A stretch of 64,000 nt of DNA from assembly GCF_003932715.1 (NCBI RefSeq), contig NZ_CP020700.1, positions 6,408,501 through 6,472,500 on the forward strand, written 5' to 3'. The translations under genes were made by a program, and so were the position numbers. Under the pieces are notes generated by a model. That model was not told the DNA's origin. It made no database searches and worked only from the letters and a program-made list of their open reading frames with translations. Below are positions 1-64,000 of the stretch, piece by piece. Source of the DNA: Streptomyces tsukubensis. GTDB taxonomy: Bacteria; Actinomycetota; Actinomycetes; Streptomycetales; Streptomycetaceae. Numbering within the stretch: the stretch's first letter is position 1; every line of letters starts with the position of its first letter.

Positions 1-437
1 TCGTCCACTCCGCCGTCGACGACCACTCCCGCCTGGCCTACAGCGAGGTCCTGCCCGACGAACGCCAGCACACCGCCGCAGGCTTCTGGCAACGCGCGAA
101 CGCGTTCTTCACCGCCCACGGCATCACCGTCCAGCGGGTCCTCACCGACAACGGCTCCTGCTACAAAGCCCGGCTGTTCACCCGGACCCTGGCCGCCACC
201 GGCATCACCCACAAGAAGATCCGGCCCTACCGGCCACAGACCAACGGCAAGGTCGAACGCTTCAACCGCACCCTCCTGGACGAATGGGCCTACCAGCGGC
301 CCTACCACTCGAACGACGAGCGGACCCGGGCCCTGGCAGACTTCCTCCACACCTACAACCACCACCGCAGCCACACCGCCCTCGGCGGACACCCACCCAT
401 CAGCCGCGTTAACAACCCTGCGGGTCAATACACCTAG
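1..437 (+). CDS. IS481-family transposase, 3' part (5' end outside window)
   Basis: The reading frame is open from base 3 to the TAG at 435-437, giving the C-terminal ~144 residues of a DDE integrase-core transposase. Visible motifs are an early Asp context (SAVDDHSRLAYSEVL), the second catalytic Asp in LTDNGS, and the Glu-containing RPYRPQTNGKVERFNRTL block typical of IS481/IS3-like rve domains. It ends in the usual helical tail (HTYNHHRSHTALGGHPP). The stop overlaps the stop of the convergent gene at 434, so the insertion sequence sits directly against the lanthipeptide cluster. I could not delimit its terminal inverted repeat. Confidence 0.9.
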   Translation, partial: VHSAVDDHSRLAYSEVLPDERQHTAAGFWQRANAFFTAHGITVQRVLTDNGSCYKARLFTRTLAATGITHKKIRPYRPQTNGKVERFNRTLLDEWAYQRPYHSNDERTRALADFLHTYNHHRSHTALGGHPPISRVNNPAGQYT

Positions 438-1549
438 AGCGGTGGGAGGGTGGGCCGAACATGGACAGTCCTTCGGATCGTACGGTCGCTTGTGCTCACC
501 GCTGCCATTAGCAGTTTGCGCAACTCGTCGGGGAGCCTTCCAGCCCCGAGGGAGCACGCGCCCAGGATCTCTCGGCACTCCCCTTGCTGTTCCGCAGAGG
601 CGAGGGCGTTGAAGAGGGGATGCCGCAGATTCTCTAGGGCGGCGTATCCGTCGTTCTGCTTGGTCGCCCGGTGATGCAGTTCATTTGCGATGTGACGGGC
701 GGTGGCGATGTCGGCTCCGATGACGTCTAGGATCGTCAGTCCGAGTCGGATGTTGAAGATGGCCGTGCCGGGTTCGGGTTCCAGTCCGCCGTACATGCCC
801 ACCAGGTTTTCCACATCGAGGTCGGCGGTTTGCTGAGCGGCGCGGCGGCAAAGCGCAGTGAGGCACGCCGTCACGGCTTGTTCCCACGGTTCGCCGGGTG
901 TGGTGGCGTGGAGGAGAGCGGTGGCGTGGACGGGGTCGTCTGCGGTGAGTGCGGCGAGAACGGCGACTTGGCGTCCGTCGAGCATCCGCTTGCCCATGCC
1001 ACGGTGTTTCTGGATGTGGGTGAGCGCGTCGTTCCACCGGCCTTGGGTGGTGAGGGCCCTTGTTCCGTCGGCGACTAGAACTGTCCATAGCCAGGTCCGG
1101 ACTTCGTGGCGGTCCTCGGCCGTCGCGGTCAGGCGTGCGGGGACGGTGACGCGGCCGAGCTGCACGTCGGTACCCATACTGACGGCTTCATACAGCGCGA
1201 GGAGGTGCTGTCGGGCGATGTCTCCGTTCCTCGCGCGGATGTGGAGCCGGGCGAGGTTGACGACGGGTTCCAGCGCCCGGATGGCGCTCGGGCCGGTCAG
1301 CGGGCAGGCGTGGAGGTAGGCGTCCGCGTGCCGATGACACAGGTCACGGGCGAGGGTGGGAAGACCGAGGTCGGAAGCGAGGAGGGCCGACTGGTTGTAG
1401 ACGGCTGAGGCTCGTGACGGATCGTTCTCCTTCGCTGCTGTCCGGGCGCGGTCGAGCAGTGCGTGGATGCGCTCATGGACCGGTGGGCAGGCGGGGCGAG
1501 GCCGGGCGATGAGTGGAAAGCGCTGGGCGATGGGGTCGTTCGGGCGCAT
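434..1549 (-). CDS. Helical-repeat (TPR-like) protein at distal end of lanthipeptide operon
   Basis: A 371-residue alpha-helical protein with no recognised catalytic motif. Ala/Leu-rich helix pairs such as RASAVYNQSALLASDLGLP suggest a TPR-like solenoid, like the sensor part of many Streptomyces XRE regulators, but no N-terminal HTH is visible. The start is the ATG at 1549 (MRPNDPIAQRF), preceded by AGGGGAA; upstream in-frame codons look like shadow sequence. It follows the stand-alone SpaB_C gene by 31 nt and is likely co-transcribed. Its stop overlaps the IS481 transposase stop, so the last residues (around RPTLPPL) may be encoded by the insertion sequence and the native C-terminus lost. 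Function unknown. Confidence 0.7.
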   Translation of the reverse strand: MRPNDPIAQRFPLIARPRPACPPVHERIHALLDRARTAAKENDPSRASAVYNQSALLASDLGLPTLARDLCHRHADAYLHACPLTGPSAIRALEPVVNLARLHIRARNGDIARQHLLALYEAVSMGTDVQLGRVTVPARLTATAEDRHEVRTWLWTVLVADGTRALTTQGRWNDALTHIQKHRGMGKRMLDGRQVAVLAALTADDPVHATALLHATTPGEPWEQAVTACLTALCRRAAQQTADLDVENLVGMYGGLEPEPGTAIFNIRLGLTILDVIGADIATARHIANELHHRATKQNDGYAALENLRHPLFNALASAEQQGECREILGACSLGAGRLPDELRKLLMAAVSTSDRTIRRTVHVRPTLPPL

Positions 1550-1580
1550 GGTTCCCCTGTGGGCGAGCGGGCCGGTGTTG

Positions 1581-2444
1581 TCAGCGGGCGGACTGGGCGG
1601 GGTCGGGAGCGCCGGTGTCCGTGCTCGTCGCGGCAGCATCGTTGTGAGCGGTGGGGTCGGGGCCGAAGACGACTTCGTTGGCGGTGGCGGCGAGGGCGGC
1701 CTGTGTGGCGTACGGCAGGCCGAGGCGGTTCCACGCGAAGATCACATGGTGGGCGAGGACCTCCCGGAGTCCTCGGTGGAGGGCTCCGGTGGTGGCGAGG
1801 GTGCTGAGTTTGTGCCCGGCGGTTGTGTAAGCACGGGCCCATTCCCTGGTACGGGCCAGGGGGCCGTTCTCGGAGGTCTGGTCGTCCGTATCCACGGTGA
1901 GCAGTCGGTGTACGGCGGCGCGTTGTCGGGTGGTGCTCCGTCGGCCGACCGGAAGGAGGCGGTGGGCGGCGACGCGGGCCCAGACGTCACCCTGTTCGTA
2001 CCAGTCGAGGCCCGCCGTGCGCATCAGGGCGGTGCACAGCAGGAGCGATATCTCCCGGCGGTGTCCACCCACGGGGTGGTGCTCGTCGCGGAGGTGGGTG
2101 AGCAGTCCGCGGCTGTCGTGGTGGAAGAAGCGGTGGGCCGTTTCCATGGCTTCCGGTCCGCCGAAGGCGTGGATCTCGGGTTCGTAGACGGCGGGGGTCC
2201 AGCCGGTGATGTGACCGGCGGTGGTCAGCGCGTCCAGTTCCCGGCCGTTCTGTGGATCGGACTCGGCGGATGGCAGGTAGCGCAGGCGCCAGCACGGGCG
2301 TTTACGGATGTGGAACCACGAGGTGATCGCGCCGTCGTCCTCGGCGGCGAACAGGATCGGGGCGAGGTGGGTCAGGGCGGTCTGTTCGGATCTGTTCCAG
2401 TCGGGGAAGGAGATGTTCACCTGCTGCCACGCGGGGCTGTCCAT
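1581..2444 (-). CDS. Stand-alone SpaB_C / thiopeptide-type bacteriocin biosynthesis protein
   Basis: A 287-residue protein of the thiopeptide-type bacteriocin biosynthesis family, the same fold as the C-terminal elimination domain (SpaB_C) of class I lantibiotic dehydratases. The N-terminus WQQVNISFPDW and the IRKRPCWRLRYLP segment match the family's start and strand pattern. ATG 2444 is preceded by GGAG (14 nt after the lanC stop). The neighbouring LanB already has its own SpaB_C domain, so this is a second copy. Established for the family: it catalyses glutamate elimination from glutamylated Ser/Thr to give dehydroamino acids. Whether this one acts on LanA or only assists is inference. Confidence 0.85.
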   Translation of the reverse strand: MDSPAWQQVNISFPDWNRSEQTALTHLAPILFAAEDDGAITSWFHIRKRPCWRLRYLPSAESDPQNGRELDALTTAGHITGWTPAVYEPEIHAFGGPEAMETAHRFFHHDSRGLLTHLRDEHHPVGGHRREISLLLCTALMRTAGLDWYEQGDVWARVAAHRLLPVGRRSTTRQRAAVHRLLTVDTDDQTSENGPLARTREWARAYTTAGHKLSTLATTGALHRGLREVLAHHVIFAWNRLGLPYATQAALAATANEVVFGPDPTAHNDAAATSTDTGAPDPAQSAR

Positions 2445-2458
2445 GTCGTCTCCAGGGT

Positions 2459-3694
2459 TCAGGCCAGGGCGAGGAAGGTATCCCAGTACGGGGCGGCGAC
2501 GGTTCCGGTGCCGACGGTGTGCAGGACCAGGGCCGCTCCGGCGGCGCCGTCGAGGAGTTCGGGGTTGCGGTCGGACTGGTCGAGCGCGGCCGTCAGCCTG
2601 TCGATCATCTGCGGCAGCTCCGCCGTGATGGCCGGGCTTCCGGTCTGGTCGGCTATCCGCCACGCGGCGTGGAGCAGGCCGGCCGTTCCGTGGCACAGCC
2701 CGATGCCGGGGATCCGGTCCAGTTGGGCCGGGTCGCGCAGGGCGGCGAGCATCGCGTTCTCGGCGGCGCGGACGCGGGCGGGCTCGTGCAGCGCGAGACC
2801 GGCGAGTTGTTGGGCACGGGCGGTGCCCGCCACTCCGTAGCACCAAGACGGCCGGGGGCGGAGAGCCGGTTCGACGTGCCCCTCTGCCGCTTGGTCGAAC
2901 GTGATGAACCCCGGCCACCACGGTTCGGTGTCGTCGCCCTGCCGCCATTGGTCGGTCCAGGCGCAGATCCGCCCGGCGGCGTCGGCCAATCCCGGGACGT
3001 CGGCACCGCGCAGGAGCGCCAGCGAGATGACGGACAGGGGCGCGCCGATGCCGTGGGCCAGTCCGAAGTTCCCGTGACCTCCGGGGAAGTCCGGCGTCGG
3101 CTCGCCATTGGGAGAGACGCCGGTCCACCACGGAGGCAGGGCGTCGCCCCGGCGCGAGGGGGGTTCGGTCAGGCGTACGAGGTAGGCGAGCGTATCGGCG
3201 GTGATCTCGTGGTCCGGGTGGCGGGTGAGGTGATGGGCGGCGAACCCGGTGAGCCCCCGGATCAGGTCGAATTCCTTCATCTCGGGCCGTTCGCCGCGGT
3301 TGATACGTGCGTGGGCCTCGGTCAGACGGCGCCGGGTGATTGAGATGGTGGCGTCCTCCAGCTTCTCCAGCGCGTTGCGGTAGCGGTCGGTCGAGCCCGC
3401 GGCGGTCTGCAGGACGAAGGCGAGGGCCGGGGCACCGAGGTAGAGGCCCGCGTTGGGGGCGGCGGTGAGGTCGTCGGAGGCGGCCTGGGAGATCCAGGTT
3501 CGGGCGGTGTCCCAGTCGCCGCGCCCGGCGTGAGCTCGTACGACGTGGAACAGGGCGATGCCAGCCGCACCCCTGGCCAGGGACTGCGGCCACGCTCGGC
3601 CGCCGCCGCCAGCTCCGGGCCCGGTGAGGTGGGGGTCGGCCAGTTCGGCGGCTAGGGCGTCGGCGGCGGCCAGCGCCTTTGGTATCGGTTTCAC
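2459..3694 (-). CDS. lanC: Class I lanthipeptide cyclase LanC
   Basis: A 411-residue lanthionine synthetase C family protein that joins Cys thiols to dehydrated Ser/Thr to form (methyl)lanthionine rings. The zinc-site motifs are visible: WCYGVAG supplies the first Cys and GLCHGTAG supplies Cys-His. Repeated Gly-rich helix starts (GHGNFGLAHGIGAPL, ARGAAGIALFH, GAAGAALVLHT) fit the alpha-toroid. The GTG at 3694 overlaps the lanB stop (GTGA), indicating translational coupling. Length is normal for LanC. It should act in the cytoplasm with LanB on the precursor encoded at 7014. Confidence 0.92.
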   Translation of the reverse strand: MKPIPKALAAADALAAELADPHLTGPGAGGGGRAWPQSLARGAAGIALFHVVRAHAGRGDWDTARTWISQAASDDLTAAPNAGLYLGAPALAFVLQTAAGSTDRYRNALEKLEDATISITRRRLTEAHARINRGERPEMKEFDLIRGLTGFAAHHLTRHPDHEITADTLAYLVRLTEPPSRRGDALPPWWTGVSPNGEPTPDFPGGHGNFGLAHGIGAPLSVISLALLRGADVPGLADAAGRICAWTDQWRQGDDTEPWWPGFITFDQAAEGHVEPALRPRPSWCYGVAGTARAQQLAGLALHEPARVRAAENAMLAALRDPAQLDRIPGIGLCHGTAGLLHAAWRIADQTGSPAITAELPQMIDRLTAALDQSDRNPELLDGAAGAALVLHTVGTGTVAAPYWDTFLALA

Positions 3695-6600
3695 GACCTG
3701 GTCCTTCCTCGTGCGGTCCAGCTCAGGGCGGCGGCGCGGGCGAGGTGCAGGCACTGGCCTTCGGCGTCGAGGTCGATCCCGGCGACGCGGGTGTGGTGGA
3801 GATGCAGCAGCTCGGGCAGCAGGACATTCACGTCGGTGGTGCCCGCCGTGTCGAGCACAGCCCGGTAGCCGGCCAGCGTCTCGCGCCGCTGGGCCCACGC
3901 GGCGGCGATCCGCTCACCGCCGGGATACCGGGTCAGGGCGTCGTGGCCGTACGGGTTGCCGAGGGCGACCGCTTGTTCGTATACGCCGCGGGTGGGGGCG
4001 GTGCTGGTGGTGCGGGCGTGGTGGATCAGCCAGGCCATCGCGTCGGCCGAGTTCCCGAGCAGGCCGGTCGTGAGGTCGATCATGCTGGTGGCGGTGACGG
4101 CTTGGGCGTCGAGGCCGCTGTTCGCCGTGCTGGCGGCGAGCTGCGCGGCAGCGGCCTCGGAGTCCGCCGCGAAGAACGCTTCGGCGGCGTCGATCGCCGC
4201 CGGCCCGCCGAAGCGGGCGGTCTCGGGGAAGTCGGTGTCCCAGCGCACCCGGGAGATCAGCCCGGCCCGGCGCAGTGCCCGGGTCCAGCCGCCGATCGCC
4301 GCCGGGGCGCCCTCGGCGTGGTCGGCCGGTACGACGAGCCGGAGCCGTAAATGCTCGTCGGGGTCGCGGTAGGGCAGGAACCACCACCGGGTCGTACCGC
4401 CGATTTCCGACAGCAGTTCGGGCAGACGGCCCAGGATGCCGCCGTGGCGTTCGGGGCGGGCGTAGAGCTGAAAGTGGAACCTGCCATCGCAGCCGGGGAA
4501 GTGCCCGTGCCCGTCCGATGTCCCGGTCTCGCGGTCCAGCCACCACGGTGCCCTCCGTCCCGGGCCAGTTCGGGCGAGAGGAATGACCAGCTCGTGGGGG
4601 CGCCCGCCGATCCACCCCGCGTCCGGGGCCGCCTCCACGCGGAGCACGGCAGTGCCCGAACGCTGTACCTGCGCGCGAAGCAGCACCCGGTGCGCCGGTT
4701 CATCCAGGTCGAGACGGAGGCGCTGGTCGCCGTCGCCGACGTACACCGTGCTCGGGACGGCGACCTGTTCCCGCCACGCGGCCAGGGAGGAGTCCCACCG
4801 TGGCTGGTCCGCCTCGCGGTCGGCGAGGTCGGCGGCGGTGAGCAGCCACCGGGCCGGGGACAGGATCGTGCGGCCGTAGCGCACTGCGGGAAGGTACGGC
4901 AGCGTTGTCGCGGCTCCCCAGTCGAAGACCGCGCACGGGGCGCCCATCGCATGGGTGGCCTCGGCCAGGAACCGGACCAGCGGATGGGTGCGGTGGACCG
5001 GCTCCACCGCGTTGAGGGTCACGAACTCCAGCGGGCGCCGCCGGGACCGCGAAACCAGGTAGAGGCGGTGGACATCGGCGGTCACCGCGATGTCGTCCAG
5101 GAGCACTCGCTCCCCGGTGTGCTTGTGGCACTCGCCCCCGACGAGGACCGCGGGCATCACGGCCGGGGCGCGGGCGACGTTCTCGGTGGATGCGTGGAGC
5201 GGGGGCACGGATATCTGCACGGGCAGGGCGCCGTCGGTCGCGGTCGCCGCCGTCGCGTACGCCTTTGCCATCCGCTCGCGATCGTCGGCGTCGAGGAGGT
5301 GGAGGAACCGTCCGGTCACCGTCCCAGCGGTCCGGGACACCCCGGTGACCGCGAGCGTGAACTCCCCGTCCCCGAGGGCGTCGGTGCTGGCGGCGTTGAT
5401 ACGGGCGATCAGCTCCGTCGTCGGCTGAACGCCGATGTCGGGACCGATCAGGGTGAGCACGTTGATCATGGCATCGTCCACCACGATCTCGTGCTGCCGG
5501 CGCAGGGCCGCGTTCTGCGCGAGCGCCAGCAGTTTTCCGTCCCTCTCGGTCAGCGGGGCGCTCGCCGGGGCGGGCGGTCCGCCGAGGAACCCGGCCGGGT
5601 AGCCGATGCCGGTGTCACCGTCCACCGCGTTCAGGACCGGGACAAGGGCGCGCGGGCCGTACCGTTCCAGGAAGCGGCTGTGCCAGTTCGCCCATGCGCG
5701 GCTGAGGAACGGTTGGCGTGCCAGACGTACGAGTGCCGTCGCGGCCCGTGCCGCTTCGTCGGCGACCGTGGTCGGGACCGTCGCCTCCCCGTCGATCCGC
5801 AGGTCGGTCCGGAGTACCGGTGCGGTGCCGGGGGCGATGTGGCGCATCTCGGCGGTGAGCTGGGCCCGTTGTTCGCCGTATTCGGGGGAGGTGTGGGGCC
5901 GGGCCAGAGCGTGGGTGAGAGACCGGAGCCGCGCGACGGTGGCGCCGGCCGGCTGGAGGTTCCCGGCTTCGGCCGCGTCGAGGGCGTTCAGAAGGTGGTT
6001 CAGCGGGTTCGTCGTGGTCATCGGGGCGCGGAGATTCGTGACCAGGAGGCGCTGGGCAATCAGATCCGCCAGCAGCTTGGCGATCACCTCGGCGGGCACG
6101 CGGGGGAAGTCGCCGGCCAGCTTGGCGGCGAGGTCCGTGACCCGGATGGGATGCCGGGCCGTAGCCAGGGCCGAGGTGACCGGCGAGGTGGCGCGGACCT
6201 CTACCCGGGCCGGGGCGCCGCCCGAGCCGCCGGTGCCCCGGTGGTCGAGCACCCAATGCCCGTCCTTCTCCGCCACCAGCGAATGGGTCCGCACCATCAG
6301 GCGCGGCAGCAGGGCTCGGTCCGCTTCCAGCCGCTCGATCACCGTGGTCAGCCACACCGCGTCGGCTCTGACGACGGCCCGGTGCCCGGAGCCGATACGC
6401 ACCGTCGCCGCGTCGGCCAAGCTCACGGGTGCCACTCCGGCGAAGAAGCCGAACGGGGTGGCCCTGCTCGACGCCCGCAGCAGATACCGCAGGACGGCGA
6501 ACATCGCCTTCCGTACGACGCGTTCGGGCAGGTCCTGTTCATCGCGGATGTCCCGGACGCGGCGGGCCAGCGCGGGACTGGCCTGCTCCAGAGCTTCCGC

Positions 6601-6741
6601 GAAGCCGGGTATCCGAAGGGTTCTCTCCAGCCACGCCCGCCAAGAGTCCGCGTCTCCGCCCGGGTCGGGCCACGGCTGGACGAGTTCGTCCGGGTCCCAG
6701 GCCCCGGCCCGCAGCAGCGCGGCATCGACGTGCGCGTACAC
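3691..6741 (-). CDS. lanB: Class I lanthipeptide dehydratase LanB
   Basis: A full-length dehydratase of about 1016 residues: an N-terminal glutamylation domain (Lant_dehydr_N; SSRATPFGFFAGVA near residue 95, a family hallmark) and a C-terminal SpaB_C elimination domain (HFQLYARPERHG ... WWFLPYRDPDEHLRLRL). Established for the family: it uses glutamyl-tRNA to glutamylate core Ser/Thr and then eliminates Glu. I prefer GTG 6741, which has AAGGGGAG six bases upstream; a TTG at 6747 sits directly on that site. There is an in-frame TTA leucine codon (bases 4348-4350), implying dependence on the bldA tRNA. The gene is preceded by a strong hairpin separating it from lanA. Confidence 0.95.
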   Translation of the reverse strand: MYAHVDAALLRAGAWDPDELVQPWPDPGGDADSWRAWLERTLRIPGFAEALEQASPALARRVRDIRDEQDLPERVVRKAMFAVLRYLLRASSRATPFGFFAGVAPVSLADAATVRIGSGHRAVVRADAVWLTTVIERLEADRALLPRLMVRTHSLVAEKDGHWVLDHRGTGGSGGAPARVEVRATSPVTSALATARHPIRVTDLAAKLAGDFPRVPAEVIAKLLADLIAQRLLVTNLRAPMTTTNPLNHLLNALDAAEAGNLQPAGATVARLRSLTHALARPHTSPEYGEQRAQLTAEMRHIAPGTAPVLRTDLRIDGEATVPTTVADEAARAATALVRLARQPFLSRAWANWHSRFLERYGPRALVPVLNAVDGDTGIGYPAGFLGGPPAPASAPLTERDGKLLALAQNAALRRQHEIVVDDAMINVLTLIGPDIGVQPTTELIARINAASTDALGDGEFTLAVTGVSRTAGTVTGRFLHLLDADDRERMAKAYATAATATDGALPVQISVPPLHASTENVARAPAVMPAVLVGGECHKHTGERVLLDDIAVTADVHRLYLVSRSRRRPLEFVTLNAVEPVHRTHPLVRFLAEATHAMGAPCAVFDWGAATTLPYLPAVRYGRTILSPARWLLTAADLADREADQPRWDSSLAAWREQVAVPSTVYVGDGDQRLRLDLDEPAHRVLLRAQVQRSGTAVLRVEAAPDAGWIGGRPHELVIPLARTGPGRRAPWWLDRETGTSDGHGHFPGCDGRFHFQLYARPERHGGILGRLPELLSEIGGTTRWWFLPYRDPDEHLRLRLVVPADHAEGAPAAIGGWTRALRRAGLISRVRWDTDFPETARFGGPAAIDAAEAFFAADSEAAAAQLAASTANSGLDAQAVTATSMIDLTTGLLGNSADAMAWLIHHARTTSTAPTRGVYEQAVALGNPYGHDALTRYPGGERIAAAWAQRRETLAGYRAVLDTAGTTDVNVLLPELLHLHHTRVAGIDLDAEGQCLHLARAAALSWTARGRTRS

Positions 6742-6763
6742 CGGCAACTCCCCTTCGTGGAGC

Positions 6764-6799
6764 GCGGTGCCCGGCCGGCCGAAGTCGGCCGGGCACCGC
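6764..6799 (-). terminator. Hairpin between lanA and lanB (attenuator / processing site)
   Basis: A perfect inverted repeat with 14-bp arms (6764-6777 and 6786-6799) and an 8-nt loop, lying between the lanA stop (6820) and the lanB start (6741). There is no T-run. Such hairpins in lantibiotic operons are known to act as partial terminators or mRNA stabilisers that give more precursor than enzyme; that role is inferred here. Confidence 0.75.
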
Positions 6800-6819
6800 G
6801 GTTCAGTCCTTCGTGCCCG

Positions 6820-7014
6820 CTACGGGCAGGTGGTCGAGCAGGCGGACTCGCAGGTCACGCCGCAGCCGTCGTCGGTCATCCGGATGAGCCGGTCGGCCGA
6901 CGGGCCGGACTCCACGATCGAGACATCCAGGTCCCAGTCCTCGAAGCTCTCCTCCTCGCCCGCGTTCTGCGGGTGCGGCGCTAACGCCGCATCTTCGATC
7001 TGCTGTACGGACAC
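6820..7014 (-). CDS. lanA: FxLD-family lanthipeptide precursor
   Basis: A 64-residue precursor. The leader carries the family box as WDLDVSIVESG (residues 27-37), with Trp in place of the Phe of FxLD. The C-terminal core MTDDGCGVTCESACSTTCP has Cys 51, 55, 59 and 63 and Thr 47/54/61/62 plus Ser 57/60 as candidate dehydration sites. GTG 7014 has GGGAGG five bases upstream. Codon 11 is TTA (bases 6982-6984). It sits between the methyltransferase and lanB. The conserved TDDG segment supplies Asp residues that the neighbouring PIMT-like enzyme could modify. No exporter or leader protease lies nearby. Confidence 0.93.
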   Translation of the reverse strand: MSVQQIEDAALAPHPQNAGEEESFEDWDLDVSIVESGPSADRLIRMTDDGCGVTCESACSTTCP

Positions 7015-7085
7015 AACAACCTCCCTGATAGTTGGGTGGTGCGAATGCCCCGTGCCCCCGTGACGTGCCGCAGGGGCCGGGGAGC

Positions 7086-8306
7086 CTACGACCAGGAGAA
7101 GGCGACGGCGCCAAGCCGCTTCGCCACAACCCCCTGGGACGGTTCAGCCGTACCGGCGGGCATCGGCCGGTACGAGATACGGGCAGCCCCGCGCCGCTGG
7201 TGGTCCGACGCCCATCGGCGAAGCAGCTCGACGTAGCGCGCGGCGACCTGTTCGGCGTCGGGACCGTGGGCGAGGACACCGCTCTCGAAGCCACCAGTCT
7301 CCTCGTTCGCTCGCTTCGTGCGGTAGGCAAAGCTGCCGCCGCTGACCAGTGCCGGGACGCCGCGCGTCACCGACAGAGCGAGAAGCCCCTGATCGACCAG
7401 GTCCTTGCTGCCGTGGAGCATCACCATCTCCGGCGTGTTCGTCGCCAGGAACAGTTCCAGCTCGTCCGGCAGATCGAACGCTGCCCCAGACCACACCTCC
7501 AGCCGGGCCGAGCGCACAGCGGCGGCCAAGGCGTCGGTGTCGAAGTCCTGCTTCTGATCATCGACGCGCAGGGCGAGGCCATCGGTGACGTGAACGAGTC
7601 GCTCGGTGTACGCGCTGGCACCCTGCATGGGCACGAAACCACACAGGCGGTAGCTGTCGCTGACCAGCTCCGCTTCCCGGCCGCCGGCCCGGTCGAACGC
7701 GATCGACCGGGTCAGCCCGCGCATCCGGAGCGGGACGACGATCCGGCCGCGCTCGGAGAGCTGGTCCAGCCACGCCGACGGGAGGTCCCAGGCCCCGGCG
7801 GTGACGATGATCCGGTCGAACGGAGCCAGCTCCGGTACCCCGACGGCGGCGTCGGCCCGCACCACCTCGACCTGTTCGTACCCAGCCGCGTCCAGACACT
7901 TCCGGGCGCGCTCGACGATCTCCGCGTCGATGTCCACCGAGATTGACGCGCCCTCTTTGCCGACCAGCTCGGCGATCAGCGCGGCGTTATAGCCACCGGA
8001 GCCGACTTCGAGGACCCGCATGCCGGGCTCGATTCCGGCCTGCTCCAGCATCACCGCCTGGATGTGTGTGGCCGACAGCGAGCTGAGTGCCGTACCGTCC
8101 TCGTCCCGCTTGATCACCAGGGCCTGGTTGGCTGCGTACGCGGCCTTCAGCGGCTCGCCGACGGCGAACAGATGCCGGGGCACAGCGGCCACCGCGTCGG
8201 CGACGGAGTCAGAGGTGATCGCCCCCAGATCGCGCAGCTCACGCACCATGGCCGCCCGCAGCGAAGCCGCTTCCTCATCAATATTCTTGTCTCGTACCGT
8301 AGTCAC
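7086..8306 (-). CDS. PIMT-like methyltransferase of the FxLD lanthipeptide system
   Basis: A 406-residue SAM-dependent methyltransferase with a protein-L-isoaspartate O-methyltransferase core: AVPRHLF near residue 46, the SAM motif VLEVGSGGYNAALIAEL near 100, acidic VDID, and post-I motif DRIIVTAGAWDLP. A ~170-residue C-terminal extension is typical of the FxLD-system methyltransferases. Established: related lanthipeptide LanS enzymes (e.g. OlvSA) methylate an Asp side chain, leading through succinimide to isoaspartate. Start GTG 8306 has only a weak ribosome site. It is the first gene of the operon, 71 nt before lanA. Target is probably an Asp in the TDDG core segment (inference). Confidence 0.9.
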   Translation of the reverse strand: MTTVRDKNIDEEAASLRAAMVRELRDLGAITSDSVADAVAAVPRHLFAVGEPLKAAYAANQALVIKRDEDGTALSSLSATHIQAVMLEQAGIEPGMRVLEVGSGGYNAALIAELVGKEGASISVDIDAEIVERARKCLDAAGYEQVEVVRADAAVGVPELAPFDRIIVTAGAWDLPSAWLDQLSERGRIVVPLRMRGLTRSIAFDRAGGREAELVSDSYRLCGFVPMQGASAYTERLVHVTDGLALRVDDQKQDFDTDALAAAVRSARLEVWSGAAFDLPDELELFLATNTPEMVMLHGSKDLVDQGLLALSVTRGVPALVSGGSFAYRTKRANEETGGFESGVLAHGPDAEQVAARYVELLRRWASDHQRRGAARISYRPMPAGTAEPSQGVVAKRLGAVAFSWS

Positions 8307-8741
8307 TTCGTCACCCTACCGATCGTGTTTCGTCGTCTAGTCGCATTGCCGGAATCACCGCGACTCCCCAGGAAGACCGCCCCGAACGGACGCGCAGGGC
8401 GGCGCGCATCGGTTGGTGAGCTCGGGCTCGGAAGCGGACGGGTGCACGCGAACCCTTGAGATTCGGATGATGGTCGGGGCCCGCTGGTCACATCGGCCAT
8501 TGCATGCCGATTCTTGTAAGTGCAGCCGACGTCCCGGAGGAAGCCGTCCGCGATGCCCGTCCAGGGCCTCGACGTCCGCGAGATCGACGGACTCGGTCCC
8601 GTCCCCACAACCCAGCCCTCGCCCACCAGCTCCAGGACCTCATCGCAAACACCCGCTGACGGTGAAGGCGTGAGGCAGCGAGGAGACCACGGTTCTGAGT
8701 GAGCGCGATCAAGCCTCACTGGTAGCCCGGAGCGCCGTCTG
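8307..8741. other. Intergenic region upstream of the lanthipeptide operon
   Basis: 435 bases with no supported gene. It must hold the promoter of the methyltransferase-lanABC operon and the 3' end of the kinase-like transcript. Short open frames here lack ribosome sites and family resemblance. I could not identify a convincing -35/-10 pair. Confidence 0.5.
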
Positions 8742-9632
8742 CTACATCAGTTCACGCAGCCATTGGGCGAGTTGGAGGGCTGTGGGTCTTTGGGGCTCGG
8801 GTGCCCAGAGGACGGTTGCGAGGGCTTCTTCGAGTTCGGGCCAGGCTGTCAGGGTGCTTCGGGGCATGATTTCGGTGAGGAGGACGCGGCGGAGGTAGGT
8901 GGTCGGGAGGCCGCGAGTGCTGGCGATTCCGGCTTTGGTGAAGTCGTGGTGCCAGGTTCCGCTGGAGGCCCACCACAGGCTGGCTGCCAGCGTGTACGTG
9001 TCATCGGACTGCGTTGTGTACGCCGGTGCCGTGGCGTCCTCGGCTCGGGCGAGGAGTTCGGGGGACGCAAGCTGGACGGGTCCGCCGCGGAAGCGTCCGG
9101 AGGGGCGCAGGTGCTGGTGGTGTGAGGTCCAGGTGACGTCCAGCAGGGCGATGTTTCCGTCGGGTTGGTGGATGGCGTGGTGGGGCTGGATGTTGCCGTG
9201 GACCCAGCCGGCCTGGTGGAGGCGTGCGACGGCTGCGGCCAGAGCGACGGCGGCGGCGAGGGGTTCGCGTCGTTCCCAGGAGCCTTCGCGGGCGGGTTCG
9301 AGGGCCTTCCAGGTGGTGGGGCCTTCGAGCCATGGGGTGATGAGCCACGCGATGGTGCCGAGGTGGCCCGAGACGGCGTGGCGGCCGTAGGAGAGCGCGG
9401 GAACGGCTGTACAGGTTCGTCGGAGGGCGGCGGTGTGCCGGGCGAGGACCGCTGCCCCGTCGTGGGTGCCGACGCGTACGGTCCAGGAGCCTTGCGGGCC
9501 TCGGGTCCGCCACGTCGTCTGGCGGCGGTTATGTGCAAGCAGAGCCCACTCGGCGGGGGTTCCGGCGAGGCGTTCGGCTTGTCGTCGGCAGGGTTCCGGG
9601 ATGGTGTCGAGCTGCGGGACGGTACGGGTCAT
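8742..9632 (-). CDS. Kinase-fold protein with degenerate catalytic loop
   Basis: A 296-residue protein with protein-kinase/APH-like C-lobe features: WVHGNIQPHHAI at the catalytic-loop position and ALLDVTWT at the metal-binding (DFG-like) position. The catalytic Asp of HRD/HGD is Asn here (HGN), and the usual Asn five residues on is His, so it may be a pseudokinase. TQSDDTYTLAASLWW resembles the activation-segment helix of Ser/Thr kinases. ATG 9632 overlaps the CYTH-like gene stop (ATGA), so the two are coupled. It ends a four-gene operon from 11555. Substrate unknown. Confidence 0.75.
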   Translation of the reverse strand: MTRTVPQLDTIPEPCRRQAERLAGTPAEWALLAHNRRQTTWRTRGPQGSWTVRVGTHDGAAVLARHTAALRRTCTAVPALSYGRHAVSGHLGTIAWLITPWLEGPTTWKALEPAREGSWERREPLAAAVALAAAVARLHQAGWVHGNIQPHHAIHQPDGNIALLDVTWTSHHQHLRPSGRFRGGPVQLASPELLARAEDATAPAYTTQSDDTYTLAASLWWASSGTWHHDFTKAGIASTRGLPTTYLRRVLLTEIMPRSTLTAWPELEEALATVLWAPEPQRPTALQLAQWLRELM

Positions 9633-10225
9633 ATCCGGCTCCCGGGTCCGGTGTTCTGCCGGTGGGGCATGCTGTCGGAGGGCAGGAAGGCCCAGTGGGG
9701 CAGTACGTTCAGCCGTCGGCCGAGGTCCGCACGAAGACGCTTTTTCAGGTTGGTGAGGGTGAGGTCTACTGCCGTGGAGTCGATGGGTGTGCTTGCCGAC
9801 TGCAGTTCTGCGAACCAGCCCCATGACTCGGCGCGCTCCAGGGTGATGGTGGTGTGGTCGGGGCCGGTCGGGGTTTCGATGGTCCAGTGCTCGACTTCGA
9901 TCTTCACTGTGACGAGGAGGTGTGCGCCGAGCCGGTCGAGGAAGGCGCCGGTCTCCTCGGGGTCGTCGATTCCGATGTCGATCGTCTCGCGGGTTGCCTC
10001 GGCTTGTCGGGAGGCGGGGCTGCACCGGGTGTGGCGCAGGGTGTGGTCGGTGCTGTGGTGCCGCAGTTCGATCCAGTGGGTCAGGTCGTGCGGTTCGCCG
10101 AAGGTGCCGGGGGGCCGGTAGTAGGAGTCCAGCCGGAAGTCCTCGCCGGTCAGATGGGCCCCGGCCATGGTGAGGGCGTCGCGGACGTGATCGGCGTCGT
10201 GTCCGAGGTGGTATCGCTGTAACAC
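9629..10225 (-). CDS. CYTH-like (triphosphate tunnel) domain protein
   Basis: A 198-residue protein resembling the CYTH superfamily (class IV adenylate cyclases, thiamine-triphosphatases): alternating charged strands such as HWIELRHHSTDHTLRHTR, VTVKIEVEHWTIE and TTITLERAESWGWFAELQ, and a helix between strands (DDPEETGAFLDRLGA). The canonical ExExK start motif is not clear, so activity is uncertain. GTG 10225 has AAGGAGA five bases upstream; codon 2 is TTA (bases 10220-10222), placing the gene and its coupled kinase partner under likely bldA control. It lies 14 nt after the HTH gene. Confidence 0.6.
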   Translation of the reverse strand: MLQRYHLGHDADHVRDALTMAGAHLTGEDFRLDSYYRPPGTFGEPHDLTHWIELRHHSTDHTLRHTRCSPASRQAEATRETIDIGIDDPEETGAFLDRLGAHLLVTVKIEVEHWTIETPTGPDHTTITLERAESWGWFAELQSASTPIDSTAVDLTLTNLKKRLRADLGRRLNVLPHWAFLPSDSMPHRQNTGPGSRI

Positions 10226-10239
10226 GATGCTCTCCTTGG

Positions 10240-11130
10240 TCAGCAGGGCGCGGGGCTCCGGGGACGGAATGAGCGGGCTGTGGCTTTGGTGTCCGCGGGC
10301 GGTTGTGCCGGTAGTCCGCGGCGTCGTGCGTGGTGTTGCTGGGCGGCTCGCAGGACGTCCAGGCTTTCGGTGCGGGGTAGTGCCTGGGTGCGGCAGGTAT
10401 CGAGGACGGCGGGAATCACCGACTGTTCGGGGGTGGGGTACCAGGCGCCCAGGGCGAGGGTTTCGGCGGAGTCGAGGGGTGTGGGCCGGAACCAGTACTG
10501 GGCGTAGACGGTGGCGGGGTGGGGCCGGAGGTGGGTGGCGAGCCGGCTGGGGCCCCAGGGGATGACGTGGATGGGCGTGTACGGGGCCAGGCCGATCAGA
10601 TGGTCGATCTGTTCGGCGGCGATGTCGGGACCGCCGAGCTGGTAGAGCGCCATCTCGCCGAGATAGACCATGAGCTTCTTTCCGTGCCCGGGATGGCGGA
10701 GAGCGCGGGAAGGGCTGTGGAGCGGTATGTCGCCCGCTTCCCGGAGGGCCTGTTGGTATCCGGTGGCGCGCAGGGGTGCGGGGATGGTGTCCAGGGCGGC
10801 GAGGACGAGGGTCCCGGACAGGGATTCGAGGGCCGCGAGGCGGTCGTAGGAACCGGTGCCGTAGTCCCGTACGGAGCCGGAGCTGTGGGCGAGTTGGAGG
10901 AGTTCGCAGGCATGGACGGGCCAGTCGGGCGCATACCGTTCGATGATCCGATGGATGACCGGTGCCTCACGGGGGGTACTGCGGCCGGTTTCGGCACGGT
11001 GCAGGGCCCGGGTGCTGATTCCGGCCTCGGTGGCGAGCTGCTGGGCGGTCAGGCGGTGGGCCTGGCGCATGGCGCGCAGGACGGCGCCGCCGACGACGGG
11101 CCCGGGGCGGGGCCGGGCCGAGGCCGTCAT
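10240..11130 (-). CDS. HTH regulator, XRE + Scr1/DUF5753-type C-terminal domain
   Basis: A 296-residue XRE-family regulator. The N-terminal HTH covers about residues 17-65 (LRAMRQAHRLTAQQLATEAGISTRALHRAETG). The C-terminal half has the Scr1/DUF5753 pattern (ALDTIPAPLRATGYQQALREAG ... QIDHLIGLAPYTPIHVIPWGPS). Such proteins are abundant in Streptomyces, often as pairs with small partners. Its ATG (11130) overlaps the NUDIX stop, and the CYTH gene follows by 14 nt, so it probably autoregulates the operon. No DUF397-type partner is adjacent. Confidence 0.88.
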   Translation of the reverse strand: MTASARPRPGPVVGGAVLRAMRQAHRLTAQQLATEAGISTRALHRAETGRSTPREAPVIHRIIERYAPDWPVHACELLQLAHSSGSVRDYGTGSYDRLAALESLSGTLVLAALDTIPAPLRATGYQQALREAGDIPLHSPSRALRHPGHGKKLMVYLGEMALYQLGGPDIAAEQIDHLIGLAPYTPIHVIPWGPSRLATHLRPHPATVYAQYWFRPTPLDSAETLALGAWYPTPEQSVIPAVLDTCRTQALPRTESLDVLRAAQQHHARRRGLPAQPPADTKATARSFRPRSPAPC

Positions 11131-11555
11131 AGTGCCCCTTCCCGACCGGCCGTGCTGCAGGCCTGGTCGATGTGCTGTTGGACGGGGGCGTGGAACCCGC
11201 CGGGGACGAAGGCGGGGAGCTGGGCGTAGGGGACCCAGGCGACACCGGCGATCTCCGCGGCGCTGGGCCGGTGAGCCGTCTCGGCGACGGCGGTGCAGAG
11301 CACGTAGTGGATCAGGCGGCCTGTGGTGGGGTGGACGCGGGAGCCGAGGAGGTTTACGGCACGGACACGGAGACCGGTCTCTTCCTCGGCTTCGCGGACG
11401 GCGGCTTCCTGCGGGGTCTCATGGTTTTCGACTTTTCCGGCCGGGAGCTGCCAGGTCAGCCCCGGCTCGGGTACGGCGCGCAGAACCAGGAGCAGTCTGC
11501 TGTTGTTGATGATCACCGCAGCCGCGATTTCGGGCTGGGTCGGGCGTGGCGGCAC
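11127..11555 (-). CDS. NUDIX hydrolase
   Basis: A 142-residue NUDIX protein with a complete Nudix box: GKVENHETPQEAAVREAEEETGL (residues 40-62) has the G, E, REAEEE and G positions for metal and diphosphate hydrolysis. IAAAVIINNSRLLLVLR is the first strand pair and WQLPAGK the substrate-facing turn, as in MutT-type enzymes. GTG 11555 is preceded by GGAGGAA. It is the first gene of the NUDIX-HTH-CYTH-kinase operon, suggesting a pathway on phosphorylated or nucleotide substrates (inference). The natural substrate cannot be told from sequence. Confidence 0.9.
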   Translation of the reverse strand: MPPRPTQPEIAAAVIINNSRLLLVLRAVPEPGLTWQLPAGKVENHETPQEAAVREAEEETGLRVRAVNLLGSRVHPTTGRLIHYVLCTAVAETAHRPSAAEIAGVAWVPYAQLPAFVPGGFHAPVQQHIDQACSTAGREGAL

Positions 11556-11614
11556 GGTGGCGTGTTCCTCCGGGGACAGGTCGGTCCAGGGGGTCGATCA
11601 GGGCTGGGGCCGGC

Positions 11615-11698
11615 CCCGGTCGCCGACGGCAGCGCACTGCGGTCGGCGACCGGGACACGGTCCTCGTGGGGGCGGCTGCCGCGGGACGTGCCCGCGGC
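11615..11698 (-). terminator. Two hairpins after the dehydrogenase-kinase fusion gene
   Basis: Two perfect inverted repeats lie just past the stop at 11707: arms 11678-11685/11691-11698 (8 bp, 5-nt loop) and 11615-11627/11642-11654 (13 bp, 14-nt loop). They separate the 14890-11707 operon from the NUDIX operon and probably terminate the former. Confidence 0.65.
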
Positions 11699-11706
11699 GG
11701 CGGGTT

Positions 11707-13728
11707 CTACAGTTCGTCCAGGAGGCCGGAGTTGGCCTGGACGTCGTGTGTCAGGACCAGGCCCTGCCGGGGCAGCGCCCCGAGGGCCGCAGCGAGGGCC
11801 TCGCGCTGCACGGCCGCGGCGGGTGTGGTGTCGATCAGACCGAAGACGTCGGTGTAGCGGTCGTCGGACGCCGGGGTGAAGAAGTCACCCGCCGAGACTG
11901 TACGGCCGGCGGCATCGGTGAGGGCGGGCTTCGCCGCGGGGTCGATCCCGGGGAAGAGCACCCGGGCCGCGTAGCCGGTGGTAGCGAGGCCGAGGCCGAG
12001 CCACGGGAGCTGGTCGGGGAAGAACTGCACCTTCAGCTCCTTGCCCGCGGGGCTTCGCAGCGGCTGCCGTGAGCCCTCGGCCAGGGCTGCGGTGACGGCC
12101 GCGTTCTGGGTGGGGTGCATCTGCTCCCCGGCGAGGACGCGGGCCCGTACACCGTCGTACTCCCCGAGGGCGTCCAGCAGCCCGAGTCCGATCGCGGCCG
12201 CGGACGGCCACGGCAGAACCCGGACCCGGGTGTTGTCCTCCAGACGGGCGAAGACACGGTCGTTGGCCAGCAGCCTCCAGTTCCCGGACCGGGCCAGGGC
12301 CAGGGCCGTCGTGGTCTTTCCCGCGCCCTTGCCGCCGAGCACCAGCACCGTTTCACCGTCGCCCCGCACGGCCGCGGAGGCGTGGAGGACGTGCCAGCCG
12401 GCCTCGTGCAGCTGGGCGCGCATCAGTTCCCGGGCGACCCGCGCCGCCGCGGTGGCGACCGCGGTCTCCGTGCACCCGACGATGTGCATGCACCGATCCT
12501 TGGGGCGGTAGTGGTAGGCGAGGTCGAGACCGGGGTGCGCGGCGCTGACGGTCCCCTCGGTGTCGTCGTGCCGGTACACCATCACCGCCCCGGCGAAGTC
12601 GGCGGAGTCGTTCGGGTGGTCGGTCACGCTCTGCACGAGCCGGGACACCGCACCGGGGTCGACATGGGCGTCGACGACGGGGCCGTCACCGTCGCGCGGC
12701 GGTGTGGCCGTTTCGGTGGCGTCCCACCAGGGGCGGACGTAGCGGGCCGCCCACCGGGGGACGGCCGCGGTCTGGCTGGTGACGGTTACATGGTGACCTG
12801 CGGTGGAGATACGGGTGTGCACAGGGGTCTCTTCTCGTGTGATGTGGTGCCGGACGGTGTGGAAGGCCGCGCGGACCTTGTCGGCCGCGGCGGCGTGACG
12901 ACGGCGGTGTTCGGGGCCGAGGCCCGGGTCGAGGACGACGCCCTGACCACCGATGAACCGGACGGGGACACCGGTGCAGGATCCGTCGTGGGGTGTGGAG
13001 AGTTCGACGGTGCCGTCGACGAGGCCGAGGGCGTGGTGAAGGGCTGAGAGGACGGCTCCGGCCGGACCGGACCGTGCCCGCCCGAGCCCCTCGTTGATCC
13101 GCCGGGGCCGTTCGGAGAGCGCCGCGCGGGCCACGGCCGGATCGACCTCGACCGGGGCGCCGCCGACGGTCGTCATGCAGGGGACGGCGGCATCGCCGTG
13201 CTCGCCGACGACCCGGCCCGAGACGGCCGAGACGGATACGCCGTGCATCCCGGCGAGCGTGAGCCGCAGCCGGGCGGTATCGGTGGCGGAACCGACACCG
13301 TAGACCCGGCTCACCCCGGATGCCCGTGCGAACAGCCAGGTCATGGGGTCGACGGGGTTCGTCACCACGATGACGGGCCCGTGGTATCCGGCGAACACCC
13401 GGCCCAGACGGGCGATGAGCGGAGCGTTCACCCTGAGCCCGGCCATCCGCACATCGCGGACGGCGGTGTTACTGAAGGCGGCCCGCGGGCAGACGACTAC
13501 CGCGTCGCAACTCAGCATCTCGGCTACGGGCACGTGGGCGAGCCGGGTCGGGGAGTTGAGGAGGACGGCCAGGTCTTCCAGGTCGGCGACGAGTGCGTCC
13601 GCCGACCTTCGGGTCCGGGAAGTGACGAGGATCGTGTCGGTCCAGCCGGCCGCGGTCAGCAGGGTGCCGACCGTGTGCCCGACCGCCCCGGCACCGATGA
13701 TCCCCACACTGTCGATCCGGACGCTCAC
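11707..13728 (-). CDS. Fused lactate/malate dehydrogenase-like + HPr-kinase-like P-loop protein
   Basis: One uninterrupted 673-residue frame. Residues 1-295 form an LDH/MDH-like enzyme: GIIGAGAVG (NAD site, 9-17), TNPVDPMTW (123-131), SATDTARLR (147-155) and the catalytic GEHGD (175-179) are all present. Residues 303-673 look like the HPr-kinase-like proteins of actinomycetes: Walker A GGKGAGKT (465-472) and an acidic LLANDRVF (487-494). GTG 13728 overlaps the APH-gene stop (GTGA). An internal GTG at residue 303 (bases 12820-12822) has GAGAAGAG upstream, so the kinase part might also be made separately. I know of no described fusion of this kind; substrate unknown. Confidence 0.85.
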   Translation of the reverse strand: MSVRIDSVGIIGAGAVGHTVGTLLTAAGWTDTILVTSRTRRSADALVADLEDLAVLLNSPTRLAHVPVAEMLSCDAVVVCPRAAFSNTAVRDVRMAGLRVNAPLIARLGRVFAGYHGPVIVVTNPVDPMTWLFARASGVSRVYGVGSATDTARLRLTLAGMHGVSVSAVSGRVVGEHGDAAVPCMTTVGGAPVEVDPAVARAALSERPRRINEGLGRARSGPAGAVLSALHHALGLVDGTVELSTPHDGSCTGVPVRFIGGQGVVLDPGLGPEHRRRHAAAADKVRAAFHTVRHHITREETPVHTRISTAGHHVTVTSQTAAVPRWAARYVRPWWDATETATPPRDGDGPVVDAHVDPGAVSRLVQSVTDHPNDSADFAGAVMVYRHDDTEGTVSAAHPGLDLAYHYRPKDRCMHIVGCTETAVATAAARVARELMRAQLHEAGWHVLHASAAVRGDGETVLVLGGKGAGKTTTALALARSGNWRLLANDRVFARLEDNTRVRVLPWPSAAAIGLGLLDALGEYDGVRARVLAGEQMHPTQNAAVTAALAEGSRQPLRSPAGKELKVQFFPDQLPWLGLGLATTGYAARVLFPGIDPAAKPALTDAAGRTVSAGDFFTPASDDRYTDVFGLIDTTPAAAVQREALAAALGALPRQGLVLTHDVQANSGLLDEL

Positions 13729-14890
13729 CACCGACACCGGCTGACTGCCGTCGCCGTGTTGTCGAGGACCAGAGGCCAGAGTCGTTGTCCGTCGGTGACG
13801 GCTTCCAGCGTCCGGCTGTTCCGGTCCAGCAGTCCGGTCACCAGACTCTCCGCAAGGTCGACCCGGTCCAGGTGAACGGGGAGCGGCAGCAGAGCGGGAG
13901 CCGTGCTCACGGTATGGAGGACGGATGCCGTGTCCATCGCCCAGAGGAGCACGAGCTGCCACAGCCATCGGGACGGATCCGGCGTGGCGCGGGCCAGGGC
14001 GAAGGCGAAGTCTCCTACCCCGGACACGATCCGCTTGGCACTGCGGGGCCGTGAACCGCACAGGTGCAGCAGCAGACGCGAAACCAGCTTCGCCGCGTCG
14101 AGAATCACTGGTCCGCAAGTCAGCCCGGGATCGAGGAATACCGGTCGGCCCGCCCCACCCGTCACGAGGATGTGCTCCGGCTTCAAGTCCCCGAACACCA
14201 CCCCCCGGCCCTCACCACCCGGGTCGGGGAGCGCAGCGGCCAGCGGAAGCAGCCGCTCGACGACGGTCCCCAGCACACCGTCCGGCTTCGGCAGACCGGT
14301 GAACTTCCGGGCGAACGTCCCGGGGATCGTGCATCCGGGGGTTGCGGTCTCCCTGACGATGCGCGCGGTCGCGGGCTGGGCCAGTGCGTCCAGGGCGCGC
14401 ACCACCTGTGTCAGCAGATCACCGGTCTGTGTCGGGCGCTGGGCCACCAGGTCGGCGAGCGTCCGGCCTGCCGCCGCCTCGGTGAACAGGACCGCGTTCC
14501 GCAGCGCGGGCCGTGGCGCGCCGAGGCCCGCGCTGTGCAGGAGTCCGTAATGCACGGCCTGGCGCTCCAGCAGATTCCCTTCGCCGGCCTCGTAGACGGC
14601 CTGGGCCTCCTGCACATCGCCCCAGGTGCCGTGCGTGCCACGCAGGACGGAAGCAAGGGAGACGCCGAGGAACTCGAACTTCGCGACGTACGGGCGCCGG
14701 TCGACCGCGAGCTTGCAGACGTACGACGTTATCGACGGAACGTGCTCGCCGAGCACGACACCGGCGCCCGGCCACTGGCCGGCTGCTGCAGCAGCCACCC
14801 GGGTCCGGGCGTAGCGCAGGACGTCGTCCACCGGCAGCGGCCGTGCCGGAGCCGGGACGGGAATGGGGTGAGGGGGTAAGGCCACGATCA
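13725..14890 (-). CDS. APH-like phosphotransferase
   Basis: About 388 residues of the aminoglycoside-phosphotransferase/choline-kinase fold: VVFGDLKPEHILV carries the catalytic Asp (FGD in place of HGD) and VFLDPGLT the metal-binding Asp; YVAKFEFLG supplies a likely ATP-binding Lys. The start is ATG 14890 or, better spaced from GGAGG, GTG 14884. It is translationally coupled to the dehydrogenase-kinase fusion, so the two should act together, perhaps phosphorylating and oxidising one small molecule or peptide. Resistance to an antibiotic is possible but not supported by context. Confidence 0.82.
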
Positions 14891-15003
14891 TCTCCTCCAC
14901 ACAGGAGACCGAAGGGATAGAAACGCGCAACGGTCGAGCTCGCCACGAGGCGAAGCCCGGCTCGGGCAAGCAGGAAAGAGCCGTGCACAGGCCGGAGGCG
15001 GGG

Positions 15004-15195
15004 CTACAGTCCGGCTCTCTGGAAGGCCGCGAACAGCCAGCCCAGGACGACACCGGTAAACGTGCACGTCAGAACGATCAGAACGAGGCCAAAGCCCCAG
15101 GCACGGACGCTCTGGTCATGCCCGTTGCGCAGAGCCCGGCGCGGATGAGTCACCCAGCCGCACAAACGACGGGCCAGCGAAAAAATCGCGCTCAC
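15004..15195 (-). CDS. Small single-span membrane protein
   Basis: A 63-residue protein: a basic amphipathic N-terminus (SLARRLCGWVTHPRRALRNGH), then one hydrophobic segment (WGFGLVLIVLTCTFTGVVLGW, trimmed here) near residues 36-56. GTG 15195 overlaps the stop of the DUF6302-like gene (GTGA), which supports the start and indicates coupling. No family recognised; the topology suggests a cytoplasmic-in anchor. Confidence 0.6.
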   Translation of the reverse strand: MSAIFSLARRLCGWVTHPRRALRNGHDQSVRAWGFGLVLIVLTCTFTGVVLGWLFAAFQRAGL

Positions 15196-15680
15196 GACCG
15201 GCCCCCGGACAGCGCCGGGGGAACACGCCCGGACCACGAGACCGGGCCGGTCGACAGCGCGGAATGCACGGCCCGGGACAGCACGCCGACGAAGCCTGCG
15301 ATCGCGTCCTCGCTGTAACCGTAGAACCGGCCCAGTACCTCATCGTCGTCGACACCCGGAGCACGCTCCCCCCACACCACGGTGTGACAGGTATCGCGGT
15401 CCTCGGACCAACGCATCCGGACCCCGGGGAACCCGCCCCGGCCCATGAGAAGCGCGCGGACATCAACGGCCAGCACAACGTCCGGGCACGACACGAAGCC
15501 GCCTCGGCGCACCCCGCCGACCGGTACGGCCAGCCACTCCCCACGTCTGCCGTAGAGGGTGACGGCCCTGGCCAACAGCGTGGGATCGGAAAGGCGGTCG
15601 CGGAAGTAGGCGTACTCGGAATCGGCCCGCGCGGCGGGCCGGAGCCGTAACCGGGGGAGACAAGCAGAGGTGGTGAACAT
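15192..15680 (-). CDS. DUF6302-like protein
   Basis: A 162-residue soluble protein resembling the Streptomyces DUF6302 family: YAYFRDRLSDPTLL, the LAVPVGGVRRGG turn, GRGGFPGVRMRW and DTCHTVVWGE are the recognisable blocks. ATG 15680 has a weak AGAGAA site. A TTA codon occurs near the start (bases 15648-15650). The next gene is coupled by a GTGA overlap. Function unknown; the family commonly lies near small regulatory genes in accessory DNA. Confidence 0.7.
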   Translation of the reverse strand: MFTTSACLPRLRLRPAARADSEYAYFRDRLSDPTLLARAVTLYGRRGEWLAVPVGGVRRGGFVSCPDVVLAVDVRALLMGRGGFPGVRMRWSEDRDTCHTVVWGERAPGVDDDEVLGRFYGYSEDAIAGFVGVLSRAVHSALSTGPVSWSGRVPPALSGGRS

Positions 15681-15852
15681 GGATTTCTCTCAGGTCAACG
15701 ATGGAATTTAGGAGTTCGGGCGCCCGGCCGCCGCCGCATCAGAGTGCTGACGGCGGCCGGGGCTCCCACCGAGGGGAGCGGCAGGAGCGGTACCCCACGC
15801 AGCCTTCCCCGGGGCCGAGGCACGACGGCCCGCACACAGAGGAATCGGCACA

Positions 15853-15866
15853 AGGGGGTACCCCCT
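15853..15866. promoter_or_regulatory. Perfect 14-bp palindrome
   Basis: AGGGGGTACCCCCT is a perfect palindrome in the gap between the small gene ending at 15910 and the DUF6302-like gene starting at 15680. It could be an operator or a short hairpin; nothing more can be said. Confidence 0.4.
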
Positions 15867-15909
15867 CGAAGACCAGCCCCGGGAAGCCTGGACATCCGGG
15901 GCCGGCCGG

Positions 15910-16101
15910 TCACAGCAGACGGTCCGAAACCTCGCCCGACGCCTGCGGCACGGCACCGTCCGCCAGAACCCGCAGCACAGGCACAAGCCCGGCCGGGATC
16001 CAGATGATGTCTGGCCAGTCCGGAGGCTGGCGTCCAGTGCGGTGCCCCAGCCCAAGGTCCGTGCCAGCCTCGGCCAACTGGCCCTCATGGCAACTGGTCA
16101 T
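15910..16101 (-). CDS. Small hypothetical protein
   Basis: A 63-residue protein starting at ATG 16101 with GGGAGG eight bases upstream. It overlaps the 3' end of the ATPase gene by 17 nt, which together with the ribosome site supports it as real and co-expressed. The sequence has a Pro/Trp-rich centre (PPDWPDIIWIPAGL) and one Cys; no family recognised. Confidence 0.6.
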   Translation of the reverse strand: MTSCHEGQLAEAGTDLGLGHRTGRQPPDWPDIIWIPAGLVPVLRVLADGAVPQASGEVSDRLL

Positions 16102-16492
16102 AGGAATCGCCTCCCTGTCCTGGTACGGAGAGGGAGCACCAGATCAACTTTCCACTGGAGCTGACACCCCACCTGTGGGCCACTGCGGCAACGATGTCCA
16201 ACCCACGGCCGTTCTCGTCCTCAGGTCTCGCCCTACGAGGGGTCGGCGCTTCCGAAGACCCATCGACGACTTCGATACGCAGCTCATCGGCCGCATACAG
16301 ACACAGACTCACCGGGCCGACGCCGTGCCGGACGGCGTTGGTGACCAGTTCGCTCACGAGCAGCGCCGCGTCATCAGACAACGGAGCTAGACCCCAGGCC
16401 ACCAGATGCTGCGTCGTGAGTCGACGTACCCGTGCGACCTGGACGTCGTCAGTGGGAAAGGTCACTTCGAAGTCGTGGATAGCGGATCGCAT
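16085..16492 (-). CDS. Anti-sigma-type ATP-binding protein (RsbW/HATPase)
   Basis: A 135-residue HATPase_c protein of the RsbW-like group: VSELVTNAVRHG is the N-box, and RIEVVDGSS and ENGRGLDIVAAVAHRWG are the G1/G2 boxes. ATG 16492 has GGAGG six bases upstream. These abundant Streptomyces proteins bind sigma factors or anti-anti-sigma proteins; no partner is adjacent. It is divergent from the GntR gene, sharing a 206-bp intergenic region that holds two palindromes. Confidence 0.9.
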   Translation of the reverse strand: MRSAIHDFEVTFPTDDVQVARVRRLTTQHLVAWGLAPLSDDAALLVSELVTNAVRHGVGPVSLCLYAADELRIEVVDGSSEAPTPRRARPEDENGRGLDIVAAVAHRWGVSSSGKLIWCSLSVPGQGGDSYDQLP

Positions 16493-16595
16493 CGCGTACC
16501 TCCGTCAAGAGAGGGACAGGCCCGGAGCACACAGCTGTTGCGCACGTCACGGAGACCCCAGGGGCAGCCCCTGCGCCAGGCGTGGCGAGGTGACC

Positions 16596-16626
16596 ACTTC
16601 CTATAGGAAGTGCTTCCTGTAGGAAG
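16596..16626. promoter_or_regulatory. Tandem palindromic operators (GntR-type)
   Basis: ACTTCCTATAGGAAGT (16596-16611) is a perfect 16-bp palindrome, followed at once by a second site centred on TTCCTGTAGGAA (16614-16625). Both have the TTCCT-n2-AGGAA half-sites expected of a GntR dimer and lie 73 nt before the GntR start. Autoregulation by that protein is the simplest reading. Confidence 0.75.
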
Positions 16627-16698
16627 TTAGGGGAACGGTCCGGTAGCGTCAAGGCGCTGATATCCGATAGGAGATTCGAGGAGCTTGAAGGAGGCGCG

Positions 16699-17379
16699 AT
16701 GGCGGGGACCGTAGCCCGGATGGTTGCGTACATCACGGAACGCATCGAAGGAGGAACACTCAGAGCGGGCGAACAGCTGCCGTCGACGCAGAGCCTGATG
16801 CGACAGTTCGCCCTGAGTGACAACGCCGTCTATCGCGGCATTGCACTCCTCAAGGCACGTGGCCTGGTTGATGGCCAGCAGGGCAAGGGGGTCTTCGTCG
16901 CCGATCGAAGGAAGCTGATCACTGGTCTCCAACGGATCAACAGTGGCATCGCCCAACAAGGTGAGACGATCGACCACAAGAGCAGCACGCGCGTGCAGGC
17001 ACCGGACTGGGTGGCCGCATACCTTGGTGCCGGCGAGTGCATCCTCCGTGTCCGTACCGTAAACCGCGGGGACACCATCCTTCAGGCATCCCAGTCTTGG
17101 GTGCACCTCTCGGTCGCTGACTTCGTTCCAGAGATCGACGAGCCCTACGCATGCGATCCGACGTGGCAAGCTGTCTACCAAGACCGATCCGGCTACCCCG
17201 TCGATGTTGCTTCGAAGACGGTCCAAGCCCGGACGACAACTGCCGAAGACCGCACCGCGCTTGGTCTCAAGCGCGACGAAGCAGTTCTCGTAATGCGCAG
17301 CGTCTACGTCACTGGAAACCAGGTCGTCGGCGTTGGTGAAGGCGTCTACGCTCCTGGACATCCAGTAGCGATTGCGTAA
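16699..17379 (+). CDS. GntR-family regulator, HutC/UTRA type
   Basis: A 226-residue regulator: winged HTH about residues 7-65 (GEQLPSTQSLMRQFALSDNAVYRGIALLKARGLV) and a C-terminal UTRA ligand domain (ECILRVRTVNRGDTILQASQSWVHLS ... VGEGVYAPGHPVA). ATG 16699 has AAGGAGG four bases upstream. G+C is lower than in neighbours. It stands alone on the plus strand between the ATPase and XRE genes. The tandem palindromes at 16596-16626 are its probable operators. Ligand unknown; in Streptomyces mobile elements such regulators often control transfer genes. Confidence 0.9.
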   Translation: MAGTVARMVAYITERIEGGTLRAGEQLPSTQSLMRQFALSDNAVYRGIALLKARGLVDGQQGKGVFVADRRKLITGLQRINSGIAQQGETIDHKSSTRVQAPDWVAAYLGAGECILRVRTVNRGDTILQASQSWVHLSVADFVPEIDEPYACDPTWQAVYQDRSGYPVDVASKTVQARTTTAEDRTALGLKRDEAVLVMRSVYVTGNQVVGVGEGVYAPGHPVAIA

Positions 17380-17613
17380 CCACCACCACGTAGATGCCGA
17401 CCCACGGCAGGCTGGCTGTCTGCGAACTCCGCCGACAGCCGCCTCTGCTCGTGGAAGACTTCGGTACTTCCGAGTGCGAAGGCGAACAGGGAGACTGGTC
17501 ACACAGGGCTTCCACGACCCGGTCCGGTCCAGATGCCGCACGCTCGCGTCACCCATCACATTCAGTGACCGTGCCACTCATACATCCTGGCGCAACGACA
17601 TGTCCCCAGAGTC

Positions 17614-17662
17614 CACCCAGCAGGATCCTGGGTGCCATATGCAGAATCTGGGTACGGTACCC
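17614..17662. promoter_or_regulatory. Two palindromes upstream of the XRE/TPR gene
   Basis: GGGTACGGTACCC (17650-17662; 6-bp arms, 1-nt centre) and a 7-bp-arm repeat CACCCAG/CTGGGTG (17614-17620 and 17628-17634) lie 48-96 nt before the ATG at 17710. They are candidate operators of the downstream HTH protein. The rest of the 330-bp gap 17380-17709 shows no gene. Confidence 0.5.
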
Positions 17663-17709
17663 ACGACTTGCCCTTCTGGGCTGGCTGTCTGTCGGCGTAC
17701 CGTCGGAAT

Positions 17710-18942
17710 ATGACGCTCAGCAGTGGTGAGTCCGTGGGTTCCACAGTCAGAGCGGCTCGCATCATGGCGAAGTTGACTCAAGCTCAGCTCAGCAAGATGT
17801 GCGCCATCAGCCAGAGCAGCGTCTCCCGTATTGAGAGCGGAATCCACCTTCCGACTACCCCAGAGCGTCGAGCCCTGGCAGACGCGTTGAAGGTCCCGCC
17901 CTCGATGCTCGGATTAGGGACGGAGGCTGAGAACGGCGAAATGAGTGAGGACGACATGCGTCGGCGCGATCTGCTATCAGCCACCATCGTCTTGGGGCTC
18001 GGTTCCACCCTTCCTGGAAGCGCCACGGCGGTCCCAGCTTCCTGGGATTCGGTCCTCCTCCAGCAGTACGACGCCAGTCCCATGTCACCTGTGCAGATTG
18101 AGGCTTCCTTAGCTGCCGGGATCCAGCACTACGCAGACGCCCGGTACACGGAGGCCGCCCAGGCTGTTCCCGATCTGGTGTCGGCCGCAGAACGGCACGC
18201 CCGGACGGCACCAGGCGTTGCCTCAGCCACCCTGCTGAGCCGGACGTACGTGCTGGCGACCGCCGTAGCCGTCAAGGAACGCGGAGACATCGCGCTGGTG
18301 ACCTCCGACCGAGCAGTCCACGCCGCCCACCGATCTAAGGACCCGCTTGCCACAGCGATGGCCGCCCGCGCTCAGGTCATCGTCCTGCGCCAACGCGGCC
18401 ACCACACCCAAGCTCGCCAGGTCGCCAACGCCGCGATGAACGACCTGGTCGCCGAACCAACGGCGCGGCCCGTCGTAGCACACATCGCCCTCGAAACTGC
18501 GTACGGAACCGCGCAGGCCGGACGCACCAGCGATGCCCTTGACCTCCTCAGCCACGCCCGCAACCTCGCTCGTCAGGGCCCCGCTGTCACTCACTGGCCT
18601 GACCATGCCGGCCCTCTAACCCCGGACCAGCTCGACCGCTACGCGCTGTGTGTGCACCATCTCCTTGGTGACACTCGGGCGGCGCTCCAAGCCGCCAACA
18701 GAATCAACGTCAGCGCGATGCCCACCGGGGAACGCCGTGCCCGGGCCCGGCACGACACCGCGAAGCTCTACCAAGACCTCGGCGAACTCCCCACAGCACT
18801 CGCCCTGCTACGCGACCACGAGACCGAAGCCCCACAGGACGCTCGCCGCAGCTCGTTGCGCCGGATGATCTCTGGCATGCTCGCCACCAGCCCCAGCCTG
18901 CCAGGGCTTCGCCAGCACGCGCTGCTCGTCGGAGCCATCTGA
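17710..18942 (+). CDS. XRE regulator with TPR-like C-terminal region
   Basis: A 410-residue protein. The HTH lies at about residues 10-65 (LTQAQLSKMCAISQSSVSRIESG); residues 85-105 (MRRRDLLSATIVLGLGSTLPG) are a Tat-signal-like segment often seen in Streptomyces XRE-TPR proteins; the rest is helical TPR-like repeats. ATG 17710 has no ribosome site, so translation may be leaderless or start elsewhere. Two palindromes precede it. It ends 10 nt from the convergent DUF2829 gene. Probably a cluster-associated regulator; ligand unknown. Confidence 0.85.
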   Translation: MTLSSGESVGSTVRAARIMAKLTQAQLSKMCAISQSSVSRIESGIHLPTTPERRALADALKVPPSMLGLGTEAENGEMSEDDMRRRDLLSATIVLGLGSTLPGSATAVPASWDSVLLQQYDASPMSPVQIEASLAAGIQHYADARYTEAAQAVPDLVSAAERHARTAPGVASATLLSRTYVLATAVAVKERGDIALVTSDRAVHAAHRSKDPLATAMAARAQVIVLRQRGHHTQARQVANAAMNDLVAEPTARPVVAHIALETAYGTAQAGRTSDALDLLSHARNLARQGPAVTHWPDHAGPLTPDQLDRYALCVHHLLGDTRAALQAANRINVSAMPTGERRARARHDTAKLYQDLGELPTALALLRDHETEAPQDARRSSLRRMISGMLATSPSLPGLRQHALLVGAI

Positions 18943-18951
18943 ACACCACAC

Positions 18952-19209
18952 CTACGTACCGAAGTCCACGATCTCCCAGTCGTCGGCATTCAGCGCGTCA
19001 AACGATGGAAGCCATGGCTCCGCACCCCCACGCTCTCCCTTATGCGGCCGAACGAACACGGCGTAGCCAACGAAATCACGGACCTCGCCATCCGGGGTCC
19101 GTTTACTCGACGGCGGGACCCAATAAACGTACTTGCCGGGTTCTAACCAGCTCGCTCGGGTGATGCAACACCCGCTCTTGAGCGCCCGCAATGCTTCGGA
19201 GTAGTCCAT
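18952..19209 (-). CDS. DUF2829 (Tad2-like) protein
   Basis: An 85-residue protein matching the DUF2829 pattern: DYSEALRALKSGCCITRASW at the N-terminus, a central hydrophobic strand (GYAVFVRP), and the C-terminal PWLPSFDALNADDWEIV block. Established: phage Tad2 proteins of this family block Thoeris defence by sequestering its cyclic nucleotide signal. A chromosomal copy may be a phage or element remnant or have another ligand-binding role. Start ATG 19209 matches the family N-terminus. It follows the DUF6087-like gene by 31 nt on the same strand. Confidence 0.75.
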   Translation of the reverse strand: MDYSEALRALKSGCCITRASWLEPGKYVYWVPPSSKRTPDGEVRDFVGYAVFVRPHKGERGGAEPWLPSFDALNADDWEIVDFGT

Positions 19210-19240
19210 GCTGTCCACCGTAGGGTGAAGCATCCCCTCT

Positions 19241-19564
19241 TCACGATGCTTCGCCTGCTCCGCTAACGCCTGCATCGTTGGCCAACTCGTCCTGGGCCGG
19301 TCCCAAGCCCAACCACTCCCGGGCTGCCGCGAGCGTGGGGGCTGTACCGACCACCTGGTAAGTGAACCCGTCCCACTTCTCCAGGATCCGCATCTCTTCC
19401 GGTCGGACGTGACTGGCACCACCGTGTACCGGGTGATGGCGTCGATGGACTTCCTGTGGCGGGCGACGTCGTTTCCTGTATGCCGCGAGAGGGTCGTCGG
19501 CGTCCGGCAGCGGGGTTGCCCGGGACGGTTGGTTGGAGGAGCCGGGTCGGCGGTGCTTGCCCAT
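19241..19564 (-). CDS. DUF6087-like small protein
   Basis: A 107-residue basic, disordered-looking protein: MGKHRRPGSSN start, ADDPLAAYRKRRRPP, then HRPVHGGASHVRPEE-like text and a C-terminal strand (DGFTYQVVGTAPTLAAAREWLG). This matches my memory of the Streptomyces DUF6087 family. It lies 77 nt after the methyltransferase on the same strand. Weak ribosome site. Function unknown. Confidence 0.65.
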   Translation of the reverse strand: MGKHRRPGSSNQPSRATPLPDADDPLAAYRKRRRPPQEVHRRHHPVHGGASHVRPEEMRILEKWDGFTYQVVGTAPTLAAAREWLGLGPAQDELANDAGVSGAGEAS

Positions 19565-19641
19565 GGAGTCGATCGTCCCAGAGCCCTCTGCGGCCGCGCC
19601 CAATGACGCGTTCAGCCATCGGCGCCGTCCGGCAGGAGCAT

Positions 19642-20688
19642 CTACAGCGTGGCGGACCACCTGCCGCGGGACAGGGTGGTCCGGCCGTCCGGGGCAACGG
19701 TCACCCGGGCGTGGTGGATCGGCAGTTCTCCCCAGGTGTTGAGACGGTCGCGGATCTTCTCCAGCAGCTCCCACAGCCGGCGGGGTCCGCCTTGGTGAAC
19801 AGCGGTTGGTGCGTCGTGGCGGCTGGGCGCAGTGGCACGGGCCCAGGAGCCGTCGGGGTGGGCCATGCGCAGGGTGACTGTGCCGTCGTCGTGCTGGTGG
19901 ATGCGGTGGTCGATGCCGGGGGCCTTCAGGTGCAGGTTCGACTGGACGTCCCAGGAGTCGGGGACGTACAGGAGGGGGTAGGGGCTGGTGGTGATGGTCT
20001 CGCCGTCGCCGTCCGCCTTCTCCCACACGTCGGTCACGGGCAGAGTGGGGTGGTAGTCGTCACCGGCCCGGGTGGCCATGAACGACGCCTTGTCCGGGGT
20101 GACGTAGCCGCTCGCCCCGCCATCTTCGGTCTTGTCGGCGACGACGAGCAGGCAGGTGCCGGCGATGGCCGTCACCAGCCTTCCCCCGGGGCGCAGCGCG
20201 GTGAGCCAGGAGGCGGGGACAGTGCTGACTGCCACGGCGGACACGATGCGGTCGAAGTCGGCGGGGAGTTCGCCGGTGATGTCGCAGACGGTGGTGTGCG
20301 GGCGGAGGCCGATGTCGTTCAGCCGGTCGGTGGCGGTTTGAACCAGGTAGGGGTCGATGTCGATGCTTGTCACCTGGGCATCGCCGAGGCGGTGACACGC
20401 GAGGGCGGTGCCGTATCCGGTACCGGTGGTGACCAGGAGGCGCGAGGTGTCCGCGAGAGCGGCGTGCCGGTACATGGTCACGACCAGGGAGGGCAGGGTC
20501 GAGGAGGATGTCGGCCACCGGCCGTAGGGGACGACGGTGCCCGGGGCGGTGAGGTCGGCGTGGGCAGTTCCGATCCGCGTGACCAGCGTGGTGTCGGAGT
20601 ACGCAGCATCCAGCCACGCCGTATCGCCGCCGCGCATATCCTCCGCGGCCTCTACTACGGCACCGGCACCTGTGACCCTTCTCGTCAT
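19642..20688 (-). CDS. Methyltransferase of ATP-grasp peptide (graspetide) type, orphan
   Basis: A 348-residue PIMT-related methyltransferase: AAYSDTTLVTRIG and TSSSTLPSLVVTMY, then the SAM-binding LLVTTGTGYGTALACHRLGD and acidic SIDIDP. This block order matches methyltransferases of ATP-grasp peptide maturation systems. The usual ~50-residue N-terminal part (with the VPRHxFVPRF-type segment) is missing, and position one of motif I is degenerate (VTTGTG for LEIGTG), so it may be truncated or diverging. No ATP-grasp ligase or precursor is seen next to it. ATG 20688 lacks a good ribosome site; an in-frame ATG at 20715 is possible. Confidence 0.75.
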   Translation of the reverse strand: MTRRVTGAGAVVEAAEDMRGGDTAWLDAAYSDTTLVTRIGTAHADLTAPGTVVPYGRWPTSSSTLPSLVVTMYRHAALADTSRLLVTTGTGYGTALACHRLGDAQVTSIDIDPYLVQTATDRLNDIGLRPHTTVCDITGELPADFDRIVSAVAVSTVPASWLTALRPGGRLVTAIAGTCLLVVADKTEDGGASGYVTPDKASFMATRAGDDYHPTLPVTDVWEKADGDGETITTSPYPLLYVPDSWDVQSNLHLKAPGIDHRIHQHDDGTVTLRMAHPDGSWARATAPSRHDAPTAVHQGGPRRLWELLEKIRDRLNTWGELPIHHARVTVAPDGRTTLSRGRWSATL

Positions 20689-20796
20689 ATGGGCCCAGGA
20701 GCGCTTGTGAAGCATCCGGCCCGACGGCACGGTGCCTGCGGGACCCGGGAGCCCGGTGGGCTGACGATCTCGTGGTGTTCGGCCCCGCCATTCTGA

Positions 20797-20826
20797 CCGA
20801 TGCCATTCGCGTGGCGAATGCATCGG
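20797..20826. repeat. Inverted repeat near the methyltransferase start
   Basis: Arms of 14 and 13 nt (20797-20810, 20814-20826) pair with a single bulged C around a GTG loop. It lies about 110 nt upstream of the methyltransferase start and could be an operator or a terminator-like hairpin. Confidence 0.55.
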
Positions 20827-21044
20827 ACTCGCTGTTGACCGTGTCAGGGCACAGTGTGTCCGGAGATTGCTCTTTTAGCAGGTCCGCGCAGCATCTGCGG
20901 TGTTTTCCGCGGAAGACCGGAAATTTTCAGCTCCGGAAGATAACGAAAGGATTGGCCGTACTGCGGTGATCCAGGAGATGGGTGCCTATATGACATACGC
21001 CCAGATTTTCGCACCAGTGCAGGACGTGGGTAGCGTCACCACAG

Positions 21045-21100
21045 GCGCGTGCGGGGTTCGCAACCTGGTCGCCAAAACTCTGTTCGAACCCCGCACGCGC
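21045..21100. repeat. Perfect 16-bp inverted repeat with 24-nt spacer
   Basis: GCGCGTGCGGGGTTCG (21045-21060) is exactly complementary to 21085-21100. It lies in a 900-bp stretch (20689-21587) with little coding sign and just before a small open frame. Structure and setting fit an element regulatory or nicking/replication site, but also a simple mRNA hairpin. Confidence 0.7.
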
Positions 21101-21128
21101 ATTCCCATCACACCCAGAGGAGTAACCC

Positions 21129-21401
21129 GTGGGATTACCTGCCCCGTGGCGTCGGATGAAACCGGTCACCGGCCACCGTGGTGCTCGCCATCGTACCGGC
21201 CGTAACAAAAAGTTTCGTTACGGGAACCTCTTTGGCAAGAGCACGCGGCCGATGGTCGTCATGATTCTGGCCACCAGTTGTCTTCTCCTTGTCGGGCCGC
21301 CCGTTCACATCTCCCTCGGCATCGACCCGTTGGGCGTGGCCGCCGGTACCGGGCTCGGCATGGCGGTTGGCAGGTCCGGAACGCCGCGGCACAGGCGCTG
21401 A
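21129..21401 (+). CDS. Possible small membrane protein
   Basis: A 90-residue frame from GTG 21129 with AGAGGAG nine bases upstream. The N-terminal half is very basic (RGARHRTGRNKKFRYG); one hydrophobic segment (MVVMILATSCLLLVG) follows, then a Gly-rich tail. The ribosome site and lower G+C favour a real gene; no family recognised. It is the only supported open frame between 20689 and 21587. Confidence 0.4.
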   Translation: MGLPAPWRRMKPVTGHRGARHRTGRNKKFRYGNLFGKSTRPMVVMILATSCLLLVGPPVHISLGIDPLGVAAGTGLGMAVGRSGTPRHRR

Positions 21402-21587
21402 TCCGCACCCCCGGGGGCGGGCCACCCGGCTCGCTTGTTCGGCCGGCATCGGCGGCCCGCCCCTTCTTCCGGTCGCAACGCGCCTTGGTCTCCCCTGAGG
21501 CGCGTAACGAAACTCGGCAGATTCAGCCCCTCCCGCAGAGATGTTTCCCGACTTGAACCCGTTTTGTGACACCTATGGACGGTTGCA

Positions 21588-22787
21588 GTGAGTGATCTAT
21601 GTGAAAGCTGCGAGACTCCTCTCAGCAGCGCCACCGCACGGAAGGGACGACCACGGAGGTTCTGCAACGATGCCTGCCGCCAAGCAGCCCACCGGGCACG
21701 CAGAAGTGCAGTGGTCGAGTCCGCATCAGCAGGGACACGGCCCATCGTCTACACCGAACTCGGCCCAGCAGCCGACGGACCGGTACCCCTCGCGTCCCGG
21801 AAGCCATCCCCCGGAGAAGCACTACTCCGGGAAATGCTCAAAGGCGTTCAGGACGAGGCGCGCGACCTCAGCCGAGCCGTCACAACGCTCGATGTCGAAG
21901 AGCAGCTGCGGCGCGTTGCGCAGCTTCAGGAGCAGGTCGACGGATTGGCTTCCGGCTTCATCGGACGCGCCCGGCACCACCGGGTCACCTGGGTGACGAT
22001 CAGCGCCATCTTCAAGATCAGCGAGGACACCGCCCGCCATCGGTACACGGAGCGTCTAATCCTGCGCCGTCTCGGGCAGTTCTCCCGTCGCCCCTTGCCT
22101 TCCTCTCTACGCGAGCTGTTCACCACCAAGCCTCCCGTACCACTCCACTCCGCGGAGGCTTCCGCGGCAGGGCAGACCGGCGAGTCTGCCCTCGACGAGT
22201 CCATTCCCATAAGAGAACCCACCGGGGCAGCCCTCAACCGCCTCGCCCCCGTCCTGTCCATGCTCGTAAGGACCGCCCGCCTATCGAACAAGGAAGTCAG
22301 TGACCTCATCGGCTGCTCGGGGTCCTACCTGTCGCGCATCCTCAGTGGCGAACGCGTGCCCACCTGGGCCCTCACCCAAAAGATCGCCCGTGCCTGCGGA
22401 GCCGACCCCGAAGTGCTGCGAGCCGTCTGGGAGTCCGAGAAACTCAGCAGCAGGTGCCGTGACATCCATTACATCGACTACGCGGGAGATCGCGGACAAA
22501 GCGCCGCCGAACGACTCCGCAAGGCAATTAGAACCCTTCACCTGCGAGCGGGGCGCCCCCAGCCTGAGGATATAGCAGTTGCCAGCCGGTGGGCCCTTTC
22601 ATTCACCGATGCCGACGGAATCCTCAAGGGTCATAATCTGCCCACCTGGGAATCTCTGACAAACTTCATCCTCACGCTGGGAGGGAAACCCTACCAATTC
22701 AAGGAAATCTTCAACCAGGCCGAAGGTGAGATCAGGACCGAAGGCGCCCTCCCTTCGTCCGCCTCTGGAGAATTACCGCTCGACTAG
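21588..22787 (+). CDS. Zinc-finger-like / HTH protein
   Basis: A 399-residue protein. Residues 5-35 hold a CxxC...CxxxC cluster (CESC and FCNDAC with basic RKGRPR between), as in small zinc-binding heads of Streptomyces DNA-binding proteins. A coiled-coil-like stretch (LDVEEQLRRVAQLQEQVDGL) follows. Near residues 225-275 there is an XRE-like HTH (LSNKEVSDLIGCSGSYLSRILSG). GTG 21588 has no strong ribosome site. It precedes degraded gene remnants on the same strand. Probably an element-borne regulator; target unknown. Confidence 0.7.
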   Translation: MSDLCESCETPLSSATARKGRPRRFCNDACRQAAHRARRSAVVESASAGTRPIVYTELGPAADGPVPLASRKPSPGEALLREMLKGVQDEARDLSRAVTTLDVEEQLRRVAQLQEQVDGLASGFIGRARHHRVTWVTISAIFKISEDTARHRYTERLILRRLGQFSRRPLPSSLRELFTTKPPVPLHSAEASAAGQTGESALDESIPIREPTGAALNRLAPVLSMLVRTARLSNKEVSDLIGCSGSYLSRILSGERVPTWALTQKIARACGADPEVLRAVWESEKLSSRCRDIHYIDYAGDRGQSAAERLRKAIRTLHLRAGRPQPEDIAVASRWALSFTDADGILKGHNLPTWESLTNFILTLGGKPYQFKEIFNQAEGEIRTEGALPSSASGELPLD

Positions 22788-22920
22788 CTTCCCGGCTGGC
22801 CTGACGGCCGATCAGTGCCTCTGATTAATTATCCATCCCGTACTCGGAAATCTACCGAGGAAATCATCCTGCAGAACACCTCAAGGTGCCGAGCAGCTCG
22901 ACGGAAGCCAGACCGGAAGC

Positions 22921-23237
22921 GTGGACGACGAGATCGCAGACGAGCTGTATGGGTTGCCGCGGACAGAGTTCACCGCAGCGTGGGACGCGCACGTCGCAGG
23001 CGCTGGCAAGGACGGACCACCCCGGAACGCACCAGCCAGATGCACACCGACCTCGCCCGCGCCTGATGGCAGCACGGCAAAATCGAACAGACTACCCGGG
23101 AACTCCTCGCCGTCCTCCACGTCAGCCCCGCCGAAGTCCGCGACCGCCCCTCCATCCGCACGATCGTCACCGACCTGACCTCCCATCACCCCCACACCAC
23201 CGGCATCCGCGAGCTGGCACTCGCTCTCGCCCGCTGA
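22921..23237 (+). pseudogene. Mosaic of gene remnants (head of one gene, tail of an XRE-TPR regulator)
   Basis: GTG 22921 begins a plausible N-terminus (VDDEIADELYGLPRTEFTAA) that dissolves after about 32 codons. From about 23026 another frame reads as the C-terminal end of a Streptomyces XRE-TPR protein (HTDLARA, then a TGA at 23064-23066 where the family has Trp, then WQHGKIEQTTRELLAVLH ... REVxDRPSIRTIVTDL-like text) to TGA 23235-23237. I read this as two decayed genes joined by deletion, the second with a Trp-to-stop change. Confidence 0.65.
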
Positions 23238-23300
23238 ACGGCTGCGCCGGTTGGGAAACCGCCCCGATGTCGACCCGATCCGTTCGGAGTCTCCCCCGCG

Positions 23301-25214
23301 ATGACCTGCCCTCAGCACCAGAACCAGCCCTTCCGGGAGCTGCGTGGGTTGCTCGAATGCTCCGACCGGAGGTACGCCGATCCGCTGCGCGTTGGTCTGG
23401 TCACCGCGGCCGAGGAGATGCGGAACTGGCTTGGGCACGGCCGTGCGTATGAGCAGCGCCATCACAGGGACGCCTGGCGCTCCGTCATCGCCGATCTCCG
23501 GTACGCAGCCACGTTGATCGGGCCTCGTCTCCAGCAGGTAACGGCACCTCTGCTCCAGAGCACTGCGGACAGCCTGCCGGACCTGATCACCGAGGTGGGC
23601 GACCTGGACCCCAGCGTGAAGGCCGCTGCCCAACAGGTATGCTTCGTTCTTCTCCAGCGGCTCCAGGCGCCGGAGGTCCTCACCGCGACTTGGGACGACC
23701 TTGTTTCGGCCTGCCAGGGAATGGAGCAGGACGCTGACTTGGTCATGGTTCGGCGGGATCTCCTCCTTGATCTTTTCCGCCTCACCGACCGGGACACCCG
23801 AGCGCTCGCCCGGCAGCTCGCCGGCATCCTGGGCGACCAGCCCGGTTGCATCGCCTCCGCGCACGCAATGACCGACGGATCAGGACCCGAGCCACGGACC
23901 GTCGATCGCCCCACCTGTCTGCGGCACGCCGGACTCAGCGAGCAGGACCGGCTGAGCCTGTGCCGCGAGCTCATCGCCGTACAGCCGAAGCCCGCGCGCC
24001 ACGTCGTCTGGTTCGCGGTCTCGGGCCTCCCGTACAACCCGCCGGGTCGGATCGGGGAGCAGATCCAGTTCCATACCGCCGGCTGGCTGGCCGTGCTGCG
24101 GGAAGCCAAGAACCGCAACGGCATCGGACTGCCCGGAGAACTGCTCGACGACGGCACCGGCGTACGCCTCGACGACCTGCCGGGTGGCAGGGACACCTAT
24201 CTGGCCCGGGTGGATCTGCGGGACGGCTGCTGGAACGATGTCGAGGCACAAGCCCGTCGTCTCCTCGAACAGGTTTTCAGCGTACTGGCGCACTACGGCG
24301 CAGACGCCCACCCGCAAGTGCGGAACTCGGAGGGCTTCCTCCACGTGCGCGACGGCAAGCTGGCCGGCCGACGCTACAACCCGAGCTTCCCTCCCGATCA
24401 CAACAGCACCGCGCGAGCCGCCAACAACGCAACCCGCCTGATGACCCATCTCGCACGGAGCGGGAACACGGACGGCCTTCCGGACGACCTCGACGCCCTG
24501 CGCAAGATGGAACGCTCCGACGACCGCGTGGCCCTGGCCCTGGCCCAGAACATTCTCGAAAACCGATTCAGGAGCCTCGGGATCAACCGCCGGTGGGAGA
24601 AAGGCCGGGAAAACGAAGTCGCGTACGGCTGGTACTCCTACGCCAAGGAGTTCCTCGCGGACCGGTGGGCCAACGCCTCACTCTCCGCTAACCTGGGTGA
24701 CGCGGCATACGGAGCCTTCTTGGAAGCGCTGCAAAGCCCCGAAGCGCGGAAGCGGTTGGCAGACATCCGCAGCAAGCTGGTTACATCCCGGAACGGCCCA
24801 GCCGTCCTCGACCGCAGCGGATTCATGGCCGCCCTGCCCGCGGTGCTCGCCTGCGCGCCCCCTGTACCTCACACCCTGCGGCAACTGCACACACTTCACC
24901 ACAGGGTCGCCACGCCGGCCTCCAGGTCCCGGTGGGTCAGAGAGGTACAAGATCGCTTCGACCTCGGCGTCGACCGCTTCCGCCGAATCCGCAACGCCCA
25001 CCAGCACGGCGGCCCTGCCGCCACGGAAGGGGCGATGGACAGCGTGCGCGACCTCGCCGCATGGCTCGCACGAGCCGCTATCGAGGTCACCGCCGACTCC
25101 GCCGCCTGGGGTGACTCGTCCCACACGGCCCACAAACATCACCGGCAGCAGATGCGCGAGTGGCGCCAGGACCTGGTCACGGCCACTGAGCTGGACCAGA
25201 TGCAGTGGCCGTGA
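23301..25214 (+). CDS. Large unknown protein with two HEPN-like RN-x3-H motifs
   Basis: A 637-residue soluble protein matching no family I recognise. Near the N-terminus EEMRNWLGHG (Arg41, His46) and near the C-terminus RRIRNAHQHGG (Arg564, His569) both have the R-x4-H arrangement and 'RN...HG' context of HEPN ribonuclease active sites, each inside helical sequence. The middle (residues 230-400) is mixed alpha/beta. ATG 23301 has only a distant CGGAG. It is the largest cargo gene of the element and convergent with a frameshifted small gene. A toxin or anti-phage RNase role is inferred only from the motifs and setting. Confidence 0.7.
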   Translation: MTCPQHQNQPFRELRGLLECSDRRYADPLRVGLVTAAEEMRNWLGHGRAYEQRHHRDAWRSVIADLRYAATLIGPRLQQVTAPLLQSTADSLPDLITEVGDLDPSVKAAAQQVCFVLLQRLQAPEVLTATWDDLVSACQGMEQDADLVMVRRDLLLDLFRLTDRDTRALARQLAGILGDQPGCIASAHAMTDGSGPEPRTVDRPTCLRHAGLSEQDRLSLCRELIAVQPKPARHVVWFAVSGLPYNPPGRIGEQIQFHTAGWLAVLREAKNRNGIGLPGELLDDGTGVRLDDLPGGRDTYLARVDLRDGCWNDVEAQARRLLEQVFSVLAHYGADAHPQVRNSEGFLHVRDGKLAGRRYNPSFPPDHNSTARAANNATRLMTHLARSGNTDGLPDDLDALRKMERSDDRVALALAQNILENRFRSLGINRRWEKGRENEVAYGWYSYAKEFLADRWANASLSANLGDAAYGAFLEALQSPEARKRLADIRSKLVTSRNGPAVLDRSGFMAALPAVLACAPPVPHTLRQLHTLHHRVATPASRSRWVREVQDRFDLGVDRFRRIRNAHQHGGPAATEGAMDSVRDLAAWLARAAIEVTADSAAWGDSSHTAHKHHRQQMREWRQDLVTATELDQMQWP

Positions 25215-25224
25215 CCACTCGGGA

Positions 25225-25430
25225 CTACCGTCGCCGGAAGAAACCGAGGCGCGTGATCTCATGTACGAGGTCGGGCAGCTCGCGCACCACCTCCGCGCGG
25301 TGCTCTGACACGGTGCCCGCCACCACATGACGGACGATCCGCACGACTCCCCCCCCACGATGAACGCGATCACCATGAGGCCCAGGACGGCCAACAGCAT
25401 GACGATCAGCCAGACGGGAAGTTCCATCGA
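25225..25430 (-). pseudogene. Small membrane protein gene frameshifted in an 8-G run
   Basis: ATG 25430 starts MELPVWLIVMLLAVLGLMVI, a transmembrane segment. The frame then meets a run of eight G (minus strand; C-run 25350-25357) and leaves coding sense. Adding one G restores a sensible basic tail (VVRIVRHVVAGTVSEHR ... TRLGFFRRR) ending at the TAG at 25225-25227. The full protein would be about 69 residues. This may be a sequencing error, a true mutation, or phase-variable slippage. It is convergent with the 23301 gene, 10 nt apart. Confidence 0.6.
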
Positions 25431-26275
25431 CGTCTCCTCGACAACACGATCTGACCCGCGTTGTCGGAGCGGCTTCCCGCCATGAGGAACCAGCCGGGCT
25501 CTGAATCGGAATGATCCAGACCGGTTACGGCCAACCATCGGCAGGGTTGGCTCCTTACAACGTGTCCCGGCGTGGCCTCGAACCACATCCGCCGGCCGAC
25601 CCGACGTGACTTCGCGTCTACGCGGCCTCCGAGGCTATCGCAACGGGGAGACTCCTCGCGGACATCTTCGGACAGGCCGCGCACGGACGGGCGAGGCACG
25701 GGCATTGAGCCCTCTGAGAGCTGTCCCGTAGATCCGTAAGGGTTCCCTGCGGTCCGGGCGACCACTGGGCCGTAGCAACGCGGTAGTTCACCGCACTCTG
25801 CTGCAGAAGTTGATCCCCGCACATTGCAAATGCTCCTGCGAAGCCTGTCTTCCCATCCGCAGGATTTACTCCGCCAGGGGGGCGTTGGGCGATGTACTGA
25901 CGTGACGTGCGGAGATCCGCTCACGGCAGACAGGGAAAAGACCCCGATGACTGGAATTCAGCCCACGGCTATGTCAACGTACAACACCTCCTGATGAAAG
26001 ACCGACAAGCCATAGGTCTGACCAACGGCCTTCTGGTGACCTTTCAACATCTGGCGCTGATTCCGATCCCCCGGATCGGAAGGCGTGCTGAGTGGCGGAC
26101 TTATAGCCGACGATCGCCGGTTCACCAAACCGGTGATCGTCCGGACTCTTAATAGTGTTCGTCCGGACCTGCTTGGCGGTGGAGCCGCAACGAACGACAG
26201 GGCAGCACCGCACTGTGATCCGGGGTGCCGGGCTTGCCACTGCACAGCCCGCTCCGACCACTGAAGGACACCCCG
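25431..26275. other. Non-coding stretch upstream of the excisionase gene
   Basis: 845 bases with no supported gene; G+C drops below the local level near 25.9-26.2 kb. Two hairpins lie near its right end: arms 26061-26068/26074-26081 (8 bp perfect) and arms 26109-26122/26128-26141 (14 bp with one mismatch). The second is about 135 nt before the excisionase start and could be its operator or a terminator for upstream transcription. Confidence 0.5.
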
Positions 26276-26482
26276 ATGTCGCCCCGCTTGCTCTCCATCC
26301 CCTCCGTCGCCGCAGCCCTGGATGTCGACCGGCGTACCGTCTACCGCTTCATCGCCGCCGGTGAGCTGGACGTCGTCGACCTCCGCACAGGTCCGGGGCG
26401 CTCTCGCGTGCGTGTCCCCGCCACCAGTCTCGACGCGTTCATCTCCGGTCGGATGACCCCGACCACTCTTCCCGGCCGCTGA
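26276..26482 (+). CDS. xis: Excisionase-like HTH protein (MerR/Xis type)
   Basis: A 68-residue winged-helix protein of the excisionase-family DNA-binding group: LLSIPSVAAALDVDRRTVYRFIAAGELDVVDLRTG is the HTH, followed by a basic wing (RSRVRV) and the DAF terminal motif. ATG 26276 has GAAGGA eight bases upstream. It sits directly before the integrase, the usual xis-int order, and should steer recombination direction or control int. Confidence 0.88.
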   Translation: MSPRLLSIPSVAAALDVDRRTVYRFIAAGELDVVDLRTGPGRSRVRVPATSLDAFISGRMTPTTLPGR

Positions 26483-26544
26483 CTCCGGCACTCACCATCA
26501 CCCCACGATCAGGCAAGGAGTGGATTCCCTCGTACCTCCGTAAG

Positions 26545-27633
26545 TTGAAGTCCGGAAATTGGCAGTGCACGGTTCGGAACACCGCGGGTGACCGATTCAG
26601 TGAATCGTTTCCTCTGAAAGAGAAGGCCCGCTCCTGGGGCCTGGAGATGGAAGCCAAGCTCCGGCGCGGGGTCCTGCGCGACCCTCATATCGGGCGAATG
26701 AAGTTCGCCGAGTGGCACCAGAAGTGGTGGAACGCCCGAGTGGTGGAACCGCACACCCTGCGCGGCGACGCCTCCAGCATCAAAAATCACATCACGCCGT
26801 ACTGGGCCGACTGGGAAATGCGGGCCATCTCCCGCATCGACATCCAGGGCTGGATACGTGCCCTGATCGAGAAGGGCACCGGGGCTTCGGCGATCCAGCG
26901 TTCCTACAACCTCATGTCCTCCATCATGCGCGCGGCCGTCGACGACGACATCATCGCGGTCAGCCCCTGCCGCAGCATCGACCTGCCCACCATCGCCACC
27001 AAACCCCCGGAATGGTTCGCCCTCGACCAGGCCCAGAGCATCCTGGACGAACTCCCCGCCGCTTGGCGCACCATGTGCCTGCTCGGCTTCTACACCGGGC
27101 TCCGCTGGGGCGAACTCACCGGACTCCACCACCACCGCATCGACCGCCGCCGCTCCCGCCTCTTCGTCGTCGAGGTCAACACCAAGAGCGGCATCAAGGA
27201 ATACCCCAAGAGTTCCAAGAGTCGACGCGAAGTCCCCCTCCCGCCCCACGTCCTGGACGCCCTCGAACGGCACATCCACCGCCTCGAACGCGACGCCGTG
27301 ATTTTCACCACCATCACCAAGGGCCGCGCCGGCCGACTCCTCGACGACGGCAACTGGCGAACCCAGACCTGGTGGCCCGCAGTCGACAATGCCCGCTACT
27401 TCGACACCGACGGCGACCAGCACCCCGTACCGCACTACCCGCCCCACGCCATGCGCCACACCTGCGCCTCATGGCTCGTCCAACGAGGCGTCTCCCTCTA
27501 CGAAGTCCAGCACCTCCTCGGCCACGAAAGCTTCCAGACCACCCAGCGCTACGCCCACCTCCAGCCCGACGCCCACAAGACCGTTCTCGGGGCCTGGGAG
27601 CGGCTTGAGACCCCGCTCACCCTCGCCGCGTAG
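26545..27633 (+). CDS. int: Tyrosine site-specific integrase
   Basis: A phage-type integrase of about 362 residues: an N-terminal SAM-like core-binding domain (KFAEWHQKWWNARV, SIKNHITPYW) and a C-terminal catalytic domain with Arg in TGLRWGEL, the HAMRHTCAS box (His-x2-Arg), the LLGHESFQTTQRYAHL box with His and the nucleophilic Tyr. The only standard start is TTG 26545; AAGGAG at 26514-26519 better fits an in-frame ATT at 26524, giving seven more residues (PSYLRK). A strong terminator follows the stop. It should integrate the element next to the gene at 27897. Confidence 0.93.
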   Translation: MKSGNWQCTVRNTAGDRFSESFPLKEKARSWGLEMEAKLRRGVLRDPHIGRMKFAEWHQKWWNARVVEPHTLRGDASSIKNHITPYWADWEMRAISRIDIQGWIRALIEKGTGASAIQRSYNLMSSIMRAAVDDDIIAVSPCRSIDLPTIATKPPEWFALDQAQSILDELPAAWRTMCLLGFYTGLRWGELTGLHHHRIDRRRSRLFVVEVNTKSGIKEYPKSSKSRREVPLPPHVLDALERHIHRLERDAVIFTTITKGRAGRLLDDGNWRTQTWWPAVDNARYFDTDGDQHPVPHYPPHAMRHTCASWLVQRGVSLYEVQHLLGHESFQTTQRYAHLQPDAHKTVLGAWERLETPLTLAA

Positions 27634-27645
27634 AGCGCAGCACGT

Positions 27646-27692
27646 GAACCGGCCCCTTCCTCCCGTCCCGGACGGGAAGAAGGGGCCGGTTC
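27646..27692. terminator. Strong terminator hairpin after the integrase
   Basis: Arms of 23 nt (27646-27668 and 27670-27692) pair with one mismatch around a single-base loop, 13 nt after the int stop codon. This is among the strongest terminator-like structures in the window. Confidence 0.85.
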
Positions 27693-27736
27693 GCTGTCCG
27701 TCCAGCGCAACGGGGGTGCCCGCAGACGATGTATCC

Positions 27737-27841
27737 GAGCGTCAGCGTCAACACTCAGTAACGGAAATCCGCTGGTCAGAATGGCGCCAGACCAAGATCA
27801 ACGAGCGTCAAACGAGCGTCACGAGCGTCATTTCAGCGTCA
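27737..27841. repeat. Direct repeats CGAGCGTCA beside the integrase (arm/att sites)
   Basis: CGAGCGTCA occurs at 27736-27744, 27802-27810, 27813-27821 and 27822-27830, with related AGCGTCA copies at 27744-27750 and 27835-27841; the last three full copies are spaced 11 and 9 bp. An inverted CGCTCGT follows at about 27848. Clustered short repeats between int and the conserved gene fit arm-type integrase/excisionase sites; the crossover core was not identified. Confidence 0.6.
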
Positions 27842-27896
27842 AGATATCGCTCGTAACGCCCACAATGCACATAATGCGCATCGGTAAAACCGCAGG

Positions 27897-29246
27897 TCAG
27901 GAGCCCTTTGCCGCCGGTTCAAGGATCGCCACGCACTCCACGTGATGCGTCATCGGGAACAGGTCGAACGCCCGCAGCGTCCGCGTCCGGTAGCCCTCCT
28001 CGCGGAAGTACGCCAGATCGCGCGCGAGCGCCGCCGGGTCGCAGGCGACGTAGGCGATGCGGCGGGCCGCGAGGGACGCCAGGTGGCGGACCGTCTGCTT
28101 GCCCGCGCCCGCGCGCGGCGGGTCGAGGACGATCAGGTCCGTCTCCGTGATGCCGGTGCGAGGCAGGACCCGGTCCACACGGCCGTGTTCGATCCGGACC
28201 CGCGGCAGGTCGTCCAGGTTGTGGCGGGCGTCCTCCACGGCGCGCTTGGAGGATTCGACGCCCAGCACCGCGCCCTGCTCGCCGACGCGTTCGGCGATCG
28301 CGCCCGCGAAGAGGCCGACCCCGCAGTAGAGGTCCAGCGCCGTCTCGCCCTTGCGCGGCATCAGGCCCTGCATGACGGCCTTCACCAGGGTGTCCGCGGC
28401 CTGCGGATGGACCTGCCAGAAGCCGCCGTTGCCGACGCGGTACGTCCGGCCGTCGGCGCGCTCGCGGACGAAGGCGCGGCCGTGGACGCGGTGGACGCCG
28501 GCATCGTGTTCGTCGACCCGGAGTACGGACACCGGCCGGTCCAGCTCCACCAGCGGCAGCCGGGCGCCCGGACGCGGCGTGAGGACCACCTGGCGGTCGT
28601 GGGAGCCGGTCGCCGCGATCGCCTCCACGGAGGCCATTCCCGGCCACTCCCGCTTCTCCACGCCCAATTCGTCGACGCCGGGCGCCGCGATCATGCAGTG
28701 GTCGATCCGCTCGACCTCGTGGGAGCGGTGGCGGCGCAGTCCCGCACGGCCGTCGGTGTCGATCGCGTACTGGACCCGGGTACGCCAGGCGGGCACCTGT
28801 CCCGCCGGGAGCTTGTCGCCCTCCGCGGGCATCACCGTGCCGTCCCAGCCGGCTTCCTCCGGCGTCAGCCCCGCGAGCCGCTGCAACTGCTCGGCGATCA
28901 CCTCGCCCTTGAAACGCCGCTGCGCGCCCGGCTTCACATGCTGCCAGTCGCAGCCGCCGCACCGGCCGGGGCCGGAGAACGGGCACGGCGCCTCGACCCG
29001 GTCCTTGGCGGGTGCCAGGATCCGTACCGCGTCCGCCCGCAGGAAACGCGAGGTCTCGTCACCTTCTGTGATCTTCGCGATCACCTTCTCGCCGGGCAGC
29101 GAGTGCCGGACGAAGAGCACCCGGCCCTCGTCCGTGCGGGCGATGCAGTGGCCGCCGTGGGCGACGGGCCCGACCTCGACCTCGTACTCCTCACCCACCA
29201 GAGAGGGGGCGGAGACGGACGGGGTGTCGGACGTGTCGTGCGGCAT
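27897..29246 (-). CDS. TRAM-domain RNA (uracil-5-) methyltransferase, RumA/TrmA family
   Basis: A 449-residue class I RNA methyltransferase. Residues 15-75 form a TRAM RNA-binding domain (VEVGPVAHGGHCIAR ... LPGEKVIAKI). CPFSGPGRCGGCDW with a later Cys (DHCMI) is the [4Fe-4S] ligand set of RumA-like enzymes. SAM motif LDLYCGVGLFAGAIAE and the catalytic-Cys block YVACDPAALARDL are intact, with the conserved end MTHHVECVAIL. It probably makes 5-methyluridine in rRNA or tRNA. The element integrase lies just past its 3' end, and the protein end is intact. Confidence 0.9.
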   Translation of the reverse strand: MPHDTSDTPSVSAPSLVGEEYEVEVGPVAHGGHCIARTDEGRVLFVRHSLPGEKVIAKITEGDETSRFLRADAVRILAPAKDRVEAPCPFSGPGRCGGCDWQHVKPGAQRRFKGEVIAEQLQRLAGLTPEEAGWDGTVMPAEGDKLPAGQVPAWRTRVQYAIDTDGRAGLRRHRSHEVERIDHCMIAAPGVDELGVEKREWPGMASVEAIAATGSHDRQVVLTPRPGARLPLVELDRPVSVLRVDEHDAGVHRVHGRAFVRERADGRTYRVGNGGFWQVHPQAADTLVKAVMQGLMPRKGETALDLYCGVGLFAGAIAERVGEQGAVLGVESSKRAVEDARHNLDDLPRVRIEHGRVDRVLPRTGITETDLIVLDPPRAGAGKQTVRHLASLAARRIAYVACDPAALARDLAYFREEGYRTRTLRAFDLFPMTHHVECVAILEPAAKGS

Positions 29247-29433
29247 GCGGTTGGCTCCAGAGGTTTCACGCGCTTCACGGCGGGGCAGCCCACCAGTCTA
29301 CGCGGGCGGAGAGGCGTCGGCGCACCGCCGTCCGGCCGGTCCGCGGGGGAGCAGTGCGCCTTCCTCGGCCGGTCCGCCGCCAGCAGTGCCCCCGCCCCGC
29401 CGGTCCGCCGGGAACAGCGCCCCCGGCCCCGTA

Positions 29434-31473
29434 CTACTTGCGCGTGCCCGTCTCCCGGTCCACCGGCCCCCGCCGTACCGAACCCGGCGCGCTCCAGTCC
29501 TGCCGCTTGCGCGCCCGCTCCTTCGCCGCCTCCGACGACACGAGCTGGTACGGCACCGAGGTCACCATCACGCCCGGGGTGAACAGCAGCCGGCCCTTCA
29601 GCCGCAGCGCGCTCTGGTTGTGCAGCAGATGCTCGTACCAGTGCCCCACCACGTACTCCGGGATGATCACACTGACCACGTCCCGCGGGCTCTCCCGCCG
29701 CAGCCCCTTCACATATTCGATGACGGGCCGGGTGATCTCCCGGTACGGGGAGTCGAGGATCTTCAGCGGGACGTTGATGTTCCGCCGCTCCCACTCCTCG
29801 CGCAGCGCCTTGGTGTCCGGCGGGTCGACGTTGATGCTGAGTGCCTCCAGCTTGTCGACCCGCATCAGCTTGGCGTACGCCAGAGCCCGCAGCGTCGGCC
29901 GGTGCACCTTCGACACCAGCACGATGGCGTGCACCCGCGAGGGCCGCACACTGTCGTCGCTCGGCCCCTCGGCCGCCGCGATCTCCGCCGCCACCCGGTC
30001 GTAGTGCCGCCGGATCGCGCTCATCACCCCGTAGAAGAACACCATCCCCAGCAGCGCCACCCACGCCCCGTGCGTGAACTTGGTCGCCAGCACGACGACC
30101 AGCACCAGCCCCGTGAAGAACGCCCCGAAGGCGTTGATCGCCCGCGAGCGGATCATCCGGCGGCGGCGGGCCGGGTTCTTCTCCGTCTTCAGATGCCGGT
30201 TCCAGTGCCGGACCATGCCCGTCTGACTGAGGGTGAAGGAGACGAACACCCCGACGATGTAGAGCTGGATGAGCTTCGTCGAGTCCGCCCCGTACGCCCA
30301 CACCAGCAGTGCCGCCGCGCCCGCCAGCGCGACGATGCCGTTGGAGAAGGCGAGCCGGTCGCCGCGGGTGTGGAGCTGGCGCGGCAGATAGCGGTCCTGG
30401 GCCAGTATCGAACCGAGCAGCGGGAAGCCGTTGTACGCGGTGTTCGCGGCCAGGAAGAGCACCAGCGCGGTCGCCGCCGCCAGCAGGACGAAGAGGAACG
30501 TCCCGTCCCCGAAGACCGCGGCCGCGACCTGCGAGATCACCGGATTCTGCACATAGTCGCCGCCGACCGGGACCCCGTCGCGCAGCAGCTCGTGCGCCGG
30601 GTCCTCCGCCATCCGTACGTCGGAGGCCATCGCCAGTCCGATGATCCCGCAGAACATCGTCACGGCCAGCGCGCCCATCAGCGCCAGGGTCGTCGCCGCG
30701 TTCTTCGACTTCGGCTTGCGGAATGCGGGTACGCCATTGCTGATCGCCTCCACCCCGGTCAGTGCCGCACAACCGGAGGAGAACGCCCGGAGCAGCAGAA
30801 AGACCAGCGCGAATCCGGCGAGACCCGCCTCCTCGGCCTTCAGCTCCAGACCGGCGGTCGGTGCCTTCATCGTCTCGTCGAGTACGAGCCCCCGGTACGC
30901 GCCCCAGGCGATCATCCCGAACACCCCGACGACGAAGACATAGGTCGGGATCGCGAAGAGCTTCCCCGATTCCCGGACGCCGCGCAGATTCATCAACGTC
31001 AGCAGCACGATGATCGCGACCGCGCAGAGAACCTTGTTCTCCACGACGAACGGGATCGCCGAGCCGAGGTTCTCCACCCCGGACGAGATCGACACCGCCA
31101 CGGTCAGCACGTAGTCCACCAGCAGCGCGCTGGCGACGGTCAGACCGGCCTTGGGGCCCAGATTGGTGTTCGCGACCTCGTAGTCGCCGCCACCGCTCGG
31201 ATAGGCGTGCACGTTCTGCCGGTACGACGCGACCACCGTGAACATCAGCACCACGACCGCCGCCGCGATCCACGGGCTGTAGCTGTACGCCGACACACCC
31301 GCGATGGAGAGCACCAGCAGCACTTCGCCCGGTGCGTACGCCACGGAGGACAACGGGTCGGAGGCGAAGACGGGCAGCGCGATGCGTTTCGGGAGGAGCG
31401 TTTCTCCCAGGCGGTCGCTGCGCAGGGCCCTGCCGATGAGGATCCGTTTGGGCAGGTCGGTCAGTTTGGACAC
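29434..31473 (-). CDS. APC-superfamily permease, KimA-like (potassium uptake)
   Basis: A 679-residue membrane protein: about 12 transmembrane segments (residues 25-470) with APC features (FASDPLSSVAYAPGE, SGGGDYEVA, TGVEAISNGVPAFR), then a ~170-residue cytoplasmic domain resembling a universal-stress fold (RVHAIVLVSKVHRPTLRALAYA). This layout matches KimA-type K+ symporters, regulated in other bacteria by cyclic-di-AMP. The divergent neighbours are two TrkA/KtrA-like regulators, strengthening a potassium role. Amino-acid transport is the alternative. Confidence 0.8.
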   Translation of the reverse strand: MSKLTDLPKRILIGRALRSDRLGETLLPKRIALPVFASDPLSSVAYAPGEVLLVLSIAGVSAYSYSPWIAAAVVVLMFTVVASYRQNVHAYPSGGGDYEVANTNLGPKAGLTVASALLVDYVLTVAVSISSGVENLGSAIPFVVENKVLCAVAIIVLLTLMNLRGVRESGKLFAIPTYVFVVGVFGMIAWGAYRGLVLDETMKAPTAGLELKAEEAGLAGFALVFLLLRAFSSGCAALTGVEAISNGVPAFRKPKSKNAATTLALMGALAVTMFCGIIGLAMASDVRMAEDPAHELLRDGVPVGGDYVQNPVISQVAAAVFGDGTFLFVLLAAATALVLFLAANTAYNGFPLLGSILAQDRYLPRQLHTRGDRLAFSNGIVALAGAAALLVWAYGADSTKLIQLYIVGVFVSFTLSQTGMVRHWNRHLKTEKNPARRRRMIRSRAINAFGAFFTGLVLVVVLATKFTHGAWVALLGMVFFYGVMSAIRRHYDRVAAEIAAAEGPSDDSVRPSRVHAIVLVSKVHRPTLRALAYAKLMRVDKLEALSINVDPPDTKALREEWERRNINVPLKILDSPYREITRPVIEYVKGLRRESPRDVVSVIIPEYVVGHWYEHLLHNQSALRLKGRLLFTPGVMVTSVPYQLVSSEAAKERARKRQDWSAPGSVRRGPVDRETGTRK

Positions 31474-31727
31474 GGAGAGGATCGTAAGCGTTCGAATGAG
31501 CCGGACCCACCCGCCGCCCGGGGAGTGGGCCGGAATCTGTGCTTCCTGTGGCGCCGGGGGTCCCTTGGGGCACCGCGCGTGTGTAGCTTTGGCCGCGGTC
31601 TGAGACCCTTTAATCCCGGAGACCTTTAAGTCTCGGTAAAAACTGGAAGGGCACTCCGGGTGAATGTGCGGGAAAGCACATAAAGTCCAAAAAACGAGTA
31701 AAGAATATGGACGGTGGAAGGACGGTC
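31474..31727. promoter_or_regulatory. Divergent promoter region, permease / trkA
   Basis: 254 bases, A/T-rich for this genome (e.g. 31680-31705), between divergent potassium genes. It must hold both promoters. A short stem GAGAC/GTCTC lies at 31620-31635 and a GTGC/GCAC stem near 31667-31678. I looked for a ydaO-type c-di-AMP riboswitch before the permease and could not fit the consensus. Confidence 0.55.
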
Positions 31728-32396
31728 GTGCACATCGTCATCATGGGTTGTGGGCGAGTGGGAGCCGCTCTCGCGCAGACCCTGGAGCATCAGGGGCACA
31801 CGGTCGCCGTGATCGACCGAGATCCCACGGCCTTCCGCCGCCTGGGCTCCGGTTTCGGCGGCCGCCGGGTCACCGGTGTCGGGTTCGACCAGGACACCCT
31901 GCGCGAGGCGGGCATCGAGGAGGCCGGTGCGTTCGCCGCCGTCAGCAGCGGTGACAACTCCAACATCATCGCGGCCCGGGTCGCCCGCGAGATGTTCGGC
32001 ATCGAGAACGTCGCGGCCCGTATCTACGACCCCCGGCGCGCCGAGGTCTACCAGCGCCTGGGCATCCCGACGGTCGCCACCGTCCGCTGGACGGCCGACC
32101 AGATGCTGCGGCGGCTGCTGCCGTCCGGCGCCGAACCGCTGTGGCGCGATCCCAGCGGGGGAGTGCAGATGGCCGAGGTGCACACCTCGTCCGCGTGGAT
32201 CGGCCACAAGATCAGCCGGCTCCAGGACGAGACCGGGGTGCGCGTCGCGTTCCTCACCCGGCTGGGCGAGGCGGTCCTGCCGACCTCGCAGACCGTGCTG
32301 CAGGAGGGCGACCTCGTCCACGTGATGATGCGTACGGACGAGATCGAAAAGGTCGAGGCGGCCTTCGCCGAAGGCCCCGAGGAGGGCGGTCACTGA
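31728..32396 (+). CDS. trkA: TrkA-family potassium uptake regulatory protein (first copy)
   Basis: A 222-residue RCK protein: an N-terminal NAD-binding Rossmann fold (VHIVIMGCGRVGAALA) and a C-terminal TrkA_C domain (TSSAWIGHKISRLQDETGVRVAFLTR). GTG 31728 has GGAAGGA five bases upstream and matches the family N-terminus; the longer ATG 31707 start is less likely. Its TGA overlaps the ATG of the second copy (TGATG), so the two form a coupled pair, as in actinobacterial CeoB/CeoC. It binds nucleotide to gate a K+ transporter at the membrane. Confidence 0.92.
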   Translation: MHIVIMGCGRVGAALAQTLEHQGHTVAVIDRDPTAFRRLGSGFGGRRVTGVGFDQDTLREAGIEEAGAFAAVSSGDNSNIIAARVAREMFGIENVAARIYDPRRAEVYQRLGIPTVATVRWTADQMLRRLLPSGAEPLWRDPSGGVQMAEVHTSSAWIGHKISRLQDETGVRVAFLTRLGEAVLPTSQTVLQEGDLVHVMMRTDEIEKVEAAFAEGPEEGGH

Positions 32397-33064
32397 TGCG
32401 GGTCGCAATCGCCGGAGCCGGCGCAGTGGGCCGTTCCATCGCGGGTGAGCTGCTGGAGAACGGACACGAGGTGCTCCTCGTCGACAAGGCGCCGACCGCG
32501 ATCTCCGTGGAGCGGGTGCCGCAGGCGGAGTGGCTGCTGGCCGACGCCTGCGAGATCACCTCCCTCGACGAGGCGGCGCTCCAGCGGTGCAACGTCGTCA
32601 TCGCGGCCACCGGAGACGACAAGGTCAATCTGGTGGTGTCGCTGCTGGCGAAGACGGAGTACGCGGTTCCGCGGGTCGTCGCCCGGGTGAACAACCCCAA
32701 GAACGAGTGGCTCTTCAACGAATCCTGGGGCGTCGACGTCGCCGTCTCCACCCCGCGGCTGATGTCGGCCCTGGTGGAGGAGGCGGTGAGCGTCGGTGAC
32801 CTGGTCCGGCTGCTCCGCTTCAGCCACGGCGACGCCAACCTGGTCGAGCTGACGCTGCCGCCGGAGTCCGCGCTCGCGGGGACCAGGATCGGCGATGTCG
32901 CCTGGCCCGAGGACACCTCCCTCGTCACCATCATCCGCGGTTCACGGGTGCTGACCCCGAGCCCAGAGGAGACCCTGGAGGCGGGCGACGAACTCCTCTT
33001 CGTCGCCGCGCCCGCGCGCGAGGAGCAGTTGGAGGACCTGCTCTCCCCGCGCAACGAGATCTGA
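32396..33064 (+). CDS. trkA: TrkA-family potassium uptake regulatory protein (second copy)
   Basis: A 222-residue RCK protein paralogous to its upstream neighbour: MRVAIAGAGAVGRSIAGEL is the Rossmann motif, VNNPKNEWLF the middle block, and NLVELTLPPESALAGTRIGD the TrkA_C domain. Start ATG 32396 shares its A with the preceding stop. Unequal pairs of this kind usually form hetero-oligomers regulating one transporter; the KimA-like permease or a Trk/Ktr channel elsewhere are candidates. Confidence 0.92.
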   Translation: MRVAIAGAGAVGRSIAGELLENGHEVLLVDKAPTAISVERVPQAEWLLADACEITSLDEAALQRCNVVIAATGDDKVNLVVSLLAKTEYAVPRVVARVNNPKNEWLFNESWGVDVAVSTPRLMSALVEEAVSVGDLVRLLRFSHGDANLVELTLPPESALAGTRIGDVAWPEDTSLVTIIRGSRVLTPSPEETLEAGDELLFVAAPAREEQLEDLLSPRNEI

Positions 33065-33867
33065 CGTACGGGCGTACGGGCCGCGGGCGGGCGCGCGATC
33101 GGGGCCGGTCCCTGCGGGTGGGGCCCCGCCCGTCCGGGCTCCGAGGCGCCCGGGTTCGGCAGGGCCGGGGCCGTACTCCCGTAGGTCACGAGCCGGTGAT
33201 GCGGCTACGGCCACCGGTTGGTGCTCTGCGCTTCCGGTTGTCGGTACGGGGCCGGACCGCCCGGCGGCCCGTACGGTGCCCCGCCCCCGGCATCCGGCCG
33301 CCCGGGACCGGGCCCGAGGCGGCGCTGCCGGCGACACCACGGCGGACACCACGGCGGCGGGCCCCCGGCGGCACGGCCTCGGCCGAGGTGGCGGCCCACC
33401 CGGCCGCACGGAGAGCGCGGTCGGCCGACGGCAGCTCCCGGGCGGTGCGGCGCACGCTCTTTCCGGCGGTACGGAGTCGGGCCTTCCGGTGGTACGGAGT
33501 CGGGGGACCGCCTCCGGCACACCCGCCGCCCGGCGGCAGCCCCGGGCCGCCCCCGAGGCTCGGCCACCTTCCGGTTCCGGTCCCCGTTGACCGGACGTCG
33601 CCGGGCGGGGCCGCGGACGGTCATCGGCACCGCTGAGGGAGACCCGACCCCGGTGGCCCTTACCTTCCGCCGCCTCCCCTGCTTTTCCCGCCGCCGGCAC
33701 CCGGTCCTTCCCCGGAGAGGTTCCGCCGGCGCGTCCCAGGTGGCCCTGCCTTCCGCCGACGGCACCCGGCTCTCCCCCGGAGGGTTCCGCCGGCGCGTCC
33801 CCGACGGCACGGGCACCGGCGTCCCTGTCCTTCCCGCCGCCGACGGCACCCCGCCCTCCCCGGAGGG
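33065..33867. other. Non-coding, repeat-rich stretch between convergent genes
   Basis: 803 very G+C-rich bases with no supported gene; open frames here are Pro/Arg/Gly-rich shadows without ribosome sites or family resemblance. GGTACGGAGTCGGG occurs twice near 33470-33510, and three imperfect longer repeats lie at the right end. It separates the convergent trkA and ABC-ATPase genes and may be decayed coding DNA. Confidence 0.5.

Positions 33868-33877
<10 letters not shown>
33688..33877. repeat. Three imperfect ~65-75-bp repeats
   Basis: Units starting near 33689, 33751 and 33834 share a GCCGnCGGCACCC head and a CCCCGGAGnGGTT tail; the first two also share GGTTCCGCCGGCGCGTCC. The last unit runs into the 3' end of the ABC ATPase gene (stop 33868). 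Role unknown; possibly repeat expansion at an old gene end. Confidence 0.6.
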
Positions 33878-34916
<1,039 letters not shown>

Positions 34917-34920
<4 letters not shown>

Positions 34921-37658
34921 CGTGAATCTCCCACCCTCAGTTCGGTCGTCGAGCTACGCCGGGTGGTCAGCCAGGCCTGGACCGCGGCCACCCCCGCAGC
35001 GAGCACCACCACGCCCGCCCCCGGCAGCAGCAGGCTCCAGGCGTCGACGGTCAGCTCCACCGGCACCCGGGACAGCGTCGTACCGCCCGAGGCATGTGCC
35101 AGTCTGCGCAGGTCCACTCCGGGGGAGAGCACCAGCACCACAGCCCACCCCACCAGGACGCCCCCGGCTCCCGCCAGTACCGATCCCGGCAGATTCTCCA
35201 GCACCAGCAGTCTCCGGCCCTGACGCCGGGTCAGGCCCATCGTGCGCAGCCGGGCCAGCAGCGCGATCCGCTCCGGAGCGGCCTGGAGCAGCGACAGCAG
35301 CAGCGCCAGCACCGCGTATCCGGCCGCCGCGGCCACCGCGACCGCGTAGACCCGCTCGGCCCCGGTCTGCACCGGGGACTCCGCGAACGCGGCCCGCTCC
35401 TCGGACCGCAGCGCCACCCGCGCCTCCCCGGACCCGTCCGCGCCCCCGACCGCCGCCCGCAGTGGTCCGCCGGCCACCGAACCACCGCTGACCAGCAGGG
35501 TCGTCGCGCCCTTCGGACCGGTCAGCGCGGCCGCGTCGACCAGGACGAAATCGCCGTCCGACAGACCGGGCGTCAGCTCCCGCACCGCGGCGACCCGGAC
35601 CGTGAGCGCGGCGCTCAGCGGGCCGATGGTCCTCGGCCCGCTGCCGAGCCGCTCCGCCGCCCCGGGCGATACGACCACGGGCAGCGGCCCCGACTCCGGT
35701 TTGCGCAGGGCGTCCGCCGGGAAACCGCCGAGCCCCGTGGAGCGCGCCAGCCGGGCGTACGCCCCCGGCTCGACCGCCAGCAGTGTCACGCCCCGGGCAT
35801 CGTCCCCGTCCCGCAGGCTCAGATCCGTCTCCCGGTACACCTCCACCACACCCGTCACGCCCGGTACCTTCCGTACCGCCTCCGCGACTCCCTTCGGCAG
35901 GGCCCCCGCGGACTCCACCCGGGCATCGGCCCCGACCGACAGCACGGCCGCCCGGTCCCGGGCGTCCTCGACCCCCGCGAGCACCGAACCGCCGAACGCC
36001 GTCGTCACCAGCGCCAGCAGCAGCGCGAGCAGCGGCAGCACGGTGGTCGCCGGGGCCCGCCCGGCCCGGGTCAGGGCCAGGAAGCCGATCGCGCCCCGCC
36101 GCCGCGCCAGGGGCAGCGCGGCGAGCCGCAGCGGCAGCGGATACAGCCGTACGAGAACGAGCGCGGCCACCACGCCCAGCAGCACCGGAGCGGCGCTGAC
36201 CAGCTGGTCCACGCCCTGCTCGGCACCGTCGGCGGTACCCCGTCTGCGCAGGGCCACCACCGCGGCGACGGCCAGTGCGAGCAGCGTCAGTTCGGCCACC
36301 GTACGGCGGCGGGACGGCCGGGCCCGGACCACGTCGTCGCGCCCCCCGGACGGCCGCGGTCTGCGGTGCTCCAGTACGGCCCGTAGCGGCAGCGCACCAC
36401 AGGCCATGACCACCACCAGCACCGTGGCCACCACCGGGGGCCACAACCGCCCCTCGGGAAGCAGGAGTACGGCGAGCGCCCCTCCGGCCACCGCGGCGGG
36501 CACCGCCGGAACCGCGACCTCCGCGAGCAGCCGGCCCACCGTCCCCGGCATCGAACCGCCGCGCGCCCGCAGCAGCGCCAGCTCGGAGCGGCGCCGGGCG
36601 GCCGCCAGACCACCGGCCGTCAGCAGCACCACGCCGATCACCCCGCCGACGCCGAAGGCGGCCACCGAAACCACCGGACCGATGGCGCCCCGCACCTTCG
36701 CGTACTCCTCGAAGATCCCGGACAGCCCGGTCGTCACCTGGAGTTCGGGCCCGACCGCCTCCCGCAGCTCGGAGAGCACCGGACCGCTTTCCACCGCGGC
36801 CACCGCCCCCCGCGCCCCGTCGAGATCGTGCGCACCGAGACCCCGCGGATCCACGGCGATCTGCCAGTACGGCTCCGCCTCCTCCTCCAGGGCCAGCAGC
36901 GCCCCGGCGGATTCGGGCGCCAGCAGCAGGGCCCCGTGCCAGTACGGCTGGGGCGGCATCTCGGAGGTGTAGAGGTACGAGGGGGTCCGCAGGACCGGTC
37001 TGACCGACCAGTAGGCCCCGGCGGGGCGTACCGGCTCCACGATCCCCGTCACCGTCACGGCCAGCGATTCCGTGCTGCCCCGGGGAATCCGGACGACCGT
37101 TCCCACCCGGATGCCGAGCGCCTTCGCGGTCGCCGCCGTCACCACGGCCTCGGTGGCCGGGGCGAACGGCCCGGCGGCGCGGGGCGCCGGAAGCCGCCCG
37201 GACCGCACGGTCGCGTGCTCGGCCAGTCCGGCCTGCGCGGCGAGGGTGAACGCCGGAACACCGCCGTCCAGTTCGACCAGTCCGGGTCCGTGACCCCGCA
37301 TCGGACGCTGGGTCCGCACCCCGTGCGCCGACTCCCGGGCGTCCGCGCGCAGCGGCCCGGGCAGGTTCGCGGTGATCCGGCGCTGCCGCTCGGACAACTC
37401 CCGCGGGCTCACGGCCTTCCCCAGCGCCGGATCCGCCGGGTCGTACGGAGACTGCGGTGGGGCCGTGAATTGGAGCGTGCTCTGGTCCGCCGCGGCCACG
37501 GCGAGGCCGTGGCGCAGCCCTTCGCCCTCGTAGGCGTCGACCGCGCGGGGGAAGGCGGCACAGAGGAACGCGGTCAGGCCGACGAGCACGAACAGCGCGA
37601 CGGCGGGCAGCGGCGCCGTCCGCAGCCGGGTCCGCACCCAGGGCGCGACGGCCCTCAT
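34917..37658 (-). CDS. FtsX-like ABC-transporter permease
   Basis: A 913-residue permease: an N-terminal transmembrane helix (PAVALFVLVGLTAFLCAAFP), a large extracytoplasmic MacB-like domain, a triple-helix FtsX core (GVGGVIGVVLLTAGGLAAARRRSELALLRARG), a second extracytoplasmic domain, and C-terminal helices. ATG 37658 (MRAVAPWVRTRL) is chosen as the first residue of recognisable sequence. It is coupled to the ATPase at 34920 and follows another FtsX permease. MacB-type systems move lipoproteins, peptides or antibiotics or signal mechanically; cargo unknown. Confidence 0.88.
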
Positions 37659-37821
37659 CGCACCCACCGCCCCGGCAGCGATACCGGCCGGCCGGCCGCA
37701 CCGCACACCACCGCGGGCGCCCCGGCGCTCCGGAGCCCGGACGACCCCGCCGGCGTACGCCCGCTCCTCCGGTCCGGGCCCGCGCCCCGGGACCGCCGTC
37801 CCGTCACCGTCGCAGTCACCC

Positions 37822-40800
37822 TCACTCGCCTCCTTGCACCCGCAGCGCCGCCGCCGGTTCGGTCCTTCGCAGCATCAGCGCCGCCACGATCAGCACGGGG
37901 GCCGCCGCGACACCCACCAGCAGCAGGGCCACCCGGCCCGGGGGAAGTTCCACCAGCACCTCGGGGACCGGCCGGGCCGCCCCGCCCGTCAGGACGATCA
38001 GCGGTACGACGGCACGGGTCAGCACCGTCCCGAGGGCGGCCCCGATCAGCAGCCCCAGACCGATCAGCACGGACTGCTCCACGGCCAGCAGCCGGGCGGG
38101 CAGCCGCCGGGGCGCGCCCAGCGCCCGCAGCACCGCGAACTCCGCCGCACGCTCCCGCAGCGCCCCCACCGTGCCCACCGCGAAACCGACCGCGGCCAGC
38201 AGCGCGGCCACCGCCGCCGTCGCGAGCAGCGCCGACTGCGGGCCCGCGCCCAGCGGATCCTCGTGCAGCTCCCGCGCGATCTCGTCCCGTACCAGCACCT
38301 GCGAAGGGTCGATCTCGGCCCGCTCCCGCAGCACCGCCGCGACCTTCGCCGCCTGCCCCGGCTCGGTGAACAGCCACCACTCGCCGGGACGGAACGACGC
38401 ATCGGGCCGCTCGGCGAGCACCCGGTTGACCGCCCGCAGGTCGAGCAGCAGGGCGCCGCCGTCGAGTTCGGGCCGCGGCGCGGCGGAATCGGCGGCACCG
38501 GGCCCGGTCGTCGGTACGGCCTCCAGCACGCCCGCGATCCGGACGGTGATGTCACCGCCCTGCATCGGCACCTGAATCCGCGAACCGACCTTCGCGTCGG
38601 AGGCGGCCAGGAAGGACTTCGTCGCCAGCGCGAGCGGCTGCGGCGCCGGCGGGCGTACCGCCGTGACCCGGACCGTGACGGAACGCGCCGGGCCCCAGCC
38701 GTCCGTGTACTCCGCGGTACCCGTGTGGTAGCGGAGGTCGACCGGAGCATCCGGCGATGCGGTCACCTTGCTGACGGCGGGCCGTACGGCGGCGGGGTCG
38801 GCGTCGGCCGTACCGGCGGCGGCCGTGGCCCGCCAGGACAGCCCCTCGGGTACGGCCACCGGCCGCGCGGTCCCGTCCGGACCCGCCGCCCGGATCGCGC
38901 CGACGGTCAGCCTCTTGGGCGCGACCCGGTCCGGGAAGCCCTCCTCGTCGAACTCGACCGCGGTCAGCGCCAGCGGCCCCGCGGGACGGCCGACGGGCGC
39001 ATCGGCGGCCTTCGCAAGGTCCAGTGACACCCGGTGCCGCTTGCCGTCGGGGAGCAGATTGCTCAGGGGGAGGCGGTACGGGACGCCGTAGCGGTCCTCC
39101 ACGGTGACCGTGGCGGACAGCCCCCGCTCCCCGAAGGTACTGGCGTCCAGGGCGGCGGTGCCGTGCGGCCCGTCATAAGCCCCGCCCAGGGTGATGTCCA
39201 GCTCCAGCCGTTGGGTCCGGTCGGGCAGCACCACCCCGGCGCGCGGTTCGTCGGGGGTCCGCAGCCCCCCGACCAGAGCGTGCGGATCCCCGTCCGCCGC
39301 GAGGTCGTCCCGCAGCGCCGGTCCGCCCCCGGCCCGCCCGTGCGCCGACGCCCGCCGGATGTCCAGGGCCAGCACGGTCGCCTGGCGCCCGCCGGTCAGC
39401 GGCATCGTCTGCCGGGCGGCGGGGGCGGCGATCCGCAGCCCCGGCATCCCGTCGTACACCCCGCCCTGCCCGAACTGGACCGTGCCCCCGCCGAGCACCC
39501 GCACCGGCGCGCCCGCCCGGAAGTCGGCCTGATCGTCCTGCGAACGGTCCCACGAAGCGCTCTGACCGATCGCCAGCATCCCCAGCGCGACCGCCAGCAC
39601 CAGCAGCAGCGCCGGGCCCGCACCGCGCGCCGGGCGGCGGCTCAGCTGCCAGCCCGCGAGCGCCGACGTCAGACCCCGGCCACGGACCGCCCGCCGCTCG
39701 GCGAGCCGTGCCGCGGGCGGCAGCAGCCGCAGCGTCAGTACGGTCCCGGCCAGCAGCGCCAGCGCCGGGGCCACCACCAGCAGCGGGTCGATCCCCAGCG
39801 CGCCGCCGCGGTCACCGCTCAGCGCCCCGCTGCCCGACGTCCGCCGCTCCAGCTGCCAGTACGCCACCCCGGCGACCGCGACCAGCGCGATATCGGCGCC
39901 CGCCCGCACCGGGGCGGGCAGCGTACCGGCCCGCCCCCGGGACCGGCGGGCCGCACCGATCGCCGGAGCCACCACCGCCGCCGCACAGGCCAGCGCCACC
40001 AGCGCGCCCACCAGCCAGACGGAGGCCGTCGGCGCCGTGTCCACCCGCAGCCCGATCCTGGCCGGCAGCCCCTGACCCGCGAGCAGCGCGGTCAGCGGAC
40101 CGGCGAGCAGCGGCGCACCGATGACGGCGGGAAGCGCGAGGAACAGGGCCTCCAGGGCCGACAGGGCCGCGATCCGGCCCCTCGACGCACCGCGTGCCAG
40201 CAGGACCCGGGTCTCGGTCTCCCGCTCCGTACTCAGGAGCCGGGCCACCAGCAGCAGCGCGTACCCGGCGAGCAGAACGAGCTGCAGCGAGACGATCAGC
40301 AGCGTCGCCCGGGCCACCAGCAGCGCCCGCTCCATCCGGTCGAGGACCTCCGGCAGGGACGTCTTCGCCACCACCCCGCCCTTGAGGCCGGGCTCCGCGG
40401 ACAGTACTTTCTGACTCTGGCGCGCGGACGAGCGGAGCGTGTCGATCCGGTCGGCTTGCAGGGCGGAGAAGTCCGCGGTCGCCAGCCAGGACGGACCGCT
40501 CTTGGCGATCCGCTCGGAGGCGAAGGCCCGGGGGTCCGCGAGCAGCGGACCGTAGGTGGTGAACACGTCCGTACGGACGCTGCGGCCGCGCAGTTCGTCC
40601 AGTTGCCAGTACGGATCATTGCGGTCGTGGACCCGGTAGACCCCGGCCACCCGGATCTGCACCGCGGGTCCGCCGAGGCGGCTGGCGAGGGTCAGCACCC
40701 GCGGTCCCGCAGTCAGCTTCAGGGCCCGCGCGGCCGCCTCCGGCAGTGCCACCTCGACCACCGGGCCCGCAGCCGGGCCGGAGGGCCAGGCCCCCGACAC

Positions 40801-41196
40801 CAGCCGGACCCGGGAGCGGTCCACGACCGCCAGCATGGTCAGATCCGGTTCGCCCTGGCGGGCAGCGGGCGGCTGGAGCGCCCGGGGGAGGGAGTAGGGC
40901 GCGGACCGCTCGAACGGCCGCAGGGTGACGGGCAGTCCGTCGAAGGCCCGCTCCGCCCCTCGCTGCGCGCCCCGCTCGGCGGCGGCCCGGTCCGCGGAGG
41001 AGTCCTCGGAGGTGATGATCAGCGAGGCGGCGGCCGCGTCCCGGGACTGGAGCGCATGGCGCAGTCCGGCGTCCCCGACGGAACCGGCGAAGGCGGCGAG
41101 TGCGGCCAGCACCGAAGCGGTGAGCAGCACGGCGAGCAGTGCGGCGGACAGCAGCAGCCGGTGCCCGCGCGCACGGTGGAACAGAAACGCCGTCAC
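37822..41196 (-). CDS. Large FtsX-like ABC-transporter permease
   Basis: An 1124-residue permease with the same build as its neighbour but longer extracytoplasmic domains: an N-terminal helix (LLLSAALLAVLLTASVLAALAAF), an FtsX block with LLSTERETETRVLLARGASRGRI, and a terminal FtsX block (AEFAVLRALGAPRRLPARLLAVEQSVLIGLG, abbreviated). GTG 41196 is supported by the basic N-terminus (FHRARGHR) before the first helix. It probably pairs with the 913-residue permease and the ATPase at 34920 in one complex. 163 non-coding bases separate the two permease genes. Confidence 0.87.
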   Translation of the reverse strand: MTAFLFHRARGHRLLLSAALLAVLLTASVLAALAAFAGSVGDAGLRHALQSRDAAAASLIITSEDSSADRAAAERGAQRGAERAFDGLPVTLRPFERSAPYSLPRALQPPAARQGEPDLTMLAVVDRSRVRLVSGAWPSGPAAGPVVEVALPEAAARALKLTAGPRVLTLASRLGGPAVQIRVAGVYRVHDRNDPYWQLDELRGRSVRTDVFTTYGPLLADPRAFASERIAKSGPSWLATADFSALQADRIDTLRSSARQSQKVLSAEPGLKGGVVAKTSLPEVLDRMERALLVARATLLIVSLQLVLLAGYALLLVARLLSTERETETRVLLARGASRGRIAALSALEALFLALPAVIGAPLLAGPLTALLAGQGLPARIGLRVDTAPTASVWLVGALVALACAAAVVAPAIGAARRSRGRAGTLPAPVRAGADIALVAVAGVAYWQLERRTSGSGALSGDRGGALGIDPLLVVAPALALLAGTVLTLRLLPPAARLAERRAVRGRGLTSALAGWQLSRRPARGAGPALLLVLAVALGMLAIGQSASWDRSQDDQADFRAGAPVRVLGGGTVQFGQGGVYDGMPGLRIAAPAARQTMPLTGGRQATVLALDIRRASAHGRAGGGPALRDDLAADGDPHALVGGLRTPDEPRAGVVLPDRTQRLELDITLGGAYDGPHGTAALDASTFGERGLSATVTVEDRYGVPYRLPLSNLLPDGKRHRVSLDLAKAADAPVGRPAGPLALTAVEFDEEGFPDRVAPKRLTVGAIRAAGPDGTARPVAVPEGLSWRATAAAGTADADPAAVRPAVSKVTASPDAPVDLRYHTGTAEYTDGWGPARSVTVRVTAVRPPAPQPLALATKSFLAASDAKVGSRIQVPMQGGDITVRIAGVLEAVPTTGPGAADSAAPRPELDGGALLLDLRAVNRVLAERPDASFRPGEWWLFTEPGQAAKVAAVLRERAEIDPSQVLVRDEIARELHEDPLGAGPQSALLATAAVAALLAAVGFAVGTVGALRERAAEFAVLRALGAPRRLPARLLAVEQSVLIGLGLLIGAALGTVLTRAVVPLIVLTGGAARPVPEVLVELPPGRVALLLVGVAAAPVLIVAALMLRRTEPAAALRVQGGE

Positions 41197-41380
41197 CGTT
41201 CATCCCCCTGTAGCCCGGTACGGGCTGCCCCCGAAACAACTTTCGAGCTGGGATCGTTGCAGAGGGCACCGGGGGGAAGCACGTGAGGGCCCCGGAGTTG
41301 ATCAGATCGTGACCGTCGGGGGAAGCGTTCTCAGCGTTCGACGAGAAGCGCCCCCCGCCCGGCCGGGAAACGCTTCCTGC

Positions 41381-42214
41381 TCAGCTCTCGGGCTGCTCGG
41401 CGACCCGCGCGGCCTTGCGCTCCGCCTCGGCCCGCTCCTCCGCCTCCATCTCCGCGAACACGTCGATCGGCGGCGGCGCCTTGGCCAGGAAGACCCAGGT
41501 CAGATAGACGGCCAGCAGGAACGGCGGGATCTTGAGCGCCACCAGCACCCAGCCCAGCTCGGTCGTATCGGCCCACCAGTAGAGCGGGAAGAGGATCGCG
41601 CACTTGGCGAGCAGGATCGCGCCCCAGGCGTAGCTGGCCTTCGTGTACGCCTTCTTGCGGCCCGGATTACGGGTCCGCCAGGACATGTTCTCCTTGAAGA
41701 CTGGGCCCAGCATCAGCCCGATCAGCGGCACCCCCGCCACCGCGGTCGCGACGTACGCCACGCCGAGACCCAGGGTGTAGAGCATGCCCGGCAGATAGAA
41801 GTCCTTCGCATTGCCGGTCATCATCGCGAAGACCACACCGAAGGCGACGCCGAAGACCCCGCTGAACGCGTGCTTGACCGTGCCCTTGAGGACCAGCCGG
41901 GCGGCGACCAGCACCAGCGCGACCGCCAGTGCGGCGATCGCGGAGGCGTGGAGGTTCTGGTTGATCGTGTAGATGGTGACGAACAGCAGACCGGGGACGA
42001 CCGTCTCCACCATGCCGCGGATACCGCCGAAGGCATCGAAGAGGGCGGCCTCGGTGACCGCCCTGACATCGGCCTCGTCGGGGGCCGCGGCGCCTGCCGG
42101 GGCTCCGTCCGGACCCTGTGCGCCGGACACCGGCGAGCCCGCGGAGGGCAGGTCCGATGCAGAGGACGCCGGGGAGGGGGAGGGGGTGGTGGTCGGCTTG
42201 TCGAAAGACGTCAC
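41381..42214 (-). CDS. DUF3159 membrane protein
   Basis: A 277-residue integral membrane protein of the actinobacterial DUF3159 family: a ~65-residue disordered Ser/Pro/Ala N-terminus, then FDAFGGIRGMVETVVPGLLF and about six membrane helices (LYTLGLGVAYVATAVAGVPLIGLMLG etc.), and a charged C-terminus (EMEAEERAEAERKAARVAEQ). GTG 42214 lies 3 nt after the OB-fold gene stop, so the two are co-transcribed. Function unknown; conserved near potassium and stress genes in Streptomyces. Confidence 0.88.
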   Translation of the reverse strand: MTSFDKPTTTPSPSPASSASDLPSAGSPVSGAQGPDGAPAGAAAPDEADVRAVTEAALFDAFGGIRGMVETVVPGLLFVTIYTINQNLHASAIAALAVALVLVAARLVLKGTVKHAFSGVFGVAFGVVFAMMTGNAKDFYLPGMLYTLGLGVAYVATAVAGVPLIGLMLGPVFKENMSWRTRNPGRKKAYTKASYAWGAILLAKCAILFPLYWWADTTELGWVLVALKIPPFLLAVYLTWVFLAKAPPPIDVFAEMEAEERAEAERKAARVAEQPES

Positions 42215-42217
42215 CGG

Positions 42218-42664
42218 CTACTCCTGTCCGAGCGGTCGGAGTTCGTATTTGGGGTTGAACAGCACACGACGGCCGTGGCTCATGGAGATCCGGCCCGAAG
42301 CTATGAGTCTGCGGCCCGGCTCGATGCCCACGATGGAGCGGCGGCCGAGCCACACGATGTCCAGCGGGGCCGTGCCGTCGAACAACTCGGCCTCCAGGGC
42401 GGGCACCCCGGCCCTGGGACGCAGGGTCACCGTCCGCAACGTACCAGTGACGCGGACGATCTGGCGATCCGTGCATTCGGCGATCCGGGTGCACCCGGAC
42501 ACCTGTGCGTCCACCCGCAGTTCCTCCGACTCCAGGTCCTGCCGCGAACTGGCCAGGCGGTCGAACATACGGCGGAGACGGCCGACCGGTTTCGGGTCCG
42601 GACCTGCCGGTCCGGACCCGGGTCCGGAACCGCTTCCGGACGTCCCGGATGGAGGTGCGCTCAT
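42218..42664 (-). CDS. OB-fold nucleic-acid-binding domain protein
   Basis: A 148-residue protein: a Gly/Ser/Pro-rich head (residues 1-27), a helix (VGRLRRMFDRLASSRQDLE), then an OB-fold (RQIVRVTGTLRTVTLRPRAGVPALEAELFDGTAPLDIVWLGRR, here abbreviated) ending NPKYELRPL. The start is ATG 42664 (MSAPPSGTSG). It resembles the tRNA_anti/RecG wedge-type OB proteins conserved in actinomycetes upstream of DUF3159 genes. Precise role unknown. Confidence 0.85.
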   Translation of the reverse strand: MSAPPSGTSGSGSGPGSGPAGPDPKPVGRLRRMFDRLASSRQDLESEELRVDAQVSGCTRIAECTDRQIVRVTGTLRTVTLRPRAGVPALEAELFDGTAPLDIVWLGRRSIVGIEPGRRLIASGRISMSHGRRVLFNPKYELRPLGQE

Positions 42665-42800
42665 GCAGCAAGCGTACCGGCCCCGGCCGGAACGCCACCC
42701 GGCGCGGCAAGCGCCTGTGGACAACTCCTGGACACCCGATGAACACCGGCCACCCGGCCACCCGGCCGGCCCGGGGCCGTCACCGGCGGCTACCGGCGCA

Positions 42801-43487
42801 CTACCGCTCGAAGCGGTAGCCCATGCCCGGCTCGGTGACGAAGTGTCTCGGGTGCGACGGATCGGCCTCCAGCTTCCGCCGCAGCTGGGCCATGTAGACG
42901 CGGAGGTAGTTGGTCTCGGTCCCGTAGGACGGGCCCCAGACCTCCTGGAGGAGCTGCTTCTGGCTGACCAGCCGGCCGGTGTTCCGGACCAGCACCTCCA
43001 GCAGATGCCACTCGGTCGGGGTCAGCCGGACGTCCCGGCCGTCGCGGTTGACCTTCTTCGCGGCCAGATCGACCGTGAAGCCGTCGGTCTCGACGACGAC
43101 GACGTCGTCATCGCCGCCGCCCACCGGCTCGGCCCGGCGGACCGCCGCCCGCAGCCGGGCCAGCAACTCGTCCATCCCGAAGGGCTTGGTGACGTAGTCG
43201 TCGGCGCCCGCGTCCAGCGCCTCCACCTTCTCGTCCGAGGTGTGACGGGCGGAGAGCACCAGGATCGGGACCCGGGTCCAGCCGCGCAGACCCTTGATGA
43301 CCTCCACCCCGTCCATATCGGGCAGGCCCAGGTCGAGTACGACGACATCGGGGTGACGGGCGGCGGCCAGCTGGAGCGCGGTCGCCCCGTCGGGCGCCGC
43401 GTCCACCTCGTACTTGCGCGCCTTCAGGTTGATCACGAGGGCGCGTACGATCTGCGGCTCGTCGTCGACCACCAGCACCCTGGTCAT
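42801..43487 (-). CDS. kdpE: KdpE response regulator
   Basis: A 228-residue OmpR-family regulator: the receiver has acidic VVDDEP, phospho-acceptor Asp in VVVLDLGLPDMDG, and Lys in VTKPFG; the C-terminal winged helix has LTPTEWHLLEVLVRN and ETNYLRVYMAQLRRKLE, diagnostic of KdpE. ATG 43487. It lies 217 nt downstream of kdpD. Established: KdpDE induces K+ uptake under K+ limitation or osmotic stress. No kdpFABC genes are adjacent, but the KimA/TrkA genes lie 10 kb away. Confidence 0.93.
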   Translation of the reverse strand: MTRVLVVDDEPQIVRALVINLKARKYEVDAAPDGATALQLAAARHPDVVVLDLGLPDMDGVEVIKGLRGWTRVPILVLSARHTSDEKVEALDAGADDYVTKPFGMDELLARLRAAVRRAEPVGGGDDDVVVVETDGFTVDLAAKKVNRDGRDVRLTPTEWHLLEVLVRNTGRLVSQKQLLQEVWGPSYGTETNYLRVYMAQLRRKLEADPSHPRHFVTEPGMGYRFER

Positions 43488-43704
43488 GCGCGGCCTGCCT
43501 TTCTGTCCTTCAGCTGTTGCCTTGTTCGCGTGGTTCGCTTCGTTCCGGGCGCCAGGGGCGCCCGCGGCGCCCGCCGGGAGCGCCGTGTCCGCGGGGCTCA
43601 CGGCGCACCGCCGCCGCCCGGGGCCCACCGGGAGCCACGGCCCGGGTCCGGCCCGGTCCGCGAGCCGGACCCCGGCACCGGAGCGGCGCCCCCGGCGCTG
43701 CGCG

Positions 43705-46248
43705 TCACGAGGTGACCTGCGCAGGGAGATCGGGGGTCGCGGGTTCCGTCCCCGGGGCGACCATCAGGGTCAGCACCATGGTCATTCCGCCGCCCGGGGT
43801 GTCCTCGGCCGTGAGCGTGCCGCCCATGGCCTCCACGAAACCGCGGGCCACCGCCAGTCCCAGTCCCACCCCCGCGCCGCGCGGAGCGTCCCCGTACCGC
43901 TGGAACGGCTCGAAGATCCGCTCCTTCTCGTCGTCCGGCACCCCAGGGCCCCGGTCCGCCACCCGGACCTCCACCCGCCCGCCCAGGGTGCTCGCCGCCA
44001 CCGTCACCGGGGTCTCGTCCGGGCTGTACTTGACGGCGTTCTCGACGATGTTCGCCACGGCCCGCTCCAGCAGCCCCCGGTCGACGGTGACCATCGGCAG
44101 CGTCTCCGGAATGTCCAGCTCGACGCTCTCGTCCGGCACACCGACCAGCGCCATGGGAACCACCTCGTCGAGATCGGTCACCCGCATCAACGGGGTGACC
44201 GTACCCGTCTGGAGACGGGACATGTCGAGAAGATTCCCCACCAGCTGGTCAAGTCTGTCGGCACCGTCCTCGATGCCCTCCAGCAGTTCGGCCTCGTCCT
44301 CGTCGGACCAGGCCACATCGTCCGATCTCAGCGAGGTGACGGCCGCCTTGATCGCCGCGAGAGGGGTCCGCAGATCATGGCTGACGGCGGCCAGCAGCGC
44401 GGTACGGATGCGGTTGCCCTCGGCGAGCCTGCGGGCGCCCTCGGCCTCCCCGACCAGCCGCTGGCGGTCGAGGACCACGGCCGCCTGGGCCGCGAAGGCG
44501 GCCAGCACCCGGCGGTCCTCCGCGGGCAGCACCCGCCCCGACAGCGCCAGCGCCATGTGGTCCCCGACGGGCATGTCGACATCGGCGTCCTCCGGCCGGA
44601 CGACCGAACGGGGGCCGACGCTGCCCGCCGTGGTCCACGGGTCCACGTCGCTCTTCCGCTCCAGGAGGGCCACCGACTCCATGCCGAAGGTCTCCCGGAC
44701 CCGCTGCAGCAGCGCGTCCAGTGAGGTCTCCCCGCGCAGCACGCTCCCGGCGAGGAAGGACAGGATCTCCGACTCCGCCCGCAGCCGGGCCGCCTGATGG
44801 GTGCGGCGCGCCGCCAGATCCACCACGGAGGCCACCGCCACGGCGACGGCGAAGAAGATGACGATCGCGACGATGTTCTTCGGGTCGTACACGGTGAGGG
44901 TGTGCACGGGCGGGGTGAAGTAGTAGTTCAGCAGCAGGGACCCCACGGCCGCCGACGCCAGGGCCGGCAGCAGCCCGCCCAGCAGCGCCGCCATCACGGT
45001 GGCGAAGAGGAAGAGCAGGACGTCGTTGGCGAGCCCGAGGGAATCGTCGAGGGCCCTCAGCAGCAGCGCCAGCAGGACGGGGGCGGCGACGCCGACCAGC
45101 CAGCCCGAGACGATCCGCGACCGGCCGAGCCGGGCGCCGCGCGCCACCGGAAGCCCCCGGCCCTTGCCCGCCTCGTCGTGGGTGACGATGTGGACGTCCA
45201 GATCGGGCCCGGAATCCCGGGCCACCGTCGCACCCACCCCCGGGCCGAAGATGTACTGCCAGGTCTTGCGTCGGCTGGAGCCCAGCACGATCTGGGTGGC
45301 GTTCACCCCGCGGGCGAACTCCAGCAGCGATGAGGGGATGTCGTCGCCGATGACATGGTGGAACGTCCCCCCGAGGTCCTCCACCAGGGTCCGCTGGACC
45401 GCCAGCTCCTTCGGTGACGCCGCGGTCAGACCGTCGCTGCGGGCGATGTAGACCGCGAGGATCTCACTGCCCGAGCCCTTGGCCGCCATCCGTGCCGCCC
45501 GGCGGATCAGGGTGCGCCCCTCCGGCCCTCCGGTCAGCCCGACGACGATCCGCTCCCGGGCCTGCCAGGTCGAGCGGATGTTGTGCTCGCCCCGGTACTG
45601 CTGGAGGTACTCGTCGACCCGGTCCGCCACCCACAGCAGCGCGAGCTCCCGCAGCGCGGTCAGATTCCCGGGCCGGAAGTAGTTCGACAGCGCCGCGTCG
45701 ACCTTGTCCGGCTTGTAGATATTGCCGTGGGCCATCCGGCGGCGCAGCGCCTGCGGCGCCATGTCGACCAGTTCGATCTGGTCGGCCCGCCGCACCACCT
45801 CGTCCGGGACGGTCTCCCGCTGCCGTACCCCCGTGATCGACTCCACGACGTCGCCGAGTGACTCGAAGTGCTGGATGTTGACGGTCGATATCACGTCGAT
45901 CCCGGCCGCCAGCAGCTCCTCCACGTCCTGCCAGCGCTTGGCGTTGCGCGAGCCGGGCACGTTCGTATGCGCCAGCTCGTCCACCAGCGCCACGGCGGGG
46001 CGCCGCTCCAGGACGGCGTCCACGTCCATCTCGGTGAACACCCCGCCGCGGTACTCCAGCTCGCGGCGGTGGATCTGCTCCAGACCGTGCAGCATCACCT
46101 CGGTCCGCGGCCGGTCGTGGTGCTCCACGAAGGCCACCACACAGTCCGTGCCCCGCTCCACCCGGCGGTGGGCCTCGGAGAGCATCGCGTACGTTTTGCC
46201 CACACCCGGCGCCGCGCCGAGGTAGATCCGAAGCTTGCCGCGTCCCAT
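43705..46248 (-). CDS. kdpD: KdpD sensor histidine kinase
   Basis: An 847-residue KdpD: an N-terminal KdpD domain with Walker A GAAPGVGKTYAML, a universal-stress-like domain (residues ~235-365; IVVGLTGGPEGRTLIRRAARMA), four DUF4118 helices (~385-480; SGWLVGVAAPVLLALLLRAL), a GAF-like part, HisKA with AAVSHDLRTPLAAIK, and HATPase with ENAVKYSP and DRGPGVP. ATG 46248. It senses K+ status at the membrane and phosphorylates KdpE. Length is normal. Confidence 0.94.
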   Translation of the reverse strand: MGRGKLRIYLGAAPGVGKTYAMLSEAHRRVERGTDCVVAFVEHHDRPRTEVMLHGLEQIHRRELEYRGGVFTEMDVDAVLERRPAVALVDELAHTNVPGSRNAKRWQDVEELLAAGIDVISTVNIQHFESLGDVVESITGVRQRETVPDEVVRRADQIELVDMAPQALRRRMAHGNIYKPDKVDAALSNYFRPGNLTALRELALLWVADRVDEYLQQYRGEHNIRSTWQARERIVVGLTGGPEGRTLIRRAARMAAKGSGSEILAVYIARSDGLTAASPKELAVQRTLVEDLGGTFHHVIGDDIPSSLLEFARGVNATQIVLGSSRRKTWQYIFGPGVGATVARDSGPDLDVHIVTHDEAGKGRGLPVARGARLGRSRIVSGWLVGVAAPVLLALLLRALDDSLGLANDVLLFLFATVMAALLGGLLPALASAAVGSLLLNYYFTPPVHTLTVYDPKNIVAIVIFFAVAVAVASVVDLAARRTHQAARLRAESEILSFLAGSVLRGETSLDALLQRVRETFGMESVALLERKSDVDPWTTAGSVGPRSVVRPEDADVDMPVGDHMALALSGRVLPAEDRRVLAAFAAQAAVVLDRQRLVGEAEGARRLAEGNRIRTALLAAVSHDLRTPLAAIKAAVTSLRSDDVAWSDEDEAELLEGIEDGADRLDQLVGNLLDMSRLQTGTVTPLMRVTDLDEVVPMALVGVPDESVELDIPETLPMVTVDRGLLERAVANIVENAVKYSPDETPVTVAASTLGGRVEVRVADRGPGVPDDEKERIFEPFQRYGDAPRGAGVGLGLAVARGFVEAMGGTLTAEDTPGGGMTMVLTLMVAPGTEPATPDLPAQVTS

Positions 46249-46447
46249 GGCCCCATTGTCTTTCAGGAAGGCGATCAGGCGTTCCGGCCGTCACGCTCGT
46301 GCGCTGCGATGACGATACGGCGCGGGAAGCGGGCAAATCGGGCGGGGTGGTGGGGTCGGAGACGGTATTGACGCGATTCTGATGCGCGCCTCCCCGGGGC
46401 CGGCCCCTCCGCCCACCTGCGGCAGAGCCCGCCGGCCCGGCCCGTGG

Positions 46448-47188
46448 TCAGTGTTCGGTTATCTCTCCGTCGTGCAGTTCCAGCACCCGGTCCGCCAGAC
46501 CGAGGAGCTGGGTGTCGTGGGTGGCGACGAGCGCGGTGACCCCTTCGGCCCGGACGACCGCCCGCAGCAGCTCCATCACCGAGAGCCCGGTCTCGGCGTC
46601 GAGCTGACCCGTCGGCTCGTCGGCTATCAGCAGGGCGGGACGGTTGGCGAGGGCCCGGGCGATGGCCACCCGCTGCTGCTGTCCGCCGGAGAGCTCCGTG
46701 GGCCGCTGGGCGGCGTGATCCGCGAGACCGACCAGCGCGAGCAGCAGCTCCACCCGCTCGTCCCGCTCCTTCACCGGCGCCCTGCGCAGCCGCAGCGGCA
46801 CCCCCACGTTCTCCGCGGCCGTCAGGATCGGGATCAGCCCGAAGGACTGGAAGACAAAGCCCATCCGGTCGCGCCGCAGTGCCAGCAGACCGTCCTCGTC
46901 CAGCCCGGCCAGGTCCGTACCGTCGAGGGAGATCCGCCCCTCGTCGGGTTCGTCGAGACCGCCGACGAGATTCAGCAGCGTCGTCTTCCCCGATCCCGAC
47001 CGGCCCTTCAGTGCCACCAGCTCGCCCCGGGGCACCTCGAAGGAGACCCCCCGGAGCGCATGCACCGCGCCCGCCCCCGAGCCGTACGTCCGGTGCAGAT
47101 TCTCCACCCGCACCATCGGCCCGCCGGCCACCGCACCGCCCGGCCCGTCCACCACGGCCGCCGTACCGCTCCGCCCGTCGCTGCTCAT
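46448..47188 (-). CDS. ABC-transporter ATPase (MacB/LolD type)
   Basis: A 246-residue ATPase: Walker [29 protein letters not shown] signature, Walker [14 protein letters not shown]-loop VATHD. ATG 47188 has no strong ribosome site. It lies upstream of kdpD with a 199-nt gap and has no permease beside it. The FtsX permeases at 34.9-41.2 kb are possible partners and already have one ATPase. Confidence 0.92.
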
Positions 47189-47399
47189 CCTTGCCCCCCG
47201 GTGGTTCCCGTCGTCCTCCCGGACCGAGCGTCGTGGGTACGGCCGTACAGGCTCCGCACCCGCGCACGGCCTGTCCGTCCCCACCGCTCATCCGGTGTTT
47301 TCGGCACAGTACGGGGAAACGGCGACGGGCCGCACCCCCCTGTGGACAACTCGGGGTGCGGCCCGTCGGATGCTTCGGCGCCGAGGCCTTTCGGCCAGG

Positions 47400-48185
47400 T
47401 CAGCGGACTTCTGTGATCTCCGGGCCCCGCTGGAGCTGCCCCATGCCGCCGGAGAAGCGGGAACCGGCCTGCTCCTCCTGCTGGACGCCCTCGGGCACCA
47501 TCTGTGCGTCCTCGGGGAGCTTGAGGACGATCGGATCACGGGGTGCCATCGGTCCGTCACCGCGGACGACGACCGTGTCGCGGAAGATCTGCTCCAGCAG
47601 ACCGGCGGCCTCGGGCTGAACCGCGCCCTGGCCGGAGATCACCCCGCGCAGGAACCAGCGCGGCCCGTCGACGCCGACGAAGCGCACCAGCTGCACCCCG
47701 CCCGTACCGTCCGGCAGCTGCACCGGCACCTGTGCCCGCAGCTCCCAGCCGAGGGGACCCTCGACCTCGTCGATCACGCCGCCCTGCTGGGTGATCCCGC
47801 CGGCGATCTCGTCGCGGACCTCTCCCCAGATGCCTTCCTTCTTCGGCGCTGCGAAGGCCTGGAGCTGAACGGCGCTGTCCCGCAGGACGACCGTCGCGGC
47901 GACGATCGCGTCACCGGCGACCTCCACCCGCAGTTCCATGCCCTCGACCCCGGGCACGAACAGTCCGCCCAGGTCGACCCGCCCCTCGGCGGGCTTGGAC
48001 ACCTCGGAAAGGTCCCAGGGGCCGTCGGGCCGCGGGGCCGGAGGAAGGTTCACCCGCTGGGGTGCGACATCGTCGGCGTCCGCGCCGGCTTCGTCCGGCC
48101 CGTCCAGGGCCGCGTCGACCTGCTCGGTCTCGCCCGCTGCGTCCGCGTCCTCCGCGGAACCACTCTTCTTGCGACGTCCGAACAC
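47400..48185 (-). CDS. DUF3710 protein
   Basis: A 261-residue protein of the actinobacterial DUF3710 family: start VFGRRKKSG, an acidic linker, then the conserved GPWDLSEV ... GRVDLGGLFVPG, QLQAFAAPKKEGIW and VGVDGPRWFLRGVISG blocks. GTG 48185 has GGAAGGA seven bases upstream and lies 1 nt past the dut stop, so it is co-transcribed with dut, a conserved actinobacterial arrangement. Function unknown; cytoplasmic. Confidence 0.92.
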   Translation of the reverse strand: MFGRRKKSGSAEDADAAGETEQVDAALDGPDEAGADADDVAPQRVNLPPAPRPDGPWDLSEVSKPAEGRVDLGGLFVPGVEGMELRVEVAGDAIVAATVVLRDSAVQLQAFAAPKKEGIWGEVRDEIAGGITQQGGVIDEVEGPLGWELRAQVPVQLPDGTGGVQLVRFVGVDGPRWFLRGVISGQGAVQPEAAGLLEQIFRDTVVVRGDGPMAPRDPIVLKLPEDAQMVPEGVQQEEQAGSRFSGGMGQLQRGPEITEVR

Positions 48186-48186
48186 G

Positions 48187-48720
48187 TCACTGTCCTTCCC
48201 GGTCGGATACGACGGAAGCGTATCTGTTCCCACCCGTTGAGCCATCCGTTGTGCCGCCCACGGCGGCATGACCGCCGGTGGACCCGAAGCCCCCCTCGGC
48301 CCGTGCCGAGCCGGGAAGCTCCGCCACCTCGTGGAAGCGCACCTTCTCGACCTTCTGGACGACAAGCTGGGCGATACGGTCGAAGCGCTCGAACCGCACG
48401 CTCTCGCGCGGGTCGAGATTGACCACGATCACCTTGATTTCCCCACGGTACCCGGCGTCAATCGTCCCAGGGGCATTCACAAAGGCTACTCCGCAGCGGG
48501 CCGCGAGGCCCGAGCGCGGATGGACGAAGGCGGCGTACCCGTCGGGCAGCGCCACGGAGATCCCGGTCGGCAGCACCGTCCGCTCCCCGGGCGCCAGGAC
48601 GGCGGCCTCGCAGGTCACCAGGTCGGCCCCGGCGTCGCCCGGGTGCGCGTACGAGGGCAGCGGTACCTCGGGGTCGACCCGGCGGATCAGCACATCGAGA
48701 GGGCTGAGGGGGCTGGACAT
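48187..48720 (-). CDS. dut: dUTP diphosphatase
   Basis: A 177-residue trimeric-type dUTPase: motif 1 HPGDAGADL, motif 2 VHPRSGLA, motif 3 PGTIDAGYRGEIKV, motif 4 RIAQLVVQ and the C-terminal P-loop-like motif 5 GGFGSTGG are all present. It hydrolyses dUTP to dUMP, keeping uracil out of DNA. ATG 48720 overlaps the thioesterase stop by one base (TGATG). A ~20-residue tail follows motif 5. Confidence 0.95.
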   Translation of the reverse strand: MSSPLSPLDVLIRRVDPEVPLPSYAHPGDAGADLVTCEAAVLAPGERTVLPTGISVALPDGYAAFVHPRSGLAARCGVAFVNAPGTIDAGYRGEIKVIVVNLDPRESVRFERFDRIAQLVVQKVEKVRFHEVAELPGSARAEGGFGSTGGHAAVGGTTDGSTGGNRYASVVSDREGQ

Positions 48721-49355
48721 CAGGGGTTCACCTCGAAAGCACGTGCGCGACGAATCTGGTCGGGGTCGGCCATGGCGGCCTCGATCTCCTCGGCGCGGCC
48801 GTTGTCGATGAAGTGATCGACCTTGACCTCGACGAAAAGGGCGTTCGCGCGGACGGCGAGCGGCCCGTCGGGACCACCGATCCGGCCCTCCGCACGAGCG
48901 TAGAGCTTCCGTCCGGCCACCGCGGTCAGCTCGGCCCGGAGGAACAGCAGGGTGCCGACGGGTACGGGGCGGACGAAATCGGTCTCCAGCCGGCCCGTGA
49001 CCGCGATCGTCCGCAGCAGCCAGGTCAGGGAGCCCAGCGATTCGTCGAGCGCGGTGGCCAGCACCCCGCCGTGGGCGAGCCCCGGGGCGCCCTGGTGGGC
49101 GGGCTTCACCGTGAACTCGGCGGTAATGCTCACGCCCTCCCCGGCCCGGGCCGCCAGATGCAGTCCGTGCTCCTGGTCCCGCCCGCAGCCGAAGCACTGT
49201 TCGTAGTGGGTACCGAGCAGTTCACCGGGCGCGGGGGCGTCGGGATGGCGTACCGGTGGTACGGCATCGGCCGGAGGCGTCACGGCCGAGGGGCGGGCGG
49301 CCGCCGGGCCCGGTTCCGGCACGGGGTCCGGCCCCGGTGGATTCGCAGTGCTCAC
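48720..49355 (-). CDS. PaaI-family hotdog thioesterase
   Basis: A 211-residue protein: a Pro/Ala-rich head of about 45 residues, a CFGCG pair (CFGCGRDQEHGLHL), then a hotdog domain with the PaaI-type signature LAHGGVLATALDESLG and DFVRPVPVGTLL. Such enzymes hydrolyse acyl-CoA thioesters. GTG 49355 matches the family start (VSTANPPGP). It overlaps dut by one base. Substrate unknown. Confidence 0.85.
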   Translation of the reverse strand: MSTANPPGPDPVPEPGPAAARPSAVTPPADAVPPVRHPDAPAPGELLGTHYEQCFGCGRDQEHGLHLAARAGEGVSITAEFTVKPAHQGAPGLAHGGVLATALDESLGSLTWLLRTIAVTGRLETDFVRPVPVGTLLFLRAELTAVAGRKLYARAEGRIGGPDGPLAVRANALFVEVKVDHFIDNGRAEEIEAAMADPDQIRRARAFEVNP

Positions 49356-49573
49356 AGGCGCAGACCTTACCCGCGGTCGGTCCCTTGCCTCACGTGAGCA
49401 CCGTCGTCCGCCCGCGTACGCCCGGCTCGCACCGGCAGCACACCGCCGACGGCCGGGTGGCATCTCGTACACATGTGCCCACGACCCGGTGGGTCCGGGG
49501 GGCCGTCGCCGGTGGCGCGGCGGCGCCGTACCCCCACGAGGAACGCCCCGCAGGCCGTGCCAAGCTTGACCGT

Positions 49574-50047
49574 ATGCAGCCCCCCGCCCCGGCCGCCGCG
49601 CCGCGCTACGAAGAACGACTGACCGCCCCGGCACTGTGGTGGGTGATCTGCGGCCTGCTGGGCCTCACGGGCGGGCTCACGGTCTTCCCGGTCGGCCTGC
49701 TGCCGACGATCGTCGCCGTGATCACGGTGACGCTGCTGTCCGGCGCGCTGGTGAGTTCGTACGGCAGCGCCCGGATCCGGGTGGTGGCGGGGGCTCTGGT
49801 CGCCGGGGACGCCCGGATTCCGCTGACGGCCCTCGGCGAGCCCGAGGTGCTCGACCCGGAGGAGGCCCGTGCCTGGCGCTCCTACAAGGCGGATCCCCGG
49901 GCCTTCATGCTGCTGCGCAGCTATGTGCCGACGGCGCTGAAGGTCGAGGTCACCGACCCGGCCGACCCCACTCCGTACGTCTATCTGTCCACCCGCGATC
50001 CCGAGGCCCTGGCCGCGGCGCTGTCCGGCCGACCCGCGGGGGAGTAA
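49574..50047 (+). CDS. DUF3093 membrane protein
   Basis: A 157-residue protein of the DUF3093 family: N-terminal RYEERLTAPALWWVICG, two membrane helices (residues 22-62), then the cytoplasmic RIPLTALGEPEVLD, RSYVPTALKVEVTDPADPTPYVYLSTR (abbreviated) and RDPEALAAAL blocks. ATG 49574. It is divergent from the thioesterase-dut-DUF3710 operon, as in other Streptomyces. Function unknown. Confidence 0.92.
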   Translation: MQPPAPAAAPRYEERLTAPALWWVICGLLGLTGGLTVFPVGLLPTIVAVITVTLLSGALVSSYGSARIRVVAGALVAGDARIPLTALGEPEVLDPEEARAWRSYKADPRAFMLLRSYVPTALKVEVTDPADPTPYVYLSTRDPEALAAALSGRPAGE

Positions 50048-50129
50048 CCGCGGAAGCATTCCGGAGCCGCCCCGGCGGGGCATCCGGGCCCGGGCACGAC
50101 AGAGGTGCCCGTGGCGCGCAGAGGGGGAG

Positions 50130-50151
50130 CGGGGGCCGCTGCGGGCCCCCG
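50130..50151. terminator. Hairpin between convergent genes
   Basis: Arms CGGGGGCC (50130-50137) and GGCCCCCG (50144-50151) with a 6-nt loop lie between the DUF3093 stop (50047) and the stop of the minus-strand gene (50184); a likely bidirectional terminator. Confidence 0.65.
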
Positions 50152-50183
50152 TTACAGGTCATGACGGAAAGCGGTAAGAGGTC

Positions 50184-51146
50184 TCAGCGCTCCAGCTCGT
50201 GGGCCCGGTGACCCGGCTCCGGAGACAGCTCCAGAGGCTGCTGCGGCTGCTCCAGGGGCGGCAGCTCCAACGCGTCCCACGACACCCGGCGGACCCGCAG
50301 GTCCTTACGGATGCGCTCGGCGAGCTGCCGGGTGTCCCGGCGGTTGATCACGGCGCCCACGGCCGCACCGATCATGAACGGCAGCAGATTCGGCAGATTC
50401 CGGATCATGCGCTTCATGATCTGCTGGCGCAGTTCGCGCTTCAGCCCGCTGCTGACCAGCGCTGCGTTCTTGTACGTCGACGGCTTGGTCACGTCGATGC
50501 CGCGCTCTTCCGACCAGGTGGTCAGATAGACGGCACTGCGCTCCTTGAGCGTGCCCGGCGGACGCTGGCCGTAGACCTCGTACAGCTCGGCGATCAGTTT
50601 GAGTTCTATCGCGGCCACACCGGTGATCTCGGCGGCCAGTTCTGCGGGCATTGCAGGGGGTACGGGCAGCATCGCCGCAGCTCCCACGCCCGCGCCCACG
50701 GTCGCGGTCCCGTTGGCCGCGCCCGCGACCAGCTTGTCGGCAAGCTGTTCGGGGTCCAGGCCCGGGAACTGTGACCGGAGGGTCGCCAGATCGCGCACCG
50801 GGATGCGCGGGGCGTTCTCGATGATCCGGTCGGCGAGATAGCCGACGGCCGCCCGGGCGCTCTGCCCGCTTCTGCGGACGCCCCGGCGCATACCGGCCAG
50901 CCGGCCGGCCTTCTCCGGAACCTGCTCCGCCGCCGCGTCCGCAGCCGGGGGCTGCGACGGCACGGGGAGTGCGTCAGGCGAGGCCGAGGGGCCTCGCCCG
51001 CCCTCTCCCACGGCATGGGGCAGGAGGGCGGCCGAGTGCTCGCCCAGGGGCTCAGGAGCCCCGGACGGTCCCGTACCGCCCTGATGCGTCTCCGACGGCT
51101 TCAGCCGCCCGAAGCGCCGCTTCCTCGACGGTGTCTCGCCTGCCAC
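50184..51146 (-). CDS. Conserved hypothetical protein with hydrophobic C-terminal region
   Basis: A 320-residue protein: a basic start (RKRRFGRLKPSE), a disordered middle, then a conserved helical domain (AAVGYLADRIIENAPRIPVRDLATLRSQFPGLDPEQLADKLV, abbreviated), Ala/Gly-rich hydrophobic helices (GAGVGAAAMLPVPPAMPAELAAEI) and NLPNLLPFMIGAAVGAVINRR near the end. GTG 51146 is assigned from the VAGETPSRKRR start. It lies 13 nt after DUF4193 on the same strand. No function recognised; conserved in Streptomyces at this place. Confidence 0.85.
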   Translation of the reverse strand: MAGETPSRKRRFGRLKPSETHQGGTGPSGAPEPLGEHSAALLPHAVGEGGRGPSASPDALPVPSQPPAADAAAEQVPEKAGRLAGMRRGVRRSGQSARAAVGYLADRIIENAPRIPVRDLATLRSQFPGLDPEQLADKLVAGAANGTATVGAGVGAAAMLPVPPAMPAELAAEITGVAAIELKLIAELYEVYGQRPPGTLKERSAVYLTTWSEERGIDVTKPSTYKNAALVSSGLKRELRQQIMKRMIRNLPNLLPFMIGAAVGAVINRRDTRQLAERIRKDLRVRRVSWDALELPPLEQPQQPLELSPEPGHRAHELER

Positions 51147-51159
51147 GGCCGACCGGACC

Positions 51160-51456
51160 TTACTCGCAGTCGCGGCAGATCGGCTGGCCGTTCTTCTCAC
51201 GGGCCAGCTGGCTGCGGTGGTGGACGAGGAAGCAGCTCATGCAGGTGAACTCGTCGGCCTGCTTGGGCAGCACCCGGACGGCCAGCTCCTCGTTGGAGAG
51301 GTCCGCGCCGGGCAGCTCCATGCCCTCTGCGGCCTCGAACTCGTCGACGTCGACGGTCGAGGTCGACTTGTCGTTCCGGCGGGCCTTCAGTTCCTCAAGG
51401 CTGTCCGAATCGACGTCGTCGTCGGTCTTGCGTGGGGTGTCGTAGTCCGTTGCCAT
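51160..51456 (-). CDS. DUF4193 zinc-ribbon protein
   Basis: A 98-residue acidic protein: an N-terminal MATDYDTPRKTDDD, a Glu/Asp-rich middle, and a C-terminal zinc ribbon with CMSC and CRDC separated by 20 residues. This matches actinobacterial DUF4193. ATG 51456 has a GGGGGAGA-type ribosome site. Conserved beside cutRS and dut. Role unknown, possibly transcription-associated like other small zinc ribbons. Confidence 0.93.
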   Translation of the reverse strand: MATDYDTPRKTDDDVDSDSLEELKARRNDKSTSTVDVDEFEAAEGMELPGADLSNEELAVRVLPKQADEFTCMSCFLVHHRSQLAREKNGQPICRDCE

Positions 51457-51865
51457 GTGTCGCTCTCCCCCTCTGGGTGTGATTGCGGTGTCTCCAGCGC
51501 ACGTAACGCGTGAGAGGCCGGACTTGTGCCCGACCTGAGGCGGAGATTTTGCCTCACATCAAGGTCTGTTACTCAATCGACACCCAACCGGATCCCTCGG
51601 GAGTGATCGGGTTGGATGGCGATGGGGACCGTACACGATCCGAAGATTGCAGCTCACGGGCGCCACCCCGTGTACTTCCCGTGATCCGGACCCCCGGAAA
51701 CCCGGACTTTTACCGGCTTTCCGGAAGGAGCGTGATCACGGAGAGTGGATGGTCCGAAAATCGTCCCTGTGATTGATCACACACGGACAACCCTGGAACA
51801 GGTCCCGAAAATTCCGCCCAAAGCGAACGGATTTTCTCGTCCCGAGGACCGGCCCCGTCGGACAT
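51457..51865. other. Intergenic region, DUF4193 promoter
   Basis: 409 bases with no supported gene, less G+C-rich than neighbours. It carries the promoter of the DUF4193 operon and the 3' end of the cutRS transcript. I found no clear hairpin terminator or -35/-10 pair. Confidence 0.5.
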
Positions 51866-53104
51866 TCAGAGCGGCAGCGTGACGCGCATCACGAGCCCAC
51901 CGCCCTCACGGGGCTCCGCGATGATACGGCCCCCGTGGGCCCGGACCACCGACCGGACGATCGACAGGCCGAGTCCGACGCCCTTGTCGCTGCCCGTCCG
52001 CTCCTGCCGCAGCCTGCGGAAGGGTTCGAAGATGTTGTCGGTCTCGTACGCCGGGACCACGGGCCCGGTGTTCTCCACCACCAGCTCGGCACGGCCCGTT
52101 CCGGTCCGGGTGGTCACCTCGACCCAGCCGCCGTCCGGCACGTTGTACCGCACGGCGTTCTGGACCAGGTTCAGGGCCACCCGCTCCAGTAGTACGCCGT
52201 TGCCCGACACGACCGCGGGCTCGCGCTCCCCGCGGATCTCCACACCCCGCTCGGCCGCCTCGCCGCGGGTCTGGTCCACCGCCCGGGTCGCGACCTCCGC
52301 CAGATCGACGGGTTTGTGCTCGACGATCTGGTTCTCGCTCCGGGCGAGCAGCAGCAGCCCCTCCACGAGCTGCTCGCTCCGCTCGTTCGTGGCCAGCAGC
52401 GTCTTGCCGAGCTGCTGGAGCTCCACGGGGGCGCCGGGATCGGAGAGATGCACCTCCAGCAGGGTGCGGTTGATCGCCAGCGGCGTCCGCAGCTCGTGGG
52501 AGGCGTTGGCGACGAACCGCTGCTGGGCGGTGAAGGCGCGCTCCAGCCGGGCCAGCATCTCGTCGAAGGTGTCCGCCAGCTCCTTCAGCTCGTCCTCCGG
52601 CCCGTCGAGCTTGATCCGGCGGGACAGGTCCGAACCGGCGACCTGGCGGGCGGTACGGGTGATCCGGCCCAGCGGCGACAGCACCCGGCCCGCCATCGCG
52701 TAACCGAACGCGAAGGCGATGATGCTCAGCCCCAGCAGGGCGAAGAGGGAGCGGCGCAGCAGGTCGTTGAGCGCCACCTCGCGCTGGTGCGCGAAGCACT
52801 GCGTGAGGGCGGAGGTGAACTCCTCGCTCGTACCGTCGGCGGGCAGGTTGCAGCCGCTCGTCGTCTCCTGGAACTTCCCGGAGATGATCTTGAACGGCAG
52901 ATTGCTGTTGCTGCCGTCGTGCAGTGCCTGGGCGGCCAGCAGATAGATGATCGACAGCAGCAGGATGCCCGCGATCAAGAACATCCCGCCGTACAGCAGG
53001 GTGAGCCTTATCCGGATCGTGGGCCGCAGCAGCGGGCGGACCGGAGTGCGCGGGTCCCAGGAGGGCTTCGGGGGCACCTTGGGCGGTGCGGGAGCGGCGG
53101 GCAC
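51866..53104 (-). CDS. cutS: CutS sensor histidine kinase
   Basis: A 412-residue membrane kinase: first helix about residues 30-55 (LTLLYGGMFLIAGILLLSIIYL, abbreviated), an extracellular loop with two Cys 21 residues apart (GCNLPADG ... LTQCFAHQ), second helix (LFALLGLSIIAFAFGYAMAG), HAMP, HisKA with ANASHELRTPLAINRT, and HATPase with NLVQNAVRYN and GVGLGLSIV. GTG 53104 lies 3 nt past the cutR stop. CutRS is a conserved Streptomyces system first linked to copper/melanin phenotypes; the paired Cys suggest redox sensing outside the cell (inference). Confidence 0.92.
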   Translation of the reverse strand: MPAAPAPPKVPPKPSWDPRTPVRPLLRPTIRIRLTLLYGGMFLIAGILLLSIIYLLAAQALHDGSNSNLPFKIISGKFQETTSGCNLPADGTSEEFTSALTQCFAHQREVALNDLLRRSLFALLGLSIIAFAFGYAMAGRVLSPLGRITRTARQVAGSDLSRRIKLDGPEDELKELADTFDEMLARLERAFTAQQRFVANASHELRTPLAINRTLLEVHLSDPGAPVELQQLGKTLLATNERSEQLVEGLLLLARSENQIVEHKPVDLAEVATRAVDQTRGEAAERGVEIRGEREPAVVSGNGVLLERVALNLVQNAVRYNVPDGGWVEVTTRTGTGRAELVVENTGPVVPAYETDNIFEPFRRLRQERTGSDKGVGLGLSIVRSVVRAHGGRIIAEPREGGGLVMRVTLPL

Positions 53105-53107
53105 GGG

Positions 53108-53761
53108 TCAGATCCGATAGCCGGAACCCGGCACGGTGACGATCACCGGCGGCTCCCCGAGCTTGCGGCGCAGGGTCATCACGGTCACCCGCACCACGTT
53201 CGTGAACGGATCGGTGTTCTCGTCCCAGGCCTTCTCCAGCAGCTGCTCCGCCGAGACCACCGCACCCTCGCTGCGCATCAGCACCTCCAGCACCGCGAAC
53301 TCCTTCGGCGCGAGCTGGATCTCCCGGCCGTCCCGGAACACCTCGCGGCGGTTCGGGTCCAGCTTGATCCCGGCGCGCTCCAGCACGGGCGGCAGCGGCA
53401 CCGTGGTCCGCCGCCCCAGCGCCCGCACCCGGGCGGTCAGCTCGGTGAATGCGAACGGCTTGGGCAGATAGTCGTCGGCGCCCAGCTCCAGGCCCTCGAC
53501 CCGGTCCGAGACGTCCCCCGACGCGGTCAGCATCAGCACCCGGGTCGGCACGCCCAGCTCCACGACCTTGCGGCACACGTCGTCGCCGTGGACCAGTGGC
53601 AGATCGCGGTCGAGCACCACCACGTCGTAGTCGTTCACGCCGATCCGCTCCAGCGCGGCGGCCCCGTCGTACACCACGTCGACCGCCATGGCCTCCCGGC
53701 GCAGCCCGGTGGCCACCGCATCGGCGAGCAGCTGCTCGTCCTCGACGACGAGTACGCGCAC
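53108..53761 (-). CDS. cutR: CutR response regulator
   Basis: A 217-residue OmpR-family regulator: acidic VVEDEQ, phospho-acceptor Asp in VVVLDRDLPLVHG, Lys in LPKPFA, and a winged-helix DNA-binding domain (LAPKEFAVLEVLMRS ... NVVRVTVMTLRRKLGE) ending VPGSGYRI. GTG 53761 begins the standard VRVLVVEDE. It forms an operon with cutS, 3 nt downstream. Confidence 0.93.
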   Translation of the reverse strand: MRVLVVEDEQLLADAVATGLRREAMAVDVVYDGAAALERIGVNDYDVVVLDRDLPLVHGDDVCRKVVELGVPTRVLMLTASGDVSDRVEGLELGADDYLPKPFAFTELTARVRALGRRTTVPLPPVLERAGIKLDPNRREVFRDGREIQLAPKEFAVLEVLMRSEGAVVSAEQLLEKAWDENTDPFTNVVRVTVMTLRRKLGEPPVIVTVPGSGYRI

Positions 53762-54144
53762 GTCGCGATCCTTCCCTTGGCCCCGTCGACCCGATCGGGG
53801 CATGTCCGTGCACTGTCTGTGCGCTTCCATCCTGCCCGTTACGCGCGTAAACCGGCTGTAAGGCGGGATGCTCCCGCCTTCGGAGCCGGAGCCGAGGTGC
53901 CGGGCGGTGCGGGAATCAAAGGATTTCCGGCGGAGTTGAGGTTTCTCTGAGGGAAGGCCGGGGGAGGACGAGAAGACACCCGAGATCACGCCCTGGAGGG
54001 CGCACCCCCCGTATGCGCCCGTCCGCCGCCGGAAGCGACGCAGGACGGCGCCGGCCGTGATCGACCCGCCCCCGTCCGCGGCTGCCCGCGGCGGAGGGCA
54101 CTCAGGCACACCCCCGTGCCACCACCCACGACGAGGGGGCGCAT
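53762..54144. other. Intergenic region between divergent cutR and a small gene
   Basis: 383 bases without a supported gene. It holds the cutRS promoter and that of the small plus-strand gene at 54145. The stretch 53800-53960 is less G+C-rich. No convincing operator repeat seen. Confidence 0.5.
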
Positions 54145-54312
54145 ATGGACGCATTCACCGCAGGACTGCTACAGCGCATAAAGGCCACGGAAACCGACCT
54201 CACCCTGGCTCGCGAGACCGGCGACGACTTCCTCGCGGATGTCGAGCTGGCCGAGCTGGAAGACCTCCGGCGGCTGGCCGCCGAGCACGGCGTGCGGGTC
54301 GAAGCGGCCTGA
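54145..54312 (+). CDS. Small helical hypothetical protein
   Basis: A 55-residue acidic, all-helical protein (FTAGLLQRIKATETDLTL, then DVELAELEDLRRLAAEHG) with a heptad-like pattern suggesting a coiled coil. ATG 54145 has GAGGGGG eight bases upstream. Small proteins of this type are common and conserved in Streptomyces; no function known. Confidence 0.75.
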   Translation: MDAFTAGLLQRIKATETDLTLARETGDDFLADVELAELEDLRRLAAEHGVRVEAA

Positions 54313-54615
54313 CCCGTCCGGCCCGGCGCCCGTCCGCACCCGTACCCACACCCACCACCGGCCCACGCCTGACGCACGACTGACGCACGCCCGACCCACG
54401 CCTCAGCCACGACTACGCACGACTGCGCGTGAACCGTAGACATCGGTGGGTCCGGCACCCGACAGGGGCCGGGCCCACCACCGTACGAACCCCGGGGTTT
54501 CCCCGGGACCGCGGACGGGCGCCGCCCCGGTCCATCCGCCCGGTGCGGCGCCACACCGTCCCCGGGCGGACATCTGCCGATGGCCGTAATCCGACGGCGG
54601 CGCCCCGGTCTCCGG
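54313..54615. other. Short tandem repeats downstream of the small gene
   Basis: 303 bases without a gene. Between about 54360 and 54428 there are degenerate tandem copies of a GACGCACGAC-like 10-12-mer. No hairpin terminator stands out. Confidence 0.55.
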
Positions 54616-55431
54616 TCAGTCGTGCCAGGCGCCGAACTCCTCCAGCAGGCCCTGGAGCGGGCCGAAGACCCCGGGGACGGCCGCGACGGCCAGCTCGTAC
54701 GAGGGAGGGCTCCCCGGGCGGCCCCCGGTCTGCGCACCGGCCTCCCGGGCGATCAGATCGCCCGCCGCCAGATCCCAGGGGTGGAGCCCCCGCTCGTAGT
54801 AGCCGTCCAGCCGGCCCGCCGCCACATCGCACAGGTCCACGGCGGCCGAGCCGCCGCGCCGGATGTCCCGCAGCTTCGGAATCAGCCGCTCCGCCACCGC
54901 TGCCTGATGGGTGCGGACCTCGGCGACGTAGTTGAAGCCCGTGGCGACGAGTGCCTGGTCCAGCGGCGGCGCCGGACGGCAGCGCACCGGCCGGTCGTTC
55001 AGGAAGGCACCCCCGCCCAGCACGGCCCGGCTCGTCTCGCCGCGCATCGGAGCCGTCACCACCCCGACGACCGTCTCGCCGTCGCGCTGTGCCGCGATCG
55101 ACACCGACCAGGTCGGCAGCCCGTAGAGGTAGTTCACCGTGCCGTCCAGCGGATCCACGACCCAGCGGATGCCGCTGGTCCCCGTGCTGGAGGCACCCTC
55201 CTCGCCCAGGAATCCGTCGTCGGGCCTGCGCTCCGCCAGAAAGCCGGTGATCAGCTTCTCGGCCGCGATGTCCATCTCGGTGACCACGTCGATCGGGCTG
55301 GACTTGGTCGCCGCCACCCCCAGATCGTCCGGACGGCCGTCGCGCAGCAGCCGGCCCGCCCGGTCGGCGGCCTCCAGGGCCAGGGCGAGCAGTTCGGACA
55401 GGAGCGGGTCACTCGTGGTGGTCACGGCCAT
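54616..55431 (-). CDS. Inositol monophosphatase family protein
   Basis: A 271-residue enzyme with the Mg-binding motifs of the family: GFLGEEGAS (Glu-Glu), WVVDPLDGTVNY (motif A, D-x-LDGT) and HPWDLAAGDLIAREAGA (motif B). It dephosphorylates inositol-1-phosphate or related sugar phosphates, feeding inositol lipid and mycothiol synthesis in actinomycetes. ATG 55431 has an AGGA directly before it. Located between cutRS and hemH. Confidence 0.93.
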   Translation of the reverse strand: MAVTTTSDPLLSELLALALEAADRAGRLLRDGRPDDLGVAATKSSPIDVVTEMDIAAEKLITGFLAERRPDDGFLGEEGASSTGTSGIRWVVDPLDGTVNYLYGLPTWSVSIAAQRDGETVVGVVTAPMRGETSRAVLGGGAFLNDRPVRCRPAPPLDQALVATGFNYVAEVRTHQAAVAERLIPKLRDIRRGGSAAVDLCDVAAGRLDGYYERGLHPWDLAAGDLIAREAGAQTGGRPGSPPSYELAVAAVPGVFGPLQGLLEEFGAWHD

Positions 55432-55449
55432 TCCTCACGGTCGGCACGG

Positions 55450-55530
55450 GAAGGAGGCGAGAAGGAGACGGGAACGGAGACGAAGGCGAAACCGGAGGCG
55501 AGAAGGAGGCGGGAACGGAGGCGAGAGGGG
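55450..55530. repeat. Purine-rich direct repeat
   Basis: A (plus-strand) purine-rich stretch in which a ~36-bp block beginning GGAGGCGAGAAGGAG (55453) recurs with few changes 41 bp later (55494). It lies in the short gap between hemH and the phosphatase gene. Role unknown. Confidence 0.6.
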
Positions 55531-55550
55531 GACAGCACGGGGGAGCGGCG

Positions 55551-56678
55551 TCATGCGTACGGATCGTCCGCACCGGCCGCCGCGGGCCGCGCGACCCGCG
55601 CCGGACAGCAGCCCACCGGGCAGACGTCGTGCGACGCCCCCAGCGCGCCCAGGGCACACGGCCGCACCGGCTCGCCGCGCTCCGTCGCCGCCCGCTCCAG
55701 GACCAGCTCCCGCACGGCCGCCGCGAACCGCGGGTCCGCGCCGACCGTCGCCGACCGGCGCACCGGCAGCCCCAGCTCGGCCGCCTTGGCCGCCGCTTCC
55801 GTATCGAGGTCGTACAGCACCTCCATATGGTCCGAGACGAACCCGATGGGCACCATCACGGCCGCCGGGGCCCCCGCGCCGTGCAACTCCTCCAGGTGGT
55901 CGCAGACGTCGGGCTCCAGCCAGGGGATGTGCGGGGCGCCGCTGCGGGACTGGTAGACCAGCTCCCAGGGGCGGTCCGCACCGGTCTCCGCACGGACGGC
56001 GTCCGCGATCACCCGGGCCACGTCCCGGTGCTCCCGCAGATACGCCCCGCCGTCGCCGTGCCCCTCCACCGGGCCGGAAGCGTCCGCCGATGCCGTGGGG
56101 ATGGAGTGCGTCGTGAACACGAGGTGCGCGTCCGCGCGCAGCTCCTCCGGCAGGTCCGCGAGCGCCGCCAGCACCCCGTCGACCATGGGCCGCACGAACC
56201 CGGGGTGGTTGAAGTAGTGCCGGAGCTTGTCGACCCGCGGCGGCTCCAGCCCCTCCGCCCCCAGTGCGCCGAGTGCGTCCGCGAGGTTCTCGCGGTACTG
56301 GCGGCAGCCCGAGTACGAGGCGTACGCGCTGGTGGCGAGCACGGCGATCCGGCGGCGTCCGTCATGGACCATGTCCCGCAGTGTGTCGGTCAGATACGGG
56401 GCCCAGTTTCTGTTGCCCCAGTACACCGGCAGGTCCAGGCCGTGGTCCGCGAAGTCCTTGCGGAGCGCGTCCAGCAGCGCACGGTTCTGGTCGTTGATCG
56501 GACTGACGCCGCCGAACAGGAAGTAGTGCTCCCCGACCTCCTTCAGACGCTCCCTGGGGATGCCCCGGCCGCGTGTCACGTTCTCCAGGAACGGGACCAC
56601 ATCGTCCGGTCCCTCGGGACCGCCGAAGGAGAGCAGGAGCAGGGCGTCGTACGGGGTGGGGTCATGCAGGTCGGACAT
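55551..56678 (-). CDS. hemH: Ferrochelatase (coproporphyrin type)
   Basis: A 375-residue class I ferrochelatase: [14 protein letters not shown] at the start, [13 protein letters not shown], the catalytic-His block [12 protein letters not shown], and [15 protein letters not shown]. Cys in SGCRQYREN and a C-terminal CALGAL...CPVGCCP cluster are the [2Fe-2S] ligands of actinobacterial enzymes. Established: actinomycetes use the coproporphyrin branch, so it inserts Fe2+ into coproporphyrin III (CpfC). ATG 56678. Confidence 0.94.
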
Positions 56679-56894
56679 GAACCGATCCTCCCACCCGGCA
56701 CCGACAACGCCGCACCCACCCGCCGCCACGACCCCCGTACGAGGCACCTCCACCCTGCCGGGAACCCCGCACGGGCGAAGGTCGTTCCAGCTCACGGACC
56801 GATTTCCGGGAAACCCCGGTGCGCGCGGCCGATCCCGGCGCGTAATCTGTCATCGCCACTGATACGCCTTACCGGACCTGTCCCACCGGAGCCC

Positions 56895-58145
56895 GTGTTG
56901 CCCAGTCCCTACCGCGCCATCTTCGCCGCCCCCGGCGCCAAGGCGTTCTCCGCCGCCGGACTCGTCGGACGGCTGCCGCTGGCGATGACCGGCGTCGGAG
57001 TGCTGGCGATGATCTCCGAGCTGACCGGCCGCTACCGGCTCGCCGGTCTGGTCGCGGCGACCATCGCCCTCGCGGCCGCGGCCCTCGGCCCCCAGATATC
57101 CCGGCTGGTCGACCGGCACGGCCAGACGAAGGTGCTCCGCCCGGCCACCCTGGTGTCGGTGGCCTCGGGGACGGGCCTCATCCTCTGCGCCACCGCGGGC
57201 GCCCCGGTGTGGACGCTGTTCGTGTTCGCCGCCGGCGTCGGCTGCGTGCCGAGCGTCGGCTCGATGGTCCGCGCCCGCTGGGCGGCGATCTACCAGGGCC
57301 GCGGGGAGCTGCACACCGCGTACTCCTGGGAGTCCATCGTCGACGAACTCTGCTTCATCGCCGGACCCCCGCTGGCGATCGGCCTGTCCACCGCCTGGTT
57401 CCCGGCGGCCGGTCCGCTGCTCGCCGGTCTCTTCCTGATGACCGGAGTCTTCTGGCTGACCGCCCAGAAGGCCACCGAGCCGATCCCGGCCCCGCGGGAG
57501 CACCACACGCCCGGCTCGGCGATGGCCTCGCGCGGCCTCCAGGTCCTGGTGGTCACCTTCGTCGCCACGGGCGCCATCTTCGGCTCGGTCGAGGTGATCT
57601 CCGTGGCCTTCGCCGAGGAGCAGGGCAACAAGGCCGCGTCCAGCATCGCGCTGGCGGTCTACGCCGCCGGTTCCTGCCTGGCGGGACTGGTCTTCGGACT
57701 GCTCCGCCTCAAGGGCTCGCCCGGACGTCGTTGGCTGCTCGGCGTCTGCGCGATGGCCGTGAGCACGATCCCCCTCCTGTTCGTCGGGAACCTGGTCGCC
57801 CTGAGCCTGGCGCTGTTCGTCGCGGGCCTGGCCATCGCCCCGACGATGGTGACCACCATGGGGCTGGTCGGTTCGCACGTCCCCTCCGCCAAGCTGACCG
57901 AGGGGATGACCTGGGTCAGTACGGGCCTCGCGGTCGGCGTGGCGCTGGGCTCCGGCGCGGCGGGTGTCGCCGTCGACGAATGGGGTGCGCAGACCGCGTA
58001 CGGCGTCCCGGGGGTTGCCGGACTGCTGGCGGCCGTGGTGGCGTTCGTCGGATACCGCCGGCTGAGCCGGCCGGCGACGACGCGGGAGGGGCAGCGGGTC
58101 GATGAGCACGATCAGCACGCAGAGCGGGACGCGAACCTGGCGTAA
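56895..58145 (+). CDS. MFS transporter
   Basis: A 416-residue permease with about 12 hydrophobic segments, the loop 2-3 motif SRLVDRHGQTKVLRP, and a small-membrane-helix-rich C-half (SLALFVAGLAIAPTMVTTMGL, abbreviated). The start is GTG 56895 or TTG 56898, after GGAG. It belongs to the YbfB/YcaD-like drug or metabolite exporters by appearance. The oxidase gene starts 44 nt before its stop, indicating co-translation. Substrate unknown. Confidence 0.88.
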   Translation: MLPSPYRAIFAAPGAKAFSAAGLVGRLPLAMTGVGVLAMISELTGRYRLAGLVAATIALAAAALGPQISRLVDRHGQTKVLRPATLVSVASGTGLILCATAGAPVWTLFVFAAGVGCVPSVGSMVRARWAAIYQGRGELHTAYSWESIVDELCFIAGPPLAIGLSTAWFPAAGPLLAGLFLMTGVFWLTAQKATEPIPAPREHHTPGSAMASRGLQVLVVTFVATGAIFGSVEVISVAFAEEQGNKAASSIALAVYAAGSCLAGLVFGLLRLKGSPGRRWLLGVCAMAVSTIPLLFVGNLVALSLALFVAGLAIAPTMVTTMGLVGSHVPSAKLTEGMTWVSTGLAVGVALGSGAAGVAVDEWGAQTAYGVPGVAGLLAAVVAFVGYRRLSRPATTREGQRVDEHDQHAERDANLA

Positions 58146-59424
58146 CTGGGCGGGGACCGTCACCGCCCGCCCCGTGCGGGAGGCGATGCCCGCGTCGGCG
58201 GACGAGGTCGCCGCCGCGGTACGGCGGGCCGCCGAGGACGGCCTCCGGGTCAAAACGGTCGGTACGGGCCACTCCTTCACGGCCGTCGCAGCCACCGACG
58301 GGCTGCTCATCCGTCCCGATCTCCTCACGGGCATCCGGCGGATCGACCGCGAGGCCATGACGGTGACCGTGGCCTCCGGCACCCCCTTGAGGCGGCTCAA
58401 CCAGGCCCTCGCGCGCGAGGGCCTGTCGCTCGCCAACATGGGCGACATCATGGCGCAGACCGTCGCCGGGGCGGTCAGCACCGGCACGCACGGCACGGGC
58501 CGGGACTCCGGTTCGCTGGCCGCCCAGATCCGCGGCCTGGAACTGGTCACCGCCGACGGCTCCCTGCTGACCTGCGACGCCGAGACCCGCCCGGAGGTCT
58601 TCGCCGCCGCCAGGATCGGCCTGGGCGCCCTCGGAGTGATCACGGCAGTCACCCTCGCCGTCGAACCGCTCTTCCTGCTGACCGCACGGGAGGAGCCGAT
58701 GACCTTCGGCCGGGTGGTCGCCGAATTCGAGGAGCTGCACGCGGAGAACGAGCACTTCGAGTTCTACTGGTTCCCCCACACGGACAACTGCAACACCAAG
58801 CGCAACAACCGCAGCGCGGGACCCCTGATCTCACCCGGTGCGCTCCTCGGGTGGATAGACGACGAACTCCTCTCCAACGGCCTGTTCCAGGTGGCGAACT
58901 CCGTCGGCCGGGCCGTCCCCGCCGCGATACCGCCGATCGCCAGATTCGCCAGCCGGGCCCTGTCCGCCCGTACGTACACCGACATTCCCTACAAGGTCTT
59001 CACCTCCCCCCGCCGGGTGCGCTTCGTGGAGATGGAGTACGCGCTGCCGCGCGAGGCCTGTACGGCGGCGCTGCGCGAGGTCCGGGCGATGATCGAACGC
59101 TCGCCGCTGAAGATCAGCTTCCCGGTCGAGGTACGGACCGCCCCCGCCGACGACATCACCCTCTCCACCGCCTCCGGGCGGGACAGCGCCTACATCGCCG
59201 TCCATCTGTACCGGGGGACGCCCCACCGGGCCTACTTCACGGCGGTGGAGCGCATCATGACCGCGCACGGGGGTCGGCCGCACTGGGGCAAACTGCACAC
59301 CCGGGACGCGGAGTACCTGGCCGCGGCGTACCCGCGGTTCGGGGAGTTCACGGCGCTCCGGGACCGGCTCGACCCGGAGCGGCTGTTCGGGAACGACCAT
59401 CTGCGGCGCGTGCTGGGCGACTGA
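58102..59424 (+). CDS. D-arabinono-1,4-lactone oxidase family FAD enzyme
   Basis: A 440-residue flavoenzyme: an N-terminal PCMH-type FAD domain (RVKTVGTGHSFTAVAATDGLLI supplies the GHS covalent-FAD His context; MAQTVAGAVSTGTHGTG is the second FAD block) and a C-terminal ALO domain ending HWGKLHT, YPRFGEFTALRDRLDPERLF. It oxidises sugar-1,4-lactones or alditols with O2. ATG 58102 has GGAGGGG ten bases upstream, inside the MFS gene. The pair may couple transport and oxidation (inference). Confidence 0.92.
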   Translation: MSTISTQSGTRTWRNWAGTVTARPVREAMPASADEVAAAVRRAAEDGLRVKTVGTGHSFTAVAATDGLLIRPDLLTGIRRIDREAMTVTVASGTPLRRLNQALAREGLSLANMGDIMAQTVAGAVSTGTHGTGRDSGSLAAQIRGLELVTADGSLLTCDAETRPEVFAAARIGLGALGVITAVTLAVEPLFLLTAREEPMTFGRVVAEFEELHAENEHFEFYWFPHTDNCNTKRNNRSAGPLISPGALLGWIDDELLSNGLFQVANSVGRAVPAAIPPIARFASRALSARTYTDIPYKVFTSPRRVRFVEMEYALPREACTAALREVRAMIERSPLKISFPVEVRTAPADDITLSTASGRDSAYIAVHLYRGTPHRAYFTAVERIMTAHGGRPHWGKLHTRDAEYLAAAYPRFGEFTALRDRLDPERLFGNDHLRRVLGD

Positions 59425-59443
59425 ACGGGCCGCAGGGGGCGGG

Positions 59444-60403
59444 TCATCCGCCGCCGGCCGCGCTCCCCGCTGTACCGGCGCCGGTACCCGTGCCCGTACG
59501 CGAACCGGATTCCGCTCCCGGGCCCTTGGAGCCGCCGTCGGTGCCGGTGGCCGTTCCGGGGGCGGTGCCGCCCGTTCCGGGGGCTTCCGTGGTCGGAGGA
59601 GTCGGGTCGGGTGCCGGCGGGTCCGGAGTGGCGGACGGTCCGGGGGAGGGCTTTCCGCCGGACGGATCCGGCTTCCCGGAGCCGCTGTTCCCGTTCCCCT
59701 CCCCGTCGGGCGTCGGACCGGCCGGCCCCTCGCCGGGCGCGTCCTCCCGCTCCGTACGGTCCCCGGTTCCTTCCTCCGGGCCGGAGGAAGGAGCGCCGGG
59801 CCGCGGGGAGGTGTCGCCGCCGCCACCGGAGCCGCCGCCTCCGGAGCCGCCCCGCACGACCGAGCCGACCGTGGTCCCCGGGCTGCCGTCGAGCCCGGAG
59901 CCGGAGAGCACTTCGTATCCGGTGATCCCGGTCATGGCGACGCCGAAGACCACGGCGGCCGCGGCGGCGGGGCGCTTCCACCCCCGCATCCGGGTGCCGT
60001 GGGTGGTGGCGGCACCGAACTCGCCCGCGGGCGCCGCCGACAGGGACCGGGACGACGGCAGGGACGGCGGCAGGGACGGCGGTACGGGCTCCGCCGGGGG
60101 AGGCCGCCTCCCTCCTGCGGGGGTCCGTGCGTCACGGAGCTGGTCACCGGTACGGCTGAAGAGATGCTGGATGAGCGGGCCGCCGCAGGTGGCCACGGCG
60201 CTGACCACGCCTGCGCCGACGATCGTGCCGTACACCCCGAGTCTGGAGGCGAGTACGGCCGCGGCGACCGCGGCCAGCACGCTCGCGGCCACCTGGGGCA
60301 CGCTCAGGTCGAGCCGTCGCTCCGCCTGTTCCCGGGGCTCCCGGGAGGGGTGCGGACGGCCCGGATCGAACCGGCTGCCACCGGTTTCCGGCCTCTGATA
60401 CAT
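59444..60403 (-). CDS. Membrane protein with long disordered Pro/Gly-rich tail
   Basis: A 319-residue protein: a basic head, hydrophobic helices at about 35-75 (VPQVAASVLAAVAAAVLASRLG and TIVGAGVVSAVATCGGPLIQ) and 143-162 (AAAAAVVFGVAMTGITGYEV), then ~150 residues of Gly/Pro/Ser/Thr-rich low complexity, probably outside the cell. Start at 60403 (MYQRPETGG). Convergent with the oxidase gene. No family function known. Confidence 0.75.
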   Translation of the reverse strand: MYQRPETGGSRFDPGRPHPSREPREQAERRLDLSVPQVAASVLAAVAAAVLASRLGVYGTIVGAGVVSAVATCGGPLIQHLFSRTGDQLRDARTPAGGRRPPPAEPVPPSLPPSLPSSRSLSAAPAGEFGAATTHGTRMRGWKRPAAAAAVVFGVAMTGITGYEVLSGSGLDGSPGTTVGSVVRGGSGGGGSGGGGDTSPRPGAPSSGPEEGTGDRTEREDAPGEGPAGPTPDGEGNGNSGSGKPDPSGGKPSPGPSATPDPPAPDPTPPTTEAPGTGGTAPGTATGTDGGSKGPGAESGSRTGTGTGAGTAGSAAGGG

Positions 60404-60891
60404 CGTCTGTCCCTGCTCGCCCTTCTGCGGAGTCCGTACACATGAGGGACAGATGGGGCGAAGTGAATAGTTCCCTTTGGGGAGATTCTGTGAACCAAGA
60501 CACCTGTCTCACTCGTTCGGCGGACGGTCGCGCCGTCCGCCGTGAACTTCGGTGGCGAGGCAGTCCACCCTGATGGCCCGAATGGAGTACTGTGGCCAGC
60601 CTTGGGCCCGGACTCCCTCATGGGTGCCCGGATCCCGGGAAATGGGGGCCGAAAGCGGCGCTCGATCCGGCGGCGTCGCAATACCGCGCGGAAATCTGCA
60701 CGCAGAGTGATTCTGTGATCACGCTGAGTGGCCAACAGGTAACCGTGCCACAGTGGCGATCACGGGCCTGTGCCCGACACGCCGGAGCAACTCGGCAAGG
60801 TTGTGGCAGGCTGCACCCGGGCAGGCCACACTCGACTAGCGGAAGCAGCGACGCACAGGTGACGTCGGCAGGCACCACCCGGGAGGTCCCC
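60404..60891. other. Intergenic region between divergent genes, sepH promoter
   Basis: 488 bases without a supported gene. It must hold the sepH promoter and that of the minus-strand membrane protein. An A/T-rich spot lies at 60450-60490 and 60690-60740. No operator repeat seen. Confidence 0.5.
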
Positions 60892-61938
60892 ATGCCCGAA
60901 CTGCGTGTCGTGGCCGTCTCCAACGACGGCACACGACTGGTGCTCAAGGCTGCGGACAGCACGGAGTACACCCTTCCGATCGACGAGCGGCTGCGGGCCG
61001 CCGTACGCAACGACCGCGCCCGCCTCGGCCAGATCGAAATCGAGGTCGAGAGCCACCTCCGTCCCCGGGACATCCAGGCCCGGATACGCGCGGGAGCCTC
61101 GGCGGAGGAAGTCGCCCAGATGGCGGGCATCCCGGTCGAACGGGTGCGCCGCTTCGAGGGCCCCGTGCTCGCCGAGCGGGCCTTCATGGCCGAGCGCGCC
61201 CGCAAGACCCCCGTACGACGCCCCGGGGAGAACTCCGGGCCCCCGCTCGGCGAGGCCGTCCAGGAACGGCTGGTGCTGCGCGGTGCGGAGAAGGACACCA
61301 CCCTCTGGGACTCCTGGCGGCGTGACGACGGCACCTGGGAGGTGCTGCTCGTCTACCGGGTGGCGGGCGAACCCCACTCCGCGAGCTGGACGTACGACCC
61401 GCCGCGCAGGCTGGTGCAGGCCGTCGACGACGAAGCGCGCGCGCTGATCGGCGAGACGGACGACACCATCGCCGCGCACGAGGCCAGCGTTCCGTTTGTG
61501 CCGAGGATCGCCAGGCTGCCCCGGGACCGGCCGCTGGACCGGACCCTCGACCGGGCGCCGGACCGGTCCGCCGGGCCGGCGGGCGGTGGTGCCCCGGCGT
61601 CCGATGACGGTGAGCGGGACTCGCTGACGAGCCTTCTGGAGGCCGTGCCGAGCTTCCGGGGCGACATGGTGGTTCCGGAGCGGCCCGTGCCCGCGGAGGC
61701 CGAGGAGAGCGCCGTGGAGCCCGAGGCGGAGGAGACGGTCGCGCCCGCGGCCTCGGCCGGCGCGGGATCCGCGTACGCCGATGTGCTGATGCCGCGTTCG
61801 GTCGCCGGCCACCGGGACCGGCTGATCGGGACCACCGACCGGCAGGCCGAGGCGGACGGCGTCCGTCCGGGACGGCGTGCCGCCGTCCCGAGCTGGGACG
61901 AGATCGTCTTCGGTACGCGCCGCAAGAAGCAGGACTGA
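60892..61938 (+). CDS. sepH: Septation protein SepH
   Basis: A 348-residue SepH/DUF3071 protein: start MPELRVVAVSNDGTRLVLK, an N-terminal domain with an HTH (IQARIRAGASAEEVAQMAGI), the conserved LWDSWRRDDGTWEVLLVYR segment (abbreviated), a long acidic linker, and the invariant end WDEIVFGTRRKKQD. Established: SepH binds FtsZ and promotes its assembly at sporulation and vegetative septa in actinomycetes. ATG 60892 has GGGAGG five bases upstream. Confidence 0.95.
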   Translation: MPELRVVAVSNDGTRLVLKAADSTEYTLPIDERLRAAVRNDRARLGQIEIEVESHLRPRDIQARIRAGASAEEVAQMAGIPVERVRRFEGPVLAERAFMAERARKTPVRRPGENSGPPLGEAVQERLVLRGAEKDTTLWDSWRRDDGTWEVLLVYRVAGEPHSASWTYDPPRRLVQAVDDEARALIGETDDTIAAHEASVPFVPRIARLPRDRPLDRTLDRAPDRSAGPAGGGAPASDDGERDSLTSLLEAVPSFRGDMVVPERPVPAEAEESAVEPEAEETVAPAASAGAGSAYADVLMPRSVAGHRDRLIGTTDRQAEADGVRPGRRAAVPSWDEIVFGTRRKKQD

Positions 61939-61940
61939 CA

Positions 61941-61971
61941 CCGGCGGCGGCCCTTCCCGGGCCGCCGCCGG
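61941..61971. terminator. Bidirectional terminator hairpin between sepH and the amidotransferase gene
   Basis: Perfect 13-bp arms (61941-61953 and 61959-61971) with a 5-nt loop, 2 nt after the sepH stop and 5 nt past the stop of the convergent gene at 61977. Confidence 0.85.
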
Positions 61972-61976
61972 GACGG

Positions 61977-62738
61977 TCATGGACCGGGAGCGCCCGCCGC
62001 GGCCCGGACGAAGGCGTCGAAGATGCGCTGCTGGGCTGGGTCGTCGTGCGCCGTGTCCTCCGGATGCCACTGAACCGCGGTCAGCCAGTCCTGCGCACCG
62101 ACGAGTTCCAGCGCTTCCGCCGTGCCGTCCGCGGCCCGTGCCGTGACCCGCAGTCCGTCGCCGAGCAGATCGACCCGTTGCCGGTGGTGGCAGGAGGCCC
62201 GCACCGTCTCGTTTCCGGCGATCCGCGCTATCCGGGAACCGGGGCGCAGGGTGACCGGGTGGAGCAGCTGCCGGTGGCCGGATTCCGTGCCGGGCGCGTC
62301 CTCTTGAAGGGTGCCGCCGAGCACGGTGTTCACGATGTGGAGCCCGCGGCAGACCGCCAGGATCGGCAGCCCGGTGCGCAGCGCCTGACGGGCCAGTTCG
62401 AGATCGAAGCCGTCCTGCTCGGCGTCGTCCCCGGTGGAGCCCGCCGCCCCGTGGTTCGGGGAATCGTCGTGGAGCGTGCCGTTCCCGGTGTAGCGGTGCG
62501 GTGCGAAGTCCCCGCCGCCGGGCAGCAGGACCCCGTCGAAACGGGCGAGCCGGGCCGCCACATCGTCCGCGTAGGCGATTCCGCCCGGTGCGTACGGATG
62601 GAGGGTGACGGGCTCACCGCCCGCCCGCCACACCGCGTCCACGAGCGGGCGGGCACTGACCACGGCGGTGTCCGGAAGGACCGGAGCCGACGGGGAGAAG
62701 CGGGCGGGGACGGCGATGAGGGGTCTGGGCAGGGTCAC
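61977..62738 (-). CDS. Class I glutamine amidotransferase, PuuD-like gamma-glutamyl hydrolase
   Basis: A 253-residue peptidase C26 enzyme: LLPGGGDFAPHRY oxyanion region, nucleophile Cys in LAVCRGLHIVNTVLGG, and His-Glu in WHPEDTAHD. Family members hydrolyse gamma-glutamyl-GABA or similar amides in polyamine breakdown. GTG 62738 begins VTLPRPLIAVPARF, matching the family N-terminus. Stand-alone gene; substrate not certain. Confidence 0.9.
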   Translation of the reverse strand: MTLPRPLIAVPARFSPSAPVLPDTAVVSARPLVDAVWRAGGEPVTLHPYAPGGIAYADDVAARLARFDGVLLPGGGDFAPHRYTGNGTLHDDSPNHGAAGSTGDDAEQDGFDLELARQALRTGLPILAVCRGLHIVNTVLGGTLQEDAPGTESGHRQLLHPVTLRPGSRIARIAGNETVRASCHHRQRVDLLGDGLRVTARAADGTAEALELVGAQDWLTAVQWHPEDTAHDDPAQQRIFDAFVRAAAGAPGP

Positions 62739-63438
62739 GGGCGGATCCAGGGGCTCGGTGCGGGGCCGGGCCGTCTCCGGACGGCCGCGCCGGCCCTCGG
62801 TGGGAAGGGCTGTGGTGAACGACCGGTTTGAGGGGGGCGTGGTTGCGCCGGGGGAGCGGAATGATTCCGGACTCCTGCGCGGAAGGGGTGGTCACGCGTT
62901 TCCGGCCGGTCGGCGGCGGCCGGGGTACGGAGCCCCGGGACGGTTGTCCGTACCGGGCGACATGGCACGGGGCGAGGCCGGCCGGGGCCTTCCTGACGGC
63001 CGCGCCGCTGTCCCCCGGTCCTTTCCGGGCCGGGTACCGCGGGAGGCGAGCGTACGGAGGCCGAACGCCCGGTCCTGGCGGGGCCGGTGGGCGGGAAGGG
63101 GCCCGGCCGGACCGGAGCGCATGCGGTCGGTACGGGCCACCGTCGGCGGCTGTGCGGGACGGACCGTCCCGCACAGCCGCCGACGGTGGCGGGTCGTAGT
63201 CCGCCGGTTCCGGTCGGCGGATCACGACACTGTCGGGTTTGCTCAGTCGGGCGCAGATCGGCTCATGTCTGCTCTGAACGCATCAGGTTGCACCAGGTTG
63301 CATTAGTGGGGCGTGTTCGGATCGGATCGGATCCGGGGCGATCGGTTCCGACCAATGCTGTGCGGCTCTGTTCGCTTCGACGGTCTCTTGTGCCGTCACT
63401 GCGGTCGGTACGGGGTCGCTGCGGGTGTTCCGGAAAGG
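62739..63438. other. Intergenic region with a giant palindrome
   Basis: 700 bases between two minus-strand genes with no supported gene. It holds the amidotransferase promoter and the 3' end of the ParB-like transcript. The salient feature is the 55-bp palindrome at 63136-63190. Open frames here are G+C-driven. Confidence 0.55.
63136..63190. repeat. Perfect 55-bp palindrome (27-bp arms, 1-nt centre)
   Basis: Bases 63136-63162 are the exact reverse complement of 63164-63190, around a single A at 63163. It lies about 250 nt past the ParB-like gene stop. It could be a very strong bidirectional terminator or a cruciform-forming site. Confidence 0.8.
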
Positions 63439-64000
63439 TCAGACCTGGCGGGGTGCGGCCAGCCGCCGTGCCGCCCTGGCCTCCTTCTCCGCCTCCTGCC
63501 ACAGCCGCTGGAGCATGCGCCGCCGCTCCGAGGGGCGCATCCGGGCGATCGCGATCTCCGCGCAGGCCACACCGTCGGCCCAGGGCATCGTCACGATCCC
63601 GCGCTGGCGCGGAATTCCGGCCATGGTCCCCGGTGCGGCGTGCACCCGGGCCGGATGCCGGTGGTCGGACGTCCGCGCGCCCCGCGCCTCGGTGTTCCGC
63701 GAAGCCGAGGCCGCCGCCCTGGCGTCCGCCCGCTGCTTCTGCTGCTGCGGAGTCAGCCGGGAGAGATTGCGCACATGGACGACCTTGCGCCGGCCCGCCA
63801 GCAGGTCCGCCTGGAGTTCCGGGCCGAGTTCGAGGACGGAGAGCTTGGAGGAGATCGTCGACTGGGCGATGCCCAGCCGCTTGGCGGCCTTGTTCTGGGA
63901 GCCGTAGAACTCCACCAGCTTCTTCAGGGCGTACGCCTGTTCCAGCGGGTTCATATCGTCCCGGTGGACGTTGGCGACGAACGCCGCCTCCAGGAGGGAG
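63439..64000 (-). CDS. ParB/Spo0J-like protein, 3' part (5' end outside window)
   Basis: The frame is open from the window edge to the TGA at 63439, giving about 186 C-terminal residues. It begins inside the conserved ParB box (VANVHRDDMNPLEQAYALKK) and contains the HTH (YGSQNKAAKRLGIAQSTISSKL). The C-terminal part is basic and helical (MRPSERRRMLQRLWQEAEKEA). The full gene must start beyond 64000; the ATG at 63954 is internal. It is probably a ParB-like DNA-binding protein other than the main chromosome-partition ParB. Confidence 0.85.
   Translation of the reverse strand, partial: SLLEAAFVANVHRDDMNPLEQAYALKKLVEFYGSQNKAAKRLGIAQSTISSKLSVLELGPELQADLLAGRRKVVHVRNLSRLTPQQQKQRADARAAASASRNTEARGARTSDHRHPARVHAAPGTMAGIPRQRGIVTMPWADGVACAEIAIARMRPSERRRMLQRLWQEAEKEARAARRLAAPRQV

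What the first reader, a model, noticed from the sequence alone, without database searches (positions are those of the whole stretch)
11707..14890. APH-like phosphotransferase coupled to a dehydrogenase-kinase fusion: possible undescribed pathway module
The frame 11707-13728 has no stop between an intact LDH/MDH-like enzyme (GxGxxG, TNPVDP, DTARLR, GEHGD) and an HPr-kinase-like P-loop domain (GGKGAGKT). The upstream APH-like gene overlaps it by GTGA. HPr-kinase-like proteins modify some RiPPs and LDH-like enzymes act on 2-hydroxy/keto acids; a three-activity module of this kind is not one I can match to a known pathway.
Basis: partly seen in the sequence, partly recalled or inferred. Interest (0 to 1): 0.72.

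Follow-up and report, generated by a model that had tools for sequence, protein, structure and literature searches.

The report
Fused dehydrogenase-kinase in three-gene Streptomyces cassette
Streptomyces bacteria carry a three-gene set (a kinase, a lactate-dehydrogenase-like reductase and a second kinase) that travels as a unit, sometimes beside peptide-modifying genes; here two of its enzymes are joined into one protein, and what the set makes is not yet known.

Summary
One frame (13728 to 11707, 673 aa) joins an LDH/MDH-like dehydrogenase to an HPr-kinase-like P-loop domain; an APH-like kinase gene (14891-13725) overlaps its start by GTGA. It is not a sequencing slip: 21 other full-length fusions are listed, and a single fused clade is rejected (p-AU about 1e-6). 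The usual state is three genes, APH>LDH>HprK, mostly with overlapping ends. Of 58 inspected HprK loci, 48 have the LDH and 44 the whole trio (17 of the 58 were chosen because both halves matched). Active-site residues are nearly invariant in the 35 trios aligned. The dehydrogenase looks NADP(H)-dependent and suited to free 2-oxo acids. The trio lies beside RiPP maturation genes more often than a uniform chance model predicts: FxLD lanthipeptide genes (as in the window) or a radical SAM enzyme plus an isoaspartyl-type methyltransferase. Yet 33 of 48 LDH-HprK loci show none of the markers I searched for. My searches of an open-access library found no description. Most likely it is a mobile biosynthetic cassette making a phosphorylated 2-hydroxy acid, or tailoring a peptide. 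Substrates are unknown; nothing was shown experimentally. New variant of known enzyme kinds; moderate interest.

The parts
13725..14891 (-). APH-like kinase gene (388 aa), first gene of the cassette; start taken at ATG 14891
   Evidence: (PF01636 23.1 bits, cut-off 23.2); K71, D235, H240, D254 in 35 of 35 aligned loci
13725..13728 (-). GTGA overlap of the APH stop and the fusion start
11707..13728 (-). fused LDH/MDH-like dehydrogenase + HprK-like P-loop protein, 673 aa (P0001)
12823..13728 (-). dehydrogenase domain, residues 1-302
11707..12822 (-). HprK-like P-loop domain, residues 303-673, beginning at an in-frame GTG
11127..11555 (-). NUDIX hydrolase gene after the cassette; by tblastn seen near the HprK only in the window and, as a short stretch, in L063, though annotated NUDIX genes also lie near the cassette on plasmids L093 and L100
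10240..11130 (-). XRE-type regulator with DUF5753
7086..8306 (-). FxLD-system methyltransferase (PIMT family)
   Evidence: TIGR04364 564 bits, cut-off 320
6820..7014 (-). FxLD lanthipeptide precursor, 64 aa, leader FEDWDLDV, Cys-rich end
3691..6741 (-). LanB dehydratase (both domains)
2459..3694 (-). LanC-like cyclase
1581..2444 (-). separate Lant_dehydr_C protein
15192..15680 (-). DUF6302 gene upstream of the cassette; a homologue lies between cassette and FxLD genes in L044
19642..20823 (-). second PIMT-type methyltransferase, 58% identical over 330 aa to the one that follows cassette + radical SAM on plasmid L095

Best explanation
It is a transferable three-gene biosynthetic cassette of Streptomyces: APH-fold kinase > L-2-hydroxyacid dehydrogenase > HPr-kinase/PEPCK-like P-loop kinase. 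SHOWN by sequence: gene order, overlapping ends, correlated divergence of the three proteins, retained active sites, recurrent change between fused and separate state, plasmid carriage, and enrichment beside RiPP maturation genes. INFERRED: the dehydrogenase binds the carboxylate of a small 2-oxo acid (R153) and reduces it with NADPH (H177/D150) to an L-2-hydroxy acid. The attached P-loop kinase then phosphorylates that hydroxyl, or a partner that the product is joined to; fusion or translational coupling keeps the two steps together. The APH-fold kinase phosphorylates a second site or a peptide. The product feeds whatever maturation genes lie downstream: in the window an FxLD lanthipeptide cluster, elsewhere a radical SAM + methyltransferase pair, or nothing recognised.
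For: Trio: of 58 HprK loci, 48 have an LDH next to it and 44 the APH too. In the 41 loci from the genus sample and window, chosen by a match to either half, it is 31 and 28. The other 17 (12 plasmids, 5 genomes) were chosen because both halves matched, so for them only the APH is independent evidence: 16 of 17, including 12 of 12 plasmids. Pairwise identities of the three proteins correlate over 35 loci (Spearman 0.68-0.75, permutation p 0.001). Active sites in those 35: R94, N124, R153, H177 in 35, D150 in 34; HprK H449, K471, D490, E564, K566 in 35; APH K71, D235, H240, D254 in 35. Cofactor: the residue after strand beta-2 is Ser (32 of 35), followed by Arg (29) or Gly (6), where the MDH hit 30iz has Asp and the M. 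jannaschii NAD(P) enzyme 1hye has Gly-Arg. Fusion: 21 further full-length fusions; one fused clade rejected for both halves (p-AU 7.6e-7 and 8.4e-7). RiPP link: FxLD methyltransferase within 10 kb of 5 of 41 cassette/HprK loci, 0.09 expected; TIGR04188-type methyltransferase at 7 of 41, 0.37 expected; collapsed to 3 and 5 lineages the uniform-model P is 1e-4 and 3e-5.
Against: Neither the substrate nor the order of the kinases is shown. Of the 48 LDH-HprK loci, 33 show none of the radical SAM, fxlM or TIGR04188-type markers downstream, and several of the 15 that do are close relatives. The core peptide of the window's FxLD precursor is nearly the same as in L075, which has no adjacent cassette; that genome (G158) carries an incomplete-looking cassette elsewhere (L061). 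Ten HprK loci lack the LDH. The correlation of identities could partly reflect common descent of the host genomes; I had no housekeeping control.
Confidence: 0.4

Rival explanations
1. The trio tailors the RiPP itself: the APH-fold and HprK-like kinases phosphorylate Ser/Thr of a precursor (as class V LanK does and, recalled, lasso-peptide kinases), and the dehydrogenase reduces a 2-oxo group made on the peptide (an N-terminal lactyl group is known in class I lanthipeptides).
Confidence: 0.25
2. The trio has a regulatory or stress role (metabolite sensing, small-molecule inactivation) and sits beside RiPP genes because both lie in variable, mobile parts of the genome.
For: In the 12 annotated plasmids a gene named as a regulator lies upstream within the stretch in 9, an 'ATP-binding protein' in 5 and a DUF6415 gene in 3; similar genes were seen by eye upstream of many chromosomal cassettes. 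The trio or parts of it match 28 Streptomyces plasmid records. 33 of 48 loci have no searched RiPP marker downstream.
Against: The enrichment beside two methyltransferase families is above the uniform expectation, and the partners lie downstream on the same strand in all five chromosomal FxLD loci (three lineages).
Confidence: 0.25
3. The fusion is a sequencing or assembly error joining two genes.
For: Most relatives are two genes, and the nearest relatives of the window's HprK half (P0029, P0031) are unfused. Some listed multi-domain proteins (P0016, P0062) do look like frameshift products.
Against: Clean coding signal across the junction, a cluster of 3 member sequences on 6 contigs for the same protein (P0002), and 21 other full-length fusions.
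Confidence: 0.03

Closest known systems
L-2-hydroxycarboxylate / lactate / malate dehydrogenases (e.g. 1hye, 3pqe)
   Different: Divergent C-terminal part (Ldh_1_C 18.8 bits, below its cut-off 22.6); Ser-Arg/Gly instead of Asp at the cofactor position; Thr in 29 of 35 at the position aligned with LDH Gln102, which is Arg in MDH (numbering and roles recalled); fused or coupled to a kinase
HPr kinase/phosphorylase (1jb1) and PEPCK
   Same: P-loop and following LLAND motif (profile E 5.4e-5 to 1jb1 over 45 positions; PEPCK only at E 0.6-0.9)
   Different: Far below the family cut-offs; N-terminal region and C-terminal motifs (HPTQ, ExKxQ, EDRYPD) not matched to them
Class V lanthipeptide kinase LxmK, TvaE, 5-methylthioribose kinase, APH enzymes
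   Same: Kinase fold with catalytic Asp, Lys and metal Asp
   Different: His240 where APH enzymes have Asn (recalled) and LxmK has Gln226 (PMC12291118 passage); LxmK and TvaE are not among the sequence hits at E<=1
FxLD class I lanthipeptide clusters with PIMT-type methyltransferase
   Same: The window has fxlM, FxLD precursor, LanB and LanC
   Different: The trio is an optional neighbour: it lies near 5 of the 38 FxLD methyltransferases over the cut-off in 40 genomes that were chosen because they carry the HprK family

Membership tests
LDH/MDH family (L-2-hydroxyacid dehydrogenases) | Catalytic Arg109, Asp168, Arg171, His195 equivalents | tested here: met
   R94, R153, H177 in 35 of 35 and D150 in 34 of 35 loci, aligned to solved LDH/MDH; residue numbers of LDH recalled
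LDH/MDH family (L-2-hydroxyacid dehydrogenases) | Pfam N- and C-domain cut-offs | tested here: inconclusive
   Ldh_1_N 34.6 (cut-off 27) met; Ldh_1_C 18.8 (cut-off 22.6) not met
LDH/MDH family (L-2-hydroxyacid dehydrogenases) | Fold | tested here: met
HPr kinase/phosphorylase | Curated family score (PF07475, TIGR04352) | tested here: not met
   PF07475 15.3 against 33.3; TIGR04352 19.5 against 200
HPr kinase/phosphorylase | Walker A motif and acidic kinase-2 motif | tested here: inconclusive
   GGKGAGKT present; LLAND has one of the two Asp of HPr kinase
HPr kinase/phosphorylase | Phosphorylation of HPr Ser46 | not testable with these tools
   -
Aminoglycoside phosphotransferase (PF01636) | Pfam cut-off | tested here: not met
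   23.1 against 23.2; 13 of 39 listed relatives carry the precomputed domain
Aminoglycoside phosphotransferase (PF01636) | Kinase catalytic residues | tested here: met
   K71, D235, D254 in 35 of 35; His at the Asn position
Class V lanthipeptide dehydratase (LanK + LanY) | LanK sequence family | tested here: inconclusive
   fold similarity only; the profile does not list LxmK at E<=1
Class V lanthipeptide dehydratase (LanK + LanY) | LanY lyase partner | not tested
   no LanY-specific model was searched in the neighbourhoods
FxLD lanthipeptide cluster (neighbour) | fxlM, FxLD leader, LanB, LanC | tested here: met
FxLD lanthipeptide cluster (neighbour) | Trio is a functional part of it | tested here: inconclusive
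   same strand and enriched but optional, with the same core elsewhere without an adjacent trio

The most novel reading that the evidence does not exclude
The fusion is a bifunctional 2-oxo-acid reductase/2-hydroxy-acid kinase: it makes a phosphorylated 2-hydroxy acid (for example 2-phospholactate, recalled as a building block of coenzyme F420 in archaea) in one protein, as a new kind of building-block enzyme that serves several RiPP or cofactor-like pathways. A weak hint is a CofE-like (F420-0:glutamate ligase-like) gene near two of 58 HprK loci, L095 and L069, 72% identical; it may be coincidence.
Probability: 0.08. Interest if true: 0.8.

Novelty: new variant of a known kind. Interest (0 to 1): 0.5.

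Why it matters
If right, a common gene set (42 of 392 genomes of the genus have a match at E 1e-50 or better), annotated in the plasmid records as 'phosphotransferase' or 'hypothetical protein', 'lactate dehydrogenase' or 'NAD(P)-binding domain-containing protein', and 'hypothetical protein', is a real biochemical unit with two kinases and a probable NADPH-dependent reductase. Natural fusions suggest that the reductase and one kinase act together, so a single purified protein can be tested. It may reveal a building block or a tailoring step added to lanthipeptides and other RiPPs, and it gives genome mining a new marker.

Tried and rejected
Sequencing error was rejected. Triple fusion: P0016 (1070 aa) and P0062 looked like APH+LDH(+HprK) fusions, but the end of the APH part appears to read out of frame, so I did not count them; P0028 and P0030 also look frameshifted, and P0026 (664 aa, 74% covered) was left out of the fusion count too. 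P0021, which is counted, is labelled partial by its source. L039's 767-aa LDH is joined to a transposase-like sequence (by eye) and was not treated as meaningful. Anti-phage defence: no PADLOC match of note for the cassette (GajB 14.2 bits over a P-loop stretch) and no match in 50,697 phage records. Genome-contig scan: 32 pattern matches, none confirmed. Trio outside Streptomyces: in 394 genomes of the class, 12 match at 1e-15, 8 of them in the same genus; three others match only the LDH half (31-33% identity) and one only part of the HprK half. Protein searches list relatives of single parts named Streptosporangium, Actinocorallia and Pseudonocardiaceae. FxLD core-peptide comparison: my motif scan gave a recognisable precursor in 4 of 20 fetched FxLD clusters that are not within 10 kb of a cassette match, so it is weak.

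Limits: the 40 fetched loci (39 genomes) were picked from the strongest matches; G147, G224 and a second G256 locus (L021) were left out, as were weaker matches. 12 of 28 plasmid records were opened, all with matches over both halves; the 5 later loci likewise. In one search the radical SAM markers L041, L093 and L100 were chosen from the very loci where I had seen them, so other types could be missed elsewhere. 35 of the 44 trios entered (broken or uncertain gene calls and the last four were not included). Near-10-kb counts (5 and 7) and totals (38 and rows of TIGR04188) were counted by hand; one search used 155 TIGR04188 rows, a recount gives 150, used. That list is truncated, so the expectation is a lower bound. 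Uniform placement is a simple model: RiPP and variable genes cluster in Streptomyces chromosomes (recalled). Loci L034-L036 are near-identical, as are L049/L050/L054. The AU tests were run after seeing the trees, and changes of state may be splits as well as fusions.

Full report
OBSERVATION. The region lies in an 8.0-Mb genome (window at G000:C1:6408501-6472500); that the genus is Streptomyces is inferred from the names of its relatives. All genes in question are on the minus strand. The APH-like gene (14891-13725, 388 aa) ends in GTGA, which is also the start of a 673-aa open frame (13728-11707). The coding signal is continuous through the junction, and an in-frame GTG at 12822 marks the expected start of a separate HprK gene.

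THE FUSION. A protein search (capped at 7994 candidates) gave 81 proteins at E<=1e-10, the window's own among them (P0002, 3 member sequences on 6 contigs). 21 others are full-length LDH-HprK fusions of 661-683 aa; the 1070-aa P0016 was not counted because its APH part seems to end out of frame. Many of the remaining hits are HprK proteins of about 375 aa alone. In 392 genomes of the genus, 81 match at E<=0.001 and 42 at E<=1e-50; G303 is fused without a stop, G305 and G279 have one stop between the halves. Of the 27 unfused LDH-HprK pairs measured, 24 overlap. Two more fusions came from the class survey (G725, G761). Trees of the HprK halves (70 rows) and LDH halves (63 rows) need four changes of state, with at least three forced by well-supported branches. 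A single fused clade is rejected (p-AU 8.4e-7 for HprK; 7.6e-7 for LDH). Some changes could be splits rather than fusions. The window's nearest relatives in the tree are unfused, so its fusion probably arose in its own lineage.

THE CASSETTE. I compared 58 loci that hold the HprK part: 40 fetched from 39 genomes of the genus sample, the window, 12 of 28 plasmid records, and 5 from the class survey. 48 have the LDH next to it and 44 of these also the APH, in the order APH>LDH>HprK on one strand. In the 41 loci chosen by a match to either half, the numbers are 31 and 28; the 17 others were chosen by matches to both halves, and 16 of them have the APH. Ten loci have HprK without LDH. One trio is broken into pieces (L070). 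The pairwise identities of the three proteins correlate over 35 loci (0.75, 0.68, 0.69; permutation p 0.001). 28 plasmid records match, all Streptomyces, 10 predicted mobilizable. No phage record matches.

THE NEIGHBOURHOOD. In the window the cassette lies upstream of an FxLD lanthipeptide set on the same strand: fxlM, a 64-aa precursor, LanB, LanC and a separate Lant_dehydr_C protein, with a NUDIX gene, a regulator and two other genes between. FxLD genes follow the cassette in L034-L036 (one lineage), in L044 and, partly, on plasmid L101. A radical SAM + TIGR04188-type methyltransferase pair follows it in L045, L049, L050, L054 and plasmids L095 and L102; other radical SAM genes follow in L041, L093 and L100. 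The HprK-only loci L055 (with an ATP-grasp gene) and L068 also have a methyltransferase of that type. In 40 genomes, 38 FxLD methyltransferases pass the cut-off, and 5 of 41 loci lie within 10 kb of one (0.09 expected). For TIGR04188-type genes (150 rows listed, list truncated) it is 7 of 41 (0.37 expected). Collapsed to three and five lineages, the uniform-model P is 1e-4 and 3e-5. Against a tight link, 33 of the 48 LDH-HprK loci show none of these markers downstream, and the window's core peptide recurs almost unchanged in L075, which has no adjacent cassette.

LITERATURE. Searches for FxLD lanthipeptides, HPr kinase with RiPP or lanthipeptide, LDH with RiPP, HprK with lasso peptide, TvaE, the set of names together, and aspartimide methyltransferases gave no description of this trio that I could see. 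Seen by passages: PMC7268733, PMC12291118, PMC13001092, PMC13097080 (which mentions predicted phosphotransferases in some graspetide groups); a term search of PMC10787088 gave no occurrence of six terms. Other papers were seen as listings only. The library holds open-access papers; most subscription papers are missing.

VERDICT. A real, conserved cassette with known enzyme folds and unknown product, apparently undescribed within what I could search. The fusion is a natural variant, useful as evidence that the reductase and the P-loop kinase act together.

Noticed in passing
window 434-8306 (-): FxLD lanthipeptide cluster; the genome has five further FxLD methyltransferases over the cut-off, one of them only with its neighbours in the frame.
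   Followed up: partly
L045 7915-8832, L095 10102-10992: The radical SAM proteins that follow the cassette end in Cys- and Asp-containing tails that might be a built-in core peptide for the adjacent isoaspartyl-type methyltransferase.
   Followed up: no
L068 10704-10976: Between HprK and the methyltransferase lies what looks like a remnant of the same radical SAM gene (37% over 91 aa).
   Followed up: no
L069 4777-10653 and 13843-14553: A remote HprK (40% to the window) follows a TIM-barrel-like, an APH-like and a 906-aa protein with NAD-binding motifs (labels by eye): similar activities, apparently from unrelated proteins; a CofE-like gene 72% identical to the one in L095 is nearby.
   Followed up: no
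L058 7044-10601: An HprK gene overlaps by 4 bases a glycerol-3-phosphate-dehydrogenase-like gene and follows a threonyl-tRNA-synthetase-like gene; another dehydrogenase paired with this kinase. Family labels by eye.
   Followed up: no
L070 8019-11076: The whole trio is present but broken into pieces, an apparent decaying copy.
   Followed up: no
window 26276-27633 (+): Small HTH_17 protein and phage-type integrase pointing to an integrated mobile element; no tRNA or direct repeats found.
   Followed up: partly
window 8742-9632 (-): Kinase-like protein with weak similarity to class IV lanthionine synthetases (27.8 bits against a cut-off of 650).
   Followed up: no
L101 11645-11812: FxLD-type 55-aa precursor beside fxlM without a LanB match in the fetched stretch, possibly a degenerate or split cluster.
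   Followed up: no
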